A stretch of 51,415 bases of DNA, taken from the IMG/VR virus record IMGVR_UViG_3300018083_000038, positions 1 through 51,415 of that record; one strand, given 5' to 3'. This DNA is from a virus. Positions 1-51,415 of the stretch are shown here, in pieces. The notes beneath the pieces were generated by a model. The model was not told where the DNA came from. It saw nothing but the letters and a program-made list of their open reading frames with translations, and searched no databases. Every line of letters starts with the position of its first letter. The stretch's first letter is position 1. The position numbers and the translations under genes are program-made.

Positions 1-1
1 C

Positions 2-1000
2 TTCCATGAAGCGGTTATCCATCCTGCATTTGCAGACATCGTGCCCGATGGGTTTCCTTTCCGCGGGACATTGAATGAGTTCTCACTCATGGACAATGTG
101 GTGACCAAGCGGCCGATAATTGACATTCGCCGGCACCAAAACATCATGCAGCGCCGTGATGCGTCATGTGATATCATATACAAAAAAGTATTTGGGGCCA
201 CCACAAGGCAAATCAGTGTAGAAGAAATTTATGGCGCAACTGATTTCTGTCGTAATGAATTCTACCAGGGTGACCTGAAGCATTACCGGTCAAAGGATCC
301 TTTGTTTGAAAAAAATATCCTTCCTTATTTCCAGGGCGCTTTGAATGTTGACATTGCCTCCAATGCCTACTTCGGCGATGTGGAACGGATTGCCGTTGAT
401 GGTGACCAGTGGAGCACAAACATTTTTGATGGTGTGTTCAAATGGATCGACACCTACATCGCTAACACGCTTATTCCTGCAAGCCAGACAATGACGATAG
501 CTGATGGTGAAGATTTTTATGACGGATCCGGTCCTGCCACAGCTTATGCGCTTTTCAAACAAATGTATGAAGCGCAGCCGGTGCTAATGGAATCATGGCC
601 TGATGCTGATAAGGCTTTTTATGTAAGCAAACAGATTGCTTCAGCGTATGAAGATTATCTGATCGCAACTGCAGGACAAGGCAGCGGTTATATCACAGAA
701 TTAAAAACCGGGATCAAACAACTGGCTTATAAAGGCATTCCAATCCTGGTGCAGGATACCTGGACACCGATCATCACACAAATTAAGGGAGCAACCGGTT
801 ATGCAGCAGTGCTGACCATCCGTGGAAACTTCGTGTTTGCTACTGATAAAATGTATGGTGAAGGTGAAAACGGCACCACAGCTCTTGAAGTGTGGTATGA
901 AAAGAAAGATATGAAATGGTATTACCGTTTCTTCATCAAAGCCGGAACGCAGATCGCATTGCCTGAGTTCATCGTGGTTGCTAAGAGTTCATGGACATAA
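2..1000 (+). CDS. Major capsid protein, 5'-truncated
   Basis: The reading frame is open from the window edge to the stop at 1000, so the true start lies outside; a GTG at 41 is only an internal codon. The C-terminal part (from about residue 235 of the visible frame) has a run of alternating beta strands ending in a segment like those of Bacteroidota phage coat proteins (GIPILVQDTW, then an FVFATDK segment and RFFIKAGTQIALPEF). It would form the icosahedral shell. Portal and connector-like genes follow within 3 kb, which supports a head-gene call. The assignment is by overall resemblance, not by a catalytic motif. Confidence 0.65.
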   Translation, partial: FHEAVIHPAFADIVPDGFPFRGTLNEFSLMDNVVTKRPIIDIRRHQNIMQRRDASCDIIYKKVFGATTRQISVEEIYGATDFCRNEFYQGDLKHYRSKDPLFEKNILPYFQGALNVDIASNAYFGDVERIAVDGDQWSTNIFDGVFKWIDTYIANTLIPASQTMTIADGEDFYDGSGPATAYALFKQMYEAQPVLMESWPDADKAFYVSKQIASAYEDYLIATAGQGSGYITELKTGIKQLAYKGIPILVQDTWTPIITQIKGATGYAAVLTIRGNFVFATDKMYGEGENGTTALEVWYEKKDMKWYYRFFIKAGTQIALPEFIVVAKSSWT

Positions 1001-1063
1001 TTGCTGCCGTTTTTTTGAAACGGTAAGTAGTAAAATAATTATTAACGTCTTAATTCAAATATC

Positions 1064-1651
1064 ATGCTCTGTGTATCATTAAAAGCTTACAGTCGCGCCT
1101 GCGGTGGAGTATCCGGTGGTATCTCTGATCTTGGCATCTATGATCCCAACGATATCAACTATACCCAGGCTGCTGCAGTTGATGGAGTAGCGCAACCTTA
1201 TACTGCTTTGGCTGAAAGGGCAGGTGTTACCACTCCTTCAATATTTCTGGTAGCATTCCAGGTGGATGAAGGTGAGTGGACATTCACACAATCAGTAACA
1301 GGGTGCTCTGTAAAATATGAACATGAGTGGGTATTCCAGCTGCCGGAAAACAGCCAATCATTGACTACATTCCAGCAAGCGTTAGATGCAGCTGGTTGTT
1401 GCTGCGGTCTTGGTTTGATCTTCCGGATGAACAACGGAAAGATATTCGTGGCCGGTGAAAAATATGTGAACGAAGCTTCTATCACCAAGTTTACAGTTAA
1501 ACAGGATGGTTCTGAAGGTGGATCTGGTAAACTGCAGGATGATTTCAATGGTGTAAACATTCACTTCAAATCATCTTACAGCCGTAATCTGTATGAATAT
1601 ACTGGAACATGGGACGCAGTAGAAGCATTATCTGAAGCGCCAGGTTCGTAA
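1064..1651 (+). CDS. Putative virion structural protein downstream of the coat gene
   Basis: This 195-residue protein is rich in Cys at the N-terminus (LCVSLKAYSRAC) and has a Cys-Cys-Cys cluster around residue 109 in an otherwise beta-rich, Gly/Ser-containing chain. It has no signal peptide or membrane segment. It sits between the coat protein and the portal and is followed three bases later by the next gene, so it is probably a head or head-tail structural component. No enzymatic motif is visible, and the family is not recognised with certainty. A decoration or tube protein is possible. Confidence 0.5.
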   Translation: MLCVSLKAYSRACGGVSGGISDLGIYDPNDINYTQAAAVDGVAQPYTALAERAGVTTPSIFLVAFQVDEGEWTFTQSVTGCSVKYEHEWVFQLPENSQSLTTFQQALDAAGCCCGLGLIFRMNNGKIFVAGEKYVNEASITKFTVKQDGSEGGSGKLQDDFNGVNIHFKSSYSRNLYEYTGTWDAVEALSEAPGS

Positions 1652-1653
1652 TA

Positions 1654-1908
1654 ATGGTACAAGCAACAATCAAGGAAGAATTTAAAAATAAAAGATTGGC
1701 GTTTGGAAAAAGCGCCAATCCTCTTTATAAACGAAGCGATGTTGAAATAAACGAGTTAGCAATAATCGCCCACGAAAGCAAGGATAAAAGTTTGTTACAG
1801 TTATTTGAAACATTCCCGACACTTGCTGAATTAAAAAAAACGAAAACAGACCAGCAGTTAAGAGAGCTTGCGGGTGCTGCGGCAAAAAAGGTAAATAAAA
1901 CTTCTTAG
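1654..1908 (+). CDS. Small hypothetical protein in the head module
   Basis: This 84-residue, charged, mostly helical protein (Lys and Glu rich, with a Leu-rich centre LLQLFETFPTLAEL) has no recognised family. It starts two bases after the stop of the upstream structural gene and ends nine bases before the portal start, so it is co-transcribed with head genes. A small assembly or chaperone role is possible but nothing in the sequence shows it. Confidence 0.55.
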   Translation: MVQATIKEEFKNKRLAFGKSANPLYKRSDVEINELAIIAHESKDKSLLQLFETFPTLAELKKTKTDQQLRELAGAAAKKVNKTS

Positions 1909-1917
1909 AAAAATGCA

Positions 1918-3345
1918 ATGCAAGGAAGTAAAGCAATCAAACTTAAAGCGAAAACCGAAGCTAAAAAGCCAAGGAAATCAAACACCGTCAGCAATGTAGC
2001 AACACAGGATCCTACAAAGCCTATTCCTTTCGAGAACGGTAACATTGCATATTCTTACTCCAATAATTCAGACTATCTCCCATTTCTTCCAGGTTATAAT
2101 GACGCCGGCGACAACTATGCCCAGCTTCTTTTAGAAAGCAGGCTTTTATCCGTTACACATAATTCATGTATTGTCACCAAGCGGGATTACTGCGCTGGTG
2201 ATGGCTTTGTTGATAAACAAGATACCGAGTTAAGCCAGGAGATAATGGATTGGCTCGGTAATATGAACCTTGACAATGAAGATATCAGCGATCTTAATAA
2301 AAAGATTTTTGAGGACCTATTTACATGGGGTAACGTTCCTATTGAATTGGTCCGGTTTAAAGTTGGCGGCACCCCTAAGCTGTTTGTGTATGTTCATAAC
2401 GTGCTGGATTGGCGCCTCGGTGCTCCTGATGATGACGACCGGGTAAATAATGCCATTCAATCTAAATTATTCCGCCGGTGTGGTTTTCTTACTTCAGATG
2501 ATCTAAAGAAAAGTAAAAACCTGCCGCTTTATTCACCCAATAAGACCGATAAAGATAATTGGCTCCGCGACACCGAAAAAGGTGTGGAGAGAACGTTGAT
2601 TTGGTATAAAAACCGGGTTAGCGGATTTGATTATTACGGCCTGCCTTCGGCAATAGCTGCTTTAATGCACCAGAATCTTGAATATAAGGGCGCCCGGTAT
2701 AATATGGACAACTTCCTGAACAACCTGGTAGCAGCAACGCTATTAGTATTAAAGGGATCCCATAGCCAGCCTGAAGCCGACAGGATAGCCAGGAAGATAA
2801 TTAGCACACATACAGGTGACGGAAAACGCGGAAGAACGGTTGTTCTGGCCAGCGAAGAAGGCATCGAGGCCAGCTCCATCCAGAAGATGGAAACAAAAAC
2901 TGACGGCAGTTTCACACTTGCAGATGAAAAGTGGAGCCAGAAGATAATCATGGCAAATCAATGGGATGCTATACTGGCCGGTATTGTTTCTCCATCCACA
3001 TTAGGAAAAGGATCTGGGTTTCTTACAAAAATCATCGAGCAGAAAATGATCAGCGTTATCCGGCCGGCGCAGCGGGATCTCATTGATAAAGTATGGCGCC
3101 ACATATTCACAATAGCAGACCAATGGCTGGGATTAGGACTTGATCAATATGACCTGGAAATAAATAATCCTATTGATATATCGGGATTGACTGATGTTGA
3201 TATCACTCCTGCAGTAACTATAAATGAAGTTCGGAAATCTAAAGGCCTGCCTGAAGATCCAAAGATGGAAGGTGTTTATATGAAATCAACCGGTCCACAA
3301 ATGCAGGATCCTAATCCTGTCGATAAAGGAGGTGATAATGTATAG
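1918..3345 (+). CDS. Phage portal protein
   Basis: This 475-residue protein resembles Bacteroidota phage portals. It has a basic N-terminus of about 30 residues, then a segment around residue 60 with the pattern NNSDYLPFLPGYNDAGDNYA, followed by SRLLSVTHNSCIVTKRDYCAGDGF. The central wing/stem region includes KGARYNMDNFLNN and the crown-side segment WDAILAGIVSP. Portals form the dodecameric ring at one capsid vertex through which terminase pumps DNA. Two ATGs lie here; the one at 1918 is in frame. The 3' end overlaps the next gene, a sign of coupled translation. Its place after the coat gene rather than directly after terminase is unusual. Confidence 0.8.
   Translation: MQGSKAIKLKAKTEAKKPRKSNTVSNVATQDPTKPIPFENGNIAYSYSNNSDYLPFLPGYNDAGDNYAQLLLESRLLSVTHNSCIVTKRDYCAGDGFVDKQDTELSQEIMDWLGNMNLDNEDISDLNKKIFEDLFTWGNVPIELVRFKVGGTPKLFVYVHNVLDWRLGAPDDDDRVNNAIQSKLFRRCGFLTSDDLKKSKNLPLYSPNKTDKDNWLRDTEKGVERTLIWYKNRVSGFDYYGLPSAIAALMHQNLEYKGARYNMDNFLNNLVAATLLVLKGSHSQPEADRIARKIISTHTGDGKRGRTVVLASEEGIEASSIQKMETKTDGSFTLADEKWSQKIIMANQWDAILAGIVSPSTLGKGSGFLTKIIEQKMISVIRPAQRDLIDKVWRHIFTIADQWLGLGLDQYDLEINNPIDISGLTDVDITPAVTINEVRKSKGLPEDPKMEGVYMKSTGPQMQDPNPVDKGGDNV
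3326..3336 (+). promoter_or_regulatory. Strong ribosome binding site deciding the start at 3338
   Basis: The sequence AAGGAGGTGAT, nearly a full match to the 16S anti-Shine-Dalgarno, lies inside the end of the portal gene, just ahead of ATG 3338. Bacteroidota genes rarely depend on such sites, so this stands out. It argues against the GTG at 3332, which lies within the site. Confidence 0.6.
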
Positions 3346-4045
3346 AGTAAATCCATTAATGCGAAATGTGCTCATCACGACTGATGAAGTGATCTTTCAT
3401 GCACCCACGCAACATACACTGGATCCCAAGATGATTGAACATTCTATCATCATCGCGGAGGAACGTTTTATCCGGCCGGCACTGGGGTTTGATTTTTATG
3501 AAGCATTGAAGACTGAAAAGAATTTACTGATCACTTCCGGAAACCAGGCTGCACAACAGATATTACTTGAGGCAAGCATGGGAACGCAGCCAGAAGGTGT
3601 AGAATTTCCAACATTAGCGGAAGGTGATATTGTTAACGCCTGGGAATATTTGTCTGAAGCAAACATTGAACTGTGGAAGGAGGTGCTTTGGAAGTTTACT
3701 GCAGAGGCTGTGATGGTTTTAGCATTTCCTGAAGCGTTTGTCCAGTTTTCCAGCGCTGGTACTATTCACAACCAGCCGGCATCCGGACCAATGAATACAT
3801 CAGGAATAGTTACACCTGAATTACGATCGGTGAAGTGGGCAATGGATAAGAAGCTCATGGAAAGGATAGAGCCTATGCGCCAATCATTGCATTTATGGCT
3901 ATGTAAAAAGCAAAAAGAGGATTCAGCCGCGTATGAGGATTACACGAAGGACTGTGCCTGCAATGAAGATGGCGTGGCGTTCAAACGAAAATCAGATTTC
4001 ATACTTGGAATATATGATGACGACGATGATCCAAACTGCTGCTAA
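3338..4045 (+). CDS. Head-tail connector-like protein (DUF6712-like)
   Basis: About 235 residues. The N-terminal half has the pattern of a connector or adaptor found after portals in Bacteroidota phages: an early segment HTLDPKMIEHSIIIAEERFIRPALGFDFYEAL, read here in parts, describes helices that pack on the portal. The C-terminus is charged and ends in an acidic run with a CC tail (DDDDDPNCC). The start is taken at ATG 3338 because a strong ribosome binding site sits just before it. Overlap with portal and with the next gene (TAATG at 4043) implies a shared transcript. DUF6712 membership is from memory of the family pattern. Confidence 0.6.
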   Translation: MYRVNPLMRNVLITTDEVIFHAPTQHTLDPKMIEHSIIIAEERFIRPALGFDFYEALKTEKNLLITSGNQAAQQILLEASMGTQPEGVEFPTLAEGDIVNAWEYLSEANIELWKEVLWKFTAEAVMVLAFPEAFVQFSSAGTIHNQPASGPMNTSGIVTPELRSVKWAMDKKLMERIEPMRQSLHLWLCKKQKEDSAAYEDYTKDCACNEDGVAFKRKSDFILGIYDDDDDPNCC

Positions 4046-4299
4046 TGAAACCAGGACATGTTATAAGGGGATGGCTCAAAGGATTAGGGTTTATTTCAGT
4101 AACAACAGCAGAAAAAAAGCTTTCTGCAATGCGGCTGGAAATATGCGGAAAATGCGAATTCGCAAAAACATCATCTATGCTGGAAGTTGTGAACGGTGAT
4201 CTGATGTGGGAGATGAGGTTGCAGTGTAGTAAATGCGGTTGTCCATGTTTACAAAAATCATTGATACCGGATGAATCGTGTCCGGTTAATAACTGGTAG
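4045..4299 (+). CDS. Small zinc-ribbon-like protein
   Basis: This 84-residue protein carries two Cys pairs, ICGKCEFAK (residues about 34-37) and LQCSKCGCPCLQK (about 60-67), which look like a four-Cys zinc ribbon, and one more Cys near the end. It overlaps the connector-like gene by one base (TAATG). Such small Cys-rich proteins occur in Bacteroidota phage head modules. Its role is unknown. Confidence 0.6.
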   Translation: MKPGHVIRGWLKGLGFISVTTAEKKLSAMRLEICGKCEFAKTSSMLEVVNGDLMWEMRLQCSKCGCPCLQKSLIPDESCPVNNW

Positions 4300-4311
4300 T
4301 TATATGTATGT

Positions 4312-4656
4312 ATGCCTGATTATTATTCTCAATACTGTGTTTGTGATGAAGAACCGGTTTCACTTTGCATGGCAAATTTGGCGGGAGTGCCGACGACTTC
4401 CTATCCGGTGGATGTTTTCAATGTAGACCTGGAGATCATAGGAACCGCGGATGATCAGGATGAATATTTAAGCATATGGAACAGCGATGCGGCAAACCAG
4501 GCAGTAGGACAATTGGTGGCTTCAATAGGACCAAACTGCTTTAAGTTATTTCTCAACGCCGGGCAAACGGCGCCGGTCTATGTGATTGGTGTCCCGCTGG
4601 CAGGCAGACCACAGCTGGGAATATATGAGATAGCGTACGAAGATGTATACGAATAA
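4312..4656 (+). CDS. Hypothetical protein of the structural module
   Basis: This 114-residue soluble protein has no signal peptide or membrane segment. The N-terminus holds three Cys (QYCVCDEE and SLCMAN), and the rest is beta-rich with small residues. It lies three bases before the next structural gene in a continuous operon. The placement suggests a head-tail or baseplate-associated role, but no family is recognised. Confidence 0.5.
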   Translation: MPDYYSQYCVCDEEPVSLCMANLAGVPTTSYPVDVFNVDLEIIGTADDQDEYLSIWNSDAANQAVGQLVASIGPNCFKLFLNAGQTAPVYVIGVPLAGRPQLGIYEIAYEDVYE

Positions 4657-4659
4657 AGA

Positions 4660-5265
4660 ATGGCAACAATACTTTCAATAAAGACCACGGTAAATGATCA
4701 GATCCGCACTATTGTTACAGTAGGCGGAATCCTGAAAACGAATCATGCCAATATTGAAGATGCTATTCTTAATGAGGTACGTGATCGTGGAGCGCTGCCG
4801 GCAGCTACAACAGGGGCATTAGCTTCCATTTCTGCACTGGCAGATACCAGGTGGGCAATAGTTAAAAATGTTGGTGTTTTCCGTGCACTGCAAACAGGAG
4901 CCTCACCAAACGGTACTACAACTTTTGCAAGTGCAGACAGCGGATGGCTTTGGGAATTATACTTTTCTTCTGCTATTGCTGAGAATGCTCCCGACTCTGC
5001 ATCAACCGATCAGCCTTTGGATTATGTGCTCGATGAAGGGCTGGCAATTTGGAAAGTGAAAGTGAAGCCTGATGGAACTTATAATCTAAAAATAGGCACC
5101 ACTGATGGCGGAGAAGAATTATCATCCGCCACGCCACTAACAGCCGACGAGTGGAACACATTCAATTTCGATGTGGATGCGGACGGCGGGCCGATAACAA
5201 TATACTTTACTGGAGTAACCGAGCAAACAACATTTGCTATTTATAGAGTTCAATTACCCTTATAA
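4660..5265 (+). CDS. Putative virion protein with beta-sandwich-like C-terminus
   Basis: This 201-residue protein has no signal peptide. The first 60 residues look helical (NHANIEDAILNEVRDR). From about residue 70 it is beta-rich, with Gly, Ser and Thr and a carbohydrate-binding-like pattern of strands ending in TTFAIYRVQLPL. Its stop overlaps the start of the next gene (TAATG). It could be a short fibre or appendage protein. That is inference from composition and position only. Confidence 0.5.
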   Translation: MATILSIKTTVNDQIRTIVTVGGILKTNHANIEDAILNEVRDRGALPAATTGALASISALADTRWAIVKNVGVFRALQTGASPNGTTTFASADSGWLWELYFSSAIAENAPDSASTDQPLDYVLDEGLAIWKVKVKPDGTYNLKIGTTDGGEELSSATPLTADEWNTFNFDVDADGGPITIYFTGVTEQTTFAIYRVQLPL

Positions 5266-7217
5266 TGAAAAAGATATTATATACACTGATCATTTTGCTG
5301 ACATCGGCAATATGTTTTTCACAGCAAACTTCTGTCGTTGCAAAGCGAGTTGAGGCAAAGGATTCGGTAAAAATAAATGACCGTTGGGTCAAGTTGGTAA
5401 ACAATGACACCACGCCATTGGATGCACAGACGCGTGATATAATGACCTCAAATGCCATTTATGATTTTGTTACCGGCAGAACGATTGAATTGTGGTTGGG
5501 GTTAGCAGATACTGCAGCTAATTTACGCCTGCTGCAGGGAACGCCTACCTGTGAAAATAAACTTTTGACTCAGTGGAATGTCAGCTGGCAGGGTGTAGGT
5601 TATAATTATAGTGTTCATGGCGGGCTTTCTGATGGAACAGGGAGATATCAATTATTGTGTGTTCAATATACGGCGGACAGCGCCACGGTAACATTTGATT
5701 CTTCTGACGCTGATCAGGACCGGATTGACATCATATACCTGGATGCTACAGGGGTGCATACAAGGGAAGGTGAATTATCTGCTCCGGGAACAGCCGTCCG
5801 ACCTACGGTTGATGTTGACGAAATTCTTTTAACTGAAGTTTTGATTGCTGCAGGATCTACTGCGCCGCCTCTCACTCAGTTAGTAGTATATAATGATAAT
5901 ACCGGCGAATCGACGGTTACCAATACGGGAACAACCACTAATCCAGATAATACCACCAATGTTTTTATCGGTACAAAGTCTGTAAACGTTACCAATATTA
6001 CACACAATGATCAGATTTTCTTCACTAAGCTTCCGTCTTTAAGCACATGGGGTGTTTTAGGATTTGACGCCATCACTCTTTCTATTAGGTTAAAGGCAAC
6101 GATGCCAACCAATGCAAATTTGGGCATTGCATTACAGGTGGGAACTACAACATCGGGAACTGAAGTAATAGTTCCTTTGGTTAAAACCAATTCAACCTCT
6201 TACCAGCAGATTTCTATTCCGCTTGCAGCTTTCGGAAACATGGCGAATACCAATATCACAAGGGTGCGGTTCAGGTATATCAGGGCCGCAAGCGGGGCAA
6301 ATTACACCGGCTTTTATCTTGACTATGTAAATTTCGTTGATGGAATGACCAGCGGCCCTGGAGGGACAACAGCAACATTCACCCTTAATCCGATGGTCGG
6401 ATTTAATGCCACGCCGACAGCTACACAACAATCGCCTGGAACGTGGACGTTGACGCCCACAGGATACAGTTCGTTGGATAATTTTTTAAGTCCTGATGGC
6501 TGGCAAAGTCTGCCTGAAATATTATCTGCAATTGGCACACTAGACGGAAGAGCAAAGTCAGCAGATGGCGCAGTGGTTGATGAAGAAGAAATTTTCCTTC
6601 AAACAGCCGATGATACTTACCCTGGGCTAATGACTCCAGCCATGTTCTCAAAACTCGATAGCAATTATTATATCACTAACCTGGACGTATATCCAAATTC
6701 CGATTCTTTAGTAAGGCCTGTGTCAGCGAATATAACCGGCGTAAAGGGATTAAAGGATAGTACAGGGATCGGTTTTGCTGTGTATGATGATTACATCGCT
6801 ATTTATGCAACAGGAGGTGGTGGTGGTGGATTTTTTACCAGTTCAACTTCTTCTGGAGCAACAACCCAAGATGCTGACGGGAACAGTTTTTCTATTACCA
6901 ACATCTCCGGCTTTTCATTACAGGGATCAACAAGCGGCAGCACAATAACACTTTCAGAAATTTATGAGGCCGGAGATTTATTACAAATTCAAATAGGCGA
7001 TGGCGATCAGACGATTTCTATACATACTGAGTTTGAATTGCAACAGGCTAATATCTCACTCAATAAGACTGACGCCTCAATCACATTTGATAGTGATACC
7101 GGTAAATATTGGATGATGGATGTGCCAGAATTTTCAGACAACGCAGCTGCAATAACGGGTGGGTTAACGGCAGGGCGTATTTATCGGACAAGTGACGCAT
7201 TAAAAGTGGTTCATTAG
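5265..7217 (+). CDS. Large exported fibre-like protein with Sec signal peptide
   Basis: This 650-residue protein starts with a clear Sec signal (MKKILYTLIILLTSAICFSQ, cleavage near residue 19). The body is beta-rich and low in Cys. Residues about 205-365 look like a jelly-roll carbohydrate-binding module (INIT-like strands, then FYLDYVNFVDG). A Gly-rich hinge (GGGGGG) lies near residue 520, and the end (about 520-650) resembles short tail-fibre tips. A virion fibre would not normally carry a Sec signal, so it may act at the host envelope or be exported before assembly. The gene overlaps its upstream neighbour by one base. Confidence 0.55.
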   Translation: MKKILYTLIILLTSAICFSQQTSVVAKRVEAKDSVKINDRWVKLVNNDTTPLDAQTRDIMTSNAIYDFVTGRTIELWLGLADTAANLRLLQGTPTCENKLLTQWNVSWQGVGYNYSVHGGLSDGTGRYQLLCVQYTADSATVTFDSSDADQDRIDIIYLDATGVHTREGELSAPGTAVRPTVDVDEILLTEVLIAAGSTAPPLTQLVVYNDNTGESTVTNTGTTTNPDNTTNVFIGTKSVNVTNITHNDQIFFTKLPSLSTWGVLGFDAITLSIRLKATMPTNANLGIALQVGTTTSGTEVIVPLVKTNSTSYQQISIPLAAFGNMANTNITRVRFRYIRAASGANYTGFYLDYVNFVDGMTSGPGGTTATFTLNPMVGFNATPTATQQSPGTWTLTPTGYSSLDNFLSPDGWQSLPEILSAIGTLDGRAKSADGAVVDEEEIFLQTADDTYPGLMTPAMFSKLDSNYYITNLDVYPNSDSLVRPVSANITGVKGLKDSTGIGFAVYDDYIAIYATGGGGGGFFTSSTSSGATTQDADGNSFSITNISGFSLQGSTSGSTITLSEIYEAGDLLQIQIGDGDQTISIHTEFELQQANISLNKTDASITFDSDTGKYWMMDVPEFSDNAAAITGGLTAGRIYRTSDALKVVH

Positions 7218-7244
7218 TAAAGCATAAATCAAACAACTACTAAT

Positions 7245-7493
7245 ATGAAAGCAATCCTGATTTCAGTACTACTTTTTTTATCAATAACATCATTTGGACA
7301 ACAAGCAAAAAAAGACAGCACAACGATTCCGGTTCTTTCCATGCAGGATATGAAGCAAATAACAGATGCATTGCAATACATGCCGGCTAAGGAATGGTTG
7401 AAAGTGATAAAAATTATTGACCAGGTTTATTATATGAAGCTGAAACAAATGATAAAAGAGCAGCCGAAGAAAGATTCAACGACGAGCAAATAA
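7245..7493 (+). CDS. Small secreted protein
   Basis: This 82-residue protein has a signal peptide (MKAILISVLLFLSITSFGQQ, cleavage near residue 18) and a short basic helical remainder (MQDMKQITDALQYMPAKEW). It lies 27 bases after the fibre-like gene and 37 bases before the next secreted protein. It belongs to a run of four exported products. No family is recognised. Confidence 0.6.
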   Translation: MKAILISVLLFLSITSFGQQAKKDSTTIPVLSMQDMKQITDALQYMPAKEWLKVIKIIDQVYYMKLKQMIKEQPKKDSTTSK

Positions 7494-7530
7494 ATAAAGG
7501 CTTTGCAGGATAACTACCTGCCAGCCATTT

Positions 7531-10500
7531 ATGAAAACACTAAGGACGATACTAATATGGGCATTGTGTGCCTGCTTTGTTACAAACGTATCAAGCCAGG
7601 TAAACTTTTCTTTTACCCCTATCCCTTTAACGACTGATTTTATCAGGCCGCAGGCAAGTTTTACGCTATGGAATGAGCAGGATGCTTTTTTAGGGACAAT
7701 GCACATACCAACTACAACCGGTCAGCCGATGCAGGATGCCTATCACCGGTTTGGTATGACGCAGTTTTTCAACAATGCATCAGCGAGTGATAGCACTATA
7801 ATCTTTAATGATCTGGATGAGTTCTTTAACATGGCGATCGATCACAAGATGGGTGTTCGATTCAGGATCATGAGCTTGTGTAACAATTGCGGCAATCCAC
7901 CACAAGACAACTTTAATAATCAAGTAAGCTATGATAACGGCTGGCAGGTAGTCCCTCAGTTTTTGCACAACCTTCAGCAAGCAGAGCCGGTTGCTGCAAA
8001 CCGGGATTGGTTCAGCACAAGGGGCGATCAAGATGCGTGGGTGCCTAATCCAAATTCACCGCAGTTTCAGCGTTGGGTGCGAAAACTTTCTTTAGCAGTA
8101 AAGAATCACATTAATTCTACTTCTCACAATGGAGTGAATTATGGTGATGTTTTAAAGATATACGATATAGGTTATAACGGGTGTTATTCAGAGCAGCATT
8201 ACAACTGTCTCTGTGATAACATAAGTGAAATTCCGGCGGGTGCAAGGCATAACCCAAACGATGCCGGAGTTATTGAATTAATCGACGCACAAACGGATGC
8301 ATTTGGGGGAGATCAACGCTGGAAGCTCGTTATTCCTTTCAACGCCTTCGACGCTATTTGGTTGCCGCATACATATAACACGGTAAATTATGGCAACTAT
8401 ATTTTAAATCATCCCGACAGCATAGGATGGATCAACGACCACATAGGAGCCGACGAAGGTTACGATCACTCTTATCTTGAAGATAATACCCGGATCAACA
8501 ACGCTAAGCTGATGAACCGGTGGAAGTTCACCCCGATTGGTGGTGAACCGGTTGAGTGGGGAAGTCCTTCAGGCAGAGCAGCTGTTCCTCAGTATGTGCA
8601 GGATTATCACATGAGTTTCGTCGGTAACGGAAACCTGAACGGTGTATTTACAAATAACAATACTACCGAAGCAAACAATTTCCGGCTTGGGTCCAGATTG
8701 GCTGGTTATCGTTTGAGGCTTACAGGTGGAAGTGCGAACGCAGGTGCATCGCTGACCATAAATTTAAACTGGCTTAATGAAGGCGGAGCACCACCTTATT
8801 ACAACTGGACTGTTCAGTACTTAATTAAAAACGGAGCAACAACAGTTTCAACTCTTACAAGCTCATTTAATCCGAGATATTTCCAGCCATCAGGAGCAGC
8901 AGTAACAAAGACCGATGTGTTTGGCATACCAGCTATACCAGTGGGCACGTATGGTTTGTATGTGATAGTGAAAGATCCTTTGAATTACCTGCCTGCAATG
9001 CCGTTGGCAATTACACCACAGCAATCGGACGGAAGTTATTTTTTGGGTAATCTTACTTTAGGAGGTGGAACTAATACGCCGCCAGTTGCTAATGCGGGTC
9101 CTAATCAAAGCATTTCAACTACATCAGTATCATTAAACGGATCATCTTCATCTGATCCCGATGGAACGATATCAACGTATGCCTGGAGCCAGGTTGGTAG
9201 TACTCCCAATGTAGCAACAATAGTTTCTGCTTCATCAGCAAATACAAATGTTACCGGTTTGATCGCAGGCGTTTATGTTTTCAATCTAACCGTAACCGAT
9301 GATGATGGCGCCACAGCATCGGACCAGGTACAAATAACGGTATCAAGTGGGAATCAGCCGCCCATCGTTGATGCTGGCGTCAATGCATCAATATGCCCAC
9401 CCACAACACAGGTTACCGTAAGCGCCACAGGAAGCGACGACGTTGCGATAATTAGTTATGTCTGGACACAAGTTACCGGCCCAAATGTGGCCACTATTCC
9501 TTCAGGCGGGGCATTTCAAAGCGGTAACATTACTGGTTTAATTACCGGAACTTATGTTTTCCGGGTAACTGTTACCGATGGCGGCGGGTTGACCGCATTC
9601 GATGATAAGACTGTATCTGTAAATATATCCTGCAACACCGCACCAATTGCAAATGCAGGCCCGAATCAAACGATATTCCAACCTGCCAGCAGTGTTACTC
9701 TAACGGGATCTGGTACCGATAATGGAACAATAACCGCATATGCCTGGACACAAGTAGGCGGTCCGGTTACGGCATCTATCACAAGTCCTTCAAGCGCCAC
9801 AACGGGGGTAACAGGGTTATCAAATGTCGGCGCTTATATTTTCAGATTAACAGTAACAGATAACACAGGATTAACGGGAATTGATGATGTGCAGATCACA
9901 GTACAGCCAGCAGGAAACGGGACGCCTGTCGCAAATGCAGGAGCCGATCAGGTGATCACATTACCTACTAATTCGGTTACAGTTAGTAGTTCTGCATCTA
10001 CAGATGATGTTGCAATTGTATCAAGGTTGTGGACTAAAACAAGCGGGCCTTCTTCTTTTAGTATTACATCCCCCACTTCGGTAAGTACATCAATTACCCT
10101 TTTGACCGCCGGCGTTTATACTTTTCGTATTACGGTTACTGATGGAAGCGCATTAACGGATTTTGATGAAGTAACGATCACCGTACTTTCCGCCTCAAAT
10201 GCTGCTCCGGTTGCAAATGCCGGGACTAACCAAAACATTAACCTGCCAACCAGCAGTACAACGGTGAATGGTTCTGCAAGCACGGATGATGTCGGTATAA
10301 CGGTTTATTTGTGGACAAAGGTTTCAGGCCCCGCAGGCGGTACGATCACAACGCCAAATAGTGTCAGCACAACAATAACAGCATTACAGGTTGGGACTTA
10401 TGTTTTCAGATTGCGCGTTCAGGATGCAGCAGGATTATTTGATACAGACGATATCACAATAGTTGTAATTACTGCGGCGAATAACGCACCTGTGGCCGTA

Positions 10501-10839
10501 ATAACAGGTGGCGCGCAAACAATTCAACTACCTACAAATTCGGTTTCTCTTAGTGGAACCGGAAGCACCGACGATGTCCTGGTTACGGCTTATTTGTGGA
10601 CGCAGATAAGCGGGCCATCGACGGCTACAATCACAACACCAAATGCATCCACTACCAGTATGACAAATTTAGTGGCCGGTGTTTATTTCTTCCAGCTGCA
10701 GGTAAGTGATGCTGGCGGATTAACAGATACAGACATTGTTCAGATAACAGTATTAGCCGCAGATCCTCCGGATCCGCCGATAATCGGTGGCCGGCCAGCC
10801 ATTGGAGGAAACATAAAATTTTTACCACGAATCCCTTAA
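7531..10839 (+). CDS. Giant secreted protein: TIM-barrel-like domain followed by six PKD-like repeats
   Basis: This 1102-residue protein begins with a signal peptide (cleavage near residue 23). Residues about 25-400 look like a DUF4832/glycosidase-like barrel (FNNASASDSTIIFNDLDEFF, MGVRFRIMS, then YDIGYNGCYSE), followed to about residue 510 by a beta domain. Residues about 515-1080 are six Ig/PKD repeats of about 90 residues each, opening with variants of APVANAGPNQ and closing with VTDxxGLT-type strands. The C-terminal tail has no obvious sorting domain. It probably binds or cuts surface polysaccharide. Catalytic residues are not assigned. The next gene carries the same parts in the opposite order. 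Confidence 0.65.
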   Translation: MKTLRTILIWALCACFVTNVSSQVNFSFTPIPLTTDFIRPQASFTLWNEQDAFLGTMHIPTTTGQPMQDAYHRFGMTQFFNNASASDSTIIFNDLDEFFNMAIDHKMGVRFRIMSLCNNCGNPPQDNFNNQVSYDNGWQVVPQFLHNLQQAEPVAANRDWFSTRGDQDAWVPNPNSPQFQRWVRKLSLAVKNHINSTSHNGVNYGDVLKIYDIGYNGCYSEQHYNCLCDNISEIPAGARHNPNDAGVIELIDAQTDAFGGDQRWKLVIPFNAFDAIWLPHTYNTVNYGNYILNHPDSIGWINDHIGADEGYDHSYLEDNTRINNAKLMNRWKFTPIGGEPVEWGSPSGRAAVPQYVQDYHMSFVGNGNLNGVFTNNNTTEANNFRLGSRLAGYRLRLTGGSANAGASLTINLNWLNEGGAPPYYNWTVQYLIKNGATTVSTLTSSFNPRYFQPSGAAVTKTDVFGIPAIPVGTYGLYVIVKDPLNYLPAMPLAITPQQSDGSYFLGNLTLGGGTNTPPVANAGPNQSISTTSVSLNGSSSSDPDGTISTYAWSQVGSTPNVATIVSASSANTNVTGLIAGVYVFNLTVTDDDGATASDQVQITVSSGNQPPIVDAGVNASICPPTTQVTVSATGSDDVAIISYVWTQVTGPNVATIPSGGAFQSGNITGLITGTYVFRVTVTDGGGLTAFDDKTVSVNISCNTAPIANAGPNQTIFQPASSVTLTGSGTDNGTITAYAWTQVGGPVTASITSPSSATTGVTGLSNVGAYIFRLTVTDNTGLTGIDDVQITVQPAGNGTPVANAGADQVITLPTNSVTVSSSASTDDVAIVSRLWTKTSGPSSFSITSPTSVSTSITLLTAGVYTFRITVTDGSALTDFDEVTITVLSASNAAPVANAGTNQNINLPTSSTTVNGSASTDDVGITVYLWTKVSGPAGGTITTPNSVSTTITALQVGTYVFRLRVQDAAGLFDTDDITIVVITAANNAPVAVITGGAQTIQLPTNSVSLSGTGSTDDVLVTAYLWTQISGPSTATITTPNASTTSMTNLVAGVYFFQLQVSDAGGLTDTDIVQITVLAADPPDPPIIGGRPAIGGNIKFLPRIP

Positions 10840-10848
10840 ACAAAATAT

Positions 10849-13269
10849 ATGAATAAAATTCTTTCATTTTTAGTCTCCTGCCTTTTGCTGATAACTACAG
10901 CACAGGCACAAACGACAATCATTGAGAAGGACCTGGATACGGTTGTTCTCGCAAGTCCGGATTGTATTGTTGCTGTAAAAAAATATGTGCCGCCAACGAT
11001 AAACCAGCGGCCATTCGCCAGGGCCGGTTCTGATTTCTCAATTACGCTTCCATTGTCGCAATTTCAGTTAGACGCCACAGCTTCCAGTGATCCGGATGGA
11101 TTTTTAAAAAGTTATGGATGGCGGAAGATTGCAGGGCCTGCAATAACAATGCCAATTACAAGCCGGGCAATTATTTCGGTTACAAATGCCTCTACCGTTG
11201 GGATTTATTCTTTTGAACTAAGGGTTGTTGATAACCTGGGATTGATGGCAGCTGATACGATAAAAGTTGCGGTGATTAATCCGGTACCAATAAACCAGCC
11301 GCCAATAGCCAGCGCCGGGCCTGATATTACAATAACACTGCCACAGAGTTCAGTTCAATTAGATGGATCTCATTCATCAGACATTGATGGCATTGTTCAG
11401 TCTTTTGCCTGGAGAAGAATATCCGGGGTCCCTGTTACGATCACCGATGCCAATAGATCAATAGCAACGGTATCCAATCTTAAACAAGGAGTTTACGTCT
11501 TTGAATTGCGAGTTGGTGATAATTCAGGAGTATTCAGAAACGACACTGTTAGGGTAACTGTAAACCCGGCGATTGTGGTAAACCAGCCGCCAAATGCTGT
11601 GGCCGTTGCGGCTCCTTCGACGATTACATTGCCGACAACAACTGTAAATTTAAGCGCGGCTTCTTCAACAGACGCGGATGGCGCCATACTTTCCTGGTTG
11701 TGGGAAAAGGTCGCCGGTCCGCCTGTGGGAACAATAGCAAATGTTTCTGCAAGTGAATCTGTCGTTACCGGTTTGACAACTGCCGGGAATTATACATATC
11801 GACTAACCGTTACCGATAATGACGGCGCAAGTTCTTCTGTCAATGTTTCTGTTATAGTCAATTCCGAAATAATAGTTGATCCACCGAATGGTCAGGACTT
11901 CAATTTTTCACTGACTAAAAACACTTCATTTAAGCCAAGGAAATTCTCAGGAACCGAAGATTGGAATGGTCAGTATTATACATCTTTTCCAAATGGTTAT
12001 CAGGATAAATATTTCAGGTATTGCTGGACCGATATAGAGAAACAAACACAAGGCAATTATGTCTGGACAAGATTTGATCAGGAATTTCTAAAAGCCATCA
12101 ATGCCGGCGCTAAGTTCTCCTTTGGCATAATGACCGTATGCGATAGCGACGATTTTCTTGCTGAAGAAATAATCAATGGATCTTCTTCGCGCTATCCAAA
12201 ATATGTACATGACCGGATGCAATCTGAATCCATAAAGGATTTTGCAAAGAACGGTCAATGGATTCCAAACTGGAATAGCGCTTTCTTCCTTGACAGATTC
12301 GATGCTTTATTAAAGGCTATTCAATCGCATATAGTTTCAAAAGGATGGCAGGATAAAATCAACTACGTTGATATTCGCGGGTATGGCCAATGGGGTGAAT
12401 GGCACTCTGTAGGTTTTGGTCAGCCTGTTTCTTCCATGCCTGCCGGCACAAGGCCAACAGTTGCAACGTACAAAAGATTTGTTGATGGCCACATTGCTGC
12501 CTTCCCGGATTATCAGTTAGTGATGTTGCTTGCAGCCCTCGATGCTGAGTGGTTGGATAATACCATGACCCCGAAAGAGGTCACCGATTATATTCTTAAA
12601 GCAAAGAATAATGTCGGTTTAATCGGAATAAGAAGGGATCAGTGGGGTGCTACGGATAACTATGTTCACGATTACCTTGAAAATAACAATCGTAACTGGA
12701 ATGGAGGCCCAGCCTTCAAGACGATCATCATGGAACGGTATAAGACTGCGCCATGGGTAGGTGAACCAATGGGCCCGGGTAGTAACCTTTCAGACTTACC
12801 AAGACAGGTCACCTTCTATCATGCAAATAGTGTCGGTAACGGAAACTATACTGCCGATGCAACAAGTCAAGGTCATTTCAAAAATGCAGAAGCTGCTGCC
12901 GGCTATCGCCTTGCTTTAGGAAATGGTGATGGTAAGTTTTCAAAATCTTCATTGACGGTTAATATGTCAATAGAAAACTTTGGCAACACGCCATGCTATG
13001 AGGCATACGACCTGGTATATGAATTAAGAAATTCTTCAGGGGCTAAGGTTGCCAGTTTCACAAGCAACTGGAAAGCCAGGTTAAAACTTCCGGGTACTTA
13101 TTCAACGGGTGCTGAAACATGGATCATTTCATCACCACTTCCTGCAGGAACTTATTCATTAGTGGCAACATTTAAAAACAGTTATAGAAGCATGCCTTTG
13201 TTCAACAATGGACAAGGCTCGGATGGATATATAATATTAAAAACAGGATTAACAGTTTCAAACCAGTAA
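10849..13269 (+). CDS. Giant secreted protein: three PKD-like repeats followed by a TIM-barrel-like domain
   Basis: This 806-residue protein has a signal peptide (MNKILSFLVSCLLLITTAQA). Three PKD-like repeats cover residues about 50-345 (each opening INQPPIASAGPD-like). Residues about 350-680 form a glycosidase-like barrel: FRYCWTDIEKQTQGNYVW, FSFGIMTVCD, VDIRGYGQWGEWH and MLLAALDAEW are typical barrel-strand segments with candidate acidic residues. A beta domain (residues about 690-806) with GNYTADATSQGHF ends the chain. The PKD and barrel parts are paralogous to the upstream gene but shuffled. A DUF4832-type glycoside hydrolase role is an inference. Confidence 0.65.
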   Translation: MNKILSFLVSCLLLITTAQAQTTIIEKDLDTVVLASPDCIVAVKKYVPPTINQRPFARAGSDFSITLPLSQFQLDATASSDPDGFLKSYGWRKIAGPAITMPITSRAIISVTNASTVGIYSFELRVVDNLGLMAADTIKVAVINPVPINQPPIASAGPDITITLPQSSVQLDGSHSSDIDGIVQSFAWRRISGVPVTITDANRSIATVSNLKQGVYVFELRVGDNSGVFRNDTVRVTVNPAIVVNQPPNAVAVAAPSTITLPTTTVNLSAASSTDADGAILSWLWEKVAGPPVGTIANVSASESVVTGLTTAGNYTYRLTVTDNDGASSSVNVSVIVNSEIIVDPPNGQDFNFSLTKNTSFKPRKFSGTEDWNGQYYTSFPNGYQDKYFRYCWTDIEKQTQGNYVWTRFDQEFLKAINAGAKFSFGIMTVCDSDDFLAEEIINGSSSRYPKYVHDRMQSESIKDFAKNGQWIPNWNSAFFLDRFDALLKAIQSHIVSKGWQDKINYVDIRGYGQWGEWHSVGFGQPVSSMPAGTRPTVATYKRFVDGHIAAFPDYQLVMLLAALDAEWLDNTMTPKEVTDYILKAKNNVGLIGIRRDQWGATDNYVHDYLENNNRNWNGGPAFKTIIMERYKTAPWVGEPMGPGSNLSDLPRQVTFYHANSVGNGNYTADATSQGHFKNAEAAAGYRLALGNGDGKFSKSSLTVNMSIENFGNTPCYEAYDLVYELRNSSGAKVASFTSNWKARLKLPGTYSTGAETWIISSPLPAGTYSLVATFKNSYRSMPLFNNGQGSDGYIILKTGLTVSNQ

Positions 13270-13298
13270 CCTGAAAAACTAACGAGTGATGAAAGAGG

Positions 13299-13421
13299 AT
13301 GCCGGTCCTTCTTTACTTATTTATTGCGCTGATAGGAGCAGCTGGGATTGCCGAATTGAAGGGCTTTTTGGCAAGGAGGAAAGGTGTCATCGAAAAGAGA
13401 AAGCAGAATAATATTTTATGA
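13299..13421 (+). CDS. Tiny membrane protein of the lysis-like cassette
   Basis: This 40-residue reading frame (MPVLLYLFIALIGAAGIAEL, then a basic tail ARRKGVIEKRKQ) has one N-terminal membrane helix and a positively charged end. Its stop overlaps the next start (ATGA at 13418), which supports translation. It fills most of the gap between the giant protein and the coiled-coil anchor. A role in lysis or as a regulator of the holin is plausible from position only. Confidence 0.5.
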   Translation: MPVLLYLFIALIGAAGIAELKGFLARRKGVIEKRKQNNIL

Positions 13422-13756
13422 AACTACTGGTCATAACATTTGCCGAAATAGCTGCATGGGCTTCACCCGTTTTAAGCGGTGTGCTAATGTGGGTATTACG
13501 CGGGAAAAGGGAATCTGCTGCTCAACTGCGTAAGCTGGATGTTGAAACCGATGGGTTGGAATTAGAAAACCTGCACCTGGCTACTAAGATTTGGAAAGAT
13601 ATGGTCCGGGAGCTGCAGGTGGAAGTAAACCAATTGAGAGTTCAGGTCCAGAAATTAAGCCACCAGGTTTTGGCATTCAGCCTGGAAAATACATCGCTGA
13701 AAGAAGAATTGGCATCGCTTCAACAACTGATTAAAGAAAAAACAAACGGTAATTAA
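13418..13756 (+). CDS. Membrane-anchored coiled-coil protein (spanin-like)
   Basis: This 112-residue protein has an N-terminal hydrophobic segment (residues about 4-27) and then a long charged coiled coil (residues about 35-110) rich in Leu, Glu and Gln heptads. One membrane anchor with a periplasmic coiled coil is the form of an inner-membrane spanin, which disrupts the outer membrane at lysis. The neighbouring holin-like and peptidoglycan-enzyme-like genes fit. No partner lipoprotein is seen nearby, and the topology (spanin or cytoplasmic coil) is not settled. Confidence 0.5.
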   Translation: MKLLVITFAEIAAWASPVLSGVLMWVLRGKRESAAQLRKLDVETDGLELENLHLATKIWKDMVRELQVEVNQLRVQVQKLSHQVLAFSLENTSLKEELASLQQLIKEKTNGN

Positions 13757-13780
13757 TTTTTAAACAATAATTCTATTCTT

Positions 13781-14068
13781 ATGGCAACACAAGCAACAAC
13801 AACATCAAGACAATTCACCCTCAACGGAAGGGATGTAATTAAAGGGCTGATGGTAGCAATATTAAGCCCTGTCGTAACCATTCTGCTTACTTCATTGAAT
13901 GCAGGATCATTAGTTTTTGATTGGAAGGCAATCGGCGCTGTGGCACTGGCTGCCGGGCTGACCTACATCTTGAAAAACTTCCTGACGCCAACAGAAGTGG
14001 TGATCACGGACCCCACAGCGGTTCAGTCAATTAAGGATGGTGATGCTGTGACTGTTAAAAAACAATGA
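13781..14068 (+). CDS. Holin-like membrane protein
   Basis: This 95-residue protein has a short polar N-terminus, two predicted membrane helices (residues about 20-42 and 48-66; VIKGLMVAILSPVVTILLTS and AIGAVALAAGLTYILKNF) and a charged C-terminus. Such small two-helix proteins in a phage lysis cassette are often holins, which open the inner membrane and time lysis. The stop overlaps the next start by ATGA. Holins are diverse, so this is position plus topology. Confidence 0.5.
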   Translation: MATQATTTSRQFTLNGRDVIKGLMVAILSPVVTILLTSLNAGSLVFDWKAIGAVALAAGLTYILKNFLTPTEVVITDPTAVQSIKDGDAVTVKKQ

Positions 14069-14160
14069 AGCGGGGTGCAGTCATAATCCTTTTTATCGCT
14101 TACGCAATAATCGTGGCTGTTACTTTATTATTAGCAACCATATTTTATCATTTTAAATAA
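14065..14160 (+). CDS. 31-residue membrane peptide
   Basis: A 31-residue frame (MKRGAVIILFIAYAIIVAVT, then LLLATIFYHFK) that is almost entirely one membrane helix with a basic N-terminus. Its ATG overlaps the stop of the holin-like gene (ATGA), and it ends five bases before the next start. Tight spacing supports a real gene. It could be an antiholin or small membrane regulator. Confidence 0.45.
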   Translation: MKRGAVIILFIAYAIIVAVTLLLATIFYHFK

Positions 14161-14165
14161 CTGTT

Positions 14166-15233
14166 ATGGATCAATCACAACTGGAAATGGTAATGATGTT
14201 TCAACTTGAAAACATCAGCCGAACAGAAGAAGAATTAACACCGGATTCAATTCACGAAGATTACCTGAAGCCAACGGCAAGGGGAAAAATAGACCCTGCC
14301 CGGGTTTACCAGGATTTAATAGGCTGGACATTCGATGCAAACAACGTGGAAGAAAAGGAGTGGCCAGCAGATTGGAAGAAACTATCAATCCGGGATCTGG
14401 CTTCGAAGCTTCTGATGATCGTTTTTATTTTACTGTTGCCGTTTCTTTCAAAATCACAACTTCAGGTAACCGTTGGTGCTACCAATACTGATTTAAGAGA
14501 GGCTGCCGTTACGATCGGCATATCTTATTTCAAGGCCTTTGACAGTATTTGGAAGCAGAACAACAGGCGCTGGTATGGTAAGAATTCAACCTTCAGTATT
14601 AACCCGGAGTTACACATGCTCACAGGTACCGAAGATGCCTTTTCTTCTATTACTATGAAGGCAACAGGTCTTTTGATGAAGTTTAAAACCACTACTGTTG
14701 CCGGATTGCTGACGCCCAACACGAATACTCTATTTCACACATTCCCTATGTCGCTGGGTATTGAAACAAATAATATGTTCAGTTCAGTGAATGCAATCGT
14801 TGAAGGTGGATGGGTGCCGTGGTACCAGGCTAATGGAGTGAACCTGCCGAAAATATTAAAATCAACAACGGTCGGAGTTTTCCTGCAGGCTGGCTATAAA
14901 ATGTATGTGGATAGTAGCGGCCGGATCCCGGTGGGTGGCGATAAAGATGAAAGCCAGGAACTGCCCGATAAATTCCTGGCCCGGGTAAAAGGATCCTTCG
15001 ATGTGGACACGAAAACAATACTTAAAGTAAGTGGCCTCGATGTGGGTATTGTTGGTGGTGCAGATGTTTGGTTTGACGTGGTGAATGGTGCCACCTATTA
15101 CAGGTTGGAAGGACGTGGCCGGTTTTACATTGATAAGCTAAGATATGTTGATGTTATTTACCAGAAAGGTAGTGGTGCGCCCAACTTCAACCAGGGCGAT
15201 CAGTATGGCGTTGGATTAACAATCACATTCTAA
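14166..15233 (+). CDS. Beta-barrel-like outer membrane protein with N-terminal cytoplasmic extension
   Basis: This 355-residue protein has a hydrophilic acidic segment (residues 1-75), then a hydrophobic signal-like stretch (residues about 80-96; LLMIVFILLLPFLSKSQ), then about 255 residues of alternating beta strands ending in GVGLTITF. A C-terminal Phe is the usual signal for BAM assembly of outer membrane barrels. The in-frame ATG at 14415 would give a protein that begins almost directly with the signal, so either a fused domain or a second start exists. It probably sits in the host outer membrane. A role in lysis or superinfection exclusion is possible. Confidence 0.5.
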   Translation: MDQSQLEMVMMFQLENISRTEEELTPDSIHEDYLKPTARGKIDPARVYQDLIGWTFDANNVEEKEWPADWKKLSIRDLASKLLMIVFILLLPFLSKSQLQVTVGATNTDLREAAVTIGISYFKAFDSIWKQNNRRWYGKNSTFSINPELHMLTGTEDAFSSITMKATGLLMKFKTTTVAGLLTPNTNTLFHTFPMSLGIETNNMFSSVNAIVEGGWVPWYQANGVNLPKILKSTTVGVFLQAGYKMYVDSSGRIPVGGDKDESQELPDKFLARVKGSFDVDTKTILKVSGLDVGIVGGADVWFDVVNGATYYRLEGRGRFYIDKLRYVDVIYQKGSGAPNFNQGDQYGVGLTITF

Positions 15234-15243
15234 TTCATTAATT

Positions 15244-15786
15244 ATGACAAGACCAAAATTGACCCAGCTGGAAGCTGAGGCCATGATAAATAAATTTGCT
15301 CCTTACACAATCGTTGAGCCGGTAAAAGTACTGGCCATTCGTGGATATTACAAGCAAACCATGGGCGATCCGGAATCAAACGATCGTGGCATTTATGATG
15401 ATGCTATTATCCTGATCGGCCCTAATTTCTACAACACTTTCAACGGGAATACGGATCCGTCGAAATATAAACCCGGGATCGCAAAGCTGGTGCCTGGTCT
15501 TCACTATTTCAAAAAAGGTAAGCATGGCATCAGCCGCCCGGGTGGCGGCTATTTTGCTTTTCGGCCAGATACGCCTGACGAAGGATTAGATGTTACCAGA
15601 GACGGTAAAACAGGCGTCTTCAGGGGCATTGCAATTAATATTCATAAGGGCGGAGAGATATATACTAATAGTGCCGGCTGTCAAACGCTGTGGCCATCAC
15701 AATGGTTGGAGTTCCAGACGAAGGCTTACGATATGATGACCACGGAAGGGCAGCGGAGGCTTCCCTATTTACTTGTGGAAGATTAG
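15244..15786 (+). CDS. Putative peptidoglycan enzyme (L,D-transpeptidase/endolysin-like)
   Basis: This 180-residue protein has no signal peptide. The N-terminal part has the pattern AIRGYYKQTMGDPESND, and the C-terminal part holds a His (INIHKGGE) followed by TNSAGCQTLWP. The order His, then Ser-x-Gly-Cys resembles the active site of YkuD-type L,D-transpeptidase folds, which act on peptidoglycan. Position after the holin-like genes supports a lysis role. The match is loose: the usual SHGC is SAGC here. Another structural or hydrolase role is possible. Confidence 0.45.
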   Translation: MTRPKLTQLEAEAMINKFAPYTIVEPVKVLAIRGYYKQTMGDPESNDRGIYDDAIILIGPNFYNTFNGNTDPSKYKPGIAKLVPGLHYFKKGKHGISRPGGGYFAFRPDTPDEGLDVTRDGKTGVFRGIAINIHKGGEIYTNSAGCQTLWPSQWLEFQTKAYDMMTTEGQRRLPYLLVED

Positions 15787-15815
15787 TGGGTGGAATTATT
15801 TTTTAATATTCAAAC

Positions 15816-16676
15816 ATGCCAAAGAAAAAGTCTGGTGGAATCAAAAACATTGTTGTCATCAGTGATACTCATTGCGGCTGCAGAATGGGTTTATGTCACC
15901 CTAATGGAATGCCGATAGATGACGGGGGTACGGTATTGCCGAGTCAGTTACAGTTGAAAGTATGGGCTTGGTGGGAAGAATTTTGGGGCGAGTGGGTGCC
16001 TATGGCGACAAAGGGAGAACCGTATGTCGTTGTTCACAACGGCGATGCGATTGACGGAGTGCATCATAATTCCACCACGCAGATGAGTCATAACCTGCAA
16101 GACCAGGTGGATCTTGCTTATGATATTTTAAAACCGGTAGTTGACAAATGCGATGGCCGGTATTATCATATCCGGGGAACGGAGGCACACGTTTCAAAAT
16201 CAGGAAGAGAGGAAGAAAATCTGGCTAAGATGCTTGACGCTATTCCAACTATTGACAACAGTAAGAAGCAGCACGCCAGGTGGGAGTTATGGCTGGAAAT
16301 GGGCGGCGAGTTAATACATTTCCTGCATCACATTGGAACGACAGCCAGTTCAGCGCATGAGTCAAGTGCGGTAAATGCTGAGATTAGTGCAATGTTGCAT
16401 GAATCGGCCAGGTGGGGCTTAAAAAAGCCGACGATCGTTGTCCGGTCGCATAGGCATAGAAGTATTGAAGTCCGATTGCCATCACAGAACAACAGGTATA
16501 TAACCGGAGTGGTGACACCAGCTTGGCAATTAAAAACACCGTTTACCTACAAGATCGCTGGCGCAAGATTGGCGCCACCGCAGATTGGAGGAATATTGAT
16601 CCGACTCGGTGATGAAGGCATATTCACAAAGACATTCGTAAAAGACATTAAAGGATCTCCAACAGTATTTATATGA
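15816..16676 (+). CDS. Metallophosphoesterase
   Basis: This 286-residue protein has calcineurin-like metallophosphoesterase motifs: SDTH (D17, H19), HNGD (H74-D77), RGTEAHV (about residues 126-132) and a late HRH (R210-H214). These would bind two metal ions and cleave phosphate esters; the substrate (nucleic acid, nucleotide or protein) is not shown. It follows the peptidoglycan-enzyme-like gene by 29 bases and overlaps the next gene by four bases. Such enzymes are frequent phage accessories. Its role in infection is unknown. Confidence 0.7.
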   Translation: MPKKKSGGIKNIVVISDTHCGCRMGLCHPNGMPIDDGGTVLPSQLQLKVWAWWEEFWGEWVPMATKGEPYVVVHNGDAIDGVHHNSTTQMSHNLQDQVDLAYDILKPVVDKCDGRYYHIRGTEAHVSKSGREEENLAKMLDAIPTIDNSKKQHARWELWLEMGGELIHFLHHIGTTASSAHESSAVNAEISAMLHESARWGLKKPTIVVRSHRHRSIEVRLPSQNNRYITGVVTPAWQLKTPFTYKIAGARLAPPQIGGILIRLGDEGIFTKTFVKDIKGSPTVFI

Positions 16677-16957
16677 AAAAGCCAATCGTTCCTGCGGAAA
16701 AGAAAGTAACAAAACGAAAACCGTCACCTAAGATTACTATGGACGAGTGGATCAATGCCACGTTTAATAATACACTACCCGAAAGACCGTCAAATTCAAT
16801 TACAACAGAAGAGCTTTCAAAAAAGACCGGACTATCATATAGCCAGGTTTCTAATATTTTAAGAAAAATGTGGCGAGATGGAAATGCGACAAGAGGTAAA
16901 TGTTTTATAGATGGGAGGGTAACGACATTCTATATACCAAAGGAATTTCAAACGTGA
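16673..16957 (+). CDS. Winged helix-turn-helix protein
   Basis: This 94-residue basic protein has a Lys-rich N-terminus (residues 1-22) and a winged-helix-like domain. The segment ITTEELSKKTGLSYSQVSNI reads as helix-turn-helix and the C-terminal strands (KCFIDGRVTTFYIP) as a wing. It would bind DNA and may regulate late or neighbouring genes. Its ATGA start overlaps the phosphoesterase stop. Confidence 0.6.
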   Translation: MKKPIVPAEKKVTKRKPSPKITMDEWINATFNNTLPERPSNSITTEELSKKTGLSYSQVSNILRKMWRDGNATRGKCFIDGRVTTFYIPKEFQT

Positions 16958-16960
16958 GAA

Positions 16961-17212
16961 ATGGGTATGGAAACTTTAACAATGTGTAGAGACAGCTTGT
17001 GCCCGATGAAAGGTCGGTGCCTTCGTTATACAGCGAAGCCTGGTTTACTGGTGCAAAAATATTTCACACAGTCACCGCGAAACCTGGATGGCACCTGCAG
17101 CGAGTTTTGGAGTGACACAGCGCAGTTAATTCATGAACAGTTAAATGATCTGCTACATGGAAGATCAGGAAAAAACGGAACCAACAAAAACGGATCCGGA
17201 GGATCAGTTTGA
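16961..17212 (+). CDS. Small Cys-rich hypothetical protein
   Basis: This 83-residue protein has an early Cys cluster (CRDSLCPMKGRCLRY, C9/C14/C20) that could hold a metal, plus one more Cys near residue 48. The tail is Gly/Ser/Asn rich. ATGs at 16961 and 16967 are both possible starts. It follows the HTH gene by three bases, and the next gene starts inside it. Confidence 0.45.
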   Translation: MGMETLTMCRDSLCPMKGRCLRYTAKPGLLVQKYFTQSPRNLDGTCSEFWSDTAQLIHEQLNDLLHGRSGKNGTNKNGSGGSV

Positions 17213-17420
17213 GGACGAGGTATCGGATCATATCCTGAACCTTTCCGGTGCTTTCAACAGCCTGATGGAGGTAGATAGCGGATTATTATCTAAAGTGAGG
17301 CAGGGGAAACTGGCAAAGATGAAACGACAGATATTCGATGCATTGGTTTATTACTGTGATTGCCTACCGGAGCCAGAAAAGAAGGAAGAAGATAAAAGTA
17401 ATACAGAAGAAACTTTGTAA
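17157..17420 (+). CDS. Small acidic hypothetical protein
   Basis: An 87-residue protein if the ATG at 17157 is used (a longer form from 17145 is possible). It is acidic at both ends and has a helical core (LSGAFNSLMEVDSGLLSKVR). It overlaps the upstream Cys-rich gene by about 56 bases in another frame and lies at the end of the late operon, before a terminator. No family is recognised. Confidence 0.45.
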   Translation: MEDQEKTEPTKTDPEDQFEDEVSDHILNLSGAFNSLMEVDSGLLSKVRQGKLAKMKRQIFDALVYYCDCLPEPEKKEEDKSNTEETL

Positions 17421-17471
17421 CAGAATATAGCGATTGTTTTTGGATTTTTTTCAGCAGTTAGTTTTGGTTGC

Positions 17472-17504
17472 GGCCTTGCGTTTCTACGCAGGGCCTATTT
17501 TTTT
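17472..17504 (+). terminator. Rho-independent terminator ending the late/lysis operon
   Basis: A 9-bp stem (GGCCTTGCG at 17472-17480 pairing with CGCAGGGCC at 17487-17495, one G-U pair) with a 6-nt loop is followed by TATTTTTTT. It separates the late cassette from the glycan island. Confidence 0.8.
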
Positions 17505-17547
17505 ATAAATGTGCTAATTAAAAAACAACATAATGTAGTAAATTAAT

Positions 17548-17555
17548 TACTTTTG
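17548..17555 (+). promoter_or_regulatory. Candidate -7 promoter element of the glycan island
   Basis: TACTTTTG matches the Bacteroidota TAnnTTTG -7 consensus and lies 22 bases before the first ATG of the island, just after a terminator. No clear TTTG -33 box is present at the usual distance, so it is a weak call. Confidence 0.4.
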
Positions 17556-17577
17556 GCGGCAACCGAAAGGAAATTCA

Positions 17578-18117
17578 ATGCCTATTCATTTCATTCAGCC
17601 TTTTAGTTTTTCAAAGGATTTGGGAGTCGCATACAACCAGTCCATGGCATTGATACCTGACGGCGATTATGCCTGCATCAGGGACATCGATACACTCTTC
17701 CTGACTCCCAACACTCCCAACCTAATCCAGAAATACATTGACGCCTATCCTGATGCTGTACTTACCTGCTTAACAAATCGGGTCAGCCATTACAGCAAAC
17801 TGCAGTTATATGAAGGAATAGTAAATGAAAATCCGGATATCATGTACCACGGCAGGATTGCACTGGAGCTGGAGCAGCTGCCTATTGGCGTAAGAAGAAT
17901 TACAAGCTTTCTCTCCGGCTTTTTAATGGTTGTTTCAAAGAAGATCTGGCGCAGGTTCCCTTTTCCGGAAACGGGGAAATGCCTGGGCGTTGACACCGAC
18001 TGGAGTAAGAAGCTGATCAAAAACGGGGTGCCGATTTATTCAATGCAATCCGTTTACATTTTTCATATATACAGGTTATTTACCGGAGTTCAGGACAAAA
18101 GCCACTTAAAAGTATGA
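17578..18117 (+). CDS. Glycosyltransferase family 2-like protein
   Basis: This 179-residue protein looks like a compact GT-A glycosyltransferase. The segment YACIRDIDTLFL carries an Asp-x-Asp (DID) near residue 38 that would bind a metal and nucleotide sugar. The middle is consistent with an acceptor-binding region (SGFLMVVSKKIWRRFPF), and LGVDTDWSKKLIKNG supports a GT2-type end. It is shorter than full GT2 enzymes (about 250 residues), lacking an obvious N-terminal nucleotide-binding strand. It opens the island and overlaps the next gene by ATGA. Confidence 0.6.
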   Translation: MPIHFIQPFSFSKDLGVAYNQSMALIPDGDYACIRDIDTLFLTPNTPNLIQKYIDAYPDAVLTCLTNRVSHYSKLQLYEGIVNENPDIMYHGRIALELEQLPIGVRRITSFLSGFLMVVSKKIWRRFPFPETGKCLGVDTDWSKKLIKNGVPIYSMQSVYIFHIYRLFTGVQDKSHLKV

Positions 18118-18323
18118 AGGGGATAACACTAATAGTGATTGCTGCCTTCATTATTCTTTTAGCCTTCTGGCTGAAGGAGAAAAGGGATGCTAACAACGCG
18201 GCAATTATTCCAAAATCTAAAAGCTCTGTCAGAATATCTATTGATTCAAGCAATGGTAATGTTATTACTGTCACCAGTTCGGATACCACAATAATAATAA
18301 ACGGCGATGAAAATATTAGATAA
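18114..18323 (+). CDS. Small membrane protein in the glycan island
   Basis: This 69-residue protein has one N-terminal membrane helix (residues about 4-20, GITLIVIAAFIILLAFWL) and a short soluble part rich in Ser, Thr and Ile. ATGA overlap with the glycosyltransferase gene, and overlap with the next tiny membrane gene, support a real operon member. Its role is unknown; it might anchor glycan enzymes. Confidence 0.5.
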   Translation: MKGITLIVIAAFIILLAFWLKEKRDANNAAIIPKSKSSVRISIDSSNGNVITVTSSDTTIIINGDENIR

Positions 18324-18438
18324 AATACCATACTGGCTGCAGATAACGCTGGCATTAATAGTGCTGGCAGCCGTTATTTATTACACTTGTTCATTTGACT
18401 GGCTATTTGAGAAAGACGAATTCGGTAATCCATTTTAA
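18307..18438 (+). CDS. Tiny membrane protein (43 residues)
   Basis: This frame gives 43 residues with one membrane helix (WLQITLALIVLAAVIYY) and an acidic tail (WLFEKDEFGNPF). It starts within the end of the preceding small membrane gene and ends two bases before the next ATG, which fits the compact gene packing. No family is recognised. Confidence 0.45.
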   Translation: MKILDKIPYWLQITLALIVLAAVIYYTCSFDWLFEKDEFGNPF

Positions 18439-18440
18439 CT

Positions 18441-19214
18441 ATGATCAACATTGCCATAGAAGACATGCTTGCCACTGTACAGAAAAAAGTACAAGATAAA
18501 GTACCAGTTTCTGTAATAAGATATGGCGATGGAGAAGCCATAATCCTCAATGGCTTTAAAGACGAAGCGAAACTTGTATATGTTTCCAAGCGACAATTCG
18601 GCCAAATGCTACCTTATGATGACCTAAAGCAAATACAGGCCAACCTGGTGGAAGCTTATTCAGGTGCAGATATCATAGGCGTCCCGGTCAACAACCGGTT
18701 TATGGAAGATCGGAACAGTTACTGGTATAAAGCATACGGAATCCTGGATGAAGCAATCGGAATACAGACTTTACAAACGAAACTTCTCACCTCAATAGAT
18801 TTTCATCTGCACTGGCTCGAGCATAAATGTTTTGAGGAATTGCTCACTGGTAAAAAACACCTTTGTTACATATCCTGCAGAAAGCTGGATCATGAATTTA
18901 AAGACCGGTTTAAAATAGAAAACGTTTGGTCATACCTGATAGCGCCTGAAATGAAATTCACCTCCGGATATAAAGGCAAAAAGCACTTCCCTGACCAGTT
19001 TAAGGAAATAAGAAGATGGGTAACAAAAGTACCGGTTGAGGATACGATCTGCCTGGTGGGCGCCGGCGTAGCTGGTAAGATATACTGCAATTGGTTTCGG
19101 GATCTCGGGGGATATGCGATCGATATTGGAAGCGTGATGGATTCGTGGGCTGGAAAAGTTACAAGAGGCGAGAATCGTGGGCTGGATGCCGTTGACGAAA
19201 CTTATAAACTGTAA
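18441..19214 (+). CDS. GT-D-type glycosyltransferase (DUF1792-like)
   Basis: This 257-residue protein has the two hallmarks of the GT-D family first seen in streptococcal serine-rich adhesin glycosylation: SVIRYGDGE at residues 24-32 (the metal/nucleotide site) and a late VGAGVAGKIYCNWF, followed by IDIGSVMDSWAG near residue 225. GT-D enzymes transfer a sugar from a nucleotide donor. Here it probably adds a sugar to a growing glycan. It follows the tiny membrane genes by two bases. Confidence 0.75.
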   Translation: MINIAIEDMLATVQKKVQDKVPVSVIRYGDGEAIILNGFKDEAKLVYVSKRQFGQMLPYDDLKQIQANLVEAYSGADIIGVPVNNRFMEDRNSYWYKAYGILDEAIGIQTLQTKLLTSIDFHLHWLEHKCFEELLTGKKHLCYISCRKLDHEFKDRFKIENVWSYLIAPEMKFTSGYKGKKHFPDQFKEIRRWVTKVPVEDTICLVGAGVAGKIYCNWFRDLGGYAIDIGSVMDSWAGKVTRGENRGLDAVDETYKL

Positions 19215-19217
19215 CAA

Positions 19218-19634
19218 ATGGAAAAGATTTATTCAAAGGTCGATCCGGAATTATTGCTTCATGTAATAATAAGAAAAGAGGATGCCACCGATAAACGAAA
19301 CGATATCAGTCCGGAGGAAGATTTTTTACAGCTTGCTGTGATCAAATTCCCGAAAGGCAAAACATTCAGATTGCATTATCATATATGGAAGGATGCGCCA
19401 AAGTATCAGGTTATTACTCAGGAAAGTTGGGCTGTTATGCAGGGCAAAGTAAAGGCAATATTATATGACACAGACCACACATTATTGGCTGAACCCATCC
19501 TGAAAGCAGGCGATGGCAGTATTACTTTCCAGGGTGCGCATAATTATGAAATTCTGGAGGATGACACGATAATTTTTGAATATAAAACGGGGCCATATAA
19601 AGGCGTTGAAAACGATAAAGTATTTCTATCATGA
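19218..19634 (+). CDS. Cupin-fold protein, sugar-metabolism type
   Basis: This 138-residue protein shows the cupin pattern: a first motif HYHIWK at residues about 53-58 and a second, GDGSITFQGAHNYEILEDDTI, near residue 95. Beta strands fill the rest. Cupins of this shape in polysaccharide clusters act on, or bind, nucleotide sugars (WbuC- or FdtA-like). The start follows the GT-D stop by three bases, and its stop overlaps the next gene (ATGA). The reaction is not predicted. Confidence 0.6.
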   Translation: MEKIYSKVDPELLLHVIIRKEDATDKRNDISPEEDFLQLAVIKFPKGKTFRLHYHIWKDAPKYQVITQESWAVMQGKVKAILYDTDHTLLAEPILKAGDGSITFQGAHNYEILEDDTIIFEYKTGPYKGVENDKVFLS

Positions 19635-20059
19635 GTTGGTTACCACAAAAAGATTTTGAATTCATATATGAGCGCGTTCCGCGCCTGTGCGTTGATCTTG
19701 TTATTTACATCGATTATCGTGGCGTCTATTTAACAAGGCGGACGCAAGACCCTCACCTCGGTAAATGGCATCTACCTGGCGGCGCGATCAGATTTAAAGA
19801 ATCTATCCAGAATGCGATCGTGCGAATCGCAAAAGACGAACTGGGAATCTATCCAGACCATCCAAAGTTCTCCGGATTGATTGAGTTTCCTAATGAAACC
19901 AGGGACGGAAAGCCATATCATTCTGTTAGTATAGTTTATGAAGTAAGGTCGGGATCGGCTCCGATCGGCGGTGAATGGTTTAAATCAATTCCAAGTCCTA
20001 TGATTCCAGAGCATGACACGTTTTTAAGAAGCTATAAAATTCATCAATATTTTAAATGA
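19631..20059 (+). CDS. Nudix hydrolase, GDP-mannose mannosyl hydrolase-like
   Basis: This 142-residue protein has a Nudix box at residues about 51-73 (GAIRFKESIQNAIVRIAKDE and LGI): G51-x5-E57-x7-R65 and then DELGI, with the first Glu of REUxEE replaced by Ile. GDP-mannose mannosyl hydrolases share such an incomplete box. The N-terminal FEFIYERVPRLCVDLVI also matches that family. It would hydrolyse GDP-mannose to GDP and mannose, or tune the GDP-sugar pool. A GDP-mannose 4,6-dehydratase lies downstream, consistent with that. Confidence 0.6.
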   Translation: MSWLPQKDFEFIYERVPRLCVDLVIYIDYRGVYLTRRTQDPHLGKWHLPGGAIRFKESIQNAIVRIAKDELGIYPDHPKFSGLIEFPNETRDGKPYHSVSIVYEVRSGSAPIGGEWFKSIPSPMIPEHDTFLRSYKIHQYFK

Positions 20060-20655
20060 AAGTAATCGTCACCACTTCTGATGCCTATCATCATATATTG
20101 CCATATTTTTTTAGGCAATACAACAAATTTTGGGGTGATCCTTTTGAACTGGTAGGCTATAAGAAACCAGACAACCTACCAGATAACTGCACATTTGTTT
20201 CATTGGGTGAACAAGGAATTGTTCAATCATTCACAAAAGATCTAAAGCCTTATTTCGCAAAGCAGCCTGACTATTTTGTATGGATGATGGAGGACAGCCT
20301 GATCAGGGGATTTGATAGAATAGCCTATGATACAATCATTGATAAATTCAGCGTCCTCCCATTTGGGAAAATAAATCTAACCAATGAAGGCACACATCGG
20401 GAGCACCAAGTTGATGGCGATTATTTTTATGTCTGTCGGAATACGTTGTATCAATTATCAACACAACCAGCAATCTGGAACAGGGACTTTCTTTTAAGTT
20501 ACATGAATCCCGGATTAACGCCATGGGGATTTGAAACTCAAAAAGCATATCCAGAAGACAATTATAAGATAGTAGGTCCGACAACACATATTCTGCATCA
20601 CAACGAAGGCTGCAGGAGACATAATATTCATGACTTAAACTTGGAAGGTTTATGA
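20056..20655 (+). CDS. Putative glycosyltransferase
   Basis: This 199-residue protein begins with MKVIVTTSDAYHHILPYFF, a Rossmann-type start. The segment PDYFVWMMEDSLIRG holds an acidic pair in the place of a DxD nucleotide-sugar site. The C-terminal NEGCRRHNIHDLN is a likely acceptor-side loop. It overlaps both neighbours by ATGA. A glycosyltransferase is the best fit from context and fold pattern, without a diagnostic family motif. Confidence 0.45.
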   Translation: MKVIVTTSDAYHHILPYFFRQYNKFWGDPFELVGYKKPDNLPDNCTFVSLGEQGIVQSFTKDLKPYFAKQPDYFVWMMEDSLIRGFDRIAYDTIIDKFSVLPFGKINLTNEGTHREHQVDGDYFYVCRNTLYQLSTQPAIWNRDFLLSYMNPGLTPWGFETQKAYPEDNYKIVGPTTHILHHNEGCRRHNIHDLNLEGL

Positions 20656-21209
20656 AAATCGCAATTGGTACGGGTAAAAGAAACATGGGTGAGGGTTGGT
20701 TCCACATTGATGGAGCGAGGTTCCCGCACATACAGAGCGATGATATTTGGCTGGGACAATTACCGGATGACAGTGCTGACGTTATTTATTCATCTCACTT
20801 CCTTGAATATTTCAACAGGCAGTTTGGGCTGGAGTTAGTTAAATGTTGGCATCGTGTTTTAATCCCAGGTGGCACTATTCGGCTGGCCGTTCCAGACTTT
20901 GATGCGATGGCAGATGCTTTACTCAATAAGGGATTTAAATTGAAAGATATCCTTGGTCCTTTATATGGTAAAATGATGATGGGAAATCAGGAAATATACC
21001 ATAAGACTGTTTATAATTATGAGGATATGGTTGAATTTTTAACGTCTGCCGGTTATAAAGATGTAAGACGTTATGATTGGCGGGAAACAGATCATGCGAA
21101 TATCGATGACTGCAGTCGCGCATATCTCCCCCACGACTCGGAGGCAATAAGAACAGGAATCTTCGATAATCATCTTTTAATCTCACTAAACGTAGAGGCA
21201 ACAAAGTGA
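20652..21209 (+). CDS. Class I SAM-dependent methyltransferase
   Basis: This 185-residue protein reads as a small Methyltransf_11-type enzyme. The glycine-rich start is MKIAIGTGKRNMGEGW; DDSADVIYSSHFLEYF is the strand-4 motif; VLIPGGTIRLAVPDFDAMA is the typical post-motif of these enzymes. It would methylate a sugar or other acceptor with S-adenosylmethionine. It shares an ATGA with its upstream neighbour, and the next gene starts with a GTG that overlaps its stop. Confidence 0.7.
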   Translation: MKIAIGTGKRNMGEGWFHIDGARFPHIQSDDIWLGQLPDDSADVIYSSHFLEYFNRQFGLELVKCWHRVLIPGGTIRLAVPDFDAMADALLNKGFKLKDILGPLYGKMMMGNQEIYHKTVYNYEDMVEFLTSAGYKDVRRYDWRETDHANIDDCSRAYLPHDSEAIRTGIFDNHLLISLNVEATK

Positions 21210-22249
21210 AGATTTGCTATGTCATAGCAACCTGGTCCGGCAAAAGGAGAAACCCTAGCACGGAGTATTTAAAAAAACATTTGAAGCGGTTGCTTGAATT
21301 ACAACATTCAATTGCCAAAATAATTGTCGTAAAGCCTATCGGCAGCGATGATGAAAGGTTTTATGATCTTGACCAGGAAACGTTGGCTAAAATTGAAATA
21401 CTCGAAAGGCCGGAAAATGACCGGTCATATGGGCAGTTTTTGTTCGCTTATAAGATATATGGCAACAAGTTTTCCCACTACATTATTGTCGAGGATGACT
21501 ATATCCCTAACCTGGACAATTTTGATTCGATTCTTTATAACATGATGAAGGAAAAGGGTTGCAATTACTTGTGCGGCAAATACGGCCGCGCTAAAAGAAC
21601 GGACCCATTTCATCCACAGCAAAACATGGGCATCGTGCAGGCCGCCGCCTTTGAAAAAATATTGAGCACGGACCCGAATCCTAAATTTTATAAAAACGGC
21701 GATAATGATGGCCAGGAGTTTATTATGTTCGGGAATTTGTTTGCAAACAATGGCCTAATAATTTCCGATTATTCAGATCATTATTCTGTTCCTTATTTTG
21801 ATAGATATATGCGTTGGTTTACGGCCAGCCGGTCGCTCGAAACTCTCTTTGTTCCATATCAGCTATTATACCACCGGGCATTTACTTACGACGAAGATAC
21901 CGAGGATTCGGTTGGAGATCCCTGTTCTCACTTCTTAATGGATATGTCATTTAACGGCATGAAGAATGGGATGTTTTTCTCCGTAATAATTGATGGGCAA
22001 TATGTCGGAAAGTTTGTAACACACAGGGAGAATAATTTGCTATTTATAGAGCTTAATCTTCACAACGAACATGATGGGGCGGTCTTAGAAAGGTTTGTTT
22101 ATGAAAACAGAAGCGAAACTGTTTATATGCGTCTCCCTTCAGGGGACCCTTTTATTCATAAACTGAAGTCTATTAAATGGCAAACAATATCTGGAGACAT
22201 GTCTACCATAACTATGAAAAAATACTACTATGAACAAGCACGAGATTAA
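21206..22249 (+). CDS. Glycosyltransferase, GT-A-like with extra C-terminal domain
   Basis: This 347-residue protein starts at GTG 21206, overlapping the methyltransferase stop. Residues 1-220 look like a glycosyltransferase: HYIIVEDDYIPN near residue 92 has the Glu-Asp-Asp metal-binding pattern, and the segment ending in LLYHRAFTYDEDTED reads as the end of the domain. Residues about 235-347 (FFSVIIDGQYVGKFV and following) form a separate beta-rich piece of unknown role. It overlaps the next gene by 20 bases. Confidence 0.55.
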   Translation: MKICYVIATWSGKRRNPSTEYLKKHLKRLLELQHSIAKIIVVKPIGSDDERFYDLDQETLAKIEILERPENDRSYGQFLFAYKIYGNKFSHYIIVEDDYIPNLDNFDSILYNMMKEKGCNYLCGKYGRAKRTDPFHPQQNMGIVQAAAFEKILSTDPNPKFYKNGDNDGQEFIMFGNLFANNGLIISDYSDHYSVPYFDRYMRWFTASRSLETLFVPYQLLYHRAFTYDEDTEDSVGDPCSHFLMDMSFNGMKNGMFFSVIIDGQYVGKFVTHRENNLLFIELNLHNEHDGAVLERFVYENRSETVYMRLPSGDPFIHKLKSIKWQTISGDMSTITMKKYYYEQARD

Positions 22250-22844
22250 GAAGATGATCGCTAAGGAAAATCCGGTAGTGCTGGATATTGGCTGTTACAA
22301 CGGAAAAGACAGCAAGGAACTAGCCGATATCCTTAACTGTGAAGTTCATTGCTTTGAGCCGGATCCTTTGTCGCAGGAAATATTCTTACAGGATCATATG
22401 AACGATCGTCGTTTGAAACTTTATGGTTGTGCATTGACGAATATTGATGGAGAGATTGATTTTTATCAAAGCGATCATCCGCAAAGTAATTCAGCCAGGC
22501 TGCCCCATGAACACTTGGATGTTTTCCCGGATATAAAATTTGATGATGTAATCACAGTATCCAGCGAAAGGCTGGATACCTGGTATCAGTCGGTCCTAAA
22601 AGATAAAATCATCGATTTTATTTGGGCTGATGTAAACGGGTCTGAAAAGGATCTGATCTATGGTGGAATCCATGCACTGAGTAAGACCCGTTTTTTATAC
22701 ATCGAGGCAGCAAAAAAAGAGCTTTACCAGGGACAGCCTCATTATGATTTCCTGAAAACTGCGCTTCCTAATTTCAAGGCATTGTGCATGTATAATTGGG
22801 GGGACAACTTCGGAAATATTTTATTAAAAAATATGGCACTATAA
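22230..22844 (+). CDS. FkbM-type SAM methyltransferase
   Basis: This 204-residue protein has the FkbM methyltransferase layout. VVLDIGCYNGKDS at residues 16-28 is the SAM-binding loop, followed by VHCFEPDPLSQEIF, the acidic strand-2 end. ERLDTWYQSVLKDKIIDFIW and ADVNGSEKDLIYGG are the family's later motifs (usually lDVEGaE). FkbM enzymes O-methylate sugars or polyketides. Two FkbM genes in one cluster suggest methylation at two positions or of two residues. Confidence 0.7.
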   Translation: MNKHEIKKMIAKENPVVLDIGCYNGKDSKELADILNCEVHCFEPDPLSQEIFLQDHMNDRRLKLYGCALTNIDGEIDFYQSDHPQSNSARLPHEHLDVFPDIKFDDVITVSSERLDTWYQSVLKDKIIDFIWADVNGSEKDLIYGGIHALSKTRFLYIEAAKKELYQGQPHYDFLKTALPNFKALCMYNWGDNFGNILLKNMAL

Positions 22845-22845
22845 G

Positions 22846-23055
22846 ATGAAAAACATGATTGACAAAAAGGTGGAGTTTGAATTGAGCCAACAAAATGGCA
22901 GCTCAAAATCTACTGGAACCATTATTGATGAAATTTGGCTTGCTGGCAGTGGCGGCGGCTATTACGTTTGTAGAGTTACAGGGTATATTATTTTAGATGA
23001 CGACGGGTCATTACACACCGTCAAACCCGATCAATTAAAAAGACTAATACAATGA
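22846..23055 (+). CDS. Small hypothetical protein in the glycan island
   Basis: This 69-residue protein appears beta-rich (VEFELSQQNGSSKSTGTIID, then GGGYYVCRVTGYIILDDDG). It has no signal peptide. ATGA overlap with the next gene supports a real coding gene. No family is recognised. Confidence 0.5.
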   Translation: MKNMIDKKVEFELSQQNGSSKSTGTIIDEIWLAGSGGGYYVCRVTGYIILDDDGSLHTVKPDQLKRLIQ

Positions 23056-23642
23056 ATTGGGAAACGGTAAAGGAATTCGAAAACAAGGTAGCTGAATTCT
23101 TCGGTGCACCATATGGAATTGCAGTTGATTCTGCGACACATGGCATGGAGCTTAGTTTGCGTTGGACCCATGCTGATATGATTTACTGCCCAAAGCGAAC
23201 TTACTTATCGGTACCAATGCTTGCTGATAAATTAAACATTAAAAGACAGTGGATGGATTGGAAGTGGTCCGAATACTATTGGCTCACTCCAAGGGTAATC
23301 GATGCTGCCGTATTCTGGAAAAGAAACGGGTATATCAGGACAACCTTTATGTGCCTGAGCTTTCAGTTCCAAAAGCATTTGAGCCTTGGTCGTGGTGGAA
23401 TGATATTGTGTGATAATGATGCTGCAGCCACAATTTTAAGAAGGATGGTATATGACGGCAGGGTTCCAGGGATCCCCTGGCGGGAACAGGACGTTGATAT
23501 GATAGGTTACCATTACTACATGACACCGGAAACAGCCCAGCTCGGGTTGGACAGGTTACAAACTGCTGTCGATACAGAACCAAAGAAATGGAAAATTGAA
23601 GATTGGCCGGATCTTACTACAATGAAAGTATTTAATATATGA
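23052..23642 (+). CDS. Miniature DegT/DnrJ-type aminotransferase-like protein
   Basis: This 196-residue protein resembles the core of DegT/DnrJ/EryC1 sugar aminotransferases. FENKVAEFFGAPYGIAVDSATHGMEL matches the N-terminal fold; FMCLSFQFQKHLSLGRGGMI at about residue 97 matches the segment carrying the PLP lysine (K in FQKHL); and the end keeps IGYHYYMTPETAQLGLDRL. Full enzymes have about 370-400 residues, so the C-terminal small domain and part of the large domain are gone. It may still bind PLP or may be a degenerate paralog. The likely product would be an amino sugar made from a GDP-keto sugar. Confidence 0.55.
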   Translation: MNWETVKEFENKVAEFFGAPYGIAVDSATHGMELSLRWTHADMIYCPKRTYLSVPMLADKLNIKRQWMDWKWSEYYWLTPRVIDAAVFWKRNGYIRTTFMCLSFQFQKHLSLGRGGMILCDNDAAATILRRMVYDGRVPGIPWREQDVDMIGYHYYMTPETAQLGLDRLQTAVDTEPKKWKIEDWPDLTTMKVFNI

Positions 23643-24190
23643 TCAGTGAAGAAGAAATAGAATTTTATAAAACAATTATTCACGAATTGAATATTGTCTT
23701 TGATGTTGGCTGCGGCGACGATAATATATTCGACGAATTAAAACCGGGCATTGAGGCGCATCTTTTCGATCCTCTAACTAATAAGCATTTACTTCCTAAG
23801 ATTGAAGGCAAAAAAAACATAAAGTATAACAACTTTGGATTAGGCAGCAAAAGAGCAATGATGAAATTTCATCCAGCATATTATTCTATTCTTCTGCGAA
23901 ACGATGTAAAAAGATTTACAGATCACAGCGAGATTGAAATATTTGTTGATACTGTTGATAACTATTGCGAAGGGAAAAAGATTAATAAAATTGATCTGTT
24001 AAAAATAGACACAGAAGGTTTCGATCTTGAGGTTATAATGGGCTCAGTGAACATGCTTGATAAAATTAAATACATACAGTTTGAAGATTGGACAAACGAA
24101 TTAACATTAGAAACATTACAACTACTGACGCCGTACAAAGACAAAATAGTTTTTAACAGCAATCCCAAAAATTATTTTATAACACTATGA
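23639..24190 (+). CDS. FkbM-type SAM methyltransferase (second copy)
   Basis: This 183-residue protein has the SAM-binding loop NIVFDVGCGDDNIFDEL at residues 18-34 and the FkbM hallmark KIDLLKIDTEGFDLEVIMG near residue 120, in which KIDTEG contributes to the active site. It is AT-richer than its neighbours by eye. It overlaps both adjacent genes by ATGA and probably methylates a sugar in the same pathway. Confidence 0.7.
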   Translation: MISEEEIEFYKTIIHELNIVFDVGCGDDNIFDELKPGIEAHLFDPLTNKHLLPKIEGKKNIKYNNFGLGSKRAMMKFHPAYYSILLRNDVKRFTDHSEIEIFVDTVDNYCEGKKINKIDLLKIDTEGFDLEVIMGSVNMLDKIKYIQFEDWTNELTLETLQLLTPYKDKIVFNSNPKNYFITL

Positions 24191-25176
24191 AAGCACTAAT
24201 ATCAGGCGTGAGCGGTCAGGATGGTTCTTACTTATCAGAATATCTTTTATCACTTGGTTACGAAGTGCACGGAATTATTCGCCGGAATAGTGTGCCGGAG
24301 CACCAGGAAAGCAGGATCGGGCATTTAGAATCTAAGGTGAAAACTTATTATGGCGATCTTATGGATATGGGATCGCTTCTTTCTATTATAGATGAAGTCA
24401 GGCCGGATGAAGTCTACAATTTAGCAGCCCAAAGTCACGTCAGAATAAGCAGCGAAGTGCAATCATTTACTGGAAATGTAAATGCCGTCGGTGCATTGAA
24501 TTTTTTACAGGTCGTCAAATTCATTTGCTCCAATGCCAAATATTATCAGGCAAGCAGCTCCGAAATGTTCGGGAATTCGCTTGATCAGGATGGCTTCCAA
24601 CGGGAAACTACAGCTATGCATCCCGTCAGCCCATATGGGTGCGCAAAACTTTATGCCTATCATATGACCAGGCATTACCGGAAGGCGTATAAAATGCATG
24701 CTTGCAACGGGATTCTATTTAATCATGAGAGCGAAAGACGCGGTAGCAATTTCGTAACCAACAAGGTTATAAAAGCTGCCGTAAGAATAAAATTAGGCTT
24801 ACAGGAAACAGTTGAAATGGGTAACCTGGATTCCTTCCGCGATTGGGGGCATTCAAAGGATTATGTACGAGCTATGCATATGATCCTCCAAAACCCTACC
24901 GCAGATGATTTTGTGGTGGCTACCGGAGAAAGTAGATCGGTGAGGCAAATGGTGGAATATGTTTTTGGGAAGCTGAACCTTGATTATAAAAAGCATGTGG
25001 TCATAAATCCAAAGTATTTGAGGCCGGACGAATTGCCTTACCTGCGTGGCGATGCATCGAAGATAATGGGAACTCTGCATTGGCAGCCGGAGATATCATT
25101 CGGAGAATTAATGCAGGAAATGATTGATCATTGGATGTCACACTTTTATGCTAAAAGATTACAACTTCCTAAATGA
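24187..25176 (+). CDS. gmd: GDP-mannose 4,6-dehydratase
   Basis: This 329-residue short-chain dehydrogenase-type enzyme has the GxxGxxG nucleotide-binding motif GVSGQDG at residues 7-13, SSSE near residue 126, and the catalytic YxxxK as YGCAK at residues 150-154. FNHESERRGSNFVTNKV is diagnostic for GDP-mannose 4,6-dehydratases. It converts GDP-D-mannose to GDP-4-dehydro-6-deoxy-D-mannose, the entry to GDP-fucose, GDP-rhamnose or GDP-perosamine. No fucose synthase is visible here, so the 4-keto sugar may go to the DegT-like protein or to host enzymes. It is slightly shorter than typical homologues. Confidence 0.85.
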   Translation: MKALISGVSGQDGSYLSEYLLSLGYEVHGIIRRNSVPEHQESRIGHLESKVKTYYGDLMDMGSLLSIIDEVRPDEVYNLAAQSHVRISSEVQSFTGNVNAVGALNFLQVVKFICSNAKYYQASSSEMFGNSLDQDGFQRETTAMHPVSPYGCAKLYAYHMTRHYRKAYKMHACNGILFNHESERRGSNFVTNKVIKAAVRIKLGLQETVEMGNLDSFRDWGHSKDYVRAMHMILQNPTADDFVVATGESRSVRQMVEYVFGKLNLDYKKHVVINPKYLRPDELPYLRGDASKIMGTLHWQPEISFGELMQEMIDHWMSHFYAKRLQLPK

Positions 25177-25856
25177 AAACAGTTTTTACAGCCGTCTTTG
25201 GACCATACGATGATTTAAAAACGCCACTGGTAGTTACTCCCGGCTGGCGTTATATATGTTTTACTGACCAGCCGTTCAAAAACGATGTGTGGGAAGTTAT
25301 TCAAAGGCCATTGATGCCGGAAGGGGCACCCAGGACGGCTCGGTTTTATAAGATCATGTTTCACCGGCACATTGAATCAGAAGATAGCCTGTGGATTGAT
25401 GCCAGTTTCATTATTAATTGTAACCTGGATGAATGGTGGAAGCGATTTAAAGAACCAATAACATGTGTAAAGCATCCCATTCGCAACGATGTATATAGCG
25501 AAGCACAGGCCTGTATTGATCAAAGGAGGGGAGACGGGCGGACAATAATGAAACAGGTTGAATTGTATTGGAAGATAGGGCTCCCGAAGAATAATGGGCT
25601 GATAGCTTCGGGGATACTGATGCGGCAGATGAAACAGCCGGTAATTGACATTTGTGATTTATGGTGGCGACACTTGTGTGAACATAGCAGCAGGGACCAG
25701 ATTTCTCTGGCATATGCCGTCTGGAAGATGCCGATCCCTTATTATACAGAATACAACTACAGCGGGGAAACAGATTTTTTGTATATGTATCATTTGAATT
25801 CACCGAAGCGGCAGAAAAAGATTGACTATTATAAATCTATAAACATTTTAAAGTGA
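25173..25856 (+). CDS. Glycosyltransferase-like protein (DUF616 type)
   Basis: This 227-residue protein begins MKTVFTAVFGPYDDLKTPLV, has ICFTDQPFKNDVWEV, and includes SLWIDASFIINCN, the acidic segment expected of a glycosyltransferase nucleotide-sugar site. SSRDQISLAYAVWKMPIPY is typical of the DUF616 family. It probably adds a hexose, though the donor and linkage are unknown. It overlaps the dehydratase and next methyltransferase genes by ATGA/GTGA. Confidence 0.6.
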   Translation: MKTVFTAVFGPYDDLKTPLVVTPGWRYICFTDQPFKNDVWEVIQRPLMPEGAPRTARFYKIMFHRHIESEDSLWIDASFIINCNLDEWWKRFKEPITCVKHPIRNDVYSEAQACIDQRRGDGRTIMKQVELYWKIGLPKNNGLIASGILMRQMKQPVIDICDLWWRHLCEHSSRDQISLAYAVWKMPIPYYTEYNYSGETDFLYMYHLNSPKRQKKIDYYKSINILK

Positions 25857-26428
25857 ATCACACCAGTATTTTGAATTTGATCGCTGAAAAAATAAAGGCG
25901 ACATCGTATTTGGAAATTGGTGTGCAGAACACGGCGAACAACTTTGATAAAATAAAGGTTCAGGATAAGATTGGCGTGGATCCAAATGTCCAGAACAGCA
26001 AGATTCTGCCAATTACTTCGGATGCTTTCTTCCGTTTGAGTTCAAAGCATTTTAAGCTGGCTTTTATTGATGGCCTGCATCATGATGACCAGGTCAAAAG
26101 AGATATTATCAATACTTGGTTCGCCTTAAAGCCAGGCGGCGTTATGCTGATACATGACTGCAATCCCGATCGGGAAGATATAACGCATACTCCACGGGAT
26201 AGCAAAATTTGGACAGGCAATGTTTATAAAACAGTTTGTCAGATTGTTTCACCAATGAAGTTTACTGTGGACGTGGATTATGGCTGTTGCATTTTGAAAA
26301 ATAATGACGAAAGGTTGTTGTTTAATGACAGTGATGTAACGTGGGAACAATTCTCGGCAAACAAAAAGCAATTGTTAAACCTGGTATCTGTATTTGATGC
26401 ACTAAAAATTATCGAATCTTGGACATAG
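25853..26428 (+). CDS. Class I SAM methyltransferase (Methyltransf_24-like)
   Basis: This 191-residue protein starts at GTG 25853 overlapping the previous stop. TSYLEIGVQNTANNF is the SAM-binding loop, KLAFIDGLHHDDQVKRDI the family's second motif, and LKPGGVMLIHDCNPD the third. Such enzymes methylate glycan O or N positions. It is the fourth methyltransferase of the cluster. The 3' end overlaps the next gene by about 10 bases. Confidence 0.65.
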   Translation: MNHTSILNLIAEKIKATSYLEIGVQNTANNFDKIKVQDKIGVDPNVQNSKILPITSDAFFRLSSKHFKLAFIDGLHHDDQVKRDIINTWFALKPGGVMLIHDCNPDREDITHTPRDSKIWTGNVYKTVCQIVSPMKFTVDVDYGCCILKNNDERLLFNDSDVTWEQFSANKKQLLNLVSVFDALKIIESWT

Positions 26429-27138
26429 TATATATTGTCGGCGCGGACACAAGGCACGATTACGTGGAGCTAAAGTATTCCATCCGGTCTATGCAGAAGC
26501 ATTTGGATAATATCGGAAAATTGGTCATCGTGGGAACGATGCCGGCCTTCGTTCAAGATGCCATTCATATACCAGCTGGGGATCCACACAAGCATAATGA
26601 TGCCCGGAATATCTATGAAAAGATTCTGGCCGCCTGCAGCGATCCCCGGGTCGGAAAGAAATCACTTTACTGCAGCGATGATTATTTTCTTCACCGGGAC
26701 TTCAGCAGCGAAACATTCCCTTGTTTTTATGAAGGCGATATCATTACTGTTAATAAAAGAGTGAGTGCAACGGGAACCTATAAGCCATATGTGGAATCTA
26801 CACTGAGGGTATTGCAGGAAAAAAATCTGCCGCTTAAATATTTCAATGTGCACTGCCCGATCATTTATGACAAGGATTTATTCAATGAGATAATGCCGGC
26901 TTTTGATTGGTCTGTGAGGTTCGGATATATCAGTAAATCACTTTACTGTAATGCGCTTAAAATTGAAGGTGTGCCTTTTGGTGGTTTAGAAAAAATTGGC
27001 ACCCCGAAAACAAAAACAGCTATCGCCAGAAGAATTGATGGTATGCCATTTTTTTCCACAAATCATCATGCAATAAATGCAGAAATGAAGGAAACGCTGG
27101 AGGAATTATATCCTGTAAAATCAAAATGGGAAACATGA
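26419..27138 (+). CDS. Stealth-like sugar-phosphate or glycosyl transferase
   Basis: This 239-residue protein begins at TTG 26419 with DIVYIVGADTRHDYVELKYSIRSMQKHL, a segment like the CR1-CR2 region of Stealth/capsule hexose-phosphate transferases. SLYCSDDYFLHRDF carries the acidic motif typical of the active site. The middle has FNVHCPIIYDKDLF. Full Stealth proteins are longer and have more conserved regions, so this is a trimmed form. The product would be a phosphosugar or glycan linkage, which is not determined. TTG is an unusual start, but no other start sits near the upstream stop. Confidence 0.5.
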   Translation: MDIVYIVGADTRHDYVELKYSIRSMQKHLDNIGKLVIVGTMPAFVQDAIHIPAGDPHKHNDARNIYEKILAACSDPRVGKKSLYCSDDYFLHRDFSSETFPCFYEGDIITVNKRVSATGTYKPYVESTLRVLQEKNLPLKYFNVHCPIIYDKDLFNEIMPAFDWSVRFGYISKSLYCNALKIEGVPFGGLEKIGTPKTKTAIARRIDGMPFFSTNHHAINAEMKETLEELYPVKSKWET

Positions 27139-27572
27139 AAATACTAATCCTTACCCTTCTTCTTTTGATGATTACAGTTACTACCTGTATCAAAGAGCCA
27201 TGCTTCACAGAAATTAGGGTGCCAGTGACGATGTTTTGCAAAAACACCTCAAACTTAAAGTCTATAGAAATTCACTTTCTGCAAGGGGACAGAGTGGTTG
27301 GTGCTGATATTCAAAACCAATCTAATTTTATTAATGATACTTCTTTGATCGTTTACAAATTTAAAGACACCGATCCTGACTTTGTTGTTTTCAAAACTTA
27401 TACCTGGGATGCAGGATGGGCTGAATATGGGACTCACATATTATTAGATACAACACTGACAAATAGCACCCAGGAGAACGGTGTCGTTATCGACTTCCAG
27501 GTATCAAAAGAAGAATGGCTGAACTGCAAAGGACTCCAAATTCAAAACTCGCACGGAACGGAAAAGCAGTGA
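27135..27572 (+). CDS. Lipoprotein-like secreted protein
   Basis: About 145 residues if ATG 27135 is used. It has an N-terminal hydrophobic segment ending in a Cys (MKILILTLLLLMITVTTC, Cys about residue 18), a loose lipobox with Thr before Cys. The rest is beta-rich with two or three more Cys. It is probably exported and lipid-anchored, perhaps facing the periplasm or surface. It ends the glycan island and is followed by a terminator. Confidence 0.5.
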   Translation: MKILILTLLLLMITVTTCIKEPCFTEIRVPVTMFCKNTSNLKSIEIHFLQGDRVVGADIQNQSNFINDTSLIVYKFKDTDPDFVVFKTYTWDAGWAEYGTHILLDTTLTNSTQENGVVIDFQVSKEEWLNCKGLQIQNSHGTEKQ

Positions 27573-27610
27573 TACAATGACTTTTTCATATGGCAAGCAT
27601 CGTTAGATCG

Positions 27611-27636
27611 GCCCGGATTTCTATCCGGGCTTTTTT
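27611..27636 (+). terminator. Rho-independent terminator of the glycan island
   Basis: A perfect 8-bp stem (GCCCGGAT/ATCCGGGC) with a TTCT loop is followed by six Ts. It closes the plus-strand island. Confidence 0.85.
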
Positions 27637-27653
27637 ATGACATATTTTACGAC

Positions 27654-27680
27654 AAAAAGGCCGAAGGGTAATCTCCGGCC
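27654..27680 (-). terminator. Minus-strand terminator-like hairpin
   Basis: GGCCG at 27659-27663 pairs with CGGCC at 27676-27680. On the minus strand the hairpin is followed by TTTTT. It could stop leftward transcription from the lysogeny module. The loop is long (12 nt), so this is only moderate. Confidence 0.45.
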
Positions 27681-27786
27681 CGGACCTATAAGTCTGTGAA
27701 TCACATTACAAATATCCATGATAGCTAAACAAAACCAAAGGTGAAAAAACATTCTTTTTTCGTCTTTTTCCCTACCTTAATAGGAT

Positions 27787-27996
27787 ATGAATGTGCTCCG
27801 CTTTGAAATAGATGACCAGGTATATTCGGTGCGAGTATCTTTCAAGGACGACTATGTGCTTTATTCTGTTTACATGGACATTGAATATCTGTGTACCATA
27901 GGATTGAATGAGCATGCGATATGGGAATCTGTGGAAAATGTTGATCAGGATCTGGTGAGGAAATTTGGATCACTGATTGAGGATCATACGATGTAA
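27787..27996 (+). CDS. Small hypothetical protein
   Basis: This 69-residue protein (FEIDDQVYSVRVSFKDDYVL) is acidic and beta-rich, with no signal peptide. It lies alone on the plus strand between the island terminator and the integrase, followed by another small gene. It may be an accessory gene. No family is recognised. Confidence 0.5.
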   Translation: MNVLRFEIDDQVYSVRVSFKDDYVLYSVYMDIEYLCTIGLNEHAIWESVENVDQDLVRKFGSLIEDHTM

Positions 27997-28008
27997 AAAA
28001 TTGGCGCA

Positions 28009-28302
28009 ATGAAAGGAATCCCGATATCCTTTGAACATCACGGTGGAAAATTCTCCGGATATTTTGCCGAGGTCACCGGCGCCGGATCTGGCGAACATGC
28101 TACTTGGTATCTCATGGGCAATGACAAGTATTACTATGGATGCCTGCGCTTGGTCTTCCGGGATCCGCTGGCGATCGATAATCCAATGCAGGAAAAAAAG
28201 CCAGAAGCGATAACTTGGTTCTTCGATGAAAATGCAGGATCCAAAGGATTTTCAAATTATCTTGATTATTTCAGGGAAGTAGTGACAGCCTGGTATCAAT
28301 AA
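28009..28302 (+). CDS. Small hypothetical protein adjacent to the integrase
   Basis: This 97-residue protein starts MKGIPISFEHHGGKFSGYF and ends with a helical tail (NYLDYFREVVTAWYQ). It is Gly- and aromatic-rich, without a signal. It ends exactly where the convergent integrase ends (28302/28303), a very tight tail-to-tail arrangement. Two-gene accessory cassettes of this kind sometimes affect host functions, but no motif shows one. Confidence 0.5.
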   Translation: MKGIPISFEHHGGKFSGYFAEVTGAGSGEHATWYLMGNDKYYYGCLRLVFRDPLAIDNPMQEKKPEAITWFFDENAGSKGFSNYLDYFREVVTAWYQ

Positions 28303-29508
28303 TCATACGAAGCCGTTACCAACATCTTTCAGCCGGTTATGCTGTCTACCTTTTTGCTTCACATCATAGATTGATACAACCATTGCTGTGGATGTATGCG
28401 CATTCAATTCAGCAGCTGCGTGCTCATCCAACGCGTCAACGATCTCAGATGTATTTAGGTGCTTGAGTGCATAGAAGTCGATATCAATACCAAGATCCTG
28501 CTTCACATGATATTGCCAGTACCGGCTTGTCATTGACTCACCCATTGGTTTTATCCCGGGCCTGAACAACGGACCAAAGATGAAATGATCATCTGGACAA
28601 TTGTCCGTAAAGTATTGCCAATAAGGTAATGCGATCGTCTTAATTGTCCGCTCCACTTCGGTGTATTGTCGCCTTTTCTTCACTATACAGCGATAAGTTT
28701 GTTGCTGCAGGTTAACCATGGATGGCTTCAACTGACGGAGCTCCGGCATGCGGCCACCAGAATGAAAAAACAGGTGCACAAAATTCCTGAAGGCTGGGAA
28801 CACAACAGCCAGGTGTTCATCAATTTTCTTCCTCTGATCTTCAGTCAGCACTTTCTTTAATTTTTTTGTCACCGGTTTCTTTGATATATCCCGCAGCGGG
28901 TTGGATGGTGCCGCCTCCAGCTCCACCAATTCTTTGAATAGCATCATCAGATAACCGCGGTAGGTATTATATCTTATGCTAGTAAACCGGCTGTTATCCC
29001 GGGAACATTGATCCAGGATGTTCTTTAAATGCCTTCTGGAAATACTACAAATTGAAGTATTGTAAATACCCAACTGCCGGGCGGCCTTGCCAACGCCGGT
29101 GATCATGCTTTTCATATCAATCTTTGTCCGGGGTGTTACCGTTAATCTTTCCAAGCAGGCCAGTAAAGCCTTAATAAATGGGGTGACGGGATCTACTTCG
29201 CATGTATCTGCCACTACACTAGGGTTGAAGGCCTTCGTTATTGGATTATATCCTTCTTCTTTCAATAGCCTAAATTCATTAGCCAGTAGTTCATGAGTGG
29301 CCTGTCGGCGCTCTGGCAAGGTTTTAAAGCAATTCATCCCACGAACGAAAACCAGCTTTCCTGATTTGTACTTATCGGCATGCGCCGGATCCCGGAAATA
29401 GTATTGAATTCGCCATTCAAGATTAAGTAACGCATTGCCGCCATTCTGCCAGTTCTTTGGATAAACGGTTAAGTTGCTTGACATGCAACCATTGGGAAGT
29501 TGTAGCAT
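28303..29508 (-). CDS. int: Tyrosine recombinase / phage integrase
   Basis: This 401-residue protein has the tyrosine-recombinase layout. An N-terminal core-binding region (residues about 110-205) is followed by the catalytic part: the first Arg in GGRMPELRQL (R253), the beta-hairpin Lys near K278/K279, the second box YALKH (residues 346-350) where HxxR is usual, His371 in LNAHTS and the nucleophile Tyr381 in VVSIYDV. It would catalyse attP x attB recombination. The second box reads Y-A-L-K instead of H-x-x-R, a variant that needs care. A tRNA-Leu 3' half, the likely attP core, lies about 110 bases upstream of its start. Confidence 0.85.
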   Translation of the reverse strand: MLQLPNGCMSSNLTVYPKNWQNGGNALLNLEWRIQYYFRDPAHADKYKSGKLVFVRGMNCFKTLPERRQATHELLANEFRLLKEEGYNPITKAFNPSVVADTCEVDPVTPFIKALLACLERLTVTPRTKIDMKSMITGVGKAARQLGIYNTSICSISRRHLKNILDQCSRDNSRFTSIRYNTYRGYLMMLFKELVELEAAPSNPLRDISKKPVTKKLKKVLTEDQRKKIDEHLAVVFPAFRNFVHLFFHSGGRMPELRQLKPSMVNLQQQTYRCIVKKRRQYTEVERTIKTIALPYWQYFTDNCPDDHFIFGPLFRPGIKPMGESMTSRYWQYHVKQDLGIDIDFYALKHLNTSEIVDALDEHAAAELNAHTSTAMVVSIYDVKQKGRQHNRLKDVGNGFV

Positions 29509-29583
29509 TTTGTGACAGTTTTTATTACGGAAAATATTACTGTTTTGAAAATACTACAGAGCAAAAGTTTGAATCGAAATAAG

Positions 29584-29614
29584 GTTGAAACTGGCCGTGG
29601 TGCAGCGTTTCAAC
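29584..29614. repeat. Inverted repeat next to the attP core
   Basis: GTTGAAAC at 29584-29591 and GTTTCAAC at 29607-29614 form a perfect 8-bp inverted repeat with a 15-nt spacer, 5 bases from the tRNA-Leu 3' half. It may be an integrase or excisionase binding site. Confidence 0.45.
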
Positions 29615-29618
29615 TTTG

Positions 29619-29670
29619 TGCCCAGAACAGGAATCGAACCTGCACATCCTTGCGGACACCAGATTTTGAG
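29619..29670 (-). other. Candidate attP core: 3' half of tRNA-Leu(CAA)
   Basis: On the minus strand this 52-nt stretch reads as the 3' half of a class II tRNA: anticodon loop CTCAAAA (anticodon CAA), 3' anticodon strand TCTGG, a long variable arm with GTCC-GCAA-GGAT, a T-arm GCAGG-TTCGATT-CCTGT, and acceptor strand TCTGGGC plus discriminator A. The 5' half (D-arm, 5' acceptor) is absent, and CCA is not encoded. Phage att cores often copy a tRNA 3' end so that integration rebuilds the gene. The integrase gene nearby supports this. Since phage genes lie on both sides, this is likely a free-phage attP rather than a prophage junction. Confidence 0.65.
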
Positions 29671-29786
29671 AATGAACCGGGCTTTTTTCTTTTTCAAAGC
29701 ACTTTGATCTGTAGTACATTATCACAGGAGAATTGGCTTTTCAGGCATCAGATTCCTTTCATTGTTACGGATTTTATTACGGGACA

Positions 29787-30101
29787 CTATCTTTTCGATT
29801 TCAGCTCCAGATCCACGGCCCGCACAGCTTCTCTCAGCTGCTCCATCGGCTTTCTTTCAGGCTTTCGTAACCTGGTGTTGGTAAAGCCGAATATATAATC
29901 GGCACTTGCACCGGTGAGCTGACACGCATTCCATATATGTTCCTTCGTGAATCCCTGCTGGCCTTTACGCGTGTTGCTGATGTTGGTCCTGGTGAATCCA
30001 ATCTTCTCCAGGTAATCAGCTTGGTTGACTGCAATGCCATCAGCAATGGCCCAGTCCATCAGCTGCAGCATGCGTTCGTCTGAAATAAATAGTTTTGGCA
30101 T
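29787..30101 (-). CDS. Helix-turn-helix regulator
   Basis: This 104-residue basic protein carries an XRE-like helix-turn-helix at residues about 20-70: ADYLEKIGFTRTNISNTRKG is the recognition part, and FTKEHIWNACQLTGASADYI follows as in cI-type N-domains. It likely controls the integrase or lysogeny genes. It lies on the minus strand, 278 bases upstream of the integrase, with the att region between them, and its start is one base from the end of the upstream lipoprotein gene. Confidence 0.65.
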   Translation of the reverse strand: MPKLFISDERMLQLMDWAIADGIAVNQADYLEKIGFTRTNISNTRKGQQGFTKEHIWNACQLTGASADYIFGFTNTRLRKPERKPMEQLREAVRAVDLELKSKR

Positions 30102-30782
30102 TTACTTAATATCAGTTTTGGCGTCCTTTATCTTTTCTTTTTCATTTTCTTTAAGAACTGAATTAACATCAGTAAGAAGTTTTTTTCTAGCACTATCCGC
30201 AAACAAGTCCCTATATTCAATGGCAAAAAATAAATTCCTTGTACGAGCTAATACGATGTTTTTATACCCATCAAACCAATGATATTTATAACTAATTTCA
30301 TCGTCATCTTTTTCAATCGTTTGTTCTGGCCCGAATCGGTTTCTCATAAATGATATGACATTATCATAATCGAATTGCTTACCTGGAGCTGGGATATCAC
30401 CGAATATCGTTAGTGTAATCAATGAATCATTGTAATTAGCGCTGGTTACATAAGCTTCTACGGATGTTGTATCTGATAGGTATAATTTATAAGGATAAAC
30501 GCCCGGCACGATTGTGAAACCGAGATTCCAATCCGTTTTTTCCCCGAGTTTTTTTGTTTCAACTAATTCTTTAAAGTGTTTTTCGACGCTGGCTGCCGGT
30601 TGGCGTAAATGGAAACCCAAAGCAATCGAGTCATTTTTTGGTTTCTTATCGAAATTCTTACTTACTAGTACGCTATATGACTTCATATCATCTGCTTTCT
30701 TATCGACAGCGACCTCTTTTTTCATGTCGCAAGCACGTAATAGCACTAATATTAAAAGATAAGTTAGTGTCAGTTTTGGCAT
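30102..30782 (-). CDS. Lipoprotein
   Basis: This 226-residue protein has a lipoprotein signal with a lipobox near residues 15-18 (LLRAC). The mature part is Lys/Asp rich and beta-rich, ending in a charged C-terminus. It lies within the lysogeny module, transcribed with the repressor direction, so it may be expressed from the prophage. A role in blocking superinfecting phage at the envelope is possible. No family is recognised. Confidence 0.6.
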   Translation of the reverse strand: MPKLTLTYLLILVLLRACDMKKEVAVDKKADDMKSYSVLVSKNFDKKPKNDSIALGFHLRQPAASVEKHFKELVETKKLGEKTDWNLGFTIVPGVYPYKLYLSDTTSVEAYVTSANYNDSLITLTIFGDIPAPGKQFDYDNVISFMRNRFGPEQTIEKDDDEISYKYHWFDGYKNIVLARTRNLFFAIEYRDLFADSARKKLLTDVNSVLKENEKEKIKDAKTDIK

Positions 30783-30783
30783 A

Positions 30784-31059
30784 TCAAATTTTCTTTGTGA
30801 AGTGTCTAACTATACGGGCATTGGTGTCTTCATGGATTGTTTTTGTAGATCCGGGTGAAATACCAGATAGATTATCATCACAAAATTTACCTGTTCTATA
30901 ATCCATGGCAGGTCCGGTACAAAAAGTCGTACTGGTCTTAGGGATGCACTCATCATAATATTCCCAGGTTTCACATTCATTATCCTTGCTGCAGGCTAAC
31001 ACTGACAACCCTATGGCAGTCAGAAAAAGCAAGCTGTGGGTGGTTATTTTTGCGATCAT
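30784..31059 (-). CDS. Small Cys-rich lipoprotein
   Basis: This 91-residue protein has a signal ending in LSVLAC (Cys 23) followed directly by SKDNE, a charged start like Bacteroidota lipoprotein export signals that send proteins to the cell surface. Four further Cys (in NECETWEYYDECI and later FC and FCDD) suggest disulfides. It lies between the repressor and the larger lipoprotein, both on the minus strand. A surface role in lysogens is inferred. Confidence 0.6.
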   Translation of the reverse strand: MIAKITTHSLLFLTAIGLSVLACSKDNECETWEYYDECIPKTSTTFCTGPAMDYRTGKFCDDNLSGISPGSTKTIHEDTNARIVRHFTKKI

Positions 31060-31211
31060 TTCAGTATCAAGTCGTTAAAAATGTTCATAAATTTTCCCGT
31101 GAAATTCCTTAGTAAACATGCTATAATATCATAGTATTGTTTCCACATTATAACCACCGTAAAAGCACGAATTATTTATGAGCACTACGAACCAAAACAC
31201 CACCATTTGCG

Positions 31212-31802
31212 CTACTTGTCCTTCTCAGAAAAAATGCCCTTTCTTTTGCGCTTCTTCGAAGTCAAATCAATTTCTTTTTTGTCCAAAAAGTCAGAATGTT
31301 CAACGGGATCGTGTTGGAATTTATCTTCTTCCACGGAAGGCTGAGAAGCTGGGACGTTTCCACCTGAACTGACTGTTTCGGAAATAAGCCTCACCAGGTT
31401 ATTGATAGAATCGGCGTGTTTTTCATTCGCCGTTGCATTCTTTTCATTTGAGGCGGCGTGGATCTTGTTTATTGCAACAAGCTCAGCAATGATAGACATC
31501 GGATCAGATTTGCCTTTATATTCTGCTGATCTTTCCTCCAAAAAATCTAACCGGTAAACATCCTCGGCACGTGGAACATCCAGTTCATATATTAGTTCTC
31601 TTGTCCTGGTTCCCAAAATTTCATCTATTTTTTCCGCCACACCCTGCTTGTATTTCGGGAAATCGCCATTCTCATATTTGTTATACTGCCTCAATGTAAT
31701 ACCCATTTTCTCTGCTATTTGGTCCTGAGTCCAACCCCTTTTTTCCCTGGCTGTCCTCATGGATTTGCCAGCCTTTGCTCTTTTTTCCTCGGACCATATC
31801 AT
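31212..31802 (-). CDS. Phage repressor, XRE-family HTH
   Basis: A 196-residue protein, starting at ATG 31802 (an upstream extension of the frame is possible but would begin inside the operator). An XRE helix-turn-helix is at residues about 15-70: SMRTAREKRGWTQDQIAEKM, then GITLRQYNKYENGDF. The middle and C-terminal part are charged and helical with Asn/Lys/Glu runs (SNEKNATANEKHADSINNL), perhaps an oligomerisation region. No RecA-cleavage (LexA-like) motif is visible. It is divergent to the small cro-like gene, and the operator-like repeat between them fits its target. Confidence 0.8.
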   Translation of the reverse strand: MIWSEEKRAKAGKSMRTAREKRGWTQDQIAEKMGITLRQYNKYENGDFPKYKQGVAEKIDEILGTRTRELIYELDVPRAEDVYRLDFLEERSAEYKGKSDPMSIIAELVAINKIHAASNEKNATANEKHADSINNLVRLISETVSSGGNVPASQPSVEEDKFQHDPVEHSDFLDKKEIDLTSKKRKRKGIFSEKDK

Positions 31803-31845
31803 TGTCAGCACTTTATAAAATGTGAATAAAATATTCCCAAAAAAG

Positions 31846-31869
31846 TTCCTATGAATTTGGAAATAGGAA
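31846..31869. promoter_or_regulatory. Candidate repressor operator
   Basis: TTCCTAT at 31846-31852 and ATAGGAA at 31863-31869 form a perfect 7-bp inverted repeat with a 10-nt spacer, between the repressor and the cro-like gene. It overlaps the -33 box of the rightward promoter, so binding would block early transcription. Confidence 0.55.
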
Positions 31870-31888
31870 TAAGTTGTTCTTATATTTG
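31856..31888 (+). promoter_or_regulatory. Rightward early promoter
   Basis: TTTG at 31856-31859 and TATATTTG at 31881-31888 match the Bacteroidota -33/-7 consensus with a 21-nt spacer. The first early gene starts 29 bases after the -7 box. Confidence 0.65.
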
Positions 31889-31916
31889 TTCCGTAAACAA
31901 AATACGAAAGCAATTT

Positions 31917-32138
31917 ATGAAAATAAAGCAAGACATACTGGACCTAGTGGATAATCCACAAAGCCGGACCAAAATAGCCCTGGATCTTAAAATAGGGGAA
32001 CAGTCAGTGGCGCTTCAAATGCGGAACAATTCGGATAACGGCCGTATGACTAAAATGGATTTCTTGATGGCGATCTCAAAGGAGGCGGGAGTTCCCGTAG
32101 AGGAGATACTAGAGGAGACGGAGGTTAAGGCTGATTAA
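31917..32138 (+). CDS. Cro-like small DNA-binding protein
   Basis: A 73-residue protein when started at ATG 31917 (a longer frame from 31851 would begin in the promoter). It contains a helix-turn-helix-like stretch (RTKIALDLKIGEQSVALQMRN) followed by KMDFLMAISKEAGVPVEEIL, a pattern seen in small phage Cro-like proteins. It is the first gene of the rightward early operon and faces the repressor, as Cro does. The acidic C-terminus ends in a few Glu residues. Confidence 0.6.
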   Translation: MKIKQDILDLVDNPQSRTKIALDLKIGEQSVALQMRNNSDNGRMTKMDFLMAISKEAGVPVEEILEETEVKAD

Positions 32139-32203
32139 ATATACTTATCCTTAGCCAATATATATTTAAAAAAATACTAAAGTAATTATAATAATTGCGA
32201 GCA

Positions 32204-32428
32204 GTGACGACCGAACAAAAAATTAAGAAGGCCCTGGTAGATATCGAAATGGCGCAGACCCATAACCAGGAGGCCGCAAATCTTTTCTACAGAGCCAAAG
32301 TACGGTTGGAGAGTGTCTACTCACCGGCCGGCCCTAAAAGGGCTAAGGCCTTAAATAATGGCCAGGTAGCTCACGTGGTGAACAAGAGAAACAACAATAT
32401 TAGAAAGCAACAAACCAAAACTGTATGA
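32204..32428 (+). CDS. Small hypothetical early protein
   Basis: A basic protein of about 74 residues. The start is uncertain: GTG 32204 and TTG 32195 are both possible. The core is helical (KIKKALVDIEMAQTHNQEAA) and the C-terminus is Asn/Lys rich. It overlaps the next small gene by ATGA. No family is recognised. Confidence 0.4.
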   Translation: MTTEQKIKKALVDIEMAQTHNQEAANLFYRAKVRLESVYSPAGPKRAKALNNGQVAHVVNKRNNNIRKQQTKTV

Positions 32429-32583
32429 TACAGCAATTTCCAAAAAGTATTCCAGCTATTCCTATGGTGAGGATCCTGCGGCAATATGCGACCGCACACA
32501 GGCTGCCATTCGACATGCGGCGCTGGGAAGAAATAGTAAGATGCTATCATCACTACAGCGAACATGCTAAAAAATTAAACTAA
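32425..32583 (+). CDS. Small hypothetical protein (52 residues)
   Basis: The frame from ATG 32425 to TAA 32583 encodes 52 residues (FPKSIPAIPMVRILRQYATA, then HRLPFDMRRWEEIVRCYHHY). It is basic and helical. It overlaps both neighbours (ATGA upstream, TAATG downstream), which makes translation likely. Confidence 0.45.
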   Translation: MIQQFPKSIPAIPMVRILRQYATAHRLPFDMRRWEEIVRCYHHYSEHAKKLN

Positions 32584-32801
32584 TGCTGACCTTATCCGAA
32601 TCTGAAAGAAAAACTCTGGACGAACTAAAGAATGTGAAACCAGAAACCATTTGGGGAATAGCAATCAGCAACGTAGTTAAAGATCTTAACCCTTATAAAT
32701 TCCGATACCTGATTTGCGAACTAAAAAGCCAGGCGGCCGATGCGCCTCACTGTATGAAAGAAATCCTTGGTCCGGCATATGAAAGTGTAATAAATCTTTG
32801 A
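32583..32801 (+). CDS. Small hypothetical early protein
   Basis: A 72-residue, mostly helical protein (MLTLSESERKTLDELKNVKP, then IAISNVVKDLNPYKFRYLIC). No signal or membrane segment. It starts at the TAATG overlap with the previous gene. No family is recognised. Confidence 0.45.
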   Translation: MLTLSESERKTLDELKNVKPETIWGIAISNVVKDLNPYKFRYLICELKSQAADAPHCMKEILGPAYESVINL

Positions 32802-32835
32802 ATAACCTTTTTTAAAGCCCCTGTGAAGATGAAAT

Positions 32836-33075
32836 ATGAAAAAGCTTTTTATCCTTTTAACCATTGCTGTTTTAATAACAGCCTGCGGAACCCAGCAAAA
32901 GCAAAGATGCTACCCCAGTAAAAAAAGTAAAGACTATGCCACCCGGATTTGGATGAAGCAGCAAAGTGATGGCTACTGGCGGGTTTACGTAACTAAGGGA
33001 ATGATGCCGACAAAAATGTTTTTGTATGAATGCAGACCTGATACGATAAATGTGGACAGTTTATTTAAAGGTTGA
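32836..33075 (+). CDS. Small lipoprotein
   Basis: A 79-residue protein with a signal and lipobox (MKKLFILLTIAVLITAC, Cys 17). The mature part is short, basic and aromatic (KDYATRIWMKQQSDGYWRVY). It is expressed from the early operon. Envelope location is clear, but the role is not. Early lipoproteins sometimes exclude other phages. Confidence 0.6.
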   Translation: MKKLFILLTIAVLITACGTQQKQRCYPSKKSKDYATRIWMKQQSDGYWRVYVTKGMMPTKMFLYECRPDTINVDSLFKG

Positions 33076-33327
33076 TCTTCCTGAAAAGCCAGATAACAAT
33101 ATTCTTTGAACGGCTTTACTGAACTAATGGTTTTGGTTAATGGTTGCTTCAACCCGAAAGGGTCAAGCAGGGCGGTGATGATAGGATGGTACCTCAAAGC
33201 CGCCCTTTTTTAGAAAGTTATTTGAGTGAAATAATTAAAGTGCCTCTTTGGTGGAAGAGGATGTTGGTTAAAACGGGTCGGCTTGGTTCGGGCCGGCCCA
33301 TATTTAAAACAATCAAAACTGAATAGC
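33076..33327 (+). ncRNA. Structured non-coding stretch, candidate small RNA
   Basis: This 252-base gap has no convincing gene. A hairpin at 33143-33169 (TGCTT...AAGCA around CCC-GAAA-GGG, GAAA tetraloop) is followed by an intrinsic terminator (33169-33211). After the terminator, up to the start at 33328, nothing is recognised. Promoter elements ahead are not clear. Structure suggests an RNA or leader, but function is not shown. Confidence 0.35.
33169..33211 (+). terminator. Rho-independent terminator
   Basis: AGGGCGG at 33169-33175 pairs with CCGCCCT at 33200-33206, followed by Ts to 33211. The loop is long (24 nt) but may hold an inner hairpin. It would end or attenuate the first early transcript. 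Confidence 0.65.
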
Positions 33328-33609
33328 ATGAAAGCAAAAGCAACGATCATCTTTTTTGAAATCCAGGGAAGAAAGAAGTATGTATCAGAAATGAGCATAC
33401 GTCCGGATAACACAGTTGTTCCTATTTATGACGATGATCCCGATGAGGCTCACCAGTTCCCAAATGAAGGTGAAGCAACCAAAAAGATTGAGTTGTTTCA
33501 CAATGTTCATAACCGGGTATTTAAGACCGAACTCATTGATGTAACATTTTCCAACGCCAACCCATTTTCTGCTAGATCTAAAGGTATTATTGGATCGCTG
33601 GTGGATTAA
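33328..33609 (+). CDS. Hypothetical early protein
   Basis: A 93-residue protein when started at ATG 33328 (MKAKATIIFFEIQGRKKYVS). It appears to be alpha/beta with a basic N-terminus, an acidic middle (PIYDDDPDEAHQF) and a polar end. It sits between the terminator-like structure and the recombination genes. No family is recognised. Confidence 0.5.
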   Translation: MKAKATIIFFEIQGRKKYVSEMSIRPDNTVVPIYDDDPDEAHQFPNEGEATKKIELFHNVHNRVFKTELIDVTFSNANPFSARSKGIIGSLVD

Positions 33610-33672
33610 AATAAAAAGAGCGCAGCCGGGACGCCGCACTCGATATATCAACTGACCGTAAAACACAAATGT

Positions 33673-35682
33673 ATGACAACTGAATTAATCAAACTTACCC
33701 TTACCAATTTTAAAGGGATCCGGCATTTCAGCTCGGAGTTTGGCCATGTTGCTAATATCTGCGGGGACAACGCTACAGGTAAGACAACACTGAAGGATGC
33801 TTTCCTCTGGCTGTTCTTTGGTAAGGACAGCACGGACCGCAAAGATTTTGAAATTAAAACACTGGATGAAAACAACCAGCCTTACCATAAGCTGGATCAT
33901 GAAGTGGAAGCACTGATCCGGGTAGATGATGAGCAGATTGTCATCCGCAGGACCATGCGGGAGAAGTGGGTAAAGAAACGTGGAGAGCAGGATGCTATCT
34001 TTTCCGGCCATGAGACCGCTTTCTTCTGGAACGATGTTCCGATGAAGGAAGGAGAGTACCAGGCAAAGGTGGCCAGTGTTTTCAATGAAAACATTTTCAA
34101 GCTGATCACCAACACCGACTATTTCAATTCACTAAAATGGCAGGACCGTCGCGGTGTGCTCATGCAAATGGCCGGCACCATATCAAACGATGATGTTTTC
34201 AGTTCCATTCTAACCTCTGCCAATAAGGGAAATTTCACAGCGCTGATCAATGCACTCAACCAAAAGAAAACCGTTGAGGATTTCAAAAAGGAAATCGTTG
34301 CCAAAAAGAAAAAGATCAAAGATGAGCTGGAGCAGCTGCCGGCACGTATCGATGAAGCTAACCGCTCCCTCCCGGAGGTTACAGACTATACTTTGATTGA
34401 AAAATCCATACAAACCAATAAAGACGTTTTGGACAATGTAGAGGATCTCGTTTCAAACAAGACAAAGGCGCAGAAAGAATACCAGGATGCTATGATGGCA
34501 AAGATCCGTGAGGTAGGAACGTTGCGCCAGGAAGCCCAGCAGATTGAATTCAACGAACAACAGAAGGCAAAGGAGCATAAGATCGAGAGAGAAAAAGCGA
34601 TCCTAAATAAGAAATCAGAACTGCGGGTCAAGAATGACGAACGGAGCCGGCTCCTTGTTGATTACGCTACAGAAGAAAAAAGGAAGACAGCATTGCAACT
34701 AGTAAAAGATGAGCTGGCTAAGAAGTGGCAGGACATCAATGCGGAACAGCTGAAGTTTGATGAGAATGAATTTCATTGCCCGGCTTGTAAACGTGAATAT
34801 GAAACATCTGACATCGAAGCTAAAAAGACTGAGCTCATCAATAATTTCAATACTGACAAAACTCGCCGGCTGACTGATGTAACGGAACGTGGCAAAAAGC
34901 ACGCAGAAGATATCAGGATCATTGAAGCCAACATGGGTACCATCCAGAGCAAAGGACTGGTTTTGAAATCGGAAATCGATCTATTGCAGAATGATATATC
35001 CATCCTGGAACAGGAACACAGCAGGTTGTCGCAGAATGAAGAATTTGAAGTGAAGGAAGCTATCGCCAACAATACAGAGTTTATGGCGCTCCAGGAAAAG
35101 ATCACCATACTCAATGAAGAGATCAATACAAAACAGCCGGAAGAAAACAACGCCGAATTGATCGCACGTAAAAAAGAGCTGCAATCTAAAATTGATGAAC
35201 TGAAAGATCAGCTGGCCGGTAAAGCGCAGCGGGAAAAGACCCTGGCACGTATCACTGAATTAAAAGAACAGGAATCAAAGATGGCACAGGAGCTGGCCAG
35301 CCTGGAAGGTATTGAATTCAGCATTGAACAATTCGTGAAAGCAAAAATGGATGAACTGGAAAACCGTATCAATGGCCGCTTTAAAATTGTTCGCTTTAAG
35401 ATGTTTGAAGAGCAGATCAATGGTGGCAGGGTAGAGGCCTGCACCACTCTAATCAACGGTGTGCCATACAGCGATGCGAATACTGCAGCCAGGATCCAGG
35501 CAGGCCTGGATATCATCAACACACTTTCTGATCACTACGAAACCTATGGTCCGGTATGGGTGGATAATCGTGAGAGTGTGATCCGTCTACCGGAAACAAA
35601 ATCCCAGCTGATCAATCTTATCGTATCCGAAAAATATAAGAAGCTGACTGTACTGCCCAGTGAAGAAATGGCAATGGCTTAA
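33673..35682 (+). CDS. Rad50/SbcC-like ATPase
   Basis: A 669-residue SMC-like ATPase. Walker A GDNATGKTT is at residues 31-39. A long coiled coil follows, with a zinc hook FHCPACKREY (C369-x-x-C372) in its middle. The C-terminal part has AGLDIINTLSDHYETYGPVW and WVDNRE (D631, E634), which read as a divergent signature/Walker B region. Such proteins bind DNA ends and work with a nuclease in recombination. It is shorter than bacterial SbcC (about 1000 residues), as usual in phages. RecT and a metallo-beta-lactamase-fold protein follow directly, forming a recombination module. Confidence 0.75.
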   Translation: MTTELIKLTLTNFKGIRHFSSEFGHVANICGDNATGKTTLKDAFLWLFFGKDSTDRKDFEIKTLDENNQPYHKLDHEVEALIRVDDEQIVIRRTMREKWVKKRGEQDAIFSGHETAFFWNDVPMKEGEYQAKVASVFNENIFKLITNTDYFNSLKWQDRRGVLMQMAGTISNDDVFSSILTSANKGNFTALINALNQKKTVEDFKKEIVAKKKKIKDELEQLPARIDEANRSLPEVTDYTLIEKSIQTNKDVLDNVEDLVSNKTKAQKEYQDAMMAKIREVGTLRQEAQQIEFNEQQKAKEHKIEREKAILNKKSELRVKNDERSRLLVDYATEEKRKTALQLVKDELAKKWQDINAEQLKFDENEFHCPACKREYETSDIEAKKTELINNFNTDKTRRLTDVTERGKKHAEDIRIIEANMGTIQSKGLVLKSEIDLLQNDISILEQEHSRLSQNEEFEVKEAIANNTEFMALQEKITILNEEINTKQPEENNAELIARKKELQSKIDELKDQLAGKAQREKTLARITELKEQESKMAQELASLEGIEFSIEQFVKAKMDELENRINGRFKIVRFKMFEEQINGGRVEACTTLINGVPYSDANTAARIQAGLDIINTLSDHYETYGPVWVDNRESVIRLPETKSQLINLIVSEKYKKLTVLPSEEMAMA

Positions 35683-35714
35683 ACATTATTATTAAAACAT
35701 TCAACCAAATTAAA

Positions 35715-36575
35715 ATGACTACGCAAACTCATAATAACGGCGCCACCGCCAACCTGCCGGCTGAAATAAAACCAAAGACGAAATCGGAGCTGATGCTTTC
35801 CTTCTTTGAAAAGGACACAGTGAAAACTCAGCTAAAAAACGCCATGCAGGATAATGCTGATTCATTTATCGCTTCGGTAATTGATTTATATACAGGTGAT
35901 GACACGCTTCAAAATTGCCACCCGGAGCTCGTGGGCATGCAGGCGCTAAAAGCAGCTGTGTTGAAACTGCCAATAATAAAGGCACTGGGCTTCGCTTATA
36001 TCGTTCCGTTTAAAAAAGACGGCAAACAGATCCCACAATTCATGATCGGCTACAAAGGTCTGATCCAGCTGGCGATCCGGACCAATCAATACCGGATTAT
36101 TAATGCCGATGTGGTTTATGAAGGTGAATATCGTTCGGCAAATAAGCTGACAGGTGAATTTGATCTTACTGGGCAGAAGAAAAGCGAAAACATTGTTGGA
36201 TACTTCGCTCATTTTGAAACCAAGGAAGGCTTTTCAAAAACGCTTTTCATGACAAAGGAGAGGGTAACAGCCCATGCACAGAAATACAGCAAATCATATG
36301 GTCAAAACTATTCTCCATGGAAAACTGAATTTGATGCTATGGCCATTAAAACGGTATTACGTGGGTTGATCAGCCATTGGGGTATCATGTCAACGGAAAT
36401 GCAGACAGCTATCAGCGATGATGACCGGGATGTTGCTGAAAAAACGCTGCAAGAAATTAAAACCAACGCCAATAAAAAGGACATGTCGTTTGATAATGTT
36501 GATGAAGCCACCCAAGTGGGCGAAGATCAAACGCAACATGCAAATAACAGCCAAGCCGAAAGAGCTCCATTCTAA
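35715..36575 (+). CDS. recT: RecT-family single-strand annealing protein
   Basis: A 286-residue protein with the RecT fold pattern: LVGMQALKAAVLKLPIIKAL, then GFAYIVPFKK, FMIGYKGLIQLAIRTNQY, and YSKSYGQNYSPWKTEFDAMA followed by KTVLRGLISHWG. RecT anneals single strands in phage recombination. The Asn/Gln-rich tail is a variable end. It lies between the Rad50-like ATPase and the metallo-beta-lactamase-fold gene. A recombinase close to a diversity-generating retroelement is notable because integration of the cDNA needs strand exchange or annealing. Confidence 0.85.
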   Translation: MTTQTHNNGATANLPAEIKPKTKSELMLSFFEKDTVKTQLKNAMQDNADSFIASVIDLYTGDDTLQNCHPELVGMQALKAAVLKLPIIKALGFAYIVPFKKDGKQIPQFMIGYKGLIQLAIRTNQYRIINADVVYEGEYRSANKLTGEFDLTGQKKSENIVGYFAHFETKEGFSKTLFMTKERVTAHAQKYSKSYGQNYSPWKTEFDAMAIKTVLRGLISHWGIMSTEMQTAISDDDRDVAEKTLQEIKTNANKKDMSFDNVDEATQVGEDQTQHANNSQAERAPF

Positions 36576-37316
36576 ATGCAACTAACCGTAATCAATAGTA
36601 ATAGTTCTGGTAATGCTTATGTATTGCACAACGAGTACGAAGCTTTACTGATTGAATGTGGTGTACGATTCGATCTGATAAAAAAGGCACTCAACTTCAA
36701 CCTGAAGAAGGTGGTTGGGTGCCTTATCTCCCACGAACACCTTGATCATTGCAAAGCTGTAAAGGATTTGATGGCTGCCGGCATCAATGTGTTTTCCACT
36801 TTCGGTTCGCTCAATGCCATGGGCGTTTCCATCAGTCACCGGGCTAATGCGATCACTCCAGGACAATCATTTCTTATTGGTGAATTCAAAATACTTCCTT
36901 TCACAGTGAAACATGACTGTGCGGATCCTGTGGGATACCTGATCAATCATAAAGAAACAGGCAATGTTCTTTTTCTTACCGACAGCTATTACTGTGAGTA
37001 CACATTCAAAGGACTGAACAATATCATCATCGAAGCCAACTATTGTCAGACCATCCTGGATAAGCGCCTCGAGGATGGCACCAACCCATTGTTCCTGCGG
37101 GATCGGGTGATCACCAGCCATATGAGCCTGGCAACTTGTAAGGAGACGCTAAAGGCGAACAACCTGGCAGATGTCAACAATGTGGTGCTGATCCACCTGA
37201 GTGATGGCAATAGCGATGCTCAACGGTTCAAACGGGAAGTACAGGAAGCCACTGGGAAAACAGTGCATGTAGCTGAACCTGGATTAACAATTGACTTCAA
37301 TAAACAACCATTTTAA
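36576..37316 (+). CDS. Metallo-beta-lactamase-fold hydrolase (possible exonuclease partner of RecT)
   Basis: A 246-residue protein with the HxHxDH metal motif HEHLDH (H53-H58). Its LTVINSNSSGNAYVLHNEYE start resembles YycJ/WalJ-type enzymes. Later metal ligands are likely His in VKHDCADP and HMSLATCKE. It probably cleaves phosphoester bonds. In this position it could be the 5'-3' exonuclease that prepares DNA ends for RecT, replacing lambda Exo or RecE. That pairing is inferred from position only. Confidence 0.65.
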   Translation: MQLTVINSNSSGNAYVLHNEYEALLIECGVRFDLIKKALNFNLKKVVGCLISHEHLDHCKAVKDLMAAGINVFSTFGSLNAMGVSISHRANAITPGQSFLIGEFKILPFTVKHDCADPVGYLINHKETGNVLFLTDSYYCEYTFKGLNNIIIEANYCQTILDKRLEDGTNPLFLRDRVITSHMSLATCKETLKANNLADVNNVVLIHLSDGNSDAQRFKREVQEATGKTVHVAEPGLTIDFNKQPF

Positions 37317-37325
37317 AAACTAACC

Positions 37326-37793
37326 ATGGAAAATCTGCAAGTAACCAAAACCAATGCTATCACAGCCTATAATAATGGGGATTCGAGTATTAAAAAAGCC
37401 CTCATTGATCTTTTTGGTGAGGATTTCTTTACGCCAAAAAACATCATGGACCGGGTTAAGACAGTTGACGATGCTTTTGCTATTAAAGGAATTTCAATCG
37501 GCAGCATCGTCAATGATAATGATACCACGGATGAAATAGCTTATAAAATACTCAAAGTGATTGTGGAGGTATTGAACGAAGGTTGGGTACCAGACTGGAA
37601 AAACTCCAACCAGTACAAGTACTATCCGTGGTTTGATCTGTCTTCGGGTTCCGGCCTGTCGTGCAGCGACTACGTTGCTCTTAACTCGCTTTCGGATGTC
37701 GGCTCTCGCCTTTGCTTTAAAACTGCGGAGTTGGCTGAATACGCTGGCAAACAATTTATCAAAGAGTATACTGATTTTTTCATCATAAAATAA
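37326..37793 (+). CDS. DGR target protein 1 (variable protein)
   Basis: A 155-residue protein with no signal peptide. The N-terminal 70 residues are helical and unique. The shared part is KILKVIVEVLNEGWVPDWKN, KYYPWFDLSSGSGLS, the variable segment, then FKTAELAEYAGKQFI to the end. Residues 106-131 come from the variable repeat. The reading of the template after SSGSGLS would be YNDYDDHNSNSNVSSHLC; this gene reads CSDYVALNSLSDVGSRLC. Unlike most DGR targets, the variable part is followed by about 25 conserved residues. Binding target unknown. The 3' end overlaps the second target by one base (TAATG). Confidence 0.85.
   Translation: MENLQVTKTNAITAYNNGDSSIKKALIDLFGEDFFTPKNIMDRVKTVDDAFAIKGISIGSIVNDNDTTDEIAYKILKVIVEVLNEGWVPDWKNSNQYKYYPWFDLSSGSGLSCSDYVALNSLSDVGSRLCFKTAELAEYAGKQFIKEYTDFFIIK
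37641..37716 (+). repeat. DGR variable repeat 1 (VR1)
   Basis: 76 nt aligning gap-free to the template at 38215-38290. Of 17 template adenines, 11 differ here (A to G, T or C); all 59 non-adenine positions match. The first 22 nt contain no adenine and are identical. Confidence 0.95.
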
Positions 37794-38182
37794 TGTCCAT
37801 GTCTAAAATCAAAACATTTGAAGCTGCTTGCAAGTTTCTAAAACTGGATCCTGAAAAGGTATTACCCAAGGTAACGGGAGTTCCAAAGAATCACCAGGAT
37901 GCAATCGTTGCGCATGCAAAGCTGGTGATCATTGCTGAAGCATTAAATACAGAGGGGAATGATGGTAAGCCATGGAAACCTGATTGGACCAATGGAGATT
38001 GGGATAAGTACTATCCGTGGTTTGATCTGTCTTCGGGTTCCGGCCTGTCGTACGACGACTTCGTTGGTCATGGCTCGGGTTCGAGTGTCGGCTCTCGCCT
38101 TTGCTTTAAAAGCGCGGAGTTGGCGAAATATGCTGGTACTCAGTTCTTAAAATTATATGAACAATATTTTCTGCTGAAATAG
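37793..38182 (+). CDS. DGR target protein 2 (variable protein)
   Basis: A 129-residue paralog of the upstream protein, with a different N-terminus (SMSKIKTFEAACKFLKLDPE) and the shared KYYPWFDLSSGSGLS, variable segment and FKSAELAKYAGTQFLKLYEQ end. Residues 80-105 come from the variable repeat; after SSGSGLS it reads YDDFVGHGSGSSVGSRLC. No signal peptide or membrane segment is present, and the N-terminal part has no known domain. It is translated with target 1 through a one-base TAATG overlap. Function is unknown: it could bind a host or virion component that changes quickly. Confidence 0.85.
   Translation: MSMSKIKTFEAACKFLKLDPEKVLPKVTGVPKNHQDAIVAHAKLVIIAEALNTEGNDGKPWKPDWTNGDWDKYYPWFDLSSGSGLSYDDFVGHGSGSSVGSRLCFKSAELAKYAGTQFLKLYEQYFLLK
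38030..38105 (+). repeat. DGR variable repeat 2 (VR2)
   Basis: 76 nt aligning gap-free to the template. Twelve of 17 template adenines differ, no non-adenine position does. Four changes (relative positions 35 T, 61 G, 68 G and 72 T of the 76) are the same in both repeats. Confidence 0.95.
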
Positions 38183-38214
38183 CAGGAATGGGTGGTGTGC
38201 CGTCAGAGCGGCCT

Positions 38215-38290
38215 TCTTCGGGTTCCGGCCTGTCGTACAACGACTACGATGATCATAACTCGAATTCGAATGTCAGCTCTCACCTATGCT
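38215..38290 (+). repeat. DGR template repeat (TR)
   Basis: 76 nt, the conserved source for both variable repeats. It lies in the 214-base gap between target 2 and the reverse transcriptase. Read in the target frame it is open but ends in a stop just after the repeat, so it is not itself a gene. Its adenines mostly occupy first or second codon positions of AAC, AAT, TAC, GAT and CAC, as in other DGR templates. The last 20 nt (GTCAGCTCTCACCTATGCT) differ from the repeats only at adenines and may serve as the initiation-of-mutagenic-homing-like end. Confidence 0.95.
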
Positions 38291-38370
38291 GATTTTTTTA
38301 TAGCGGCGCAGACCCTGCCTCTTGGCAAAAGATAACTAAATAATAAAATTCATTGGTAGGGAAACTGAAG

Positions 38371-38400
38371 ATGAGTTTTAAAAGCAAAGCGCCTAAGTGA
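38371..38400 (+). other. Nine-codon mini-ORF overlapping the RT start
   Basis: ATG 38371 opens MSFKSKAPK and its TGA stop (38398-38400) overlaps the GTG start of the reverse transcriptase (38397-38399). It could couple translation and keep RT levels low. It may also be chance. Confidence 0.3.
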
Positions 38401-39356
38401 AACGAATTGGATCCATATATCAGAAAATTTACAGCATGGATAATCTTATCCTGGCTGATAATAAAGCCAGGAAAGGTAAAGCCTGGCAATATGGTGTCCG
38501 AATACATGATCAACACCGCGAAGCAAATCTTCTAACCTTACAGGACCAGCTGATCAATAAAAGCTATAAAACTTCGGAATATACAATCTTCAAAGTCTAT
38601 GAGCCAAAGGAGAGAGAGGTGTTCCGCCTGCCATATTTCCCTGATCGCATTACACACCATGCTATAATGAATCTCCTGGAGCCAATATTTGTTTCAGTAT
38701 TCACAGCCGATACATTTAGTTGTATAAAAGGAAGAGGCATTCACGCAGCTGCCAGCGCCGTTAAAACAGCTTTGACTGATGTGCCAGGTACCCTCTATTG
38801 TTTAAAGATGGATGTTAAGAAATTTTATCCTTCAATAGATCATGATGTTCTGAAACAGTTGCTACGAAGAAAAGTTAAGGATAATGATTTACTGTGGCTT
38901 TTGGATGAAATAATTGATAGTGCGCCCGGGTTGCCGATCGGTAACTACCTGAGCCAGTACCTGGCTAATTTCTATCTCACATATTTTGATCATTGGATCA
39001 AGGAGCAGCTGCAGGTGAAATATTATTTCCGTTATGCTGATGACCTGGTGATTCTATCCGCATGTAAAGATGAATTACATGACTTGTTTCTAAATATCCA
39101 ATCGTATTTGCTAACCAGGCTGAAGCTTATTGTGAAAAGTAACTGGCAGGTATTCCCGGTGGAGGCCAGGGGAATTGATTTTGTCGGTTATCGTTTCTGG
39201 CATACACATACTCTTCTCAGGAAAGGTATCAAGAAAAACTTTGCCCGCATGGTCCACATAAACCGTAACGATGCGTCGATCGCTTCATACCTGGGCTGGG
39301 CAAAGCATTGTAATAGTAATCATTTAATAAAAACATTATTGAATGAAGCAATTTAA
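38397..39356 (+). CDS. DGR-type reverse transcriptase
   Basis: A 319-residue reverse transcriptase. The N-terminus KRIGSIYQKIYSMDNL is the family's usual start. The catalytic YADD is at residues 213-216 (FRYADDLVIL), with the first Asp in LKMDVKKFYPSIDH. LPIGNYLSQ at residues 179-187 is the DGR-type version of motif 4 (other RTs have QG here). It should copy the template RNA with errors at adenines and feed the cDNA into the variable repeats. Start GTG 38397 is chosen because it restores the conserved N-terminus. It overlaps the next gene by 14 bases. No classical Avd gene is identified nearby. Confidence 0.9.
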   Translation: MKRIGSIYQKIYSMDNLILADNKARKGKAWQYGVRIHDQHREANLLTLQDQLINKSYKTSEYTIFKVYEPKEREVFRLPYFPDRITHHAIMNLLEPIFVSVFTADTFSCIKGRGIHAAASAVKTALTDVPGTLYCLKMDVKKFYPSIDHDVLKQLLRRKVKDNDLLWLLDEIIDSAPGLPIGNYLSQYLANFYLTYFDHWIKEQLQVKYYFRYADDLVILSACKDELHDLFLNIQSYLLTRLKLIVKSNWQVFPVEARGIDFVGYRFWHTHTLLRKGIKKNFARMVHINRNDASIASYLGWAKHCNSNHLIKTLLNEAI

Positions 39357-39645
39357 GGAATTGGGTATTGCCGCACCGGCCAAAGGATTTGTTGGCGACA
39401 AAATTAAGATCGCCAGGATCCTAAATAAAGAGGTTATGGTGGAGGCCTTTAAGATAGAAGCTTCCAAGTTCCTGGATAAAGGTTCTGGCCAGCGATTGTG
39501 CCTGCAACTGATGGTGGATGGCGATAAGAGGATCCTGTTTACCAGCTCCGGTTTTATGATGGATATGATAAAGAAAGTGCCGGCAGAACACTTTCCTTTC
39601 CTCACTACCATCTGTGAGATCAATGAACATTATGAGTTTACGTAA
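39343..39645 (+). CDS. Hypothetical protein overlapping the DGR reverse transcriptase
   Basis: A 100-residue protein beginning inside the RT gene (14-base overlap). It has an alternating beta pattern (KIKIARILNKEVMVEAFKIE and QRLCLQLMVDGDKRILFTSS) that could be an OB-like fold, with no known signature. Tight coupling to the RT hints at a role in retrohoming or in the recombination module. Its composition is unlike the helical Avd accessory protein. Confidence 0.5.
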   Translation: MKQFKELGIAAPAKGFVGDKIKIARILNKEVMVEAFKIEASKFLDKGSGQRLCLQLMVDGDKRILFTSSGFMMDMIKKVPAEHFPFLTTICEINEHYEFT

Positions 39646-39674
39646 CATGAATATTTAATTATAAAAACACAACA

Positions 39675-40127
39675 ATGTCAGACCTACTAACGCCCACAAT
39701 CGTAAAACAAAATTTGCGTGTAGACCTATCTGCAAAAGAAGTCCACGACTATTCCATTCAGCTGGCCAACGAAAATAAGAAGATCGTTTCCACTGAAGAG
39801 GAAAAGAAATCAATCATGTCGCAGTACAAGGCTAAGATCGATGAATCAAAAGCCAGGATCAATAAACTATCCGCTATCGTTACCGATGCTTTTGAGATGA
39901 GGGAAGTGGAATGTGAAATTGAATACAATAAACCCGAGCACGGGAAAAAAACAATCATCCGGAGAGATATCAATAAGGTCCATGCTGTTGAAAAAATGGA
40001 AGATCATGAGTTCAATCTTTTCAACCAGGCTGAAGATATAGAAACGTCAGCGTTGCTGGAAGCCGAAAGAGAAAAATTGCGTGGAAATACAAACGGGAAA
40101 TCAAAGGGAAGGAAAACTAAATGGTGA
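39675..40127 (+). CDS. Coiled-coil hypothetical protein
   Basis: A 150-residue protein. Residues about 25-75 form a helical coiled coil (LANENKKIVSTEEEKKSIMS); then comes a beta/charged segment (FEMREVECEIEYNKPEHGKK) and a basic tail. Such proteins are common between recombination and replication genes of Bacteroidota phages. It is helical enough to be considered as an Avd substitute, but nothing confirms that. It overlaps the next gene by seven bases. Confidence 0.5.
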   Translation: MSDLLTPTIVKQNLRVDLSAKEVHDYSIQLANENKKIVSTEEEKKSIMSQYKAKIDESKARINKLSAIVTDAFEMREVECEIEYNKPEHGKKTIIRRDINKVHAVEKMEDHEFNLFNQAEDIETSALLEAEREKLRGNTNGKSKGRKTKW

Positions 40128-40468
40128 TTCAGCTTGACATATTTGCTGCCCGTTTGGAACGTGATAAGGGCATGGATCATGCAGTTGATCATGCCAATAG
40201 GATTTTGCCTGGTTGGCAAGATAAAGCTTATAAGTTGTTACTGGAATTTTTGAGTAATCACAACGGAACATTTATGGTGGAAGAAGTGAGGTCATATGCT
40301 GCATTGACAGATTTTCCATTACCACCGCATGCCAGGGCCTGGGGAGCCGTAATATCAAGAGCAGCAAAAGCCGGCATTGTGCAGCGAGTTGGATATGAAA
40401 AAACAAAAAATATAAAAGCGCACAGAACACCTGCATCGTTGTGGCGACAAGCAAAACCAGCGGCATGA
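40121..40468 (+). CDS. Winged-helix-like phage protein
   Basis: A 115-residue protein. The central SNHNGTFMVEEVRSYAAL and RAWGAVISRAAKAGIVQRVG segments read as a winged helix (helix-turn-helix plus wing), and the end HRTPASLWRQAKPAA is a basic tail seen in phage recombination-linked proteins. It may bind DNA during replication or recombination. The family is recognised only by general pattern. Confidence 0.5.
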   Translation: MVIQLDIFAARLERDKGMDHAVDHANRILPGWQDKAYKLLLEFLSNHNGTFMVEEVRSYAALTDFPLPPHARAWGAVISRAAKAGIVQRVGYEKTKNIKAHRTPASLWRQAKPAA

Positions 40469-40641
40469 CTGATTGGGAAAAAATAGTGTTTTGGCTTTTG
40501 AACGACGATGAAGGAAAGAGTGTACATAAATTGATTTGGGACGGTTTCGCTTATTTATCATTTAAAGGTGGTAGGCGGTTTAAGATAGATGATACCTGGA
40601 CATTGGAAAAAGTAAAAGAATTAATTAATAAATATCAATGA
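40465..40641 (+). CDS. Small hypothetical protein
   Basis: A 58-residue protein when started at ATG 40465, which overlaps the previous stop as ATGA. It is helical with many aromatic residues (MTDWEKIVFWLLNDDEGKSV). It also overlaps the ParB-like gene start by four bases. No family is recognised. Confidence 0.5.
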   Translation: MTDWEKIVFWLLNDDEGKSVHKLIWDGFAYLSFKGGRRFKIDDTWTLEKVKELINKYQ

Positions 40642-42560
40642 GTAAACCCAAAGCCGTAAAAATTCGTACCTGCCGCATCTGTGGTTGTACAGAAGATAAT
40701 TGCCAACAATGCGTCGAGAAGACCGGCTCTCCCTGTTATTGGATTGAAGAAGATCTCTGCAGCGCCTGTGCTAATAACCCGAATAAAGATGTTGATGTCA
40801 CTATGCAGTTGGGTAACTCCGAGGTGCCGCTAAAAATTCGGGTAAAAGACCTACTCAAAATATCTCCATCATCACAAAATAAAAATGCTATGTCACAACC
40901 TCAACTACAATTCGTTAAGCTATCCGATATCAACGCTTCTGAAACCAATCACCTGCAGCGGGAGAAATGGGAGCTGGAGGAAGGCGCCTTGAAAGAGCTG
41001 GCTGAAAGCATCTCGCAAAAAGGAGTAATACAGCCTATCATGCTTCGTCCTAATGGTAAGGCCGGCAAATACTTCCTGGTGTGCGGTGAACGGCGTTACC
41101 AAGCTTCGCTTCTGGCTAATCAAACGGAGATCCCGGCGTTCATTAAAACCATGACAGAGGATGAAGCCTTTGAACTGCAGATCACCGAGAACTTGCAGCG
41201 CAAGGATGTGCACCAGATAAAAGAAGCGCAGGCATATAAGGCGCTCATTGACTCGAACCCGGATAAAAATACTGTAAAGGAGCTGTCATTACGATTCGGC
41301 AAATCGGAAGCATACATCACGCAGCGACTGGCGTTCAACAATCTTATACCGGAAATGAAGAAAGAGTTTGCTGAAGGAAAGATGCTCATCGGACATGCCC
41401 AGCTGTTCTGCCGGCTGCAGCCCGTAGATCAAAAGGTAGCTTTTGAAGAGTGCAAGAATTATCATACTAAAGGATATCAATCTATTGACGAAGTTGAAGA
41501 GTGGATCGATGATGAGATCATGCATGTATTATCCGAAGCTCCATTTGATAAGAAGGATCCTCTCCTGGTGCCCAAAGCTGGTCCGTGTACCATATGCCCG
41601 AAGCAATCCGGAGGTAATTTATTATTCACTGATATCAAAGAGAAGGACCGATGCTTTGATGGTAATTGTTATGCTACAAAAAAACTAGCACACACGATTA
41701 ACCAGATCAACAACCTGGTACTTGCCGAACCATCTATGCCCGCAGTAAAATCGGGATATGAAAAAAGCGAAGCTGCTGTTGATAAACTGCTAAAGGATAA
41801 TAAAGTGAAGATCCTGGTGGAACATACTGATTATAACGAAGCCAATAAAAAAGACAAAGGATCCACCATGGCGCTGTGTATTGCTGGTCACAATATGGGA
41901 AAGATCATAGGCATCAAATTCAACCAAACTGAAAAAGCTACGTCGGCAAAAGCGGCAGCTGCGGAGTCCGATAAAGAAGTGCTTACTGCATCGGCGATAG
42001 ATCAGCAGATTGCCGGCATCAAAGAAAGAAAGAAGCGATCCGAAGAGCTGGACCTCGATAAAGTGCATCACCGTATAACCGAAAGGCTAAAAGATCTGCG
42101 GCCATATAAAGAGAAATATACCGGATCTCTGGATCCTGCAGAATATAATGCCCTAGTCTACCTAGCCTTTGAGAATGCCGGCTATGATGCCGAGCATCTC
42201 GTGCAAAAGGAGCTCAAATTAAAAGGAGGTCTAACGTACCGCGACGAAAAAATAAAACTCGTAGAGAAACTTGCGGAAGCTCCTGACGAACTAAAGAATC
42301 TGATCATCCGGTCGGCGATCGCAAACCGATATATCGGCCTTAACGTTTTACCGAGCATGAAAAGTCCAGGAGCCTGGTTGGTCCGCAGAATAGCTGAAAC
42401 TTATCCTGGAGTGCCTATTAAAGATTTCGAGAAGGAACAAAAGGTAATCAGTGATAAACGTGACGCTTCAGCTGCAAAAAGGATAGCAGACCTGCTGAAT
42501 AAAAAGAAGGACCTGAAACCCGCGAAGGCTAAACCGAAAAAGGCAGCTGCAAAGAAATGA
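40638..42560 (+). CDS. ParB-like protein with N-terminal Cys-rich domain
   Basis: A 640-residue protein. Residues 12-44 hold eight Cys (CRICGCTEDNCQQC, then CYW and CSAC), a likely zinc-binding module. Residues about 95-205 are a ParB nuclease-like domain with GERRY at residues 150-154 and NLQRKDVHQIKEAQAYKALI. Residues about 215-290 form a ParB helix-turn-helix (ELSLRFGKSEAYITQRLAF). The rest is a large extension ending in a Lys/Ala-rich tail (KPAKAKPKKAAAKK). It could bind parS-like sites or act as a DNA-binding regulator of replication or methylation; no ParA gene is visible. Confidence 0.75.
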   Translation: MSKPKAVKIRTCRICGCTEDNCQQCVEKTGSPCYWIEEDLCSACANNPNKDVDVTMQLGNSEVPLKIRVKDLLKISPSSQNKNAMSQPQLQFVKLSDINASETNHLQREKWELEEGALKELAESISQKGVIQPIMLRPNGKAGKYFLVCGERRYQASLLANQTEIPAFIKTMTEDEAFELQITENLQRKDVHQIKEAQAYKALIDSNPDKNTVKELSLRFGKSEAYITQRLAFNNLIPEMKKEFAEGKMLIGHAQLFCRLQPVDQKVAFEECKNYHTKGYQSIDEVEEWIDDEIMHVLSEAPFDKKDPLLVPKAGPCTICPKQSGGNLLFTDIKEKDRCFDGNCYATKKLAHTINQINNLVLAEPSMPAVKSGYEKSEAAVDKLLKDNKVKILVEHTDYNEANKKDKGSTMALCIAGHNMGKIIGIKFNQTEKATSAKAAAAESDKEVLTASAIDQQIAGIKERKKRSEELDLDKVHHRITERLKDLRPYKEKYTGSLDPAEYNALVYLAFENAGYDAEHLVQKELKLKGGLTYRDEKIKLVEKLAEAPDELKNLIIRSAIANRYIGLNVLPSMKSPGAWLVRRIAETYPGVPIKDFEKEQKVISDKRDASAAKRIADLLNKKKDLKPAKAKPKKAAAKK

Positions 42561-42596
42561 CCAATTGTAAAACCCATTAAAGAATAACCAAAGTCA

Positions 42597-43127
42597 ATGC
42601 CTGTTGAAAAACTATTTAGCTCACTCGATATTCATTTAGTCCGTTCGTCACTGAGTACCAAAACAGACCAGGAGCTCGCTGAACTTACTGATCATAGTGT
42701 GGAAGAGGTGCAGATGTTGATAAATGAAATAACCAGTGGTAGTTCCGAGGAACGAAGTCGCGTTGTTGCTAAATACCAGGAGGAGCTGAAACGGGAGAAA
42801 AAAAAGAAAAAGGTAAAACAAAAGGTTCCTTCACAAAAAGAGCAATTTAATGATAAGAGTAAAGCCCGGCTGAAGGAGAGACAACATGCGGAAAGTCAAT
42901 GGGAGAAGCAAAGAGCGATTACCAGGACCCGGGAAGACCGCAGAACTTATAAGACCAGGGAAATTGATATGACAAAACTGATATCGGTAAGGATGGATAA
43001 AAGGACCTGTATTTTAATTGAACGACAACCAACACAGAAAGAGACAGACACATTGATTGAGCAGGCCCGGTTACAATTTGAGCTCACTAAACGCAAAAAC
43101 CCATTATTCAATAAAGATCAAAACTAA
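42597..43127 (+). CDS. Hypothetical coiled-coil protein
   Basis: A 176-residue, very charged protein. A short HTH-like N-terminus (STKTDQELAELTDHSVEEVQ) leads to a Lys-rich coil (KREKKKKKVKQKVPSQKEQF), then a basic central region. It may bind DNA. It lies between the two ParB-like genes. No family is recognised. Confidence 0.5.
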   Translation: MPVEKLFSSLDIHLVRSSLSTKTDQELAELTDHSVEEVQMLINEITSGSSEERSRVVAKYQEELKREKKKKKVKQKVPSQKEQFNDKSKARLKERQHAESQWEKQRAITRTREDRRTYKTREIDMTKLISVRMDKRTCILIERQPTQKETDTLIEQARLQFELTKRKNPLFNKDQN

Positions 43128-43132
43128 CATCA

Positions 43133-43891
43133 ATGGAACACCACGTATCTAAAATAAAAATCTATTGCACAGATAACTACAACGTTTTTAAGAAAGTTGA
43201 TGGTAACCGGGGCCTTAACACCAAGAAGATTGAACGGATCATTGCAGAGATAGAATCCGGCAACGATGTCCTGGATCTGCATCCGGTAGTGGTGAAGGAA
43301 AATAAATCTACATTGGAAGTGTTGGATGGCCAGCACCGGATTGAAGTCGCAAAAAAACTAAAGCGCCAGGTCCACTACGTGATCAAGAAAGAGGCTATGA
43401 ACCTATACCAGGTGGCCAAGGTAAATAGCAACGTGGAGAAGTGGAAAGCCGAAGACTTTATCAAATGTTATATCGCTGCCGGCAACAGCAACTATAAGCA
43501 GCTGGAAAAGTTTCATGAAACCTATAAGATTTCTATTGGTGTTTGCCTGACTATGCTGGACCAGGGAATCGTTAATACCGATCAGGGTGCTACTGTAGAG
43601 TTATACCGAAACTTCGAAACAGGCGTCTACGTGGTGAAAAAATATAAGGAAGCCGTCCAGCTGGCGGAGATCTGTAAATCATTTGAATCCTTTGAAGGAT
43701 GGAACAACAGGAGTTTCATCCTGGCTATATCCAAAATCGTAAGATCCGACAAATGCGAAATGGATGTGCTGCTGAAGAAATTCAAGGCGGATCCCCGGCT
43801 TCTGCAAAAGCAGTCAGACTGGAGGAAATACTTGACCAACCTGGAAGAGATCTATAACATAGGAAATCATAAACGGCGTGTGATCTTTTAA
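43133..43891 (+). CDS. ParB/sulfiredoxin-fold protein
   Basis: A 252-residue protein with a ParB/Srx-like N-terminal domain: DLHPVVVKENKSTLEVLDGQ and DGQHR at residues 65-69, the family's nucleotide-binding motif. The middle (WKAEDFIKCYIAAGNSNYKQ) and C-terminal helices are not a typical ParB HTH. It is shorter than the other ParB-like protein and probably has a different DNA role, such as a phage nuclease or regulator. Confidence 0.65.
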   Translation: MEHHVSKIKIYCTDNYNVFKKVDGNRGLNTKKIERIIAEIESGNDVLDLHPVVVKENKSTLEVLDGQHRIEVAKKLKRQVHYVIKKEAMNLYQVAKVNSNVEKWKAEDFIKCYIAAGNSNYKQLEKFHETYKISIGVCLTMLDQGIVNTDQGATVELYRNFETGVYVVKKYKEAVQLAEICKSFESFEGWNNRSFILAISKIVRSDKCEMDVLLKKFKADPRLLQKQSDWRKYLTNLEEIYNIGNHKRRVIF

Positions 43892-43903
43892 TTAAGTAAA
43901 ATA

Positions 43904-44791
43904 ATGGGAGGCTACACTAACATACAATGGACGGATGTAACCTGGAACGTTGCAAGAGGCTGCACTAAAGTTGACGAAGATTGCAAATTCTGTTATATGT
44001 ACCGGGATAGCTTTGATAAGACAAGGTATGATCCTTTTGAAGTCGTCAGAACAAAAACCGTTTTCAACCTGCCTTTAAAAGTAAAAGAACCATCAAAAAT
44101 ATTCACTTGTTCCCTTACTGATTTTTTCCATGATGCCATAGATTCATACAGAAACGAAGCGTGGGATATTATTCGCCGCTGTCCGCAGCATACTTTTCAG
44201 ATCCTAACAAAAAGGCCTGAAAGAATTATGAGTTGCCTGCCCGATGATTGGGGCGACGGATGGGATAACGTATGGCTTGGAACCTCCGTAGGTAATGCTC
44301 CGCTATGCACTGAAGGTAATGGACATCGAATATGCCAATTATCAGATGTGGTTTGCAAACTTCGATTTTTAAGTTTAGAACCGTTATGGGGCCCGGTTGA
44401 TATTGGTATTAATTACAGTTATCGTGGCTTTGGTAAGAAGTGTACGTCCTGCTCCGGCACTGGATATTACAATGATAATTTTAAAACACCATGTCCAGAT
44501 TGCAACACAACCGGAATAAATCCAAATCCAATTCACTGGGTAATTGTTGGCGGCGAAAGTGGTAATGAAACAGGTAAATATCGTTACCGCCCATGTGAAT
44601 TATCCTGGATAGAATCTATTGTCTCAGAATGTAAAGAGAATAATGTGCCCGTTTTTATAAAGCAACTGGGCACCTACCAGGCAAAGAAGTTGGGGATGAG
44701 TGATCGACATGGTGGTAACATCGATGAATTTCCGGAACATTTAAGAATCCGTGAATTTCCAATTATTAAGAATCTGATAAATACTTATTGA
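43904..44791 (+). CDS. DUF5131 protein (Gp37/Gp68 family) with a zinc-binding insert
   Basis: A 295-residue protein with the DUF5131 start TNIQWTDVTWNVARGC and a C-x6-C-x2-C cluster at residues 20, 27 and 30, which could carry an iron-sulfur cluster as in radical SAM-like enzymes. FTCSLTDFFHDAID, FQILTKRPERI and IHWVIVGGESGNE are family hallmarks. An insert near residues 180-200 (C180xxC183 and C197xxC200) looks like a DnaJ-type zinc finger. Its reaction is not known. It follows the second ParB-like gene by 12 bases. Confidence 0.75.
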   Translation: MGGYTNIQWTDVTWNVARGCTKVDEDCKFCYMYRDSFDKTRYDPFEVVRTKTVFNLPLKVKEPSKIFTCSLTDFFHDAIDSYRNEAWDIIRRCPQHTFQILTKRPERIMSCLPDDWGDGWDNVWLGTSVGNAPLCTEGNGHRICQLSDVVCKLRFLSLEPLWGPVDIGINYSYRGFGKKCTSCSGTGYYNDNFKTPCPDCNTTGINPNPIHWVIVGGESGNETGKYRYRPCELSWIESIVSECKENNVPVFIKQLGTYQAKKLGMSDRHGGNIDEFPEHLRIREFPIIKNLINTY

Positions 44792-44797
44792 AAAACT

Positions 44798-45511
44798 ATG
44801 GCAAAAGATCCGGCGTTTCTTTTTTATCCTGGTGATTGGCAGGGTGGTACAATGTTATTATCTCGACATCAGAAAGGTTGTTATATGGATTTATTAATCG
44901 CTCAGTTTCACTCCGGTCCGCTTTCATTAGAAGAAATAAAAGCTGTTTTAGGTGCTGATTTTGGCCAAGCCTGGCCATACCTCCTAAAAAAGTTTGTAAC
45001 CAACGGTGATGGGTTGTTTTTTAATGAAAGATTGGCAACTGAAGTGGAAAAGCGAAAAAATTTCAGTGAGAGCCGAAGAAGGAATGCTAGTAATAAAAAT
45101 CCAGCAAGTGCTGAGCATGTGCTACAGCATATGCATGAGCATATGGAAAATGAAAATAGAAATGAAGATATAGTTAAGGATAGGGGTTCGGGGAAAGGAT
45201 GGAAAAATATGCCGGCGGATGCTGAGATGGATTTATCACTACCAGAAATAAAGTCGGGAGCTATCATTCAACATTTTCGTATCAGTAAGAATATAAATGT
45301 AACTGTTAACCAGGTTCATGGGTTGTGGTCCGTTTTTAAAGCACAAAATTTTACCGGGGAGAGGTATTACGCCAGTGCTAACCAGGTTTATAGTCATTTC
45401 ATAAACTGGTGTAAATCACAGGAAGTTAAAATAGATGTTGGAATAGAATCATCACCGTCGATCAGCATCCGTGAACAAAGAGCCGCGGACTTATTAAACT
45501 CAATTGAATGA
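44798..45511 (+). CDS. Replication initiator-like protein (DUF1376-type N-terminus)
   Basis: A 237-residue protein. The N-terminus AFLFYPGDWQGGTMLLSRHQ with KGCYMDLLIAQF is the pattern of DUF1376/helicase-loader proteins. The middle is charged and low complexity (about residues 85-135), and the C-terminus contains FINWCKSQEVK. Such proteins bring the DnaB helicase to the phage origin, like lambda O/P or DnaT. The DnaB gene follows immediately (ATGA overlap), which supports this. Confidence 0.65.
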   Translation: MAKDPAFLFYPGDWQGGTMLLSRHQKGCYMDLLIAQFHSGPLSLEEIKAVLGADFGQAWPYLLKKFVTNGDGLFFNERLATEVEKRKNFSESRRRNASNKNPASAEHVLQHMHEHMENENRNEDIVKDRGSGKGWKNMPADAEMDLSLPEIKSGAIIQHFRISKNINVTVNQVHGLWSVFKAQNFTGERYYASANQVYSHFINWCKSQEVKIDVGIESSPSISIREQRAADLLNSIE

Positions 45512-47037
45512 ACGATCCTATTCCATACAAATCTAAAGGCAACAATAATAAACTAGCTAAGCGTGCCTCTCTGGATCTCGGCACTATGATCTATGGGAAG
45601 ATCCCACCGCAGGCTAAAGACATGGAAGAAGTTGTGCTGGGTGCGATCATGATGGAACGAGATGCTTATGACGCGGCACAGGAAATTCTTAAACCGGAAA
45701 TGTTTTATGTAGAGGCACATCAGAAAATTTATAAAGCGATGGGAATGCTGGCTAAGAAAAGTCAGCCGATTGATATCCATACTGTAGCGGAAGAACTTAG
45801 GATTGCAGAGGACTTGGAAAATTGCGGCGGTAAATATTTTGTTGCCAAATTAACGAATACCGTAGCCTCTTCGGCAAATATGATATCACATGCCCGGATC
45901 ATATTTCAGAAATACATCCAGCGAGAATTGATCCGGGTGAGCGGTGAAATAATCCAAAATGCTTACGATGATATCGCGGATCCTTTTGACCTCCTGGATG
46001 AAGCAGAACAGGCTCTAGGTATGATAGGAGAATCGATGTCGTTAGGTGATATGGTGCCGATTGATAGTGTGCTGGTGAAAGCCATAAAGCAGATCGAAGA
46101 GTGGCGCCAGTTGGATTCAACAATAACCGGTGTTCCATCCGGATTTGATAACCTGGATAAGGCTACCAGGGGGTGGCAGCCTGGTGACTTGATCATCATA
46201 GCTGCCCGGCCATCGGTAGGAAAGACGGCACTGGCGTTGAATATTGTTAGAAATGCGGCGTTGCGATTTATCAATGATCATGAAATAAAAAAAGTGAAAT
46301 CAAAAGCTGTCGCAGTATGGAGCCTTGAAATGAAAAGCCTGATGTTGGTCCTTCGGATGTTGGCTGCAGAAAGCCGTGAACTGCTCTATCGGATCCAAAC
46401 AGGCCGGCTTGATGATGTGGCAATGAAGAAAATATTTCAGAGAGGTGTGCAGATGCTGGCCAAGCTTAATATTTTCTTTGATGACAATCCAGGTTTGACC
46501 CTTTCAAAGATGCGAGCGAAAGCAAGAAAGCTTAAAAGGAAAAACAACCTGGGTTTAATTGTGGTGGATTATATGCAGCTGATGACACCTGATGAACGGG
46601 CCGGTACTAGGGAGCAAGAAGTTAGCCGAATAAGCCGCGGCCTAAAACACCTGGCGCAGGAGTTGGAAGTTCCTATCATCGCCTTATCCCAGTTGAGCCG
46701 AGAAGTAGAAAAGCGGACCGGATTAAAAAGCAAACCACAACTGAGTGATCTACGTGAAAGCGGAAGCCTCGAGCAGGATGCTGATGTCGTAATATTTCTT
46801 TGGGGCCCTACCGAAGAAGAGATACAACAAGATGCAAGTTTATTAAGTCGCAGATACATCCGGATCGCTAAGCAGCGTAACGGTGTACTATTGACGGTAG
46901 AGTTGGATTTTAAAGATGATATCCAGTTGTTTTCAGAATTAGACAAACTGCAGGCGATGCCGGCAATACCAGGACTGTGGCGGCCAATACAATCAGATTT
47001 TACCGAAACAAAAAAAGCTGACGAGGATCCGTTTTAA
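45508..47037 (+). CDS. dnaB: DnaB-type replicative helicase
   Basis: A 509-residue helicase. The N-terminal domain (residues about 35-160) includes EEVVLGAIMMERDAYDAAQE and the segment PIDIHTVAEELRI. The C-terminal RecA fold has SGFDNLDKATRGWQPGDLII, Walker A ARPSVGKT (residues 233-240), Walker B LGLIVVDYMQLM, and DLRESGSLEQDADVVIFLWG. It unwinds DNA at the phage fork with host primase. Length is normal for DnaB. Confidence 0.9.
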   Translation: MNDPIPYKSKGNNNKLAKRASLDLGTMIYGKIPPQAKDMEEVVLGAIMMERDAYDAAQEILKPEMFYVEAHQKIYKAMGMLAKKSQPIDIHTVAEELRIAEDLENCGGKYFVAKLTNTVASSANMISHARIIFQKYIQRELIRVSGEIIQNAYDDIADPFDLLDEAEQALGMIGESMSLGDMVPIDSVLVKAIKQIEEWRQLDSTITGVPSGFDNLDKATRGWQPGDLIIIAARPSVGKTALALNIVRNAALRFINDHEIKKVKSKAVAVWSLEMKSLMLVLRMLAAESRELLYRIQTGRLDDVAMKKIFQRGVQMLAKLNIFFDDNPGLTLSKMRAKARKLKRKNNLGLIVVDYMQLMTPDERAGTREQEVSRISRGLKHLAQELEVPIIALSQLSREVEKRTGLKSKPQLSDLRESGSLEQDADVVIFLWGPTEEEIQQDASLLSRRYIRIAKQRNGVLLTVELDFKDDIQLFSELDKLQAMPAIPGLWRPIQSDFTETKKADEDPF

Positions 47038-47049
47038 AAACCAAAGCGT

Positions 47050-47430
47050 ATGAAAATAATAAACGCACCGGTCAAATCATACATCCGGAAATGGGCCGGC
47101 AAGAAATCGCCAATTGAAATGGCTGTTGATCTGGATGTCAGCAAAAGCCTGATTGTATCACACGCATCCAGGATGAACATTAGCCTGCAGAAGAAGGAAA
47201 TAATTAAATCAAACAAGCTGATTGATAAAATAATTACCCAGCATCATAAAAAAATGACGCCAAGAGAAATGGCAGCCTTGGCAAATGTTGGCATACATCG
47301 GATCAGGTACCGAGGGTACATGCGTGGAATAGAATTTTTAAGGGAAGTGGCACCACCCGTAAAAAAATTTATAAAAAAGGGTAATAGTCTTTTATTCGAT
47401 GAAACTCATCACGAAAACTGGCTTATATGA
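47050..47430 (+). CDS. HTH-containing hypothetical protein
   Basis: A 126-residue basic protein. Two short HTH-like segments are visible: KSPIEMAVDLDVSKSLIVSH near the N-terminus and MTPREMAALANVGIHRIRY in the middle. The tail is aromatic and charged. It lies between the DnaB helicase and the nuclease, which overlaps it by ATGA. It may bind DNA in replication. Confidence 0.5.
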   Translation: MKIINAPVKSYIRKWAGKKSPIEMAVDLDVSKSLIVSHASRMNISLQKKEIIKSNKLIDKIITQHHKKMTPREMAALANVGIHRIRYRGYMRGIEFLREVAPPVKKFIKKGNSLLFDETHHENWLI

Positions 47431-47864
47431 ATAAATGGACCGAAAAACATCTTCTCGGTTTAGTCAACGATCGAAAGATCCAGGGATATCATTTTCCGCA
47501 AAGGCAGAAAAATTATTCCGGAAATCAGCAAATAATTATTCCACGGGAAAAGCCAAAAGGCCTGGTATGGCTGGAATGGAATCTATTATATTGGGGTAAT
47601 GAACGATCACTGCAGCTGGAGCAGGAACACCAGTTTGACCAGCAACGGAAGTGGCGGTTTGACTTTGCCTTTCCTGCTATCAAGATCGCTGTGGAATATG
47701 AAGGCGGAATCTTCATGGACCGCAGTGGCCACAACTCCCACACGGGGATCCAGCGCGATATCGAAAAGTACAACCGGGCCCAGGCGCTAGGCTGGAAGGT
47801 GGTGCGGTGCTCGGCAAAGGATTATACAACAGTATTGAGAAGTTTAAATCAATTGATGAAATGA
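47427..47864 (+). CDS. PD-(D/E)XK-type endonuclease
   Basis: A 145-residue protein. The central WRFDFAFPAIKIAVEYEGG carries Asp79 and Glu90/Glu92 in the order of a PD-(D/E)xK-like core, followed by GHNSHTGIQRDIEKYNRAQ and GWKVVRCSAKDY, seen in Vsr/DUF559-type nucleases. It may resolve branched replication or recombination structures, as RusA does in other phages. The catalytic Lys is not clear. It overlaps the next gene by four bases. Confidence 0.65.
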   Translation: MNKWTEKHLLGLVNDRKIQGYHFPQRQKNYSGNQQIIIPREKPKGLVWLEWNLLYWGNERSLQLEQEHQFDQQRKWRFDFAFPAIKIAVEYEGGIFMDRSGHNSHTGIQRDIEKYNRAQALGWKVVRCSAKDYTTVLRSLNQLMK

Positions 47865-48247
47865 AAACTCTTGAAGAACAAATAGCAAATAAATGCATTC
47901 ATTTTAACGGGATTATGAATGATTGTTGTAAAGCTGGAATAAGATATGCAGAGGTTAGAATGAACGATAAACCTTATAAATTTCCATGCTTAAAACAAGG
48001 AGGCGAATGTCCTAAAAGCCAATTTCTCACACATGAAGAAGCAAAAAGGAAATTGGCTGAAACACTTGCGTGGGGTGAAAATGTATTATTAGTATATGTA
48101 AAGGCTAAGGATCACTTCGAAAAAAATAAAAACAATCCAGGTGTGATGACATGTGAATGTGGTGGAGAATTGAAGTATATAGTTGCCGAAACGAATGGCC
48201 ATATGAGGGCAAAATGTTCAGCATGCGGATTGTCCTTTACGGAATGA
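47861..48247 (+). CDS. Small zinc-binding protein
   Basis: A 128-residue protein when started at ATG 47861, which overlaps the previous stop (ATGA). The first half has Cys residues (NKCIHFNGIMNDCCKAG, then CLKQGGECP). The second half ends in a zinc ribbon (MTCECGGELKYIV and KCSACGLSF). It is the last gene before the control region. Role unknown. Confidence 0.55.
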   Translation: MKTLEEQIANKCIHFNGIMNDCCKAGIRYAEVRMNDKPYKFPCLKQGGECPKSQFLTHEEAKRKLAETLAWGENVLLVYVKAKDHFEKNKNNPGVMTCECGGELKYIVAETNGHMRAKCSACGLSFTE

Positions 48248-48323
48248 ACGTCATTTGGTGTGACAATGATCGTTGTCATAAGCCATGAGTCATAATGAGA
48301 TAGCTATTATTAACACCACGTGA

Positions 48324-48353
48324 CAAAATTCTGCATGCAAGAATTTTGTTTTT
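48324..48353 (+). terminator. Rho-independent terminator of the early operon
   Basis: CAAAATTCT at 48324-48332 pairs perfectly with AGAATTTTG at 48340-48348 (7-nt loop), followed by five Ts. Confidence 0.75.
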
Positions 48354-48388
48354 CTGGTTCAGTAGCCATAATATTGACTTTAGAAAAG

Positions 48389-48459
48389 TGGAGCTGGAGG
48401 GAGTCGAACCCTTAGAGTGACCCATACCAGTGAGCACCGCGACCTCTCGCACCAGCCCC
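48389..48459 (-). tRNA. tRNA-like element, degenerate
   Basis: On the minus strand 71 nt form a partial cloverleaf: acceptor GGGGCTG/CAGCTCC (7 bp with a G3-U70 wobble, as in tRNA-Ala and tmRNA), discriminator A, and a T-arm with loop TTCGACT. The D-loop is only 4 nt, the anticodon-arm pairing is poor, and CCA is not encoded. If read as a normal loop (CTGGTAT) the anticodon would be GGT. It may be a decayed tRNA, a tRNA-like RNA or a processing signal. It lies between two terminator hairpins. Confidence 0.45.
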
Positions 48460-48471
48460 CCTGATCAACTC

Positions 48472-48502
48472 AAAAGTCGCATCACACGTGAATGCGGCTT
48501 TT
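48472..48502. terminator. Long hairpin, bidirectional terminator-like
   Basis: AAAAGTCGCAT at 48472-48482 pairs with ATGCGGCTTTT at 48492-48502 (11 bp, one G-U) around a 9-nt loop. The A-run and T-run at the ends could terminate transcription from either side. Confidence 0.55.
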
Positions 48503-48741
48503 GTCATTTGCAATAATATCCAATAGCGATAAATACTTGATCGTTCAAATATTAACAAGCTGTGGATAATAAACTTTGTACACCATATAAGTCATTGCAT
48601 AGCAATTATTAATAAATTTTTTCACATTTGGATAAGTTTAACACATTTTCACATTATTCTGTGCATATAATGCTCCATCAATTGTTCAGTTAAACCTCCG
48701 GGAAGATGTGACCATCCCCACTTTCTCCCACTTATTGACAT

Positions 48742-48774
48742 TGTAAAAATTACATTGTAATTAAAATAATTACA
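48742..48774. promoter_or_regulatory. Tandem operator-like palindromes before the terminase genes
   Basis: TGTAA-AAA-TTACA (48742-48754) and TGTAATTA-AAA-TAATTACA (48756-48774) are two perfect inverted repeats with TTACA-type half-sites, centred 17 bases apart. The second overlaps the -7 element at 48771. They look like binding sites for one dimeric regulator of late transcription. Confidence 0.55.
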
Positions 48775-48778
48775 TTTG
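48771..48778 (+). promoter_or_regulatory. Late promoter -7 element before the terminase
   Basis: TACATTTG matches the Bacteroidota TAnnTTTG consensus, 20 bases before the terminase start. A -33 TTTG at the usual distance is not clear. Confidence 0.5.
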
Positions 48779-48798
48779 AGTTACCTATATTCGGAATA

Positions 48799-49296
48799 AT
48801 GGCCGCACCTAAAGGCAATACTTTTTACAAATACGTACAAAAACCAACCGGTAGGCCGAAAAAGTACACACCTAAAAGCCTTTGGGCGAAAGCACAGCAG
48901 TATTTCGAATGGGTGGTTAAGAACCCTTTGTACGAAATGAAGGCCTTCGCCAACGGCACCACCAAATACCTTCCTAAAATGAGGGCAATGAGTGAATTAG
49001 CTTTTTGTCTCTTTGCCGGTATAGAACGGGAAACATTTAGTAGATATAAGAAAGGGGCAGAAGGATATAAAGAGTTTTTAGGCATCGCAAGTAAAATATC
49101 AGATATTATTTATCAGCAGAAATTTGAAGGAGCTAGTGCCGACTTATTAAACTCGGGGATCATTGCTAGAGACTTGGGTCTCCGGGAAAAGACTGAGATA
49201 ACAGGTTTGGATGGTGGACCAGTTGCCACGGAATTAAAAATTATCAACATTGCCTCCAATATCCCGCTGGCTGAATCAGAAGAAGATATAACCTGA
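48799..49296 (+). CDS. terS: Terminase small subunit
   Basis: A 165-residue protein. The basic N-terminus (KGNTFYKYVQKPTGRPKKYT) leads to a helical domain: SLWAKAQQYFEWVVKNPLYE, MRAMSELAFCLFAGIERETF and KFEGASADLLNSGIIARDLG. This is the layout of phage small terminases that recognise pac/cos DNA. It directly precedes the large subunit, with a one-base TGATG-type overlap. Confidence 0.75.
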   Translation: MAAPKGNTFYKYVQKPTGRPKKYTPKSLWAKAQQYFEWVVKNPLYEMKAFANGTTKYLPKMRAMSELAFCLFAGIERETFSRYKKGAEGYKEFLGIASKISDIIYQQKFEGASADLLNSGIIARDLGLREKTEITGLDGGPVATELKIINIASNIPLAESEEDIT

Positions 49297-50492
49297 TGTT
49301 GCAAACCACGATCATCTATGACCGCAACCTGCATTCTACGAAAAAAAAGAATGTCAACCAGGGCGGCACATCTTCAGGAAAAACATATTCCATTCTACAG
49401 GTATTATTCCTGCTGGCGATCAGAGATGCCGGCAGTATCACCACGGTAGCTGGCCAGGATATACCCAACCTGAAGAAAGGAGCCATTAGGGATGCTCACC
49501 GCATTGTTAATTCATCGCCGGCGATTCAAAGTCACATAATCTCATACAACAAAAGCGACAGGATATATGAGTTTAAAAACGGAAGCATCATTGAATTCAA
49601 CTCATACGACAACGAACAGGATGCCAGGAGCGGTAAACGAGATTACCTTTTTGTAAATGAGGCTAATGGAATCGCGTATGATATCTATTTCCAATTATCG
49701 ATAAGAACTAAAAAGAAAGAGTTCCTGGATTATAACCCAAACGCTAAATTTTGGGTGCATGAAAAGCTGATCGGTAACCCCGAGGTAGCACTATTAATTT
49801 CTGATCACCGGCACAACCCATTCCTTTCCGAAGAACAACATTGGGAAATTGAATCGATTCCTGATGAAGAACTGTGGAAGGTATATGCCCGGGGAATGAC
49901 AGGGAAGATTAAAGGTCTCATATATCCCAACTTCAAGATCATTGAAGAATTCCCATATATACTACCATCAATACTGGGCCTCGACTTCGGGTTCAATCAT
50001 AAAACTGCGCTGGTTGAGGTGGCGAAGGAATCAGACCGTTTATTCTGGCATGAACTGATTTACTTATCAGAGCTCACGATAGGTGACCTGGTCCAACTGA
50101 TGAAGGAACTAAATCTCGGCCGAAAAAAGATATATGCGGATCATGCAGCCGCCGATAAGATCGAAGATCTAAAGCGGGCTGGGTTTAATGTACATAAGGC
50201 TGATAAGGATGTTTTGAATGGTATTGACTTTGTAAAACGCAATCAATTATACATCACCAAAGGATCAACCGGCCTGCGCAAAGAAGCAATCGCTTACAAA
50301 TGGAAAGAAAAAGACGGTGTGCCACTGGATGAGCCTGTAAAATTTAATGATGATGGTATGGATGCGGGTAGGTATGGAAGTTATAGTCATTTCAGAAAGG
50401 CTGGTCAGGTAGTGGTAGGAACGGGAGGCGGACCAGATCCGAATGATATTAATGATGACACTGCCAGTTACAATCCACTCGATTACATCTAA
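49296..50492 (+). CDS. terL: Terminase large subunit
   Basis: A 398-residue ATPase-nuclease. Walker A GGTSSGKT is at residues 23-30, Walker B-like DYLFVNEAN at about residues 116-124. The nuclease domain has Asp230 (LGLDFGFNHKT), Asp282 (YADHAAADK) and Asp356 (DDGMDAGRYG), the usual three acidic groups of the RNase H-like fold. It pumps DNA through the portal and cuts it. Shorter than some TerL (about 450-600 residues), but the core is complete. Confidence 0.9.
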   Translation: MLQTTIIYDRNLHSTKKKNVNQGGTSSGKTYSILQVLFLLAIRDAGSITTVAGQDIPNLKKGAIRDAHRIVNSSPAIQSHIISYNKSDRIYEFKNGSIIEFNSYDNEQDARSGKRDYLFVNEANGIAYDIYFQLSIRTKKKEFLDYNPNAKFWVHEKLIGNPEVALLISDHRHNPFLSEEQHWEIESIPDEELWKVYARGMTGKIKGLIYPNFKIIEEFPYILPSILGLDFGFNHKTALVEVAKESDRLFWHELIYLSELTIGDLVQLMKELNLGRKKIYADHAAADKIEDLKRAGFNVHKADKDVLNGIDFVKRNQLYITKGSTGLRKEAIAYKWKEKDGVPLDEPVKFNDDGMDAGRYGSYSHFRKAGQVVVGTGGGPDPNDINDDTASYNPLDYI

Positions 50493-50499
50493 AAGAAAA

Positions 50500-50523
50500 G
50501 CCCGCCGATAGAAATCGGCAGGC
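50500..50523. terminator. Hairpin after the terminase large subunit
   Basis: GCCGAT/ATCGGC with a further GCC/GGC and one mismatch lies just after the terL stop. No T-run follows on the plus strand, but the minus strand has one (TTTTCTTTT), so its direction is unclear. Confidence 0.4.
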
Positions 50524-50570
50524 CCGTAAATGCTTAAATTATGAAAAACAGTTTACTCTTCTGCACACAA

Positions 50571-50585
50571 TGTAATTAAAATAAT
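50571..50585 (+). repeat. Second copy of the TGTAATTAAAATAAT motif
   Basis: This 15-base motif is identical to 48756-48770 before the terminase. Here it lies upstream of a TACATTTG element and the next virion gene. Its palindromic right half is incomplete. Confidence 0.5.
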
Positions 50586-50608
50586 ACTTTATGTTGTGAA
50601 ATAATTTC

Positions 50609-50616
50609 TACATTTG
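50609..50616 (+). promoter_or_regulatory. Candidate promoter -7 element before gene 50633
   Basis: TACATTTG, the same -7 sequence as before the terminase, 16 bases ahead of the ATG. With the shared upstream motif it suggests a second late promoter under the same control. Confidence 0.5.
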
Positions 50617-50632
50617 ACAAACTCTTTCGCGA

Positions 50633-51268
50633 ATGCCACAACCTGTGCAAGACTCTCTGGCTCTTATAAAAAAGTGCCAGAAGGATGTAAACCAACTGCT
50701 AACTGAAGCCGGCCTGTCAACCCTATTACTGCATGTAAATTCCCGCTTCAACCTGATCATTACCCATTTAAGCAACTCAAAGGCTACGCTGGAACCGCAG
50801 ACTGTTGAAAAGAATACGAGCACAAAAAGGTTTCAACCGATAACGCACGTGAGAGGAAAGCCTATTCAACGGCCGCAATTTACAAAACCGGAAGCTATAG
50901 CAGCTGATATGCCTTATGTAGCCATACTCAGGGAAAAAGGACAGAAGCTGTATGAAAGTTTTGTAGACATGAAACCGGATGCTATTCTCCGGGATTACAG
51001 ATCAAAGGAAGGCCAGGATGTGATCAGAGCGGTGGCGAAGATGGCAGGGCTCGAGGACTTCAAAGAAGCAAAACTGACGGTCCCATACATGGAAGAGATA
51101 TCTCTGGCGATTATGGAAAAAGAGGAAGGAAAAGATAAGCAGCAAAAGTTCCATGAGGGTCTTGATAAAACCAAAGTCACAGTTGGGGACCCTAACGGCG
51201 AAGAAGAAATTACAGCAACTACTACGAGCACTGATAAATCCAAAAACAACGCGGCCAAAGCAAAATGA
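50633..51268 (+). CDS. Hypothetical virion-module protein
   Basis: A 211-residue protein. The N-terminal 55 residues are helical (DSLALIKKCQKDVNQLLTEA), a basic linker follows, then a helical middle (YVAILREKGQKLYESFVDMK) and an acidic, Thr/Lys-rich tail. This charge profile fits a head scaffold or assembly protein, but no family is recognised. It lies after terminase, and its stop overlaps the next start by ATGA. Confidence 0.5.
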   Translation: MPQPVQDSLALIKKCQKDVNQLLTEAGLSTLLLHVNSRFNLIITHLSNSKATLEPQTVEKNTSTKRFQPITHVRGKPIQRPQFTKPEAIAADMPYVAILREKGQKLYESFVDMKPDAILRDYRSKEGQDVIRAVAKMAGLEDFKEAKLTVPYMEEISLAIMEKEEGKDKQQKFHEGLDKTKVTVGDPNGEEEITATTTSTDKSKNNAAKAK

Positions 51269-51415
51269 GGGTTAAGATAAATGATAAAGAAGTTATCATT
51301 CCCTCTTCGCTGTCTGAAATAACCATTGGCCAGCGCATAGAATTTCACAACCAATACGGCCGGCAACTGGATGAAATGCTGGACAGCATCCAGCAGATGA
51401 AGGATGAATACTTTA
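51265..51415 (+). CDS. Partial gene at the window end
   Basis: The first 50 codons of a gene cut by the window edge (MRVKINDKEVIIPSSLSEIT, then IGQRIEFHNQYGRQLDEMLD). ATGA overlap with the previous gene fixes the start. Beta-rich start followed by a helix. Position suggests a virion or tail assembly gene. Family not recognised. Confidence 0.45.
   Translation, partial: MRVKINDKEVIIPSSLSEITIGQRIEFHNQYGRQLDEMLDSIQQMKDEYF

Follow-up and report, generated by a model that had tools for sequence, protein, structure and literature searches.

Positions 37326 to 39645 of a 51.4-kb virus record from a phage of Bacteroidota (the window, meaning all 51,415 nt analysed) hold a cassette that we read, with a probability of about 0.6, as a functional diversity-generating retroelement (DGR) of the following kind. 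It would diversify two small proteins that are probably not part of the virion, and its homing to the variable repeats (VRs) would be primed by an element in the spacer between the template repeat (TR) and the reverse transcriptase (RT). Comparison of sequences confirmed the cassette as a bona fide DGR of a widespread variant. Its most interesting part is the spacer, which lay outside the description given in the original prediction.

Template, variable repeats and reverse transcriptase

The cassette and its upstream neighbours comprise the following features.
33673..35682, + strand: Rad50/SbcC-like ATPase (context; phrog_77, 5e-63)
35715..36575, + strand: RecT single-strand annealing protein (context; Pfam RecT, 4e-40)
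36576..37316, + strand: metallo-beta-lactamase-fold hydrolase (context; phrog_392, 3.5e-73)
37326..37793, + strand: target T1, 155 aa, variable segment at residues ~106-130 (phrog_11581, E 2.4e-28)
37641..37716, + strand: VR1, 0 mismatches at the 59 non-A template positions, 11 at A
37707..37724, + strand: IMH of VR1 (CGCCTTTGCTTTAAAACT), complementary to the spacer element
37793..38182, + strand: target T2, 129 aa (phrog_11581, E 5.5e-25; AlphaFold2 pLDDT 84)
38030..38105, + strand: VR2, 0 mismatches at non-A positions, 12 at A
38096..38113, + strand: IMH of VR2 (CGCCTTTGCTTTAAAAGC)
38215..38290, + strand: TR, 17 adenines; its 3' end at 38281-38290 (CACCTATGCT) is IMH*
38311..38388, + strand: RT-17 RNA (RF03020) with two hairpins, in the TR-RT spacer (43.2 bits against a gathering threshold of 40.4)
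38374..38391, + strand: IMH-complementary element (AGTTTTAAAAGCAAAGCG), the proposed primer/guide segment of the template RNA
38397..39356, + strand: DGR reverse transcriptase, 319 aa, GTG start (RVT_1, 1.6e-16; phrog_1423, 3e-124; YADD, IGNYLSQ)
39343..39645, + strand: p100, predicted OB-fold accessory protein of 100 codons, overlapping the RT stop (conserved in 78/81 viral loci)

TR aligned to VR1 and to VR2 without gaps over 76 nt, and 23 of the 23 mismatches fell at template adenines, a confinement with a hypergeometric chance of 2e-9 for VR1 and 2e-10 for VR2. These repeats were recovered independently by a repeat search, and no further TR copy was found in the window on either strand. 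The adenine-only exchange that had been predicted (11 and 12 of 17 adenines, 0 of 59 positions elsewhere) was borne out by our recount, as were the YADD and DGR-type IGNYLSQ motifs of the RT, which also matches RVT_1 and phrog_1423, retains an intact catalytic motif and is 38-58% identical to phage DGR RTs. The description of the DGR as complete holds for the core (TR, VRs and RT) and fails in the BPP-1 sense, there being neither Avd nor a VR-adjacent hairpin; moreover, the element had been ended at the RT, whereas the ORF at 39343-39645 belongs to the cassette as well. Avd (PF05635) was absent from the window at E<=1. A hairpin following VR1 or VR2 was rejected as a candidate, the stems being at shuffled level: the longest were 4 and 3 nt (8 in the BPP-1 control), and across the family the mean longest stem after VR was 3.9 compared with 3.66 in shuffled sequences.

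At TR positions 61, 68 and 72, VR1 and VR2 carry the same base (G, G and T), and these constant TR/VR differences are kept in essentially all relatives. We regard the three adenines, on this pattern of conservation, as fixed IMH/IMH* differences and not as products of random mutagenesis, and the mutable set is therefore about 14 adenines. These 14 lie at TR positions 23-56, and 8 of them are changed in VR1 and 9 in VR2; the ten variable codons allow ~2 x 10^8 stop-free proteins per target. Position 61 (window 38275) lies upstream of the IMH-complementary element, yet both VRs and nearly all relatives have G there. Perhaps the Gly of VGSR is under selection, or cDNA synthesis begins further upstream.

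More than 150 loci in phages and prophages share the order T1-T2-TR-RNA-RT-p100; most of them belong to Bacteroidota, and they lie in early/replication regions. Our viral set consisted of the best 80 of 572 RT relatives, with 67-83% identity to the window RT. In all but a few of these best 80, a de novo search for adenine-only repeats returned a TR with one to three VRs, and in nearly all of them T1 is followed by T2, each of ~120-160 aa. About 50 bacterial genome loci also keep the T1-T2-TR-RT-p100 order, their hosts including Chitinophagaceae, Flavobacterium, Chryseobacterium, Elizabethkingia, Pedobacter, Sphingobacterium, Dyadobacter, Ignavibacteria and others. Two targets per cassette are no oddity; they are the rule for this family. 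Some cassettes (L273, L266, L285, L291, L254, L259 and L313) have three to five targets, and some of these targets lie several kb from the RT.

Closely related copies of the cassette were compared for signs of recent activity. Between the prophage contigs L031 and L036 there were 11 differences, all at TR-A sites in VR, with none at the 110 other VR sites and none at 2,110 sites outside the VRs across the compared cassette. Pairwise comparison of L026, L038 and L041 gave 18-23 differences over the 38 TR-A sites and none over the remaining 116 VR sites. Population variants in these relatives are thus confined to adenine positions, as the original prediction had expected, and not spread equally over all positions. 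Judging by these relatives, nearly identical to one another, the DGR family is recently active.

Target proteins, p100 and genomic setting

The only family that matched T1 and T2 was phrog_11581, which is of unknown function, and T1 homologues occur in 79/81 viral loci. Searches of both proteins against Pfam, NCBIfam, PADLOC and PDB sequences returned nothing convincing, tblastn of T2 against GenBank phages gave no match, and no likeness of the targets to receptor-binding proteins was detectable. The AlphaFold2 model of T2 is helical, its VR region consisting of loops without strands at low confidence (pLDDT 53-60). The suggested check for a C-type lectin or Ig-like fold was run on this model, and neither Foldseek nor VIA-align found a fold, a result that speaks neither for nor against a C-lectin or Ig fold. 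Other expectations about the targets proved correct: they are tandem and homologous (both match phrog_11581), the VR is internal, with 20-25 residues after it, and hydropathy showed neither a signal peptide nor a membrane segment, so that the proteins look soluble.

Because T1 and T2 are small, lack export signals and lie in an early gene region, we tentatively suggest that they may serve as intracellular binders of variable specificity, whose ligands might belong, for instance, to host defences or to superinfecting phages. The alternative is that they are minor components of the virion that recognise the host, the usual role in phage DGRs, where tail proteins predominate among the targets (PMC8144416); genes distant from the tail module can, moreover, encode virion proteins. 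Against this, T1 and T2 are small and soluble with no detectable similarity to receptor-binding proteins, and they are encoded in the early regions of unrelated phages, Mu-like ones included. We therefore consider an intracellular binder, at somewhat better than even odds, likelier than a virion protein, the latter being a minority reading to which we give about one chance in four. An earlier example of a DGR target that is not part of the virion comes from Quimbyvirus, whose second target likewise lies outside the structural module and has been proposed to serve in phage-host conflict (PMC8008677). The Quimbyvirus DGR differs from the present case in having a C-type lectin target beside defence genes and an RT in three frames, whereas all targets of the window lie inside the cassette, in the early region. 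Two targets per cassette are also found in the nd4 and nd12 DGRs with tentaclins (PMC10743442), but these are large C-lectin and Ig proteins in a different topology, whereas the window pair is small and homologous.

The protein encoded downstream of the RT, p100, was present in 111/122 distinct loci. All 23 of its 23 matches in 22 whole genomes adjoin a DGR, and the 3 matches in 296 Bacteroidota genomes all lie beside a DGR RT. Since p100 also follows Deltaproteobacteria RTs of ~50% identity that have unrelated targets, its occurrence is tied to the RT, whatever the target. Searches in Pfam, NCBIfam, PADLOC and PDB sequences gave nothing convincing for p100. Its structure model (pLDDT 92.7) has as best structural neighbours PriB, SSB, LEF-3, RPA and RuvB-like OB domains, with Z scores of 4-6, weak in that all are below 7, and p100 is accordingly predicted to be an OB-fold protein. 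Many OB-fold proteins bind single strands, and p100 may do so too. No Avd-family matches were found near the cassettes, those in host genomes lying elsewhere; p100 appears to take over an accessory role in place of Avd.

The window also encodes ParB-like proteins and RecT, together with a DnaB helicase at 45508 and a terminase-like gene at 49296. The DGR is flanked by RecT and the metallo-hydrolase on one side and by a ParB gene on the other. The predicted adjacency of the targets to RecT and a Rad50-like ATPase was verified by the Pfam RecT and phrog_77 matches, but this neighbourhood is not specific to the cassette: by tblastn, RecT was found in only 3/81 viral loci, here and in two others, and a conserved functional link through RecT adjacency received no support. 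In bacterial genomes, Mu-like early genes (DUF3164, MuB-like ATPase) often precede the cassette. Upstream of T1 in ~40 genome loci we found DUF3164, MuB-like ATPases and transposases of Mu-like phages, primase, nucleotide enzymes and Gam, and no tail families appeared in the top lists of these upstream genes. The common denominator of the cassette locations is the early/replication region.

Several further observations concern the surrounding genome. The Rad50-like ATPase (33673-35682) resembles LmuB of the Lamassu defence (PADLOC E 2e-19) besides SbcC, and the metallo-hydrolase upstream of T1 (36576-37316) shows a sub-threshold likeness to the anti-Pycsar enzyme Apyc1 (E 0.02). Very large ORFs occupy 5265-13269, those at 7531 and 10849 having many PKD domains and DUF4832; their size and domain content are unusual for a phage of such genome size. 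A sugar-gene block at 18441-27572, possibly a phage-borne glycan pathway, includes a GT-D-like glycosyltransferase, an FkbM methyltransferase and a GDP-mannose 4,6-dehydratase. Two ParB-like proteins are encoded within one phage region, at 40638-42560 and 43133-43891.

A spacer element complementary to the IMH

The TR-RT spacer is 106 nt long. RNAalifold on 65 relatives predicted two hairpins, with compensatory changes in 10 of 11 consensus pairs, and the window spacer scores above the gathering threshold of the Rfam family RT-17 (RF03020), the match stopping at 38388, inside the IMH-complementary element. In the second hairpin the GUA strand is invariant and the GAA strand nearly so; these strands (~38356-38372 in the window) look like a loop-E (bulged-G) motif. 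Similar spacer hairpins occur in crAss-like and Firmicute phage DGRs.

A repeat search returned an imperfect inverted repeat between the end of VR1 (37707-37724) and the end of the spacer (38374-38391). With one bulge allowed per side, CGC(C)TTTGCTTTAAAACT of VR1 pairs with nearly all of AGTTTTAAAAGCAAAGCG. Across 112 loci with 208 VRs, the mean complementarity score was 9.0 between element and VR and 5.35 between element and TR, VR being the better partner in 193/208 VRs. When elements were shuffled among loci, the mean fell to 8.58 +/- 0.08, and the observed 9.01 was never reached in 200 trials. A scan along the spacer gave one sharp peak in the last ~15 nt before the RT, in the antisense orientation only, with the other segments at background.

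We then counted, with an anchor favouring neither VR nor TR, which base the element takes wherever the two diverge within the IMH. The VR base prevailed over the TR base by 344:19 in viral loci; genome loci with T1/T2-type targets gave 169:16, and loci with unrelated targets 36:3. The sum is 549:38, compared with ~2:1 for other spacer segments; since the loci are related by descent, these counts are not independent and the ratios are not probabilities. Deviant IMHs carry their own elements, as in L051 (GCCTTGTGTTT), L046 (GCCTTGTTT), L158 (TTGTTTTTAA), L308 (GGCATAT), L295 (TCCGTG) and L309 (Pumilibacter muris; GCTTTTGTGT), the last with several adenines changed at once, and Bacteroides phage Versailles has its own exact IMH/element match of 10 nt (TTGTGCCGTT).

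The relation takes other forms at greater distance. In distant loci (L283, L295, L308 and Perkons) the element is a mosaic, in which VR is matched by the ~6 nt closest to the priming site and the TR 3' flank by the ~6 nt that follow. The crAss-like DGRs (cr52_1, crAssphage LMMB) have RTs 48-58% identical to that of the window and recognisably alike spacer hairpins, but they differ in having tail targets and no p100 relative, and the pairing partner of their RT-proximal element is the TR 3' flank, not VR (11 nt in L087). A clear VR match of the element was not found in some genome loci with T2-type targets, nor was a clear case of the element in VP58.5, phiARM81mr or LoVEphage.

The BPP-1 DGR (mtd-avd-TR-brt) shares with the window the RT, the adenine-only TR/VR exchange, a structured TR-RT spacer and the IMH/IMH* distinction. 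It differs in having Avd where the window cassette has the predicted OB-fold gene p100, a single large tail target of the C-type lectin kind, whose VR lies at its extreme C-terminus, where the window has two small targets with internal VRs, and an 8-bp hairpin after VR, which the window family lacks. In both, known here from sequence, a spacer segment is complementary to the IMH. Nucleotides 48-56 of the BPP-1 spacer (AGGTGGTCA), 88 nt before the RT, are the exact complement of VR 118-126 (TGACCACCT), whereas TR has TGCCCATCA there, with three mismatches, and no match longer than 5 nt was found between IMH* and the spacer; shuffled BPP-1 IMHs reached 9 nt in 17/3,000 trials. Segment 48-56 ends at A56, which we take to be the priming nucleotide; the work of Naorem in 2017 and Handa in 2018 is said to place priming at A56 and the cDNA start near TR 117. 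If so, the BPP-1 primer and cDNA would together form one continuous complement of VR.

Proposed primer model, alternatives and significance

These data suggest a mechanism in which the TR-spacer transcript would fold back so that the element lies on IMH* with few mismatches. The element would act as the RNA primer strand, as spacer A56 does in BPP-1, and the RT would copy TR from it with misincorporation at adenines. The resulting RNA primer joined to cDNA would be a continuous complement of the VR coding strand across the IMH, and its pairing with its own template would be imperfect; it would therefore move to VR, and TR would not be converted. Such continuity of primer and cDNA would give homing its direction. 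VR might be opened by replication, with RecT and p100 possibly assisting the transfer, and element-IMH pairing would replace the VR-adjacent DNA hairpin used by BPP-1 and missing in the window family. An earlier version, in which the element is a guide to VR only, was dropped: the mosaic elements of distant loci have a TR-anchoring half, and the primer model was therefore adopted. A mosaic would suit a primer that sits on its own template and then leaves for VR. The G at position 61, upstream of the element, would be left by a simple primer model to selection on the protein.

The element might instead form an intramolecular stem with the TR 3' end for self-priming, its VR match stemming from TR/VR homology and having no targeting role. 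Partial pairing with IMH* does exist (CCUAUGCU/AGCAAAGG, one A.A mismatch), the crAss-like elements pair with the TR flank and not with VR, and half of each mosaic element matches that flank. Yet a stem with TR should follow TR, whereas the element follows VR by 549:38 where the two differ, and in L309 it does so at several changed adenines at once; we think this reading unlikely. It is less probable still that the likeness of IMH and element is a consequence of homing, the RNA primer having been copied or repaired into VR. The IMH bases are the same in VR1 and VR2 of most loci, as such imprinting would produce, but VR1 and VR2 differ inside the element footprint in L047, L098 and L017, and the IMH is also under protein constraint, because it encodes the conserved motif GSRL(C)F. 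The element also immediately precedes the RT start codon and includes AAAGG, as a translation signal for the RT with a coincidental IMH match might. We hold this to be very improbable, since anything from 1 to ~20 nt separates it from the start codon (L066), it changes together with the IMH in deviant loci, and BPP-1 shows the same relation 88 nt before the RT.

With priming by the element as the preferred reading, it is conceivable, at slightly less than even odds, that DGR template RNAs from BPP-1 to the Bacteroidota phages generally carry a self-aiming primer, which matches the IMH and mismatches IMH* and on which both the distinction of VR from TR and the one-way course of homing would rest. 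Synthesis of cDNA is primed within IMH* by an adenine internal to the spacer, and in 2026 it was incompletely understood how the mutagenised cDNA finds VR and why TR escapes overwriting (PMC12875486). The spacer-IMH complementarity turns the question of cDNA targeting into a testable base-pairing rule, and an element complementary to the target but not to the template may explain how a DGR edits its target and never its own template. Furthermore, the family adds a large set of phage DGRs with small, paired, apparently intracellular targets and, instead of Avd, a new gene coupled to the RT.
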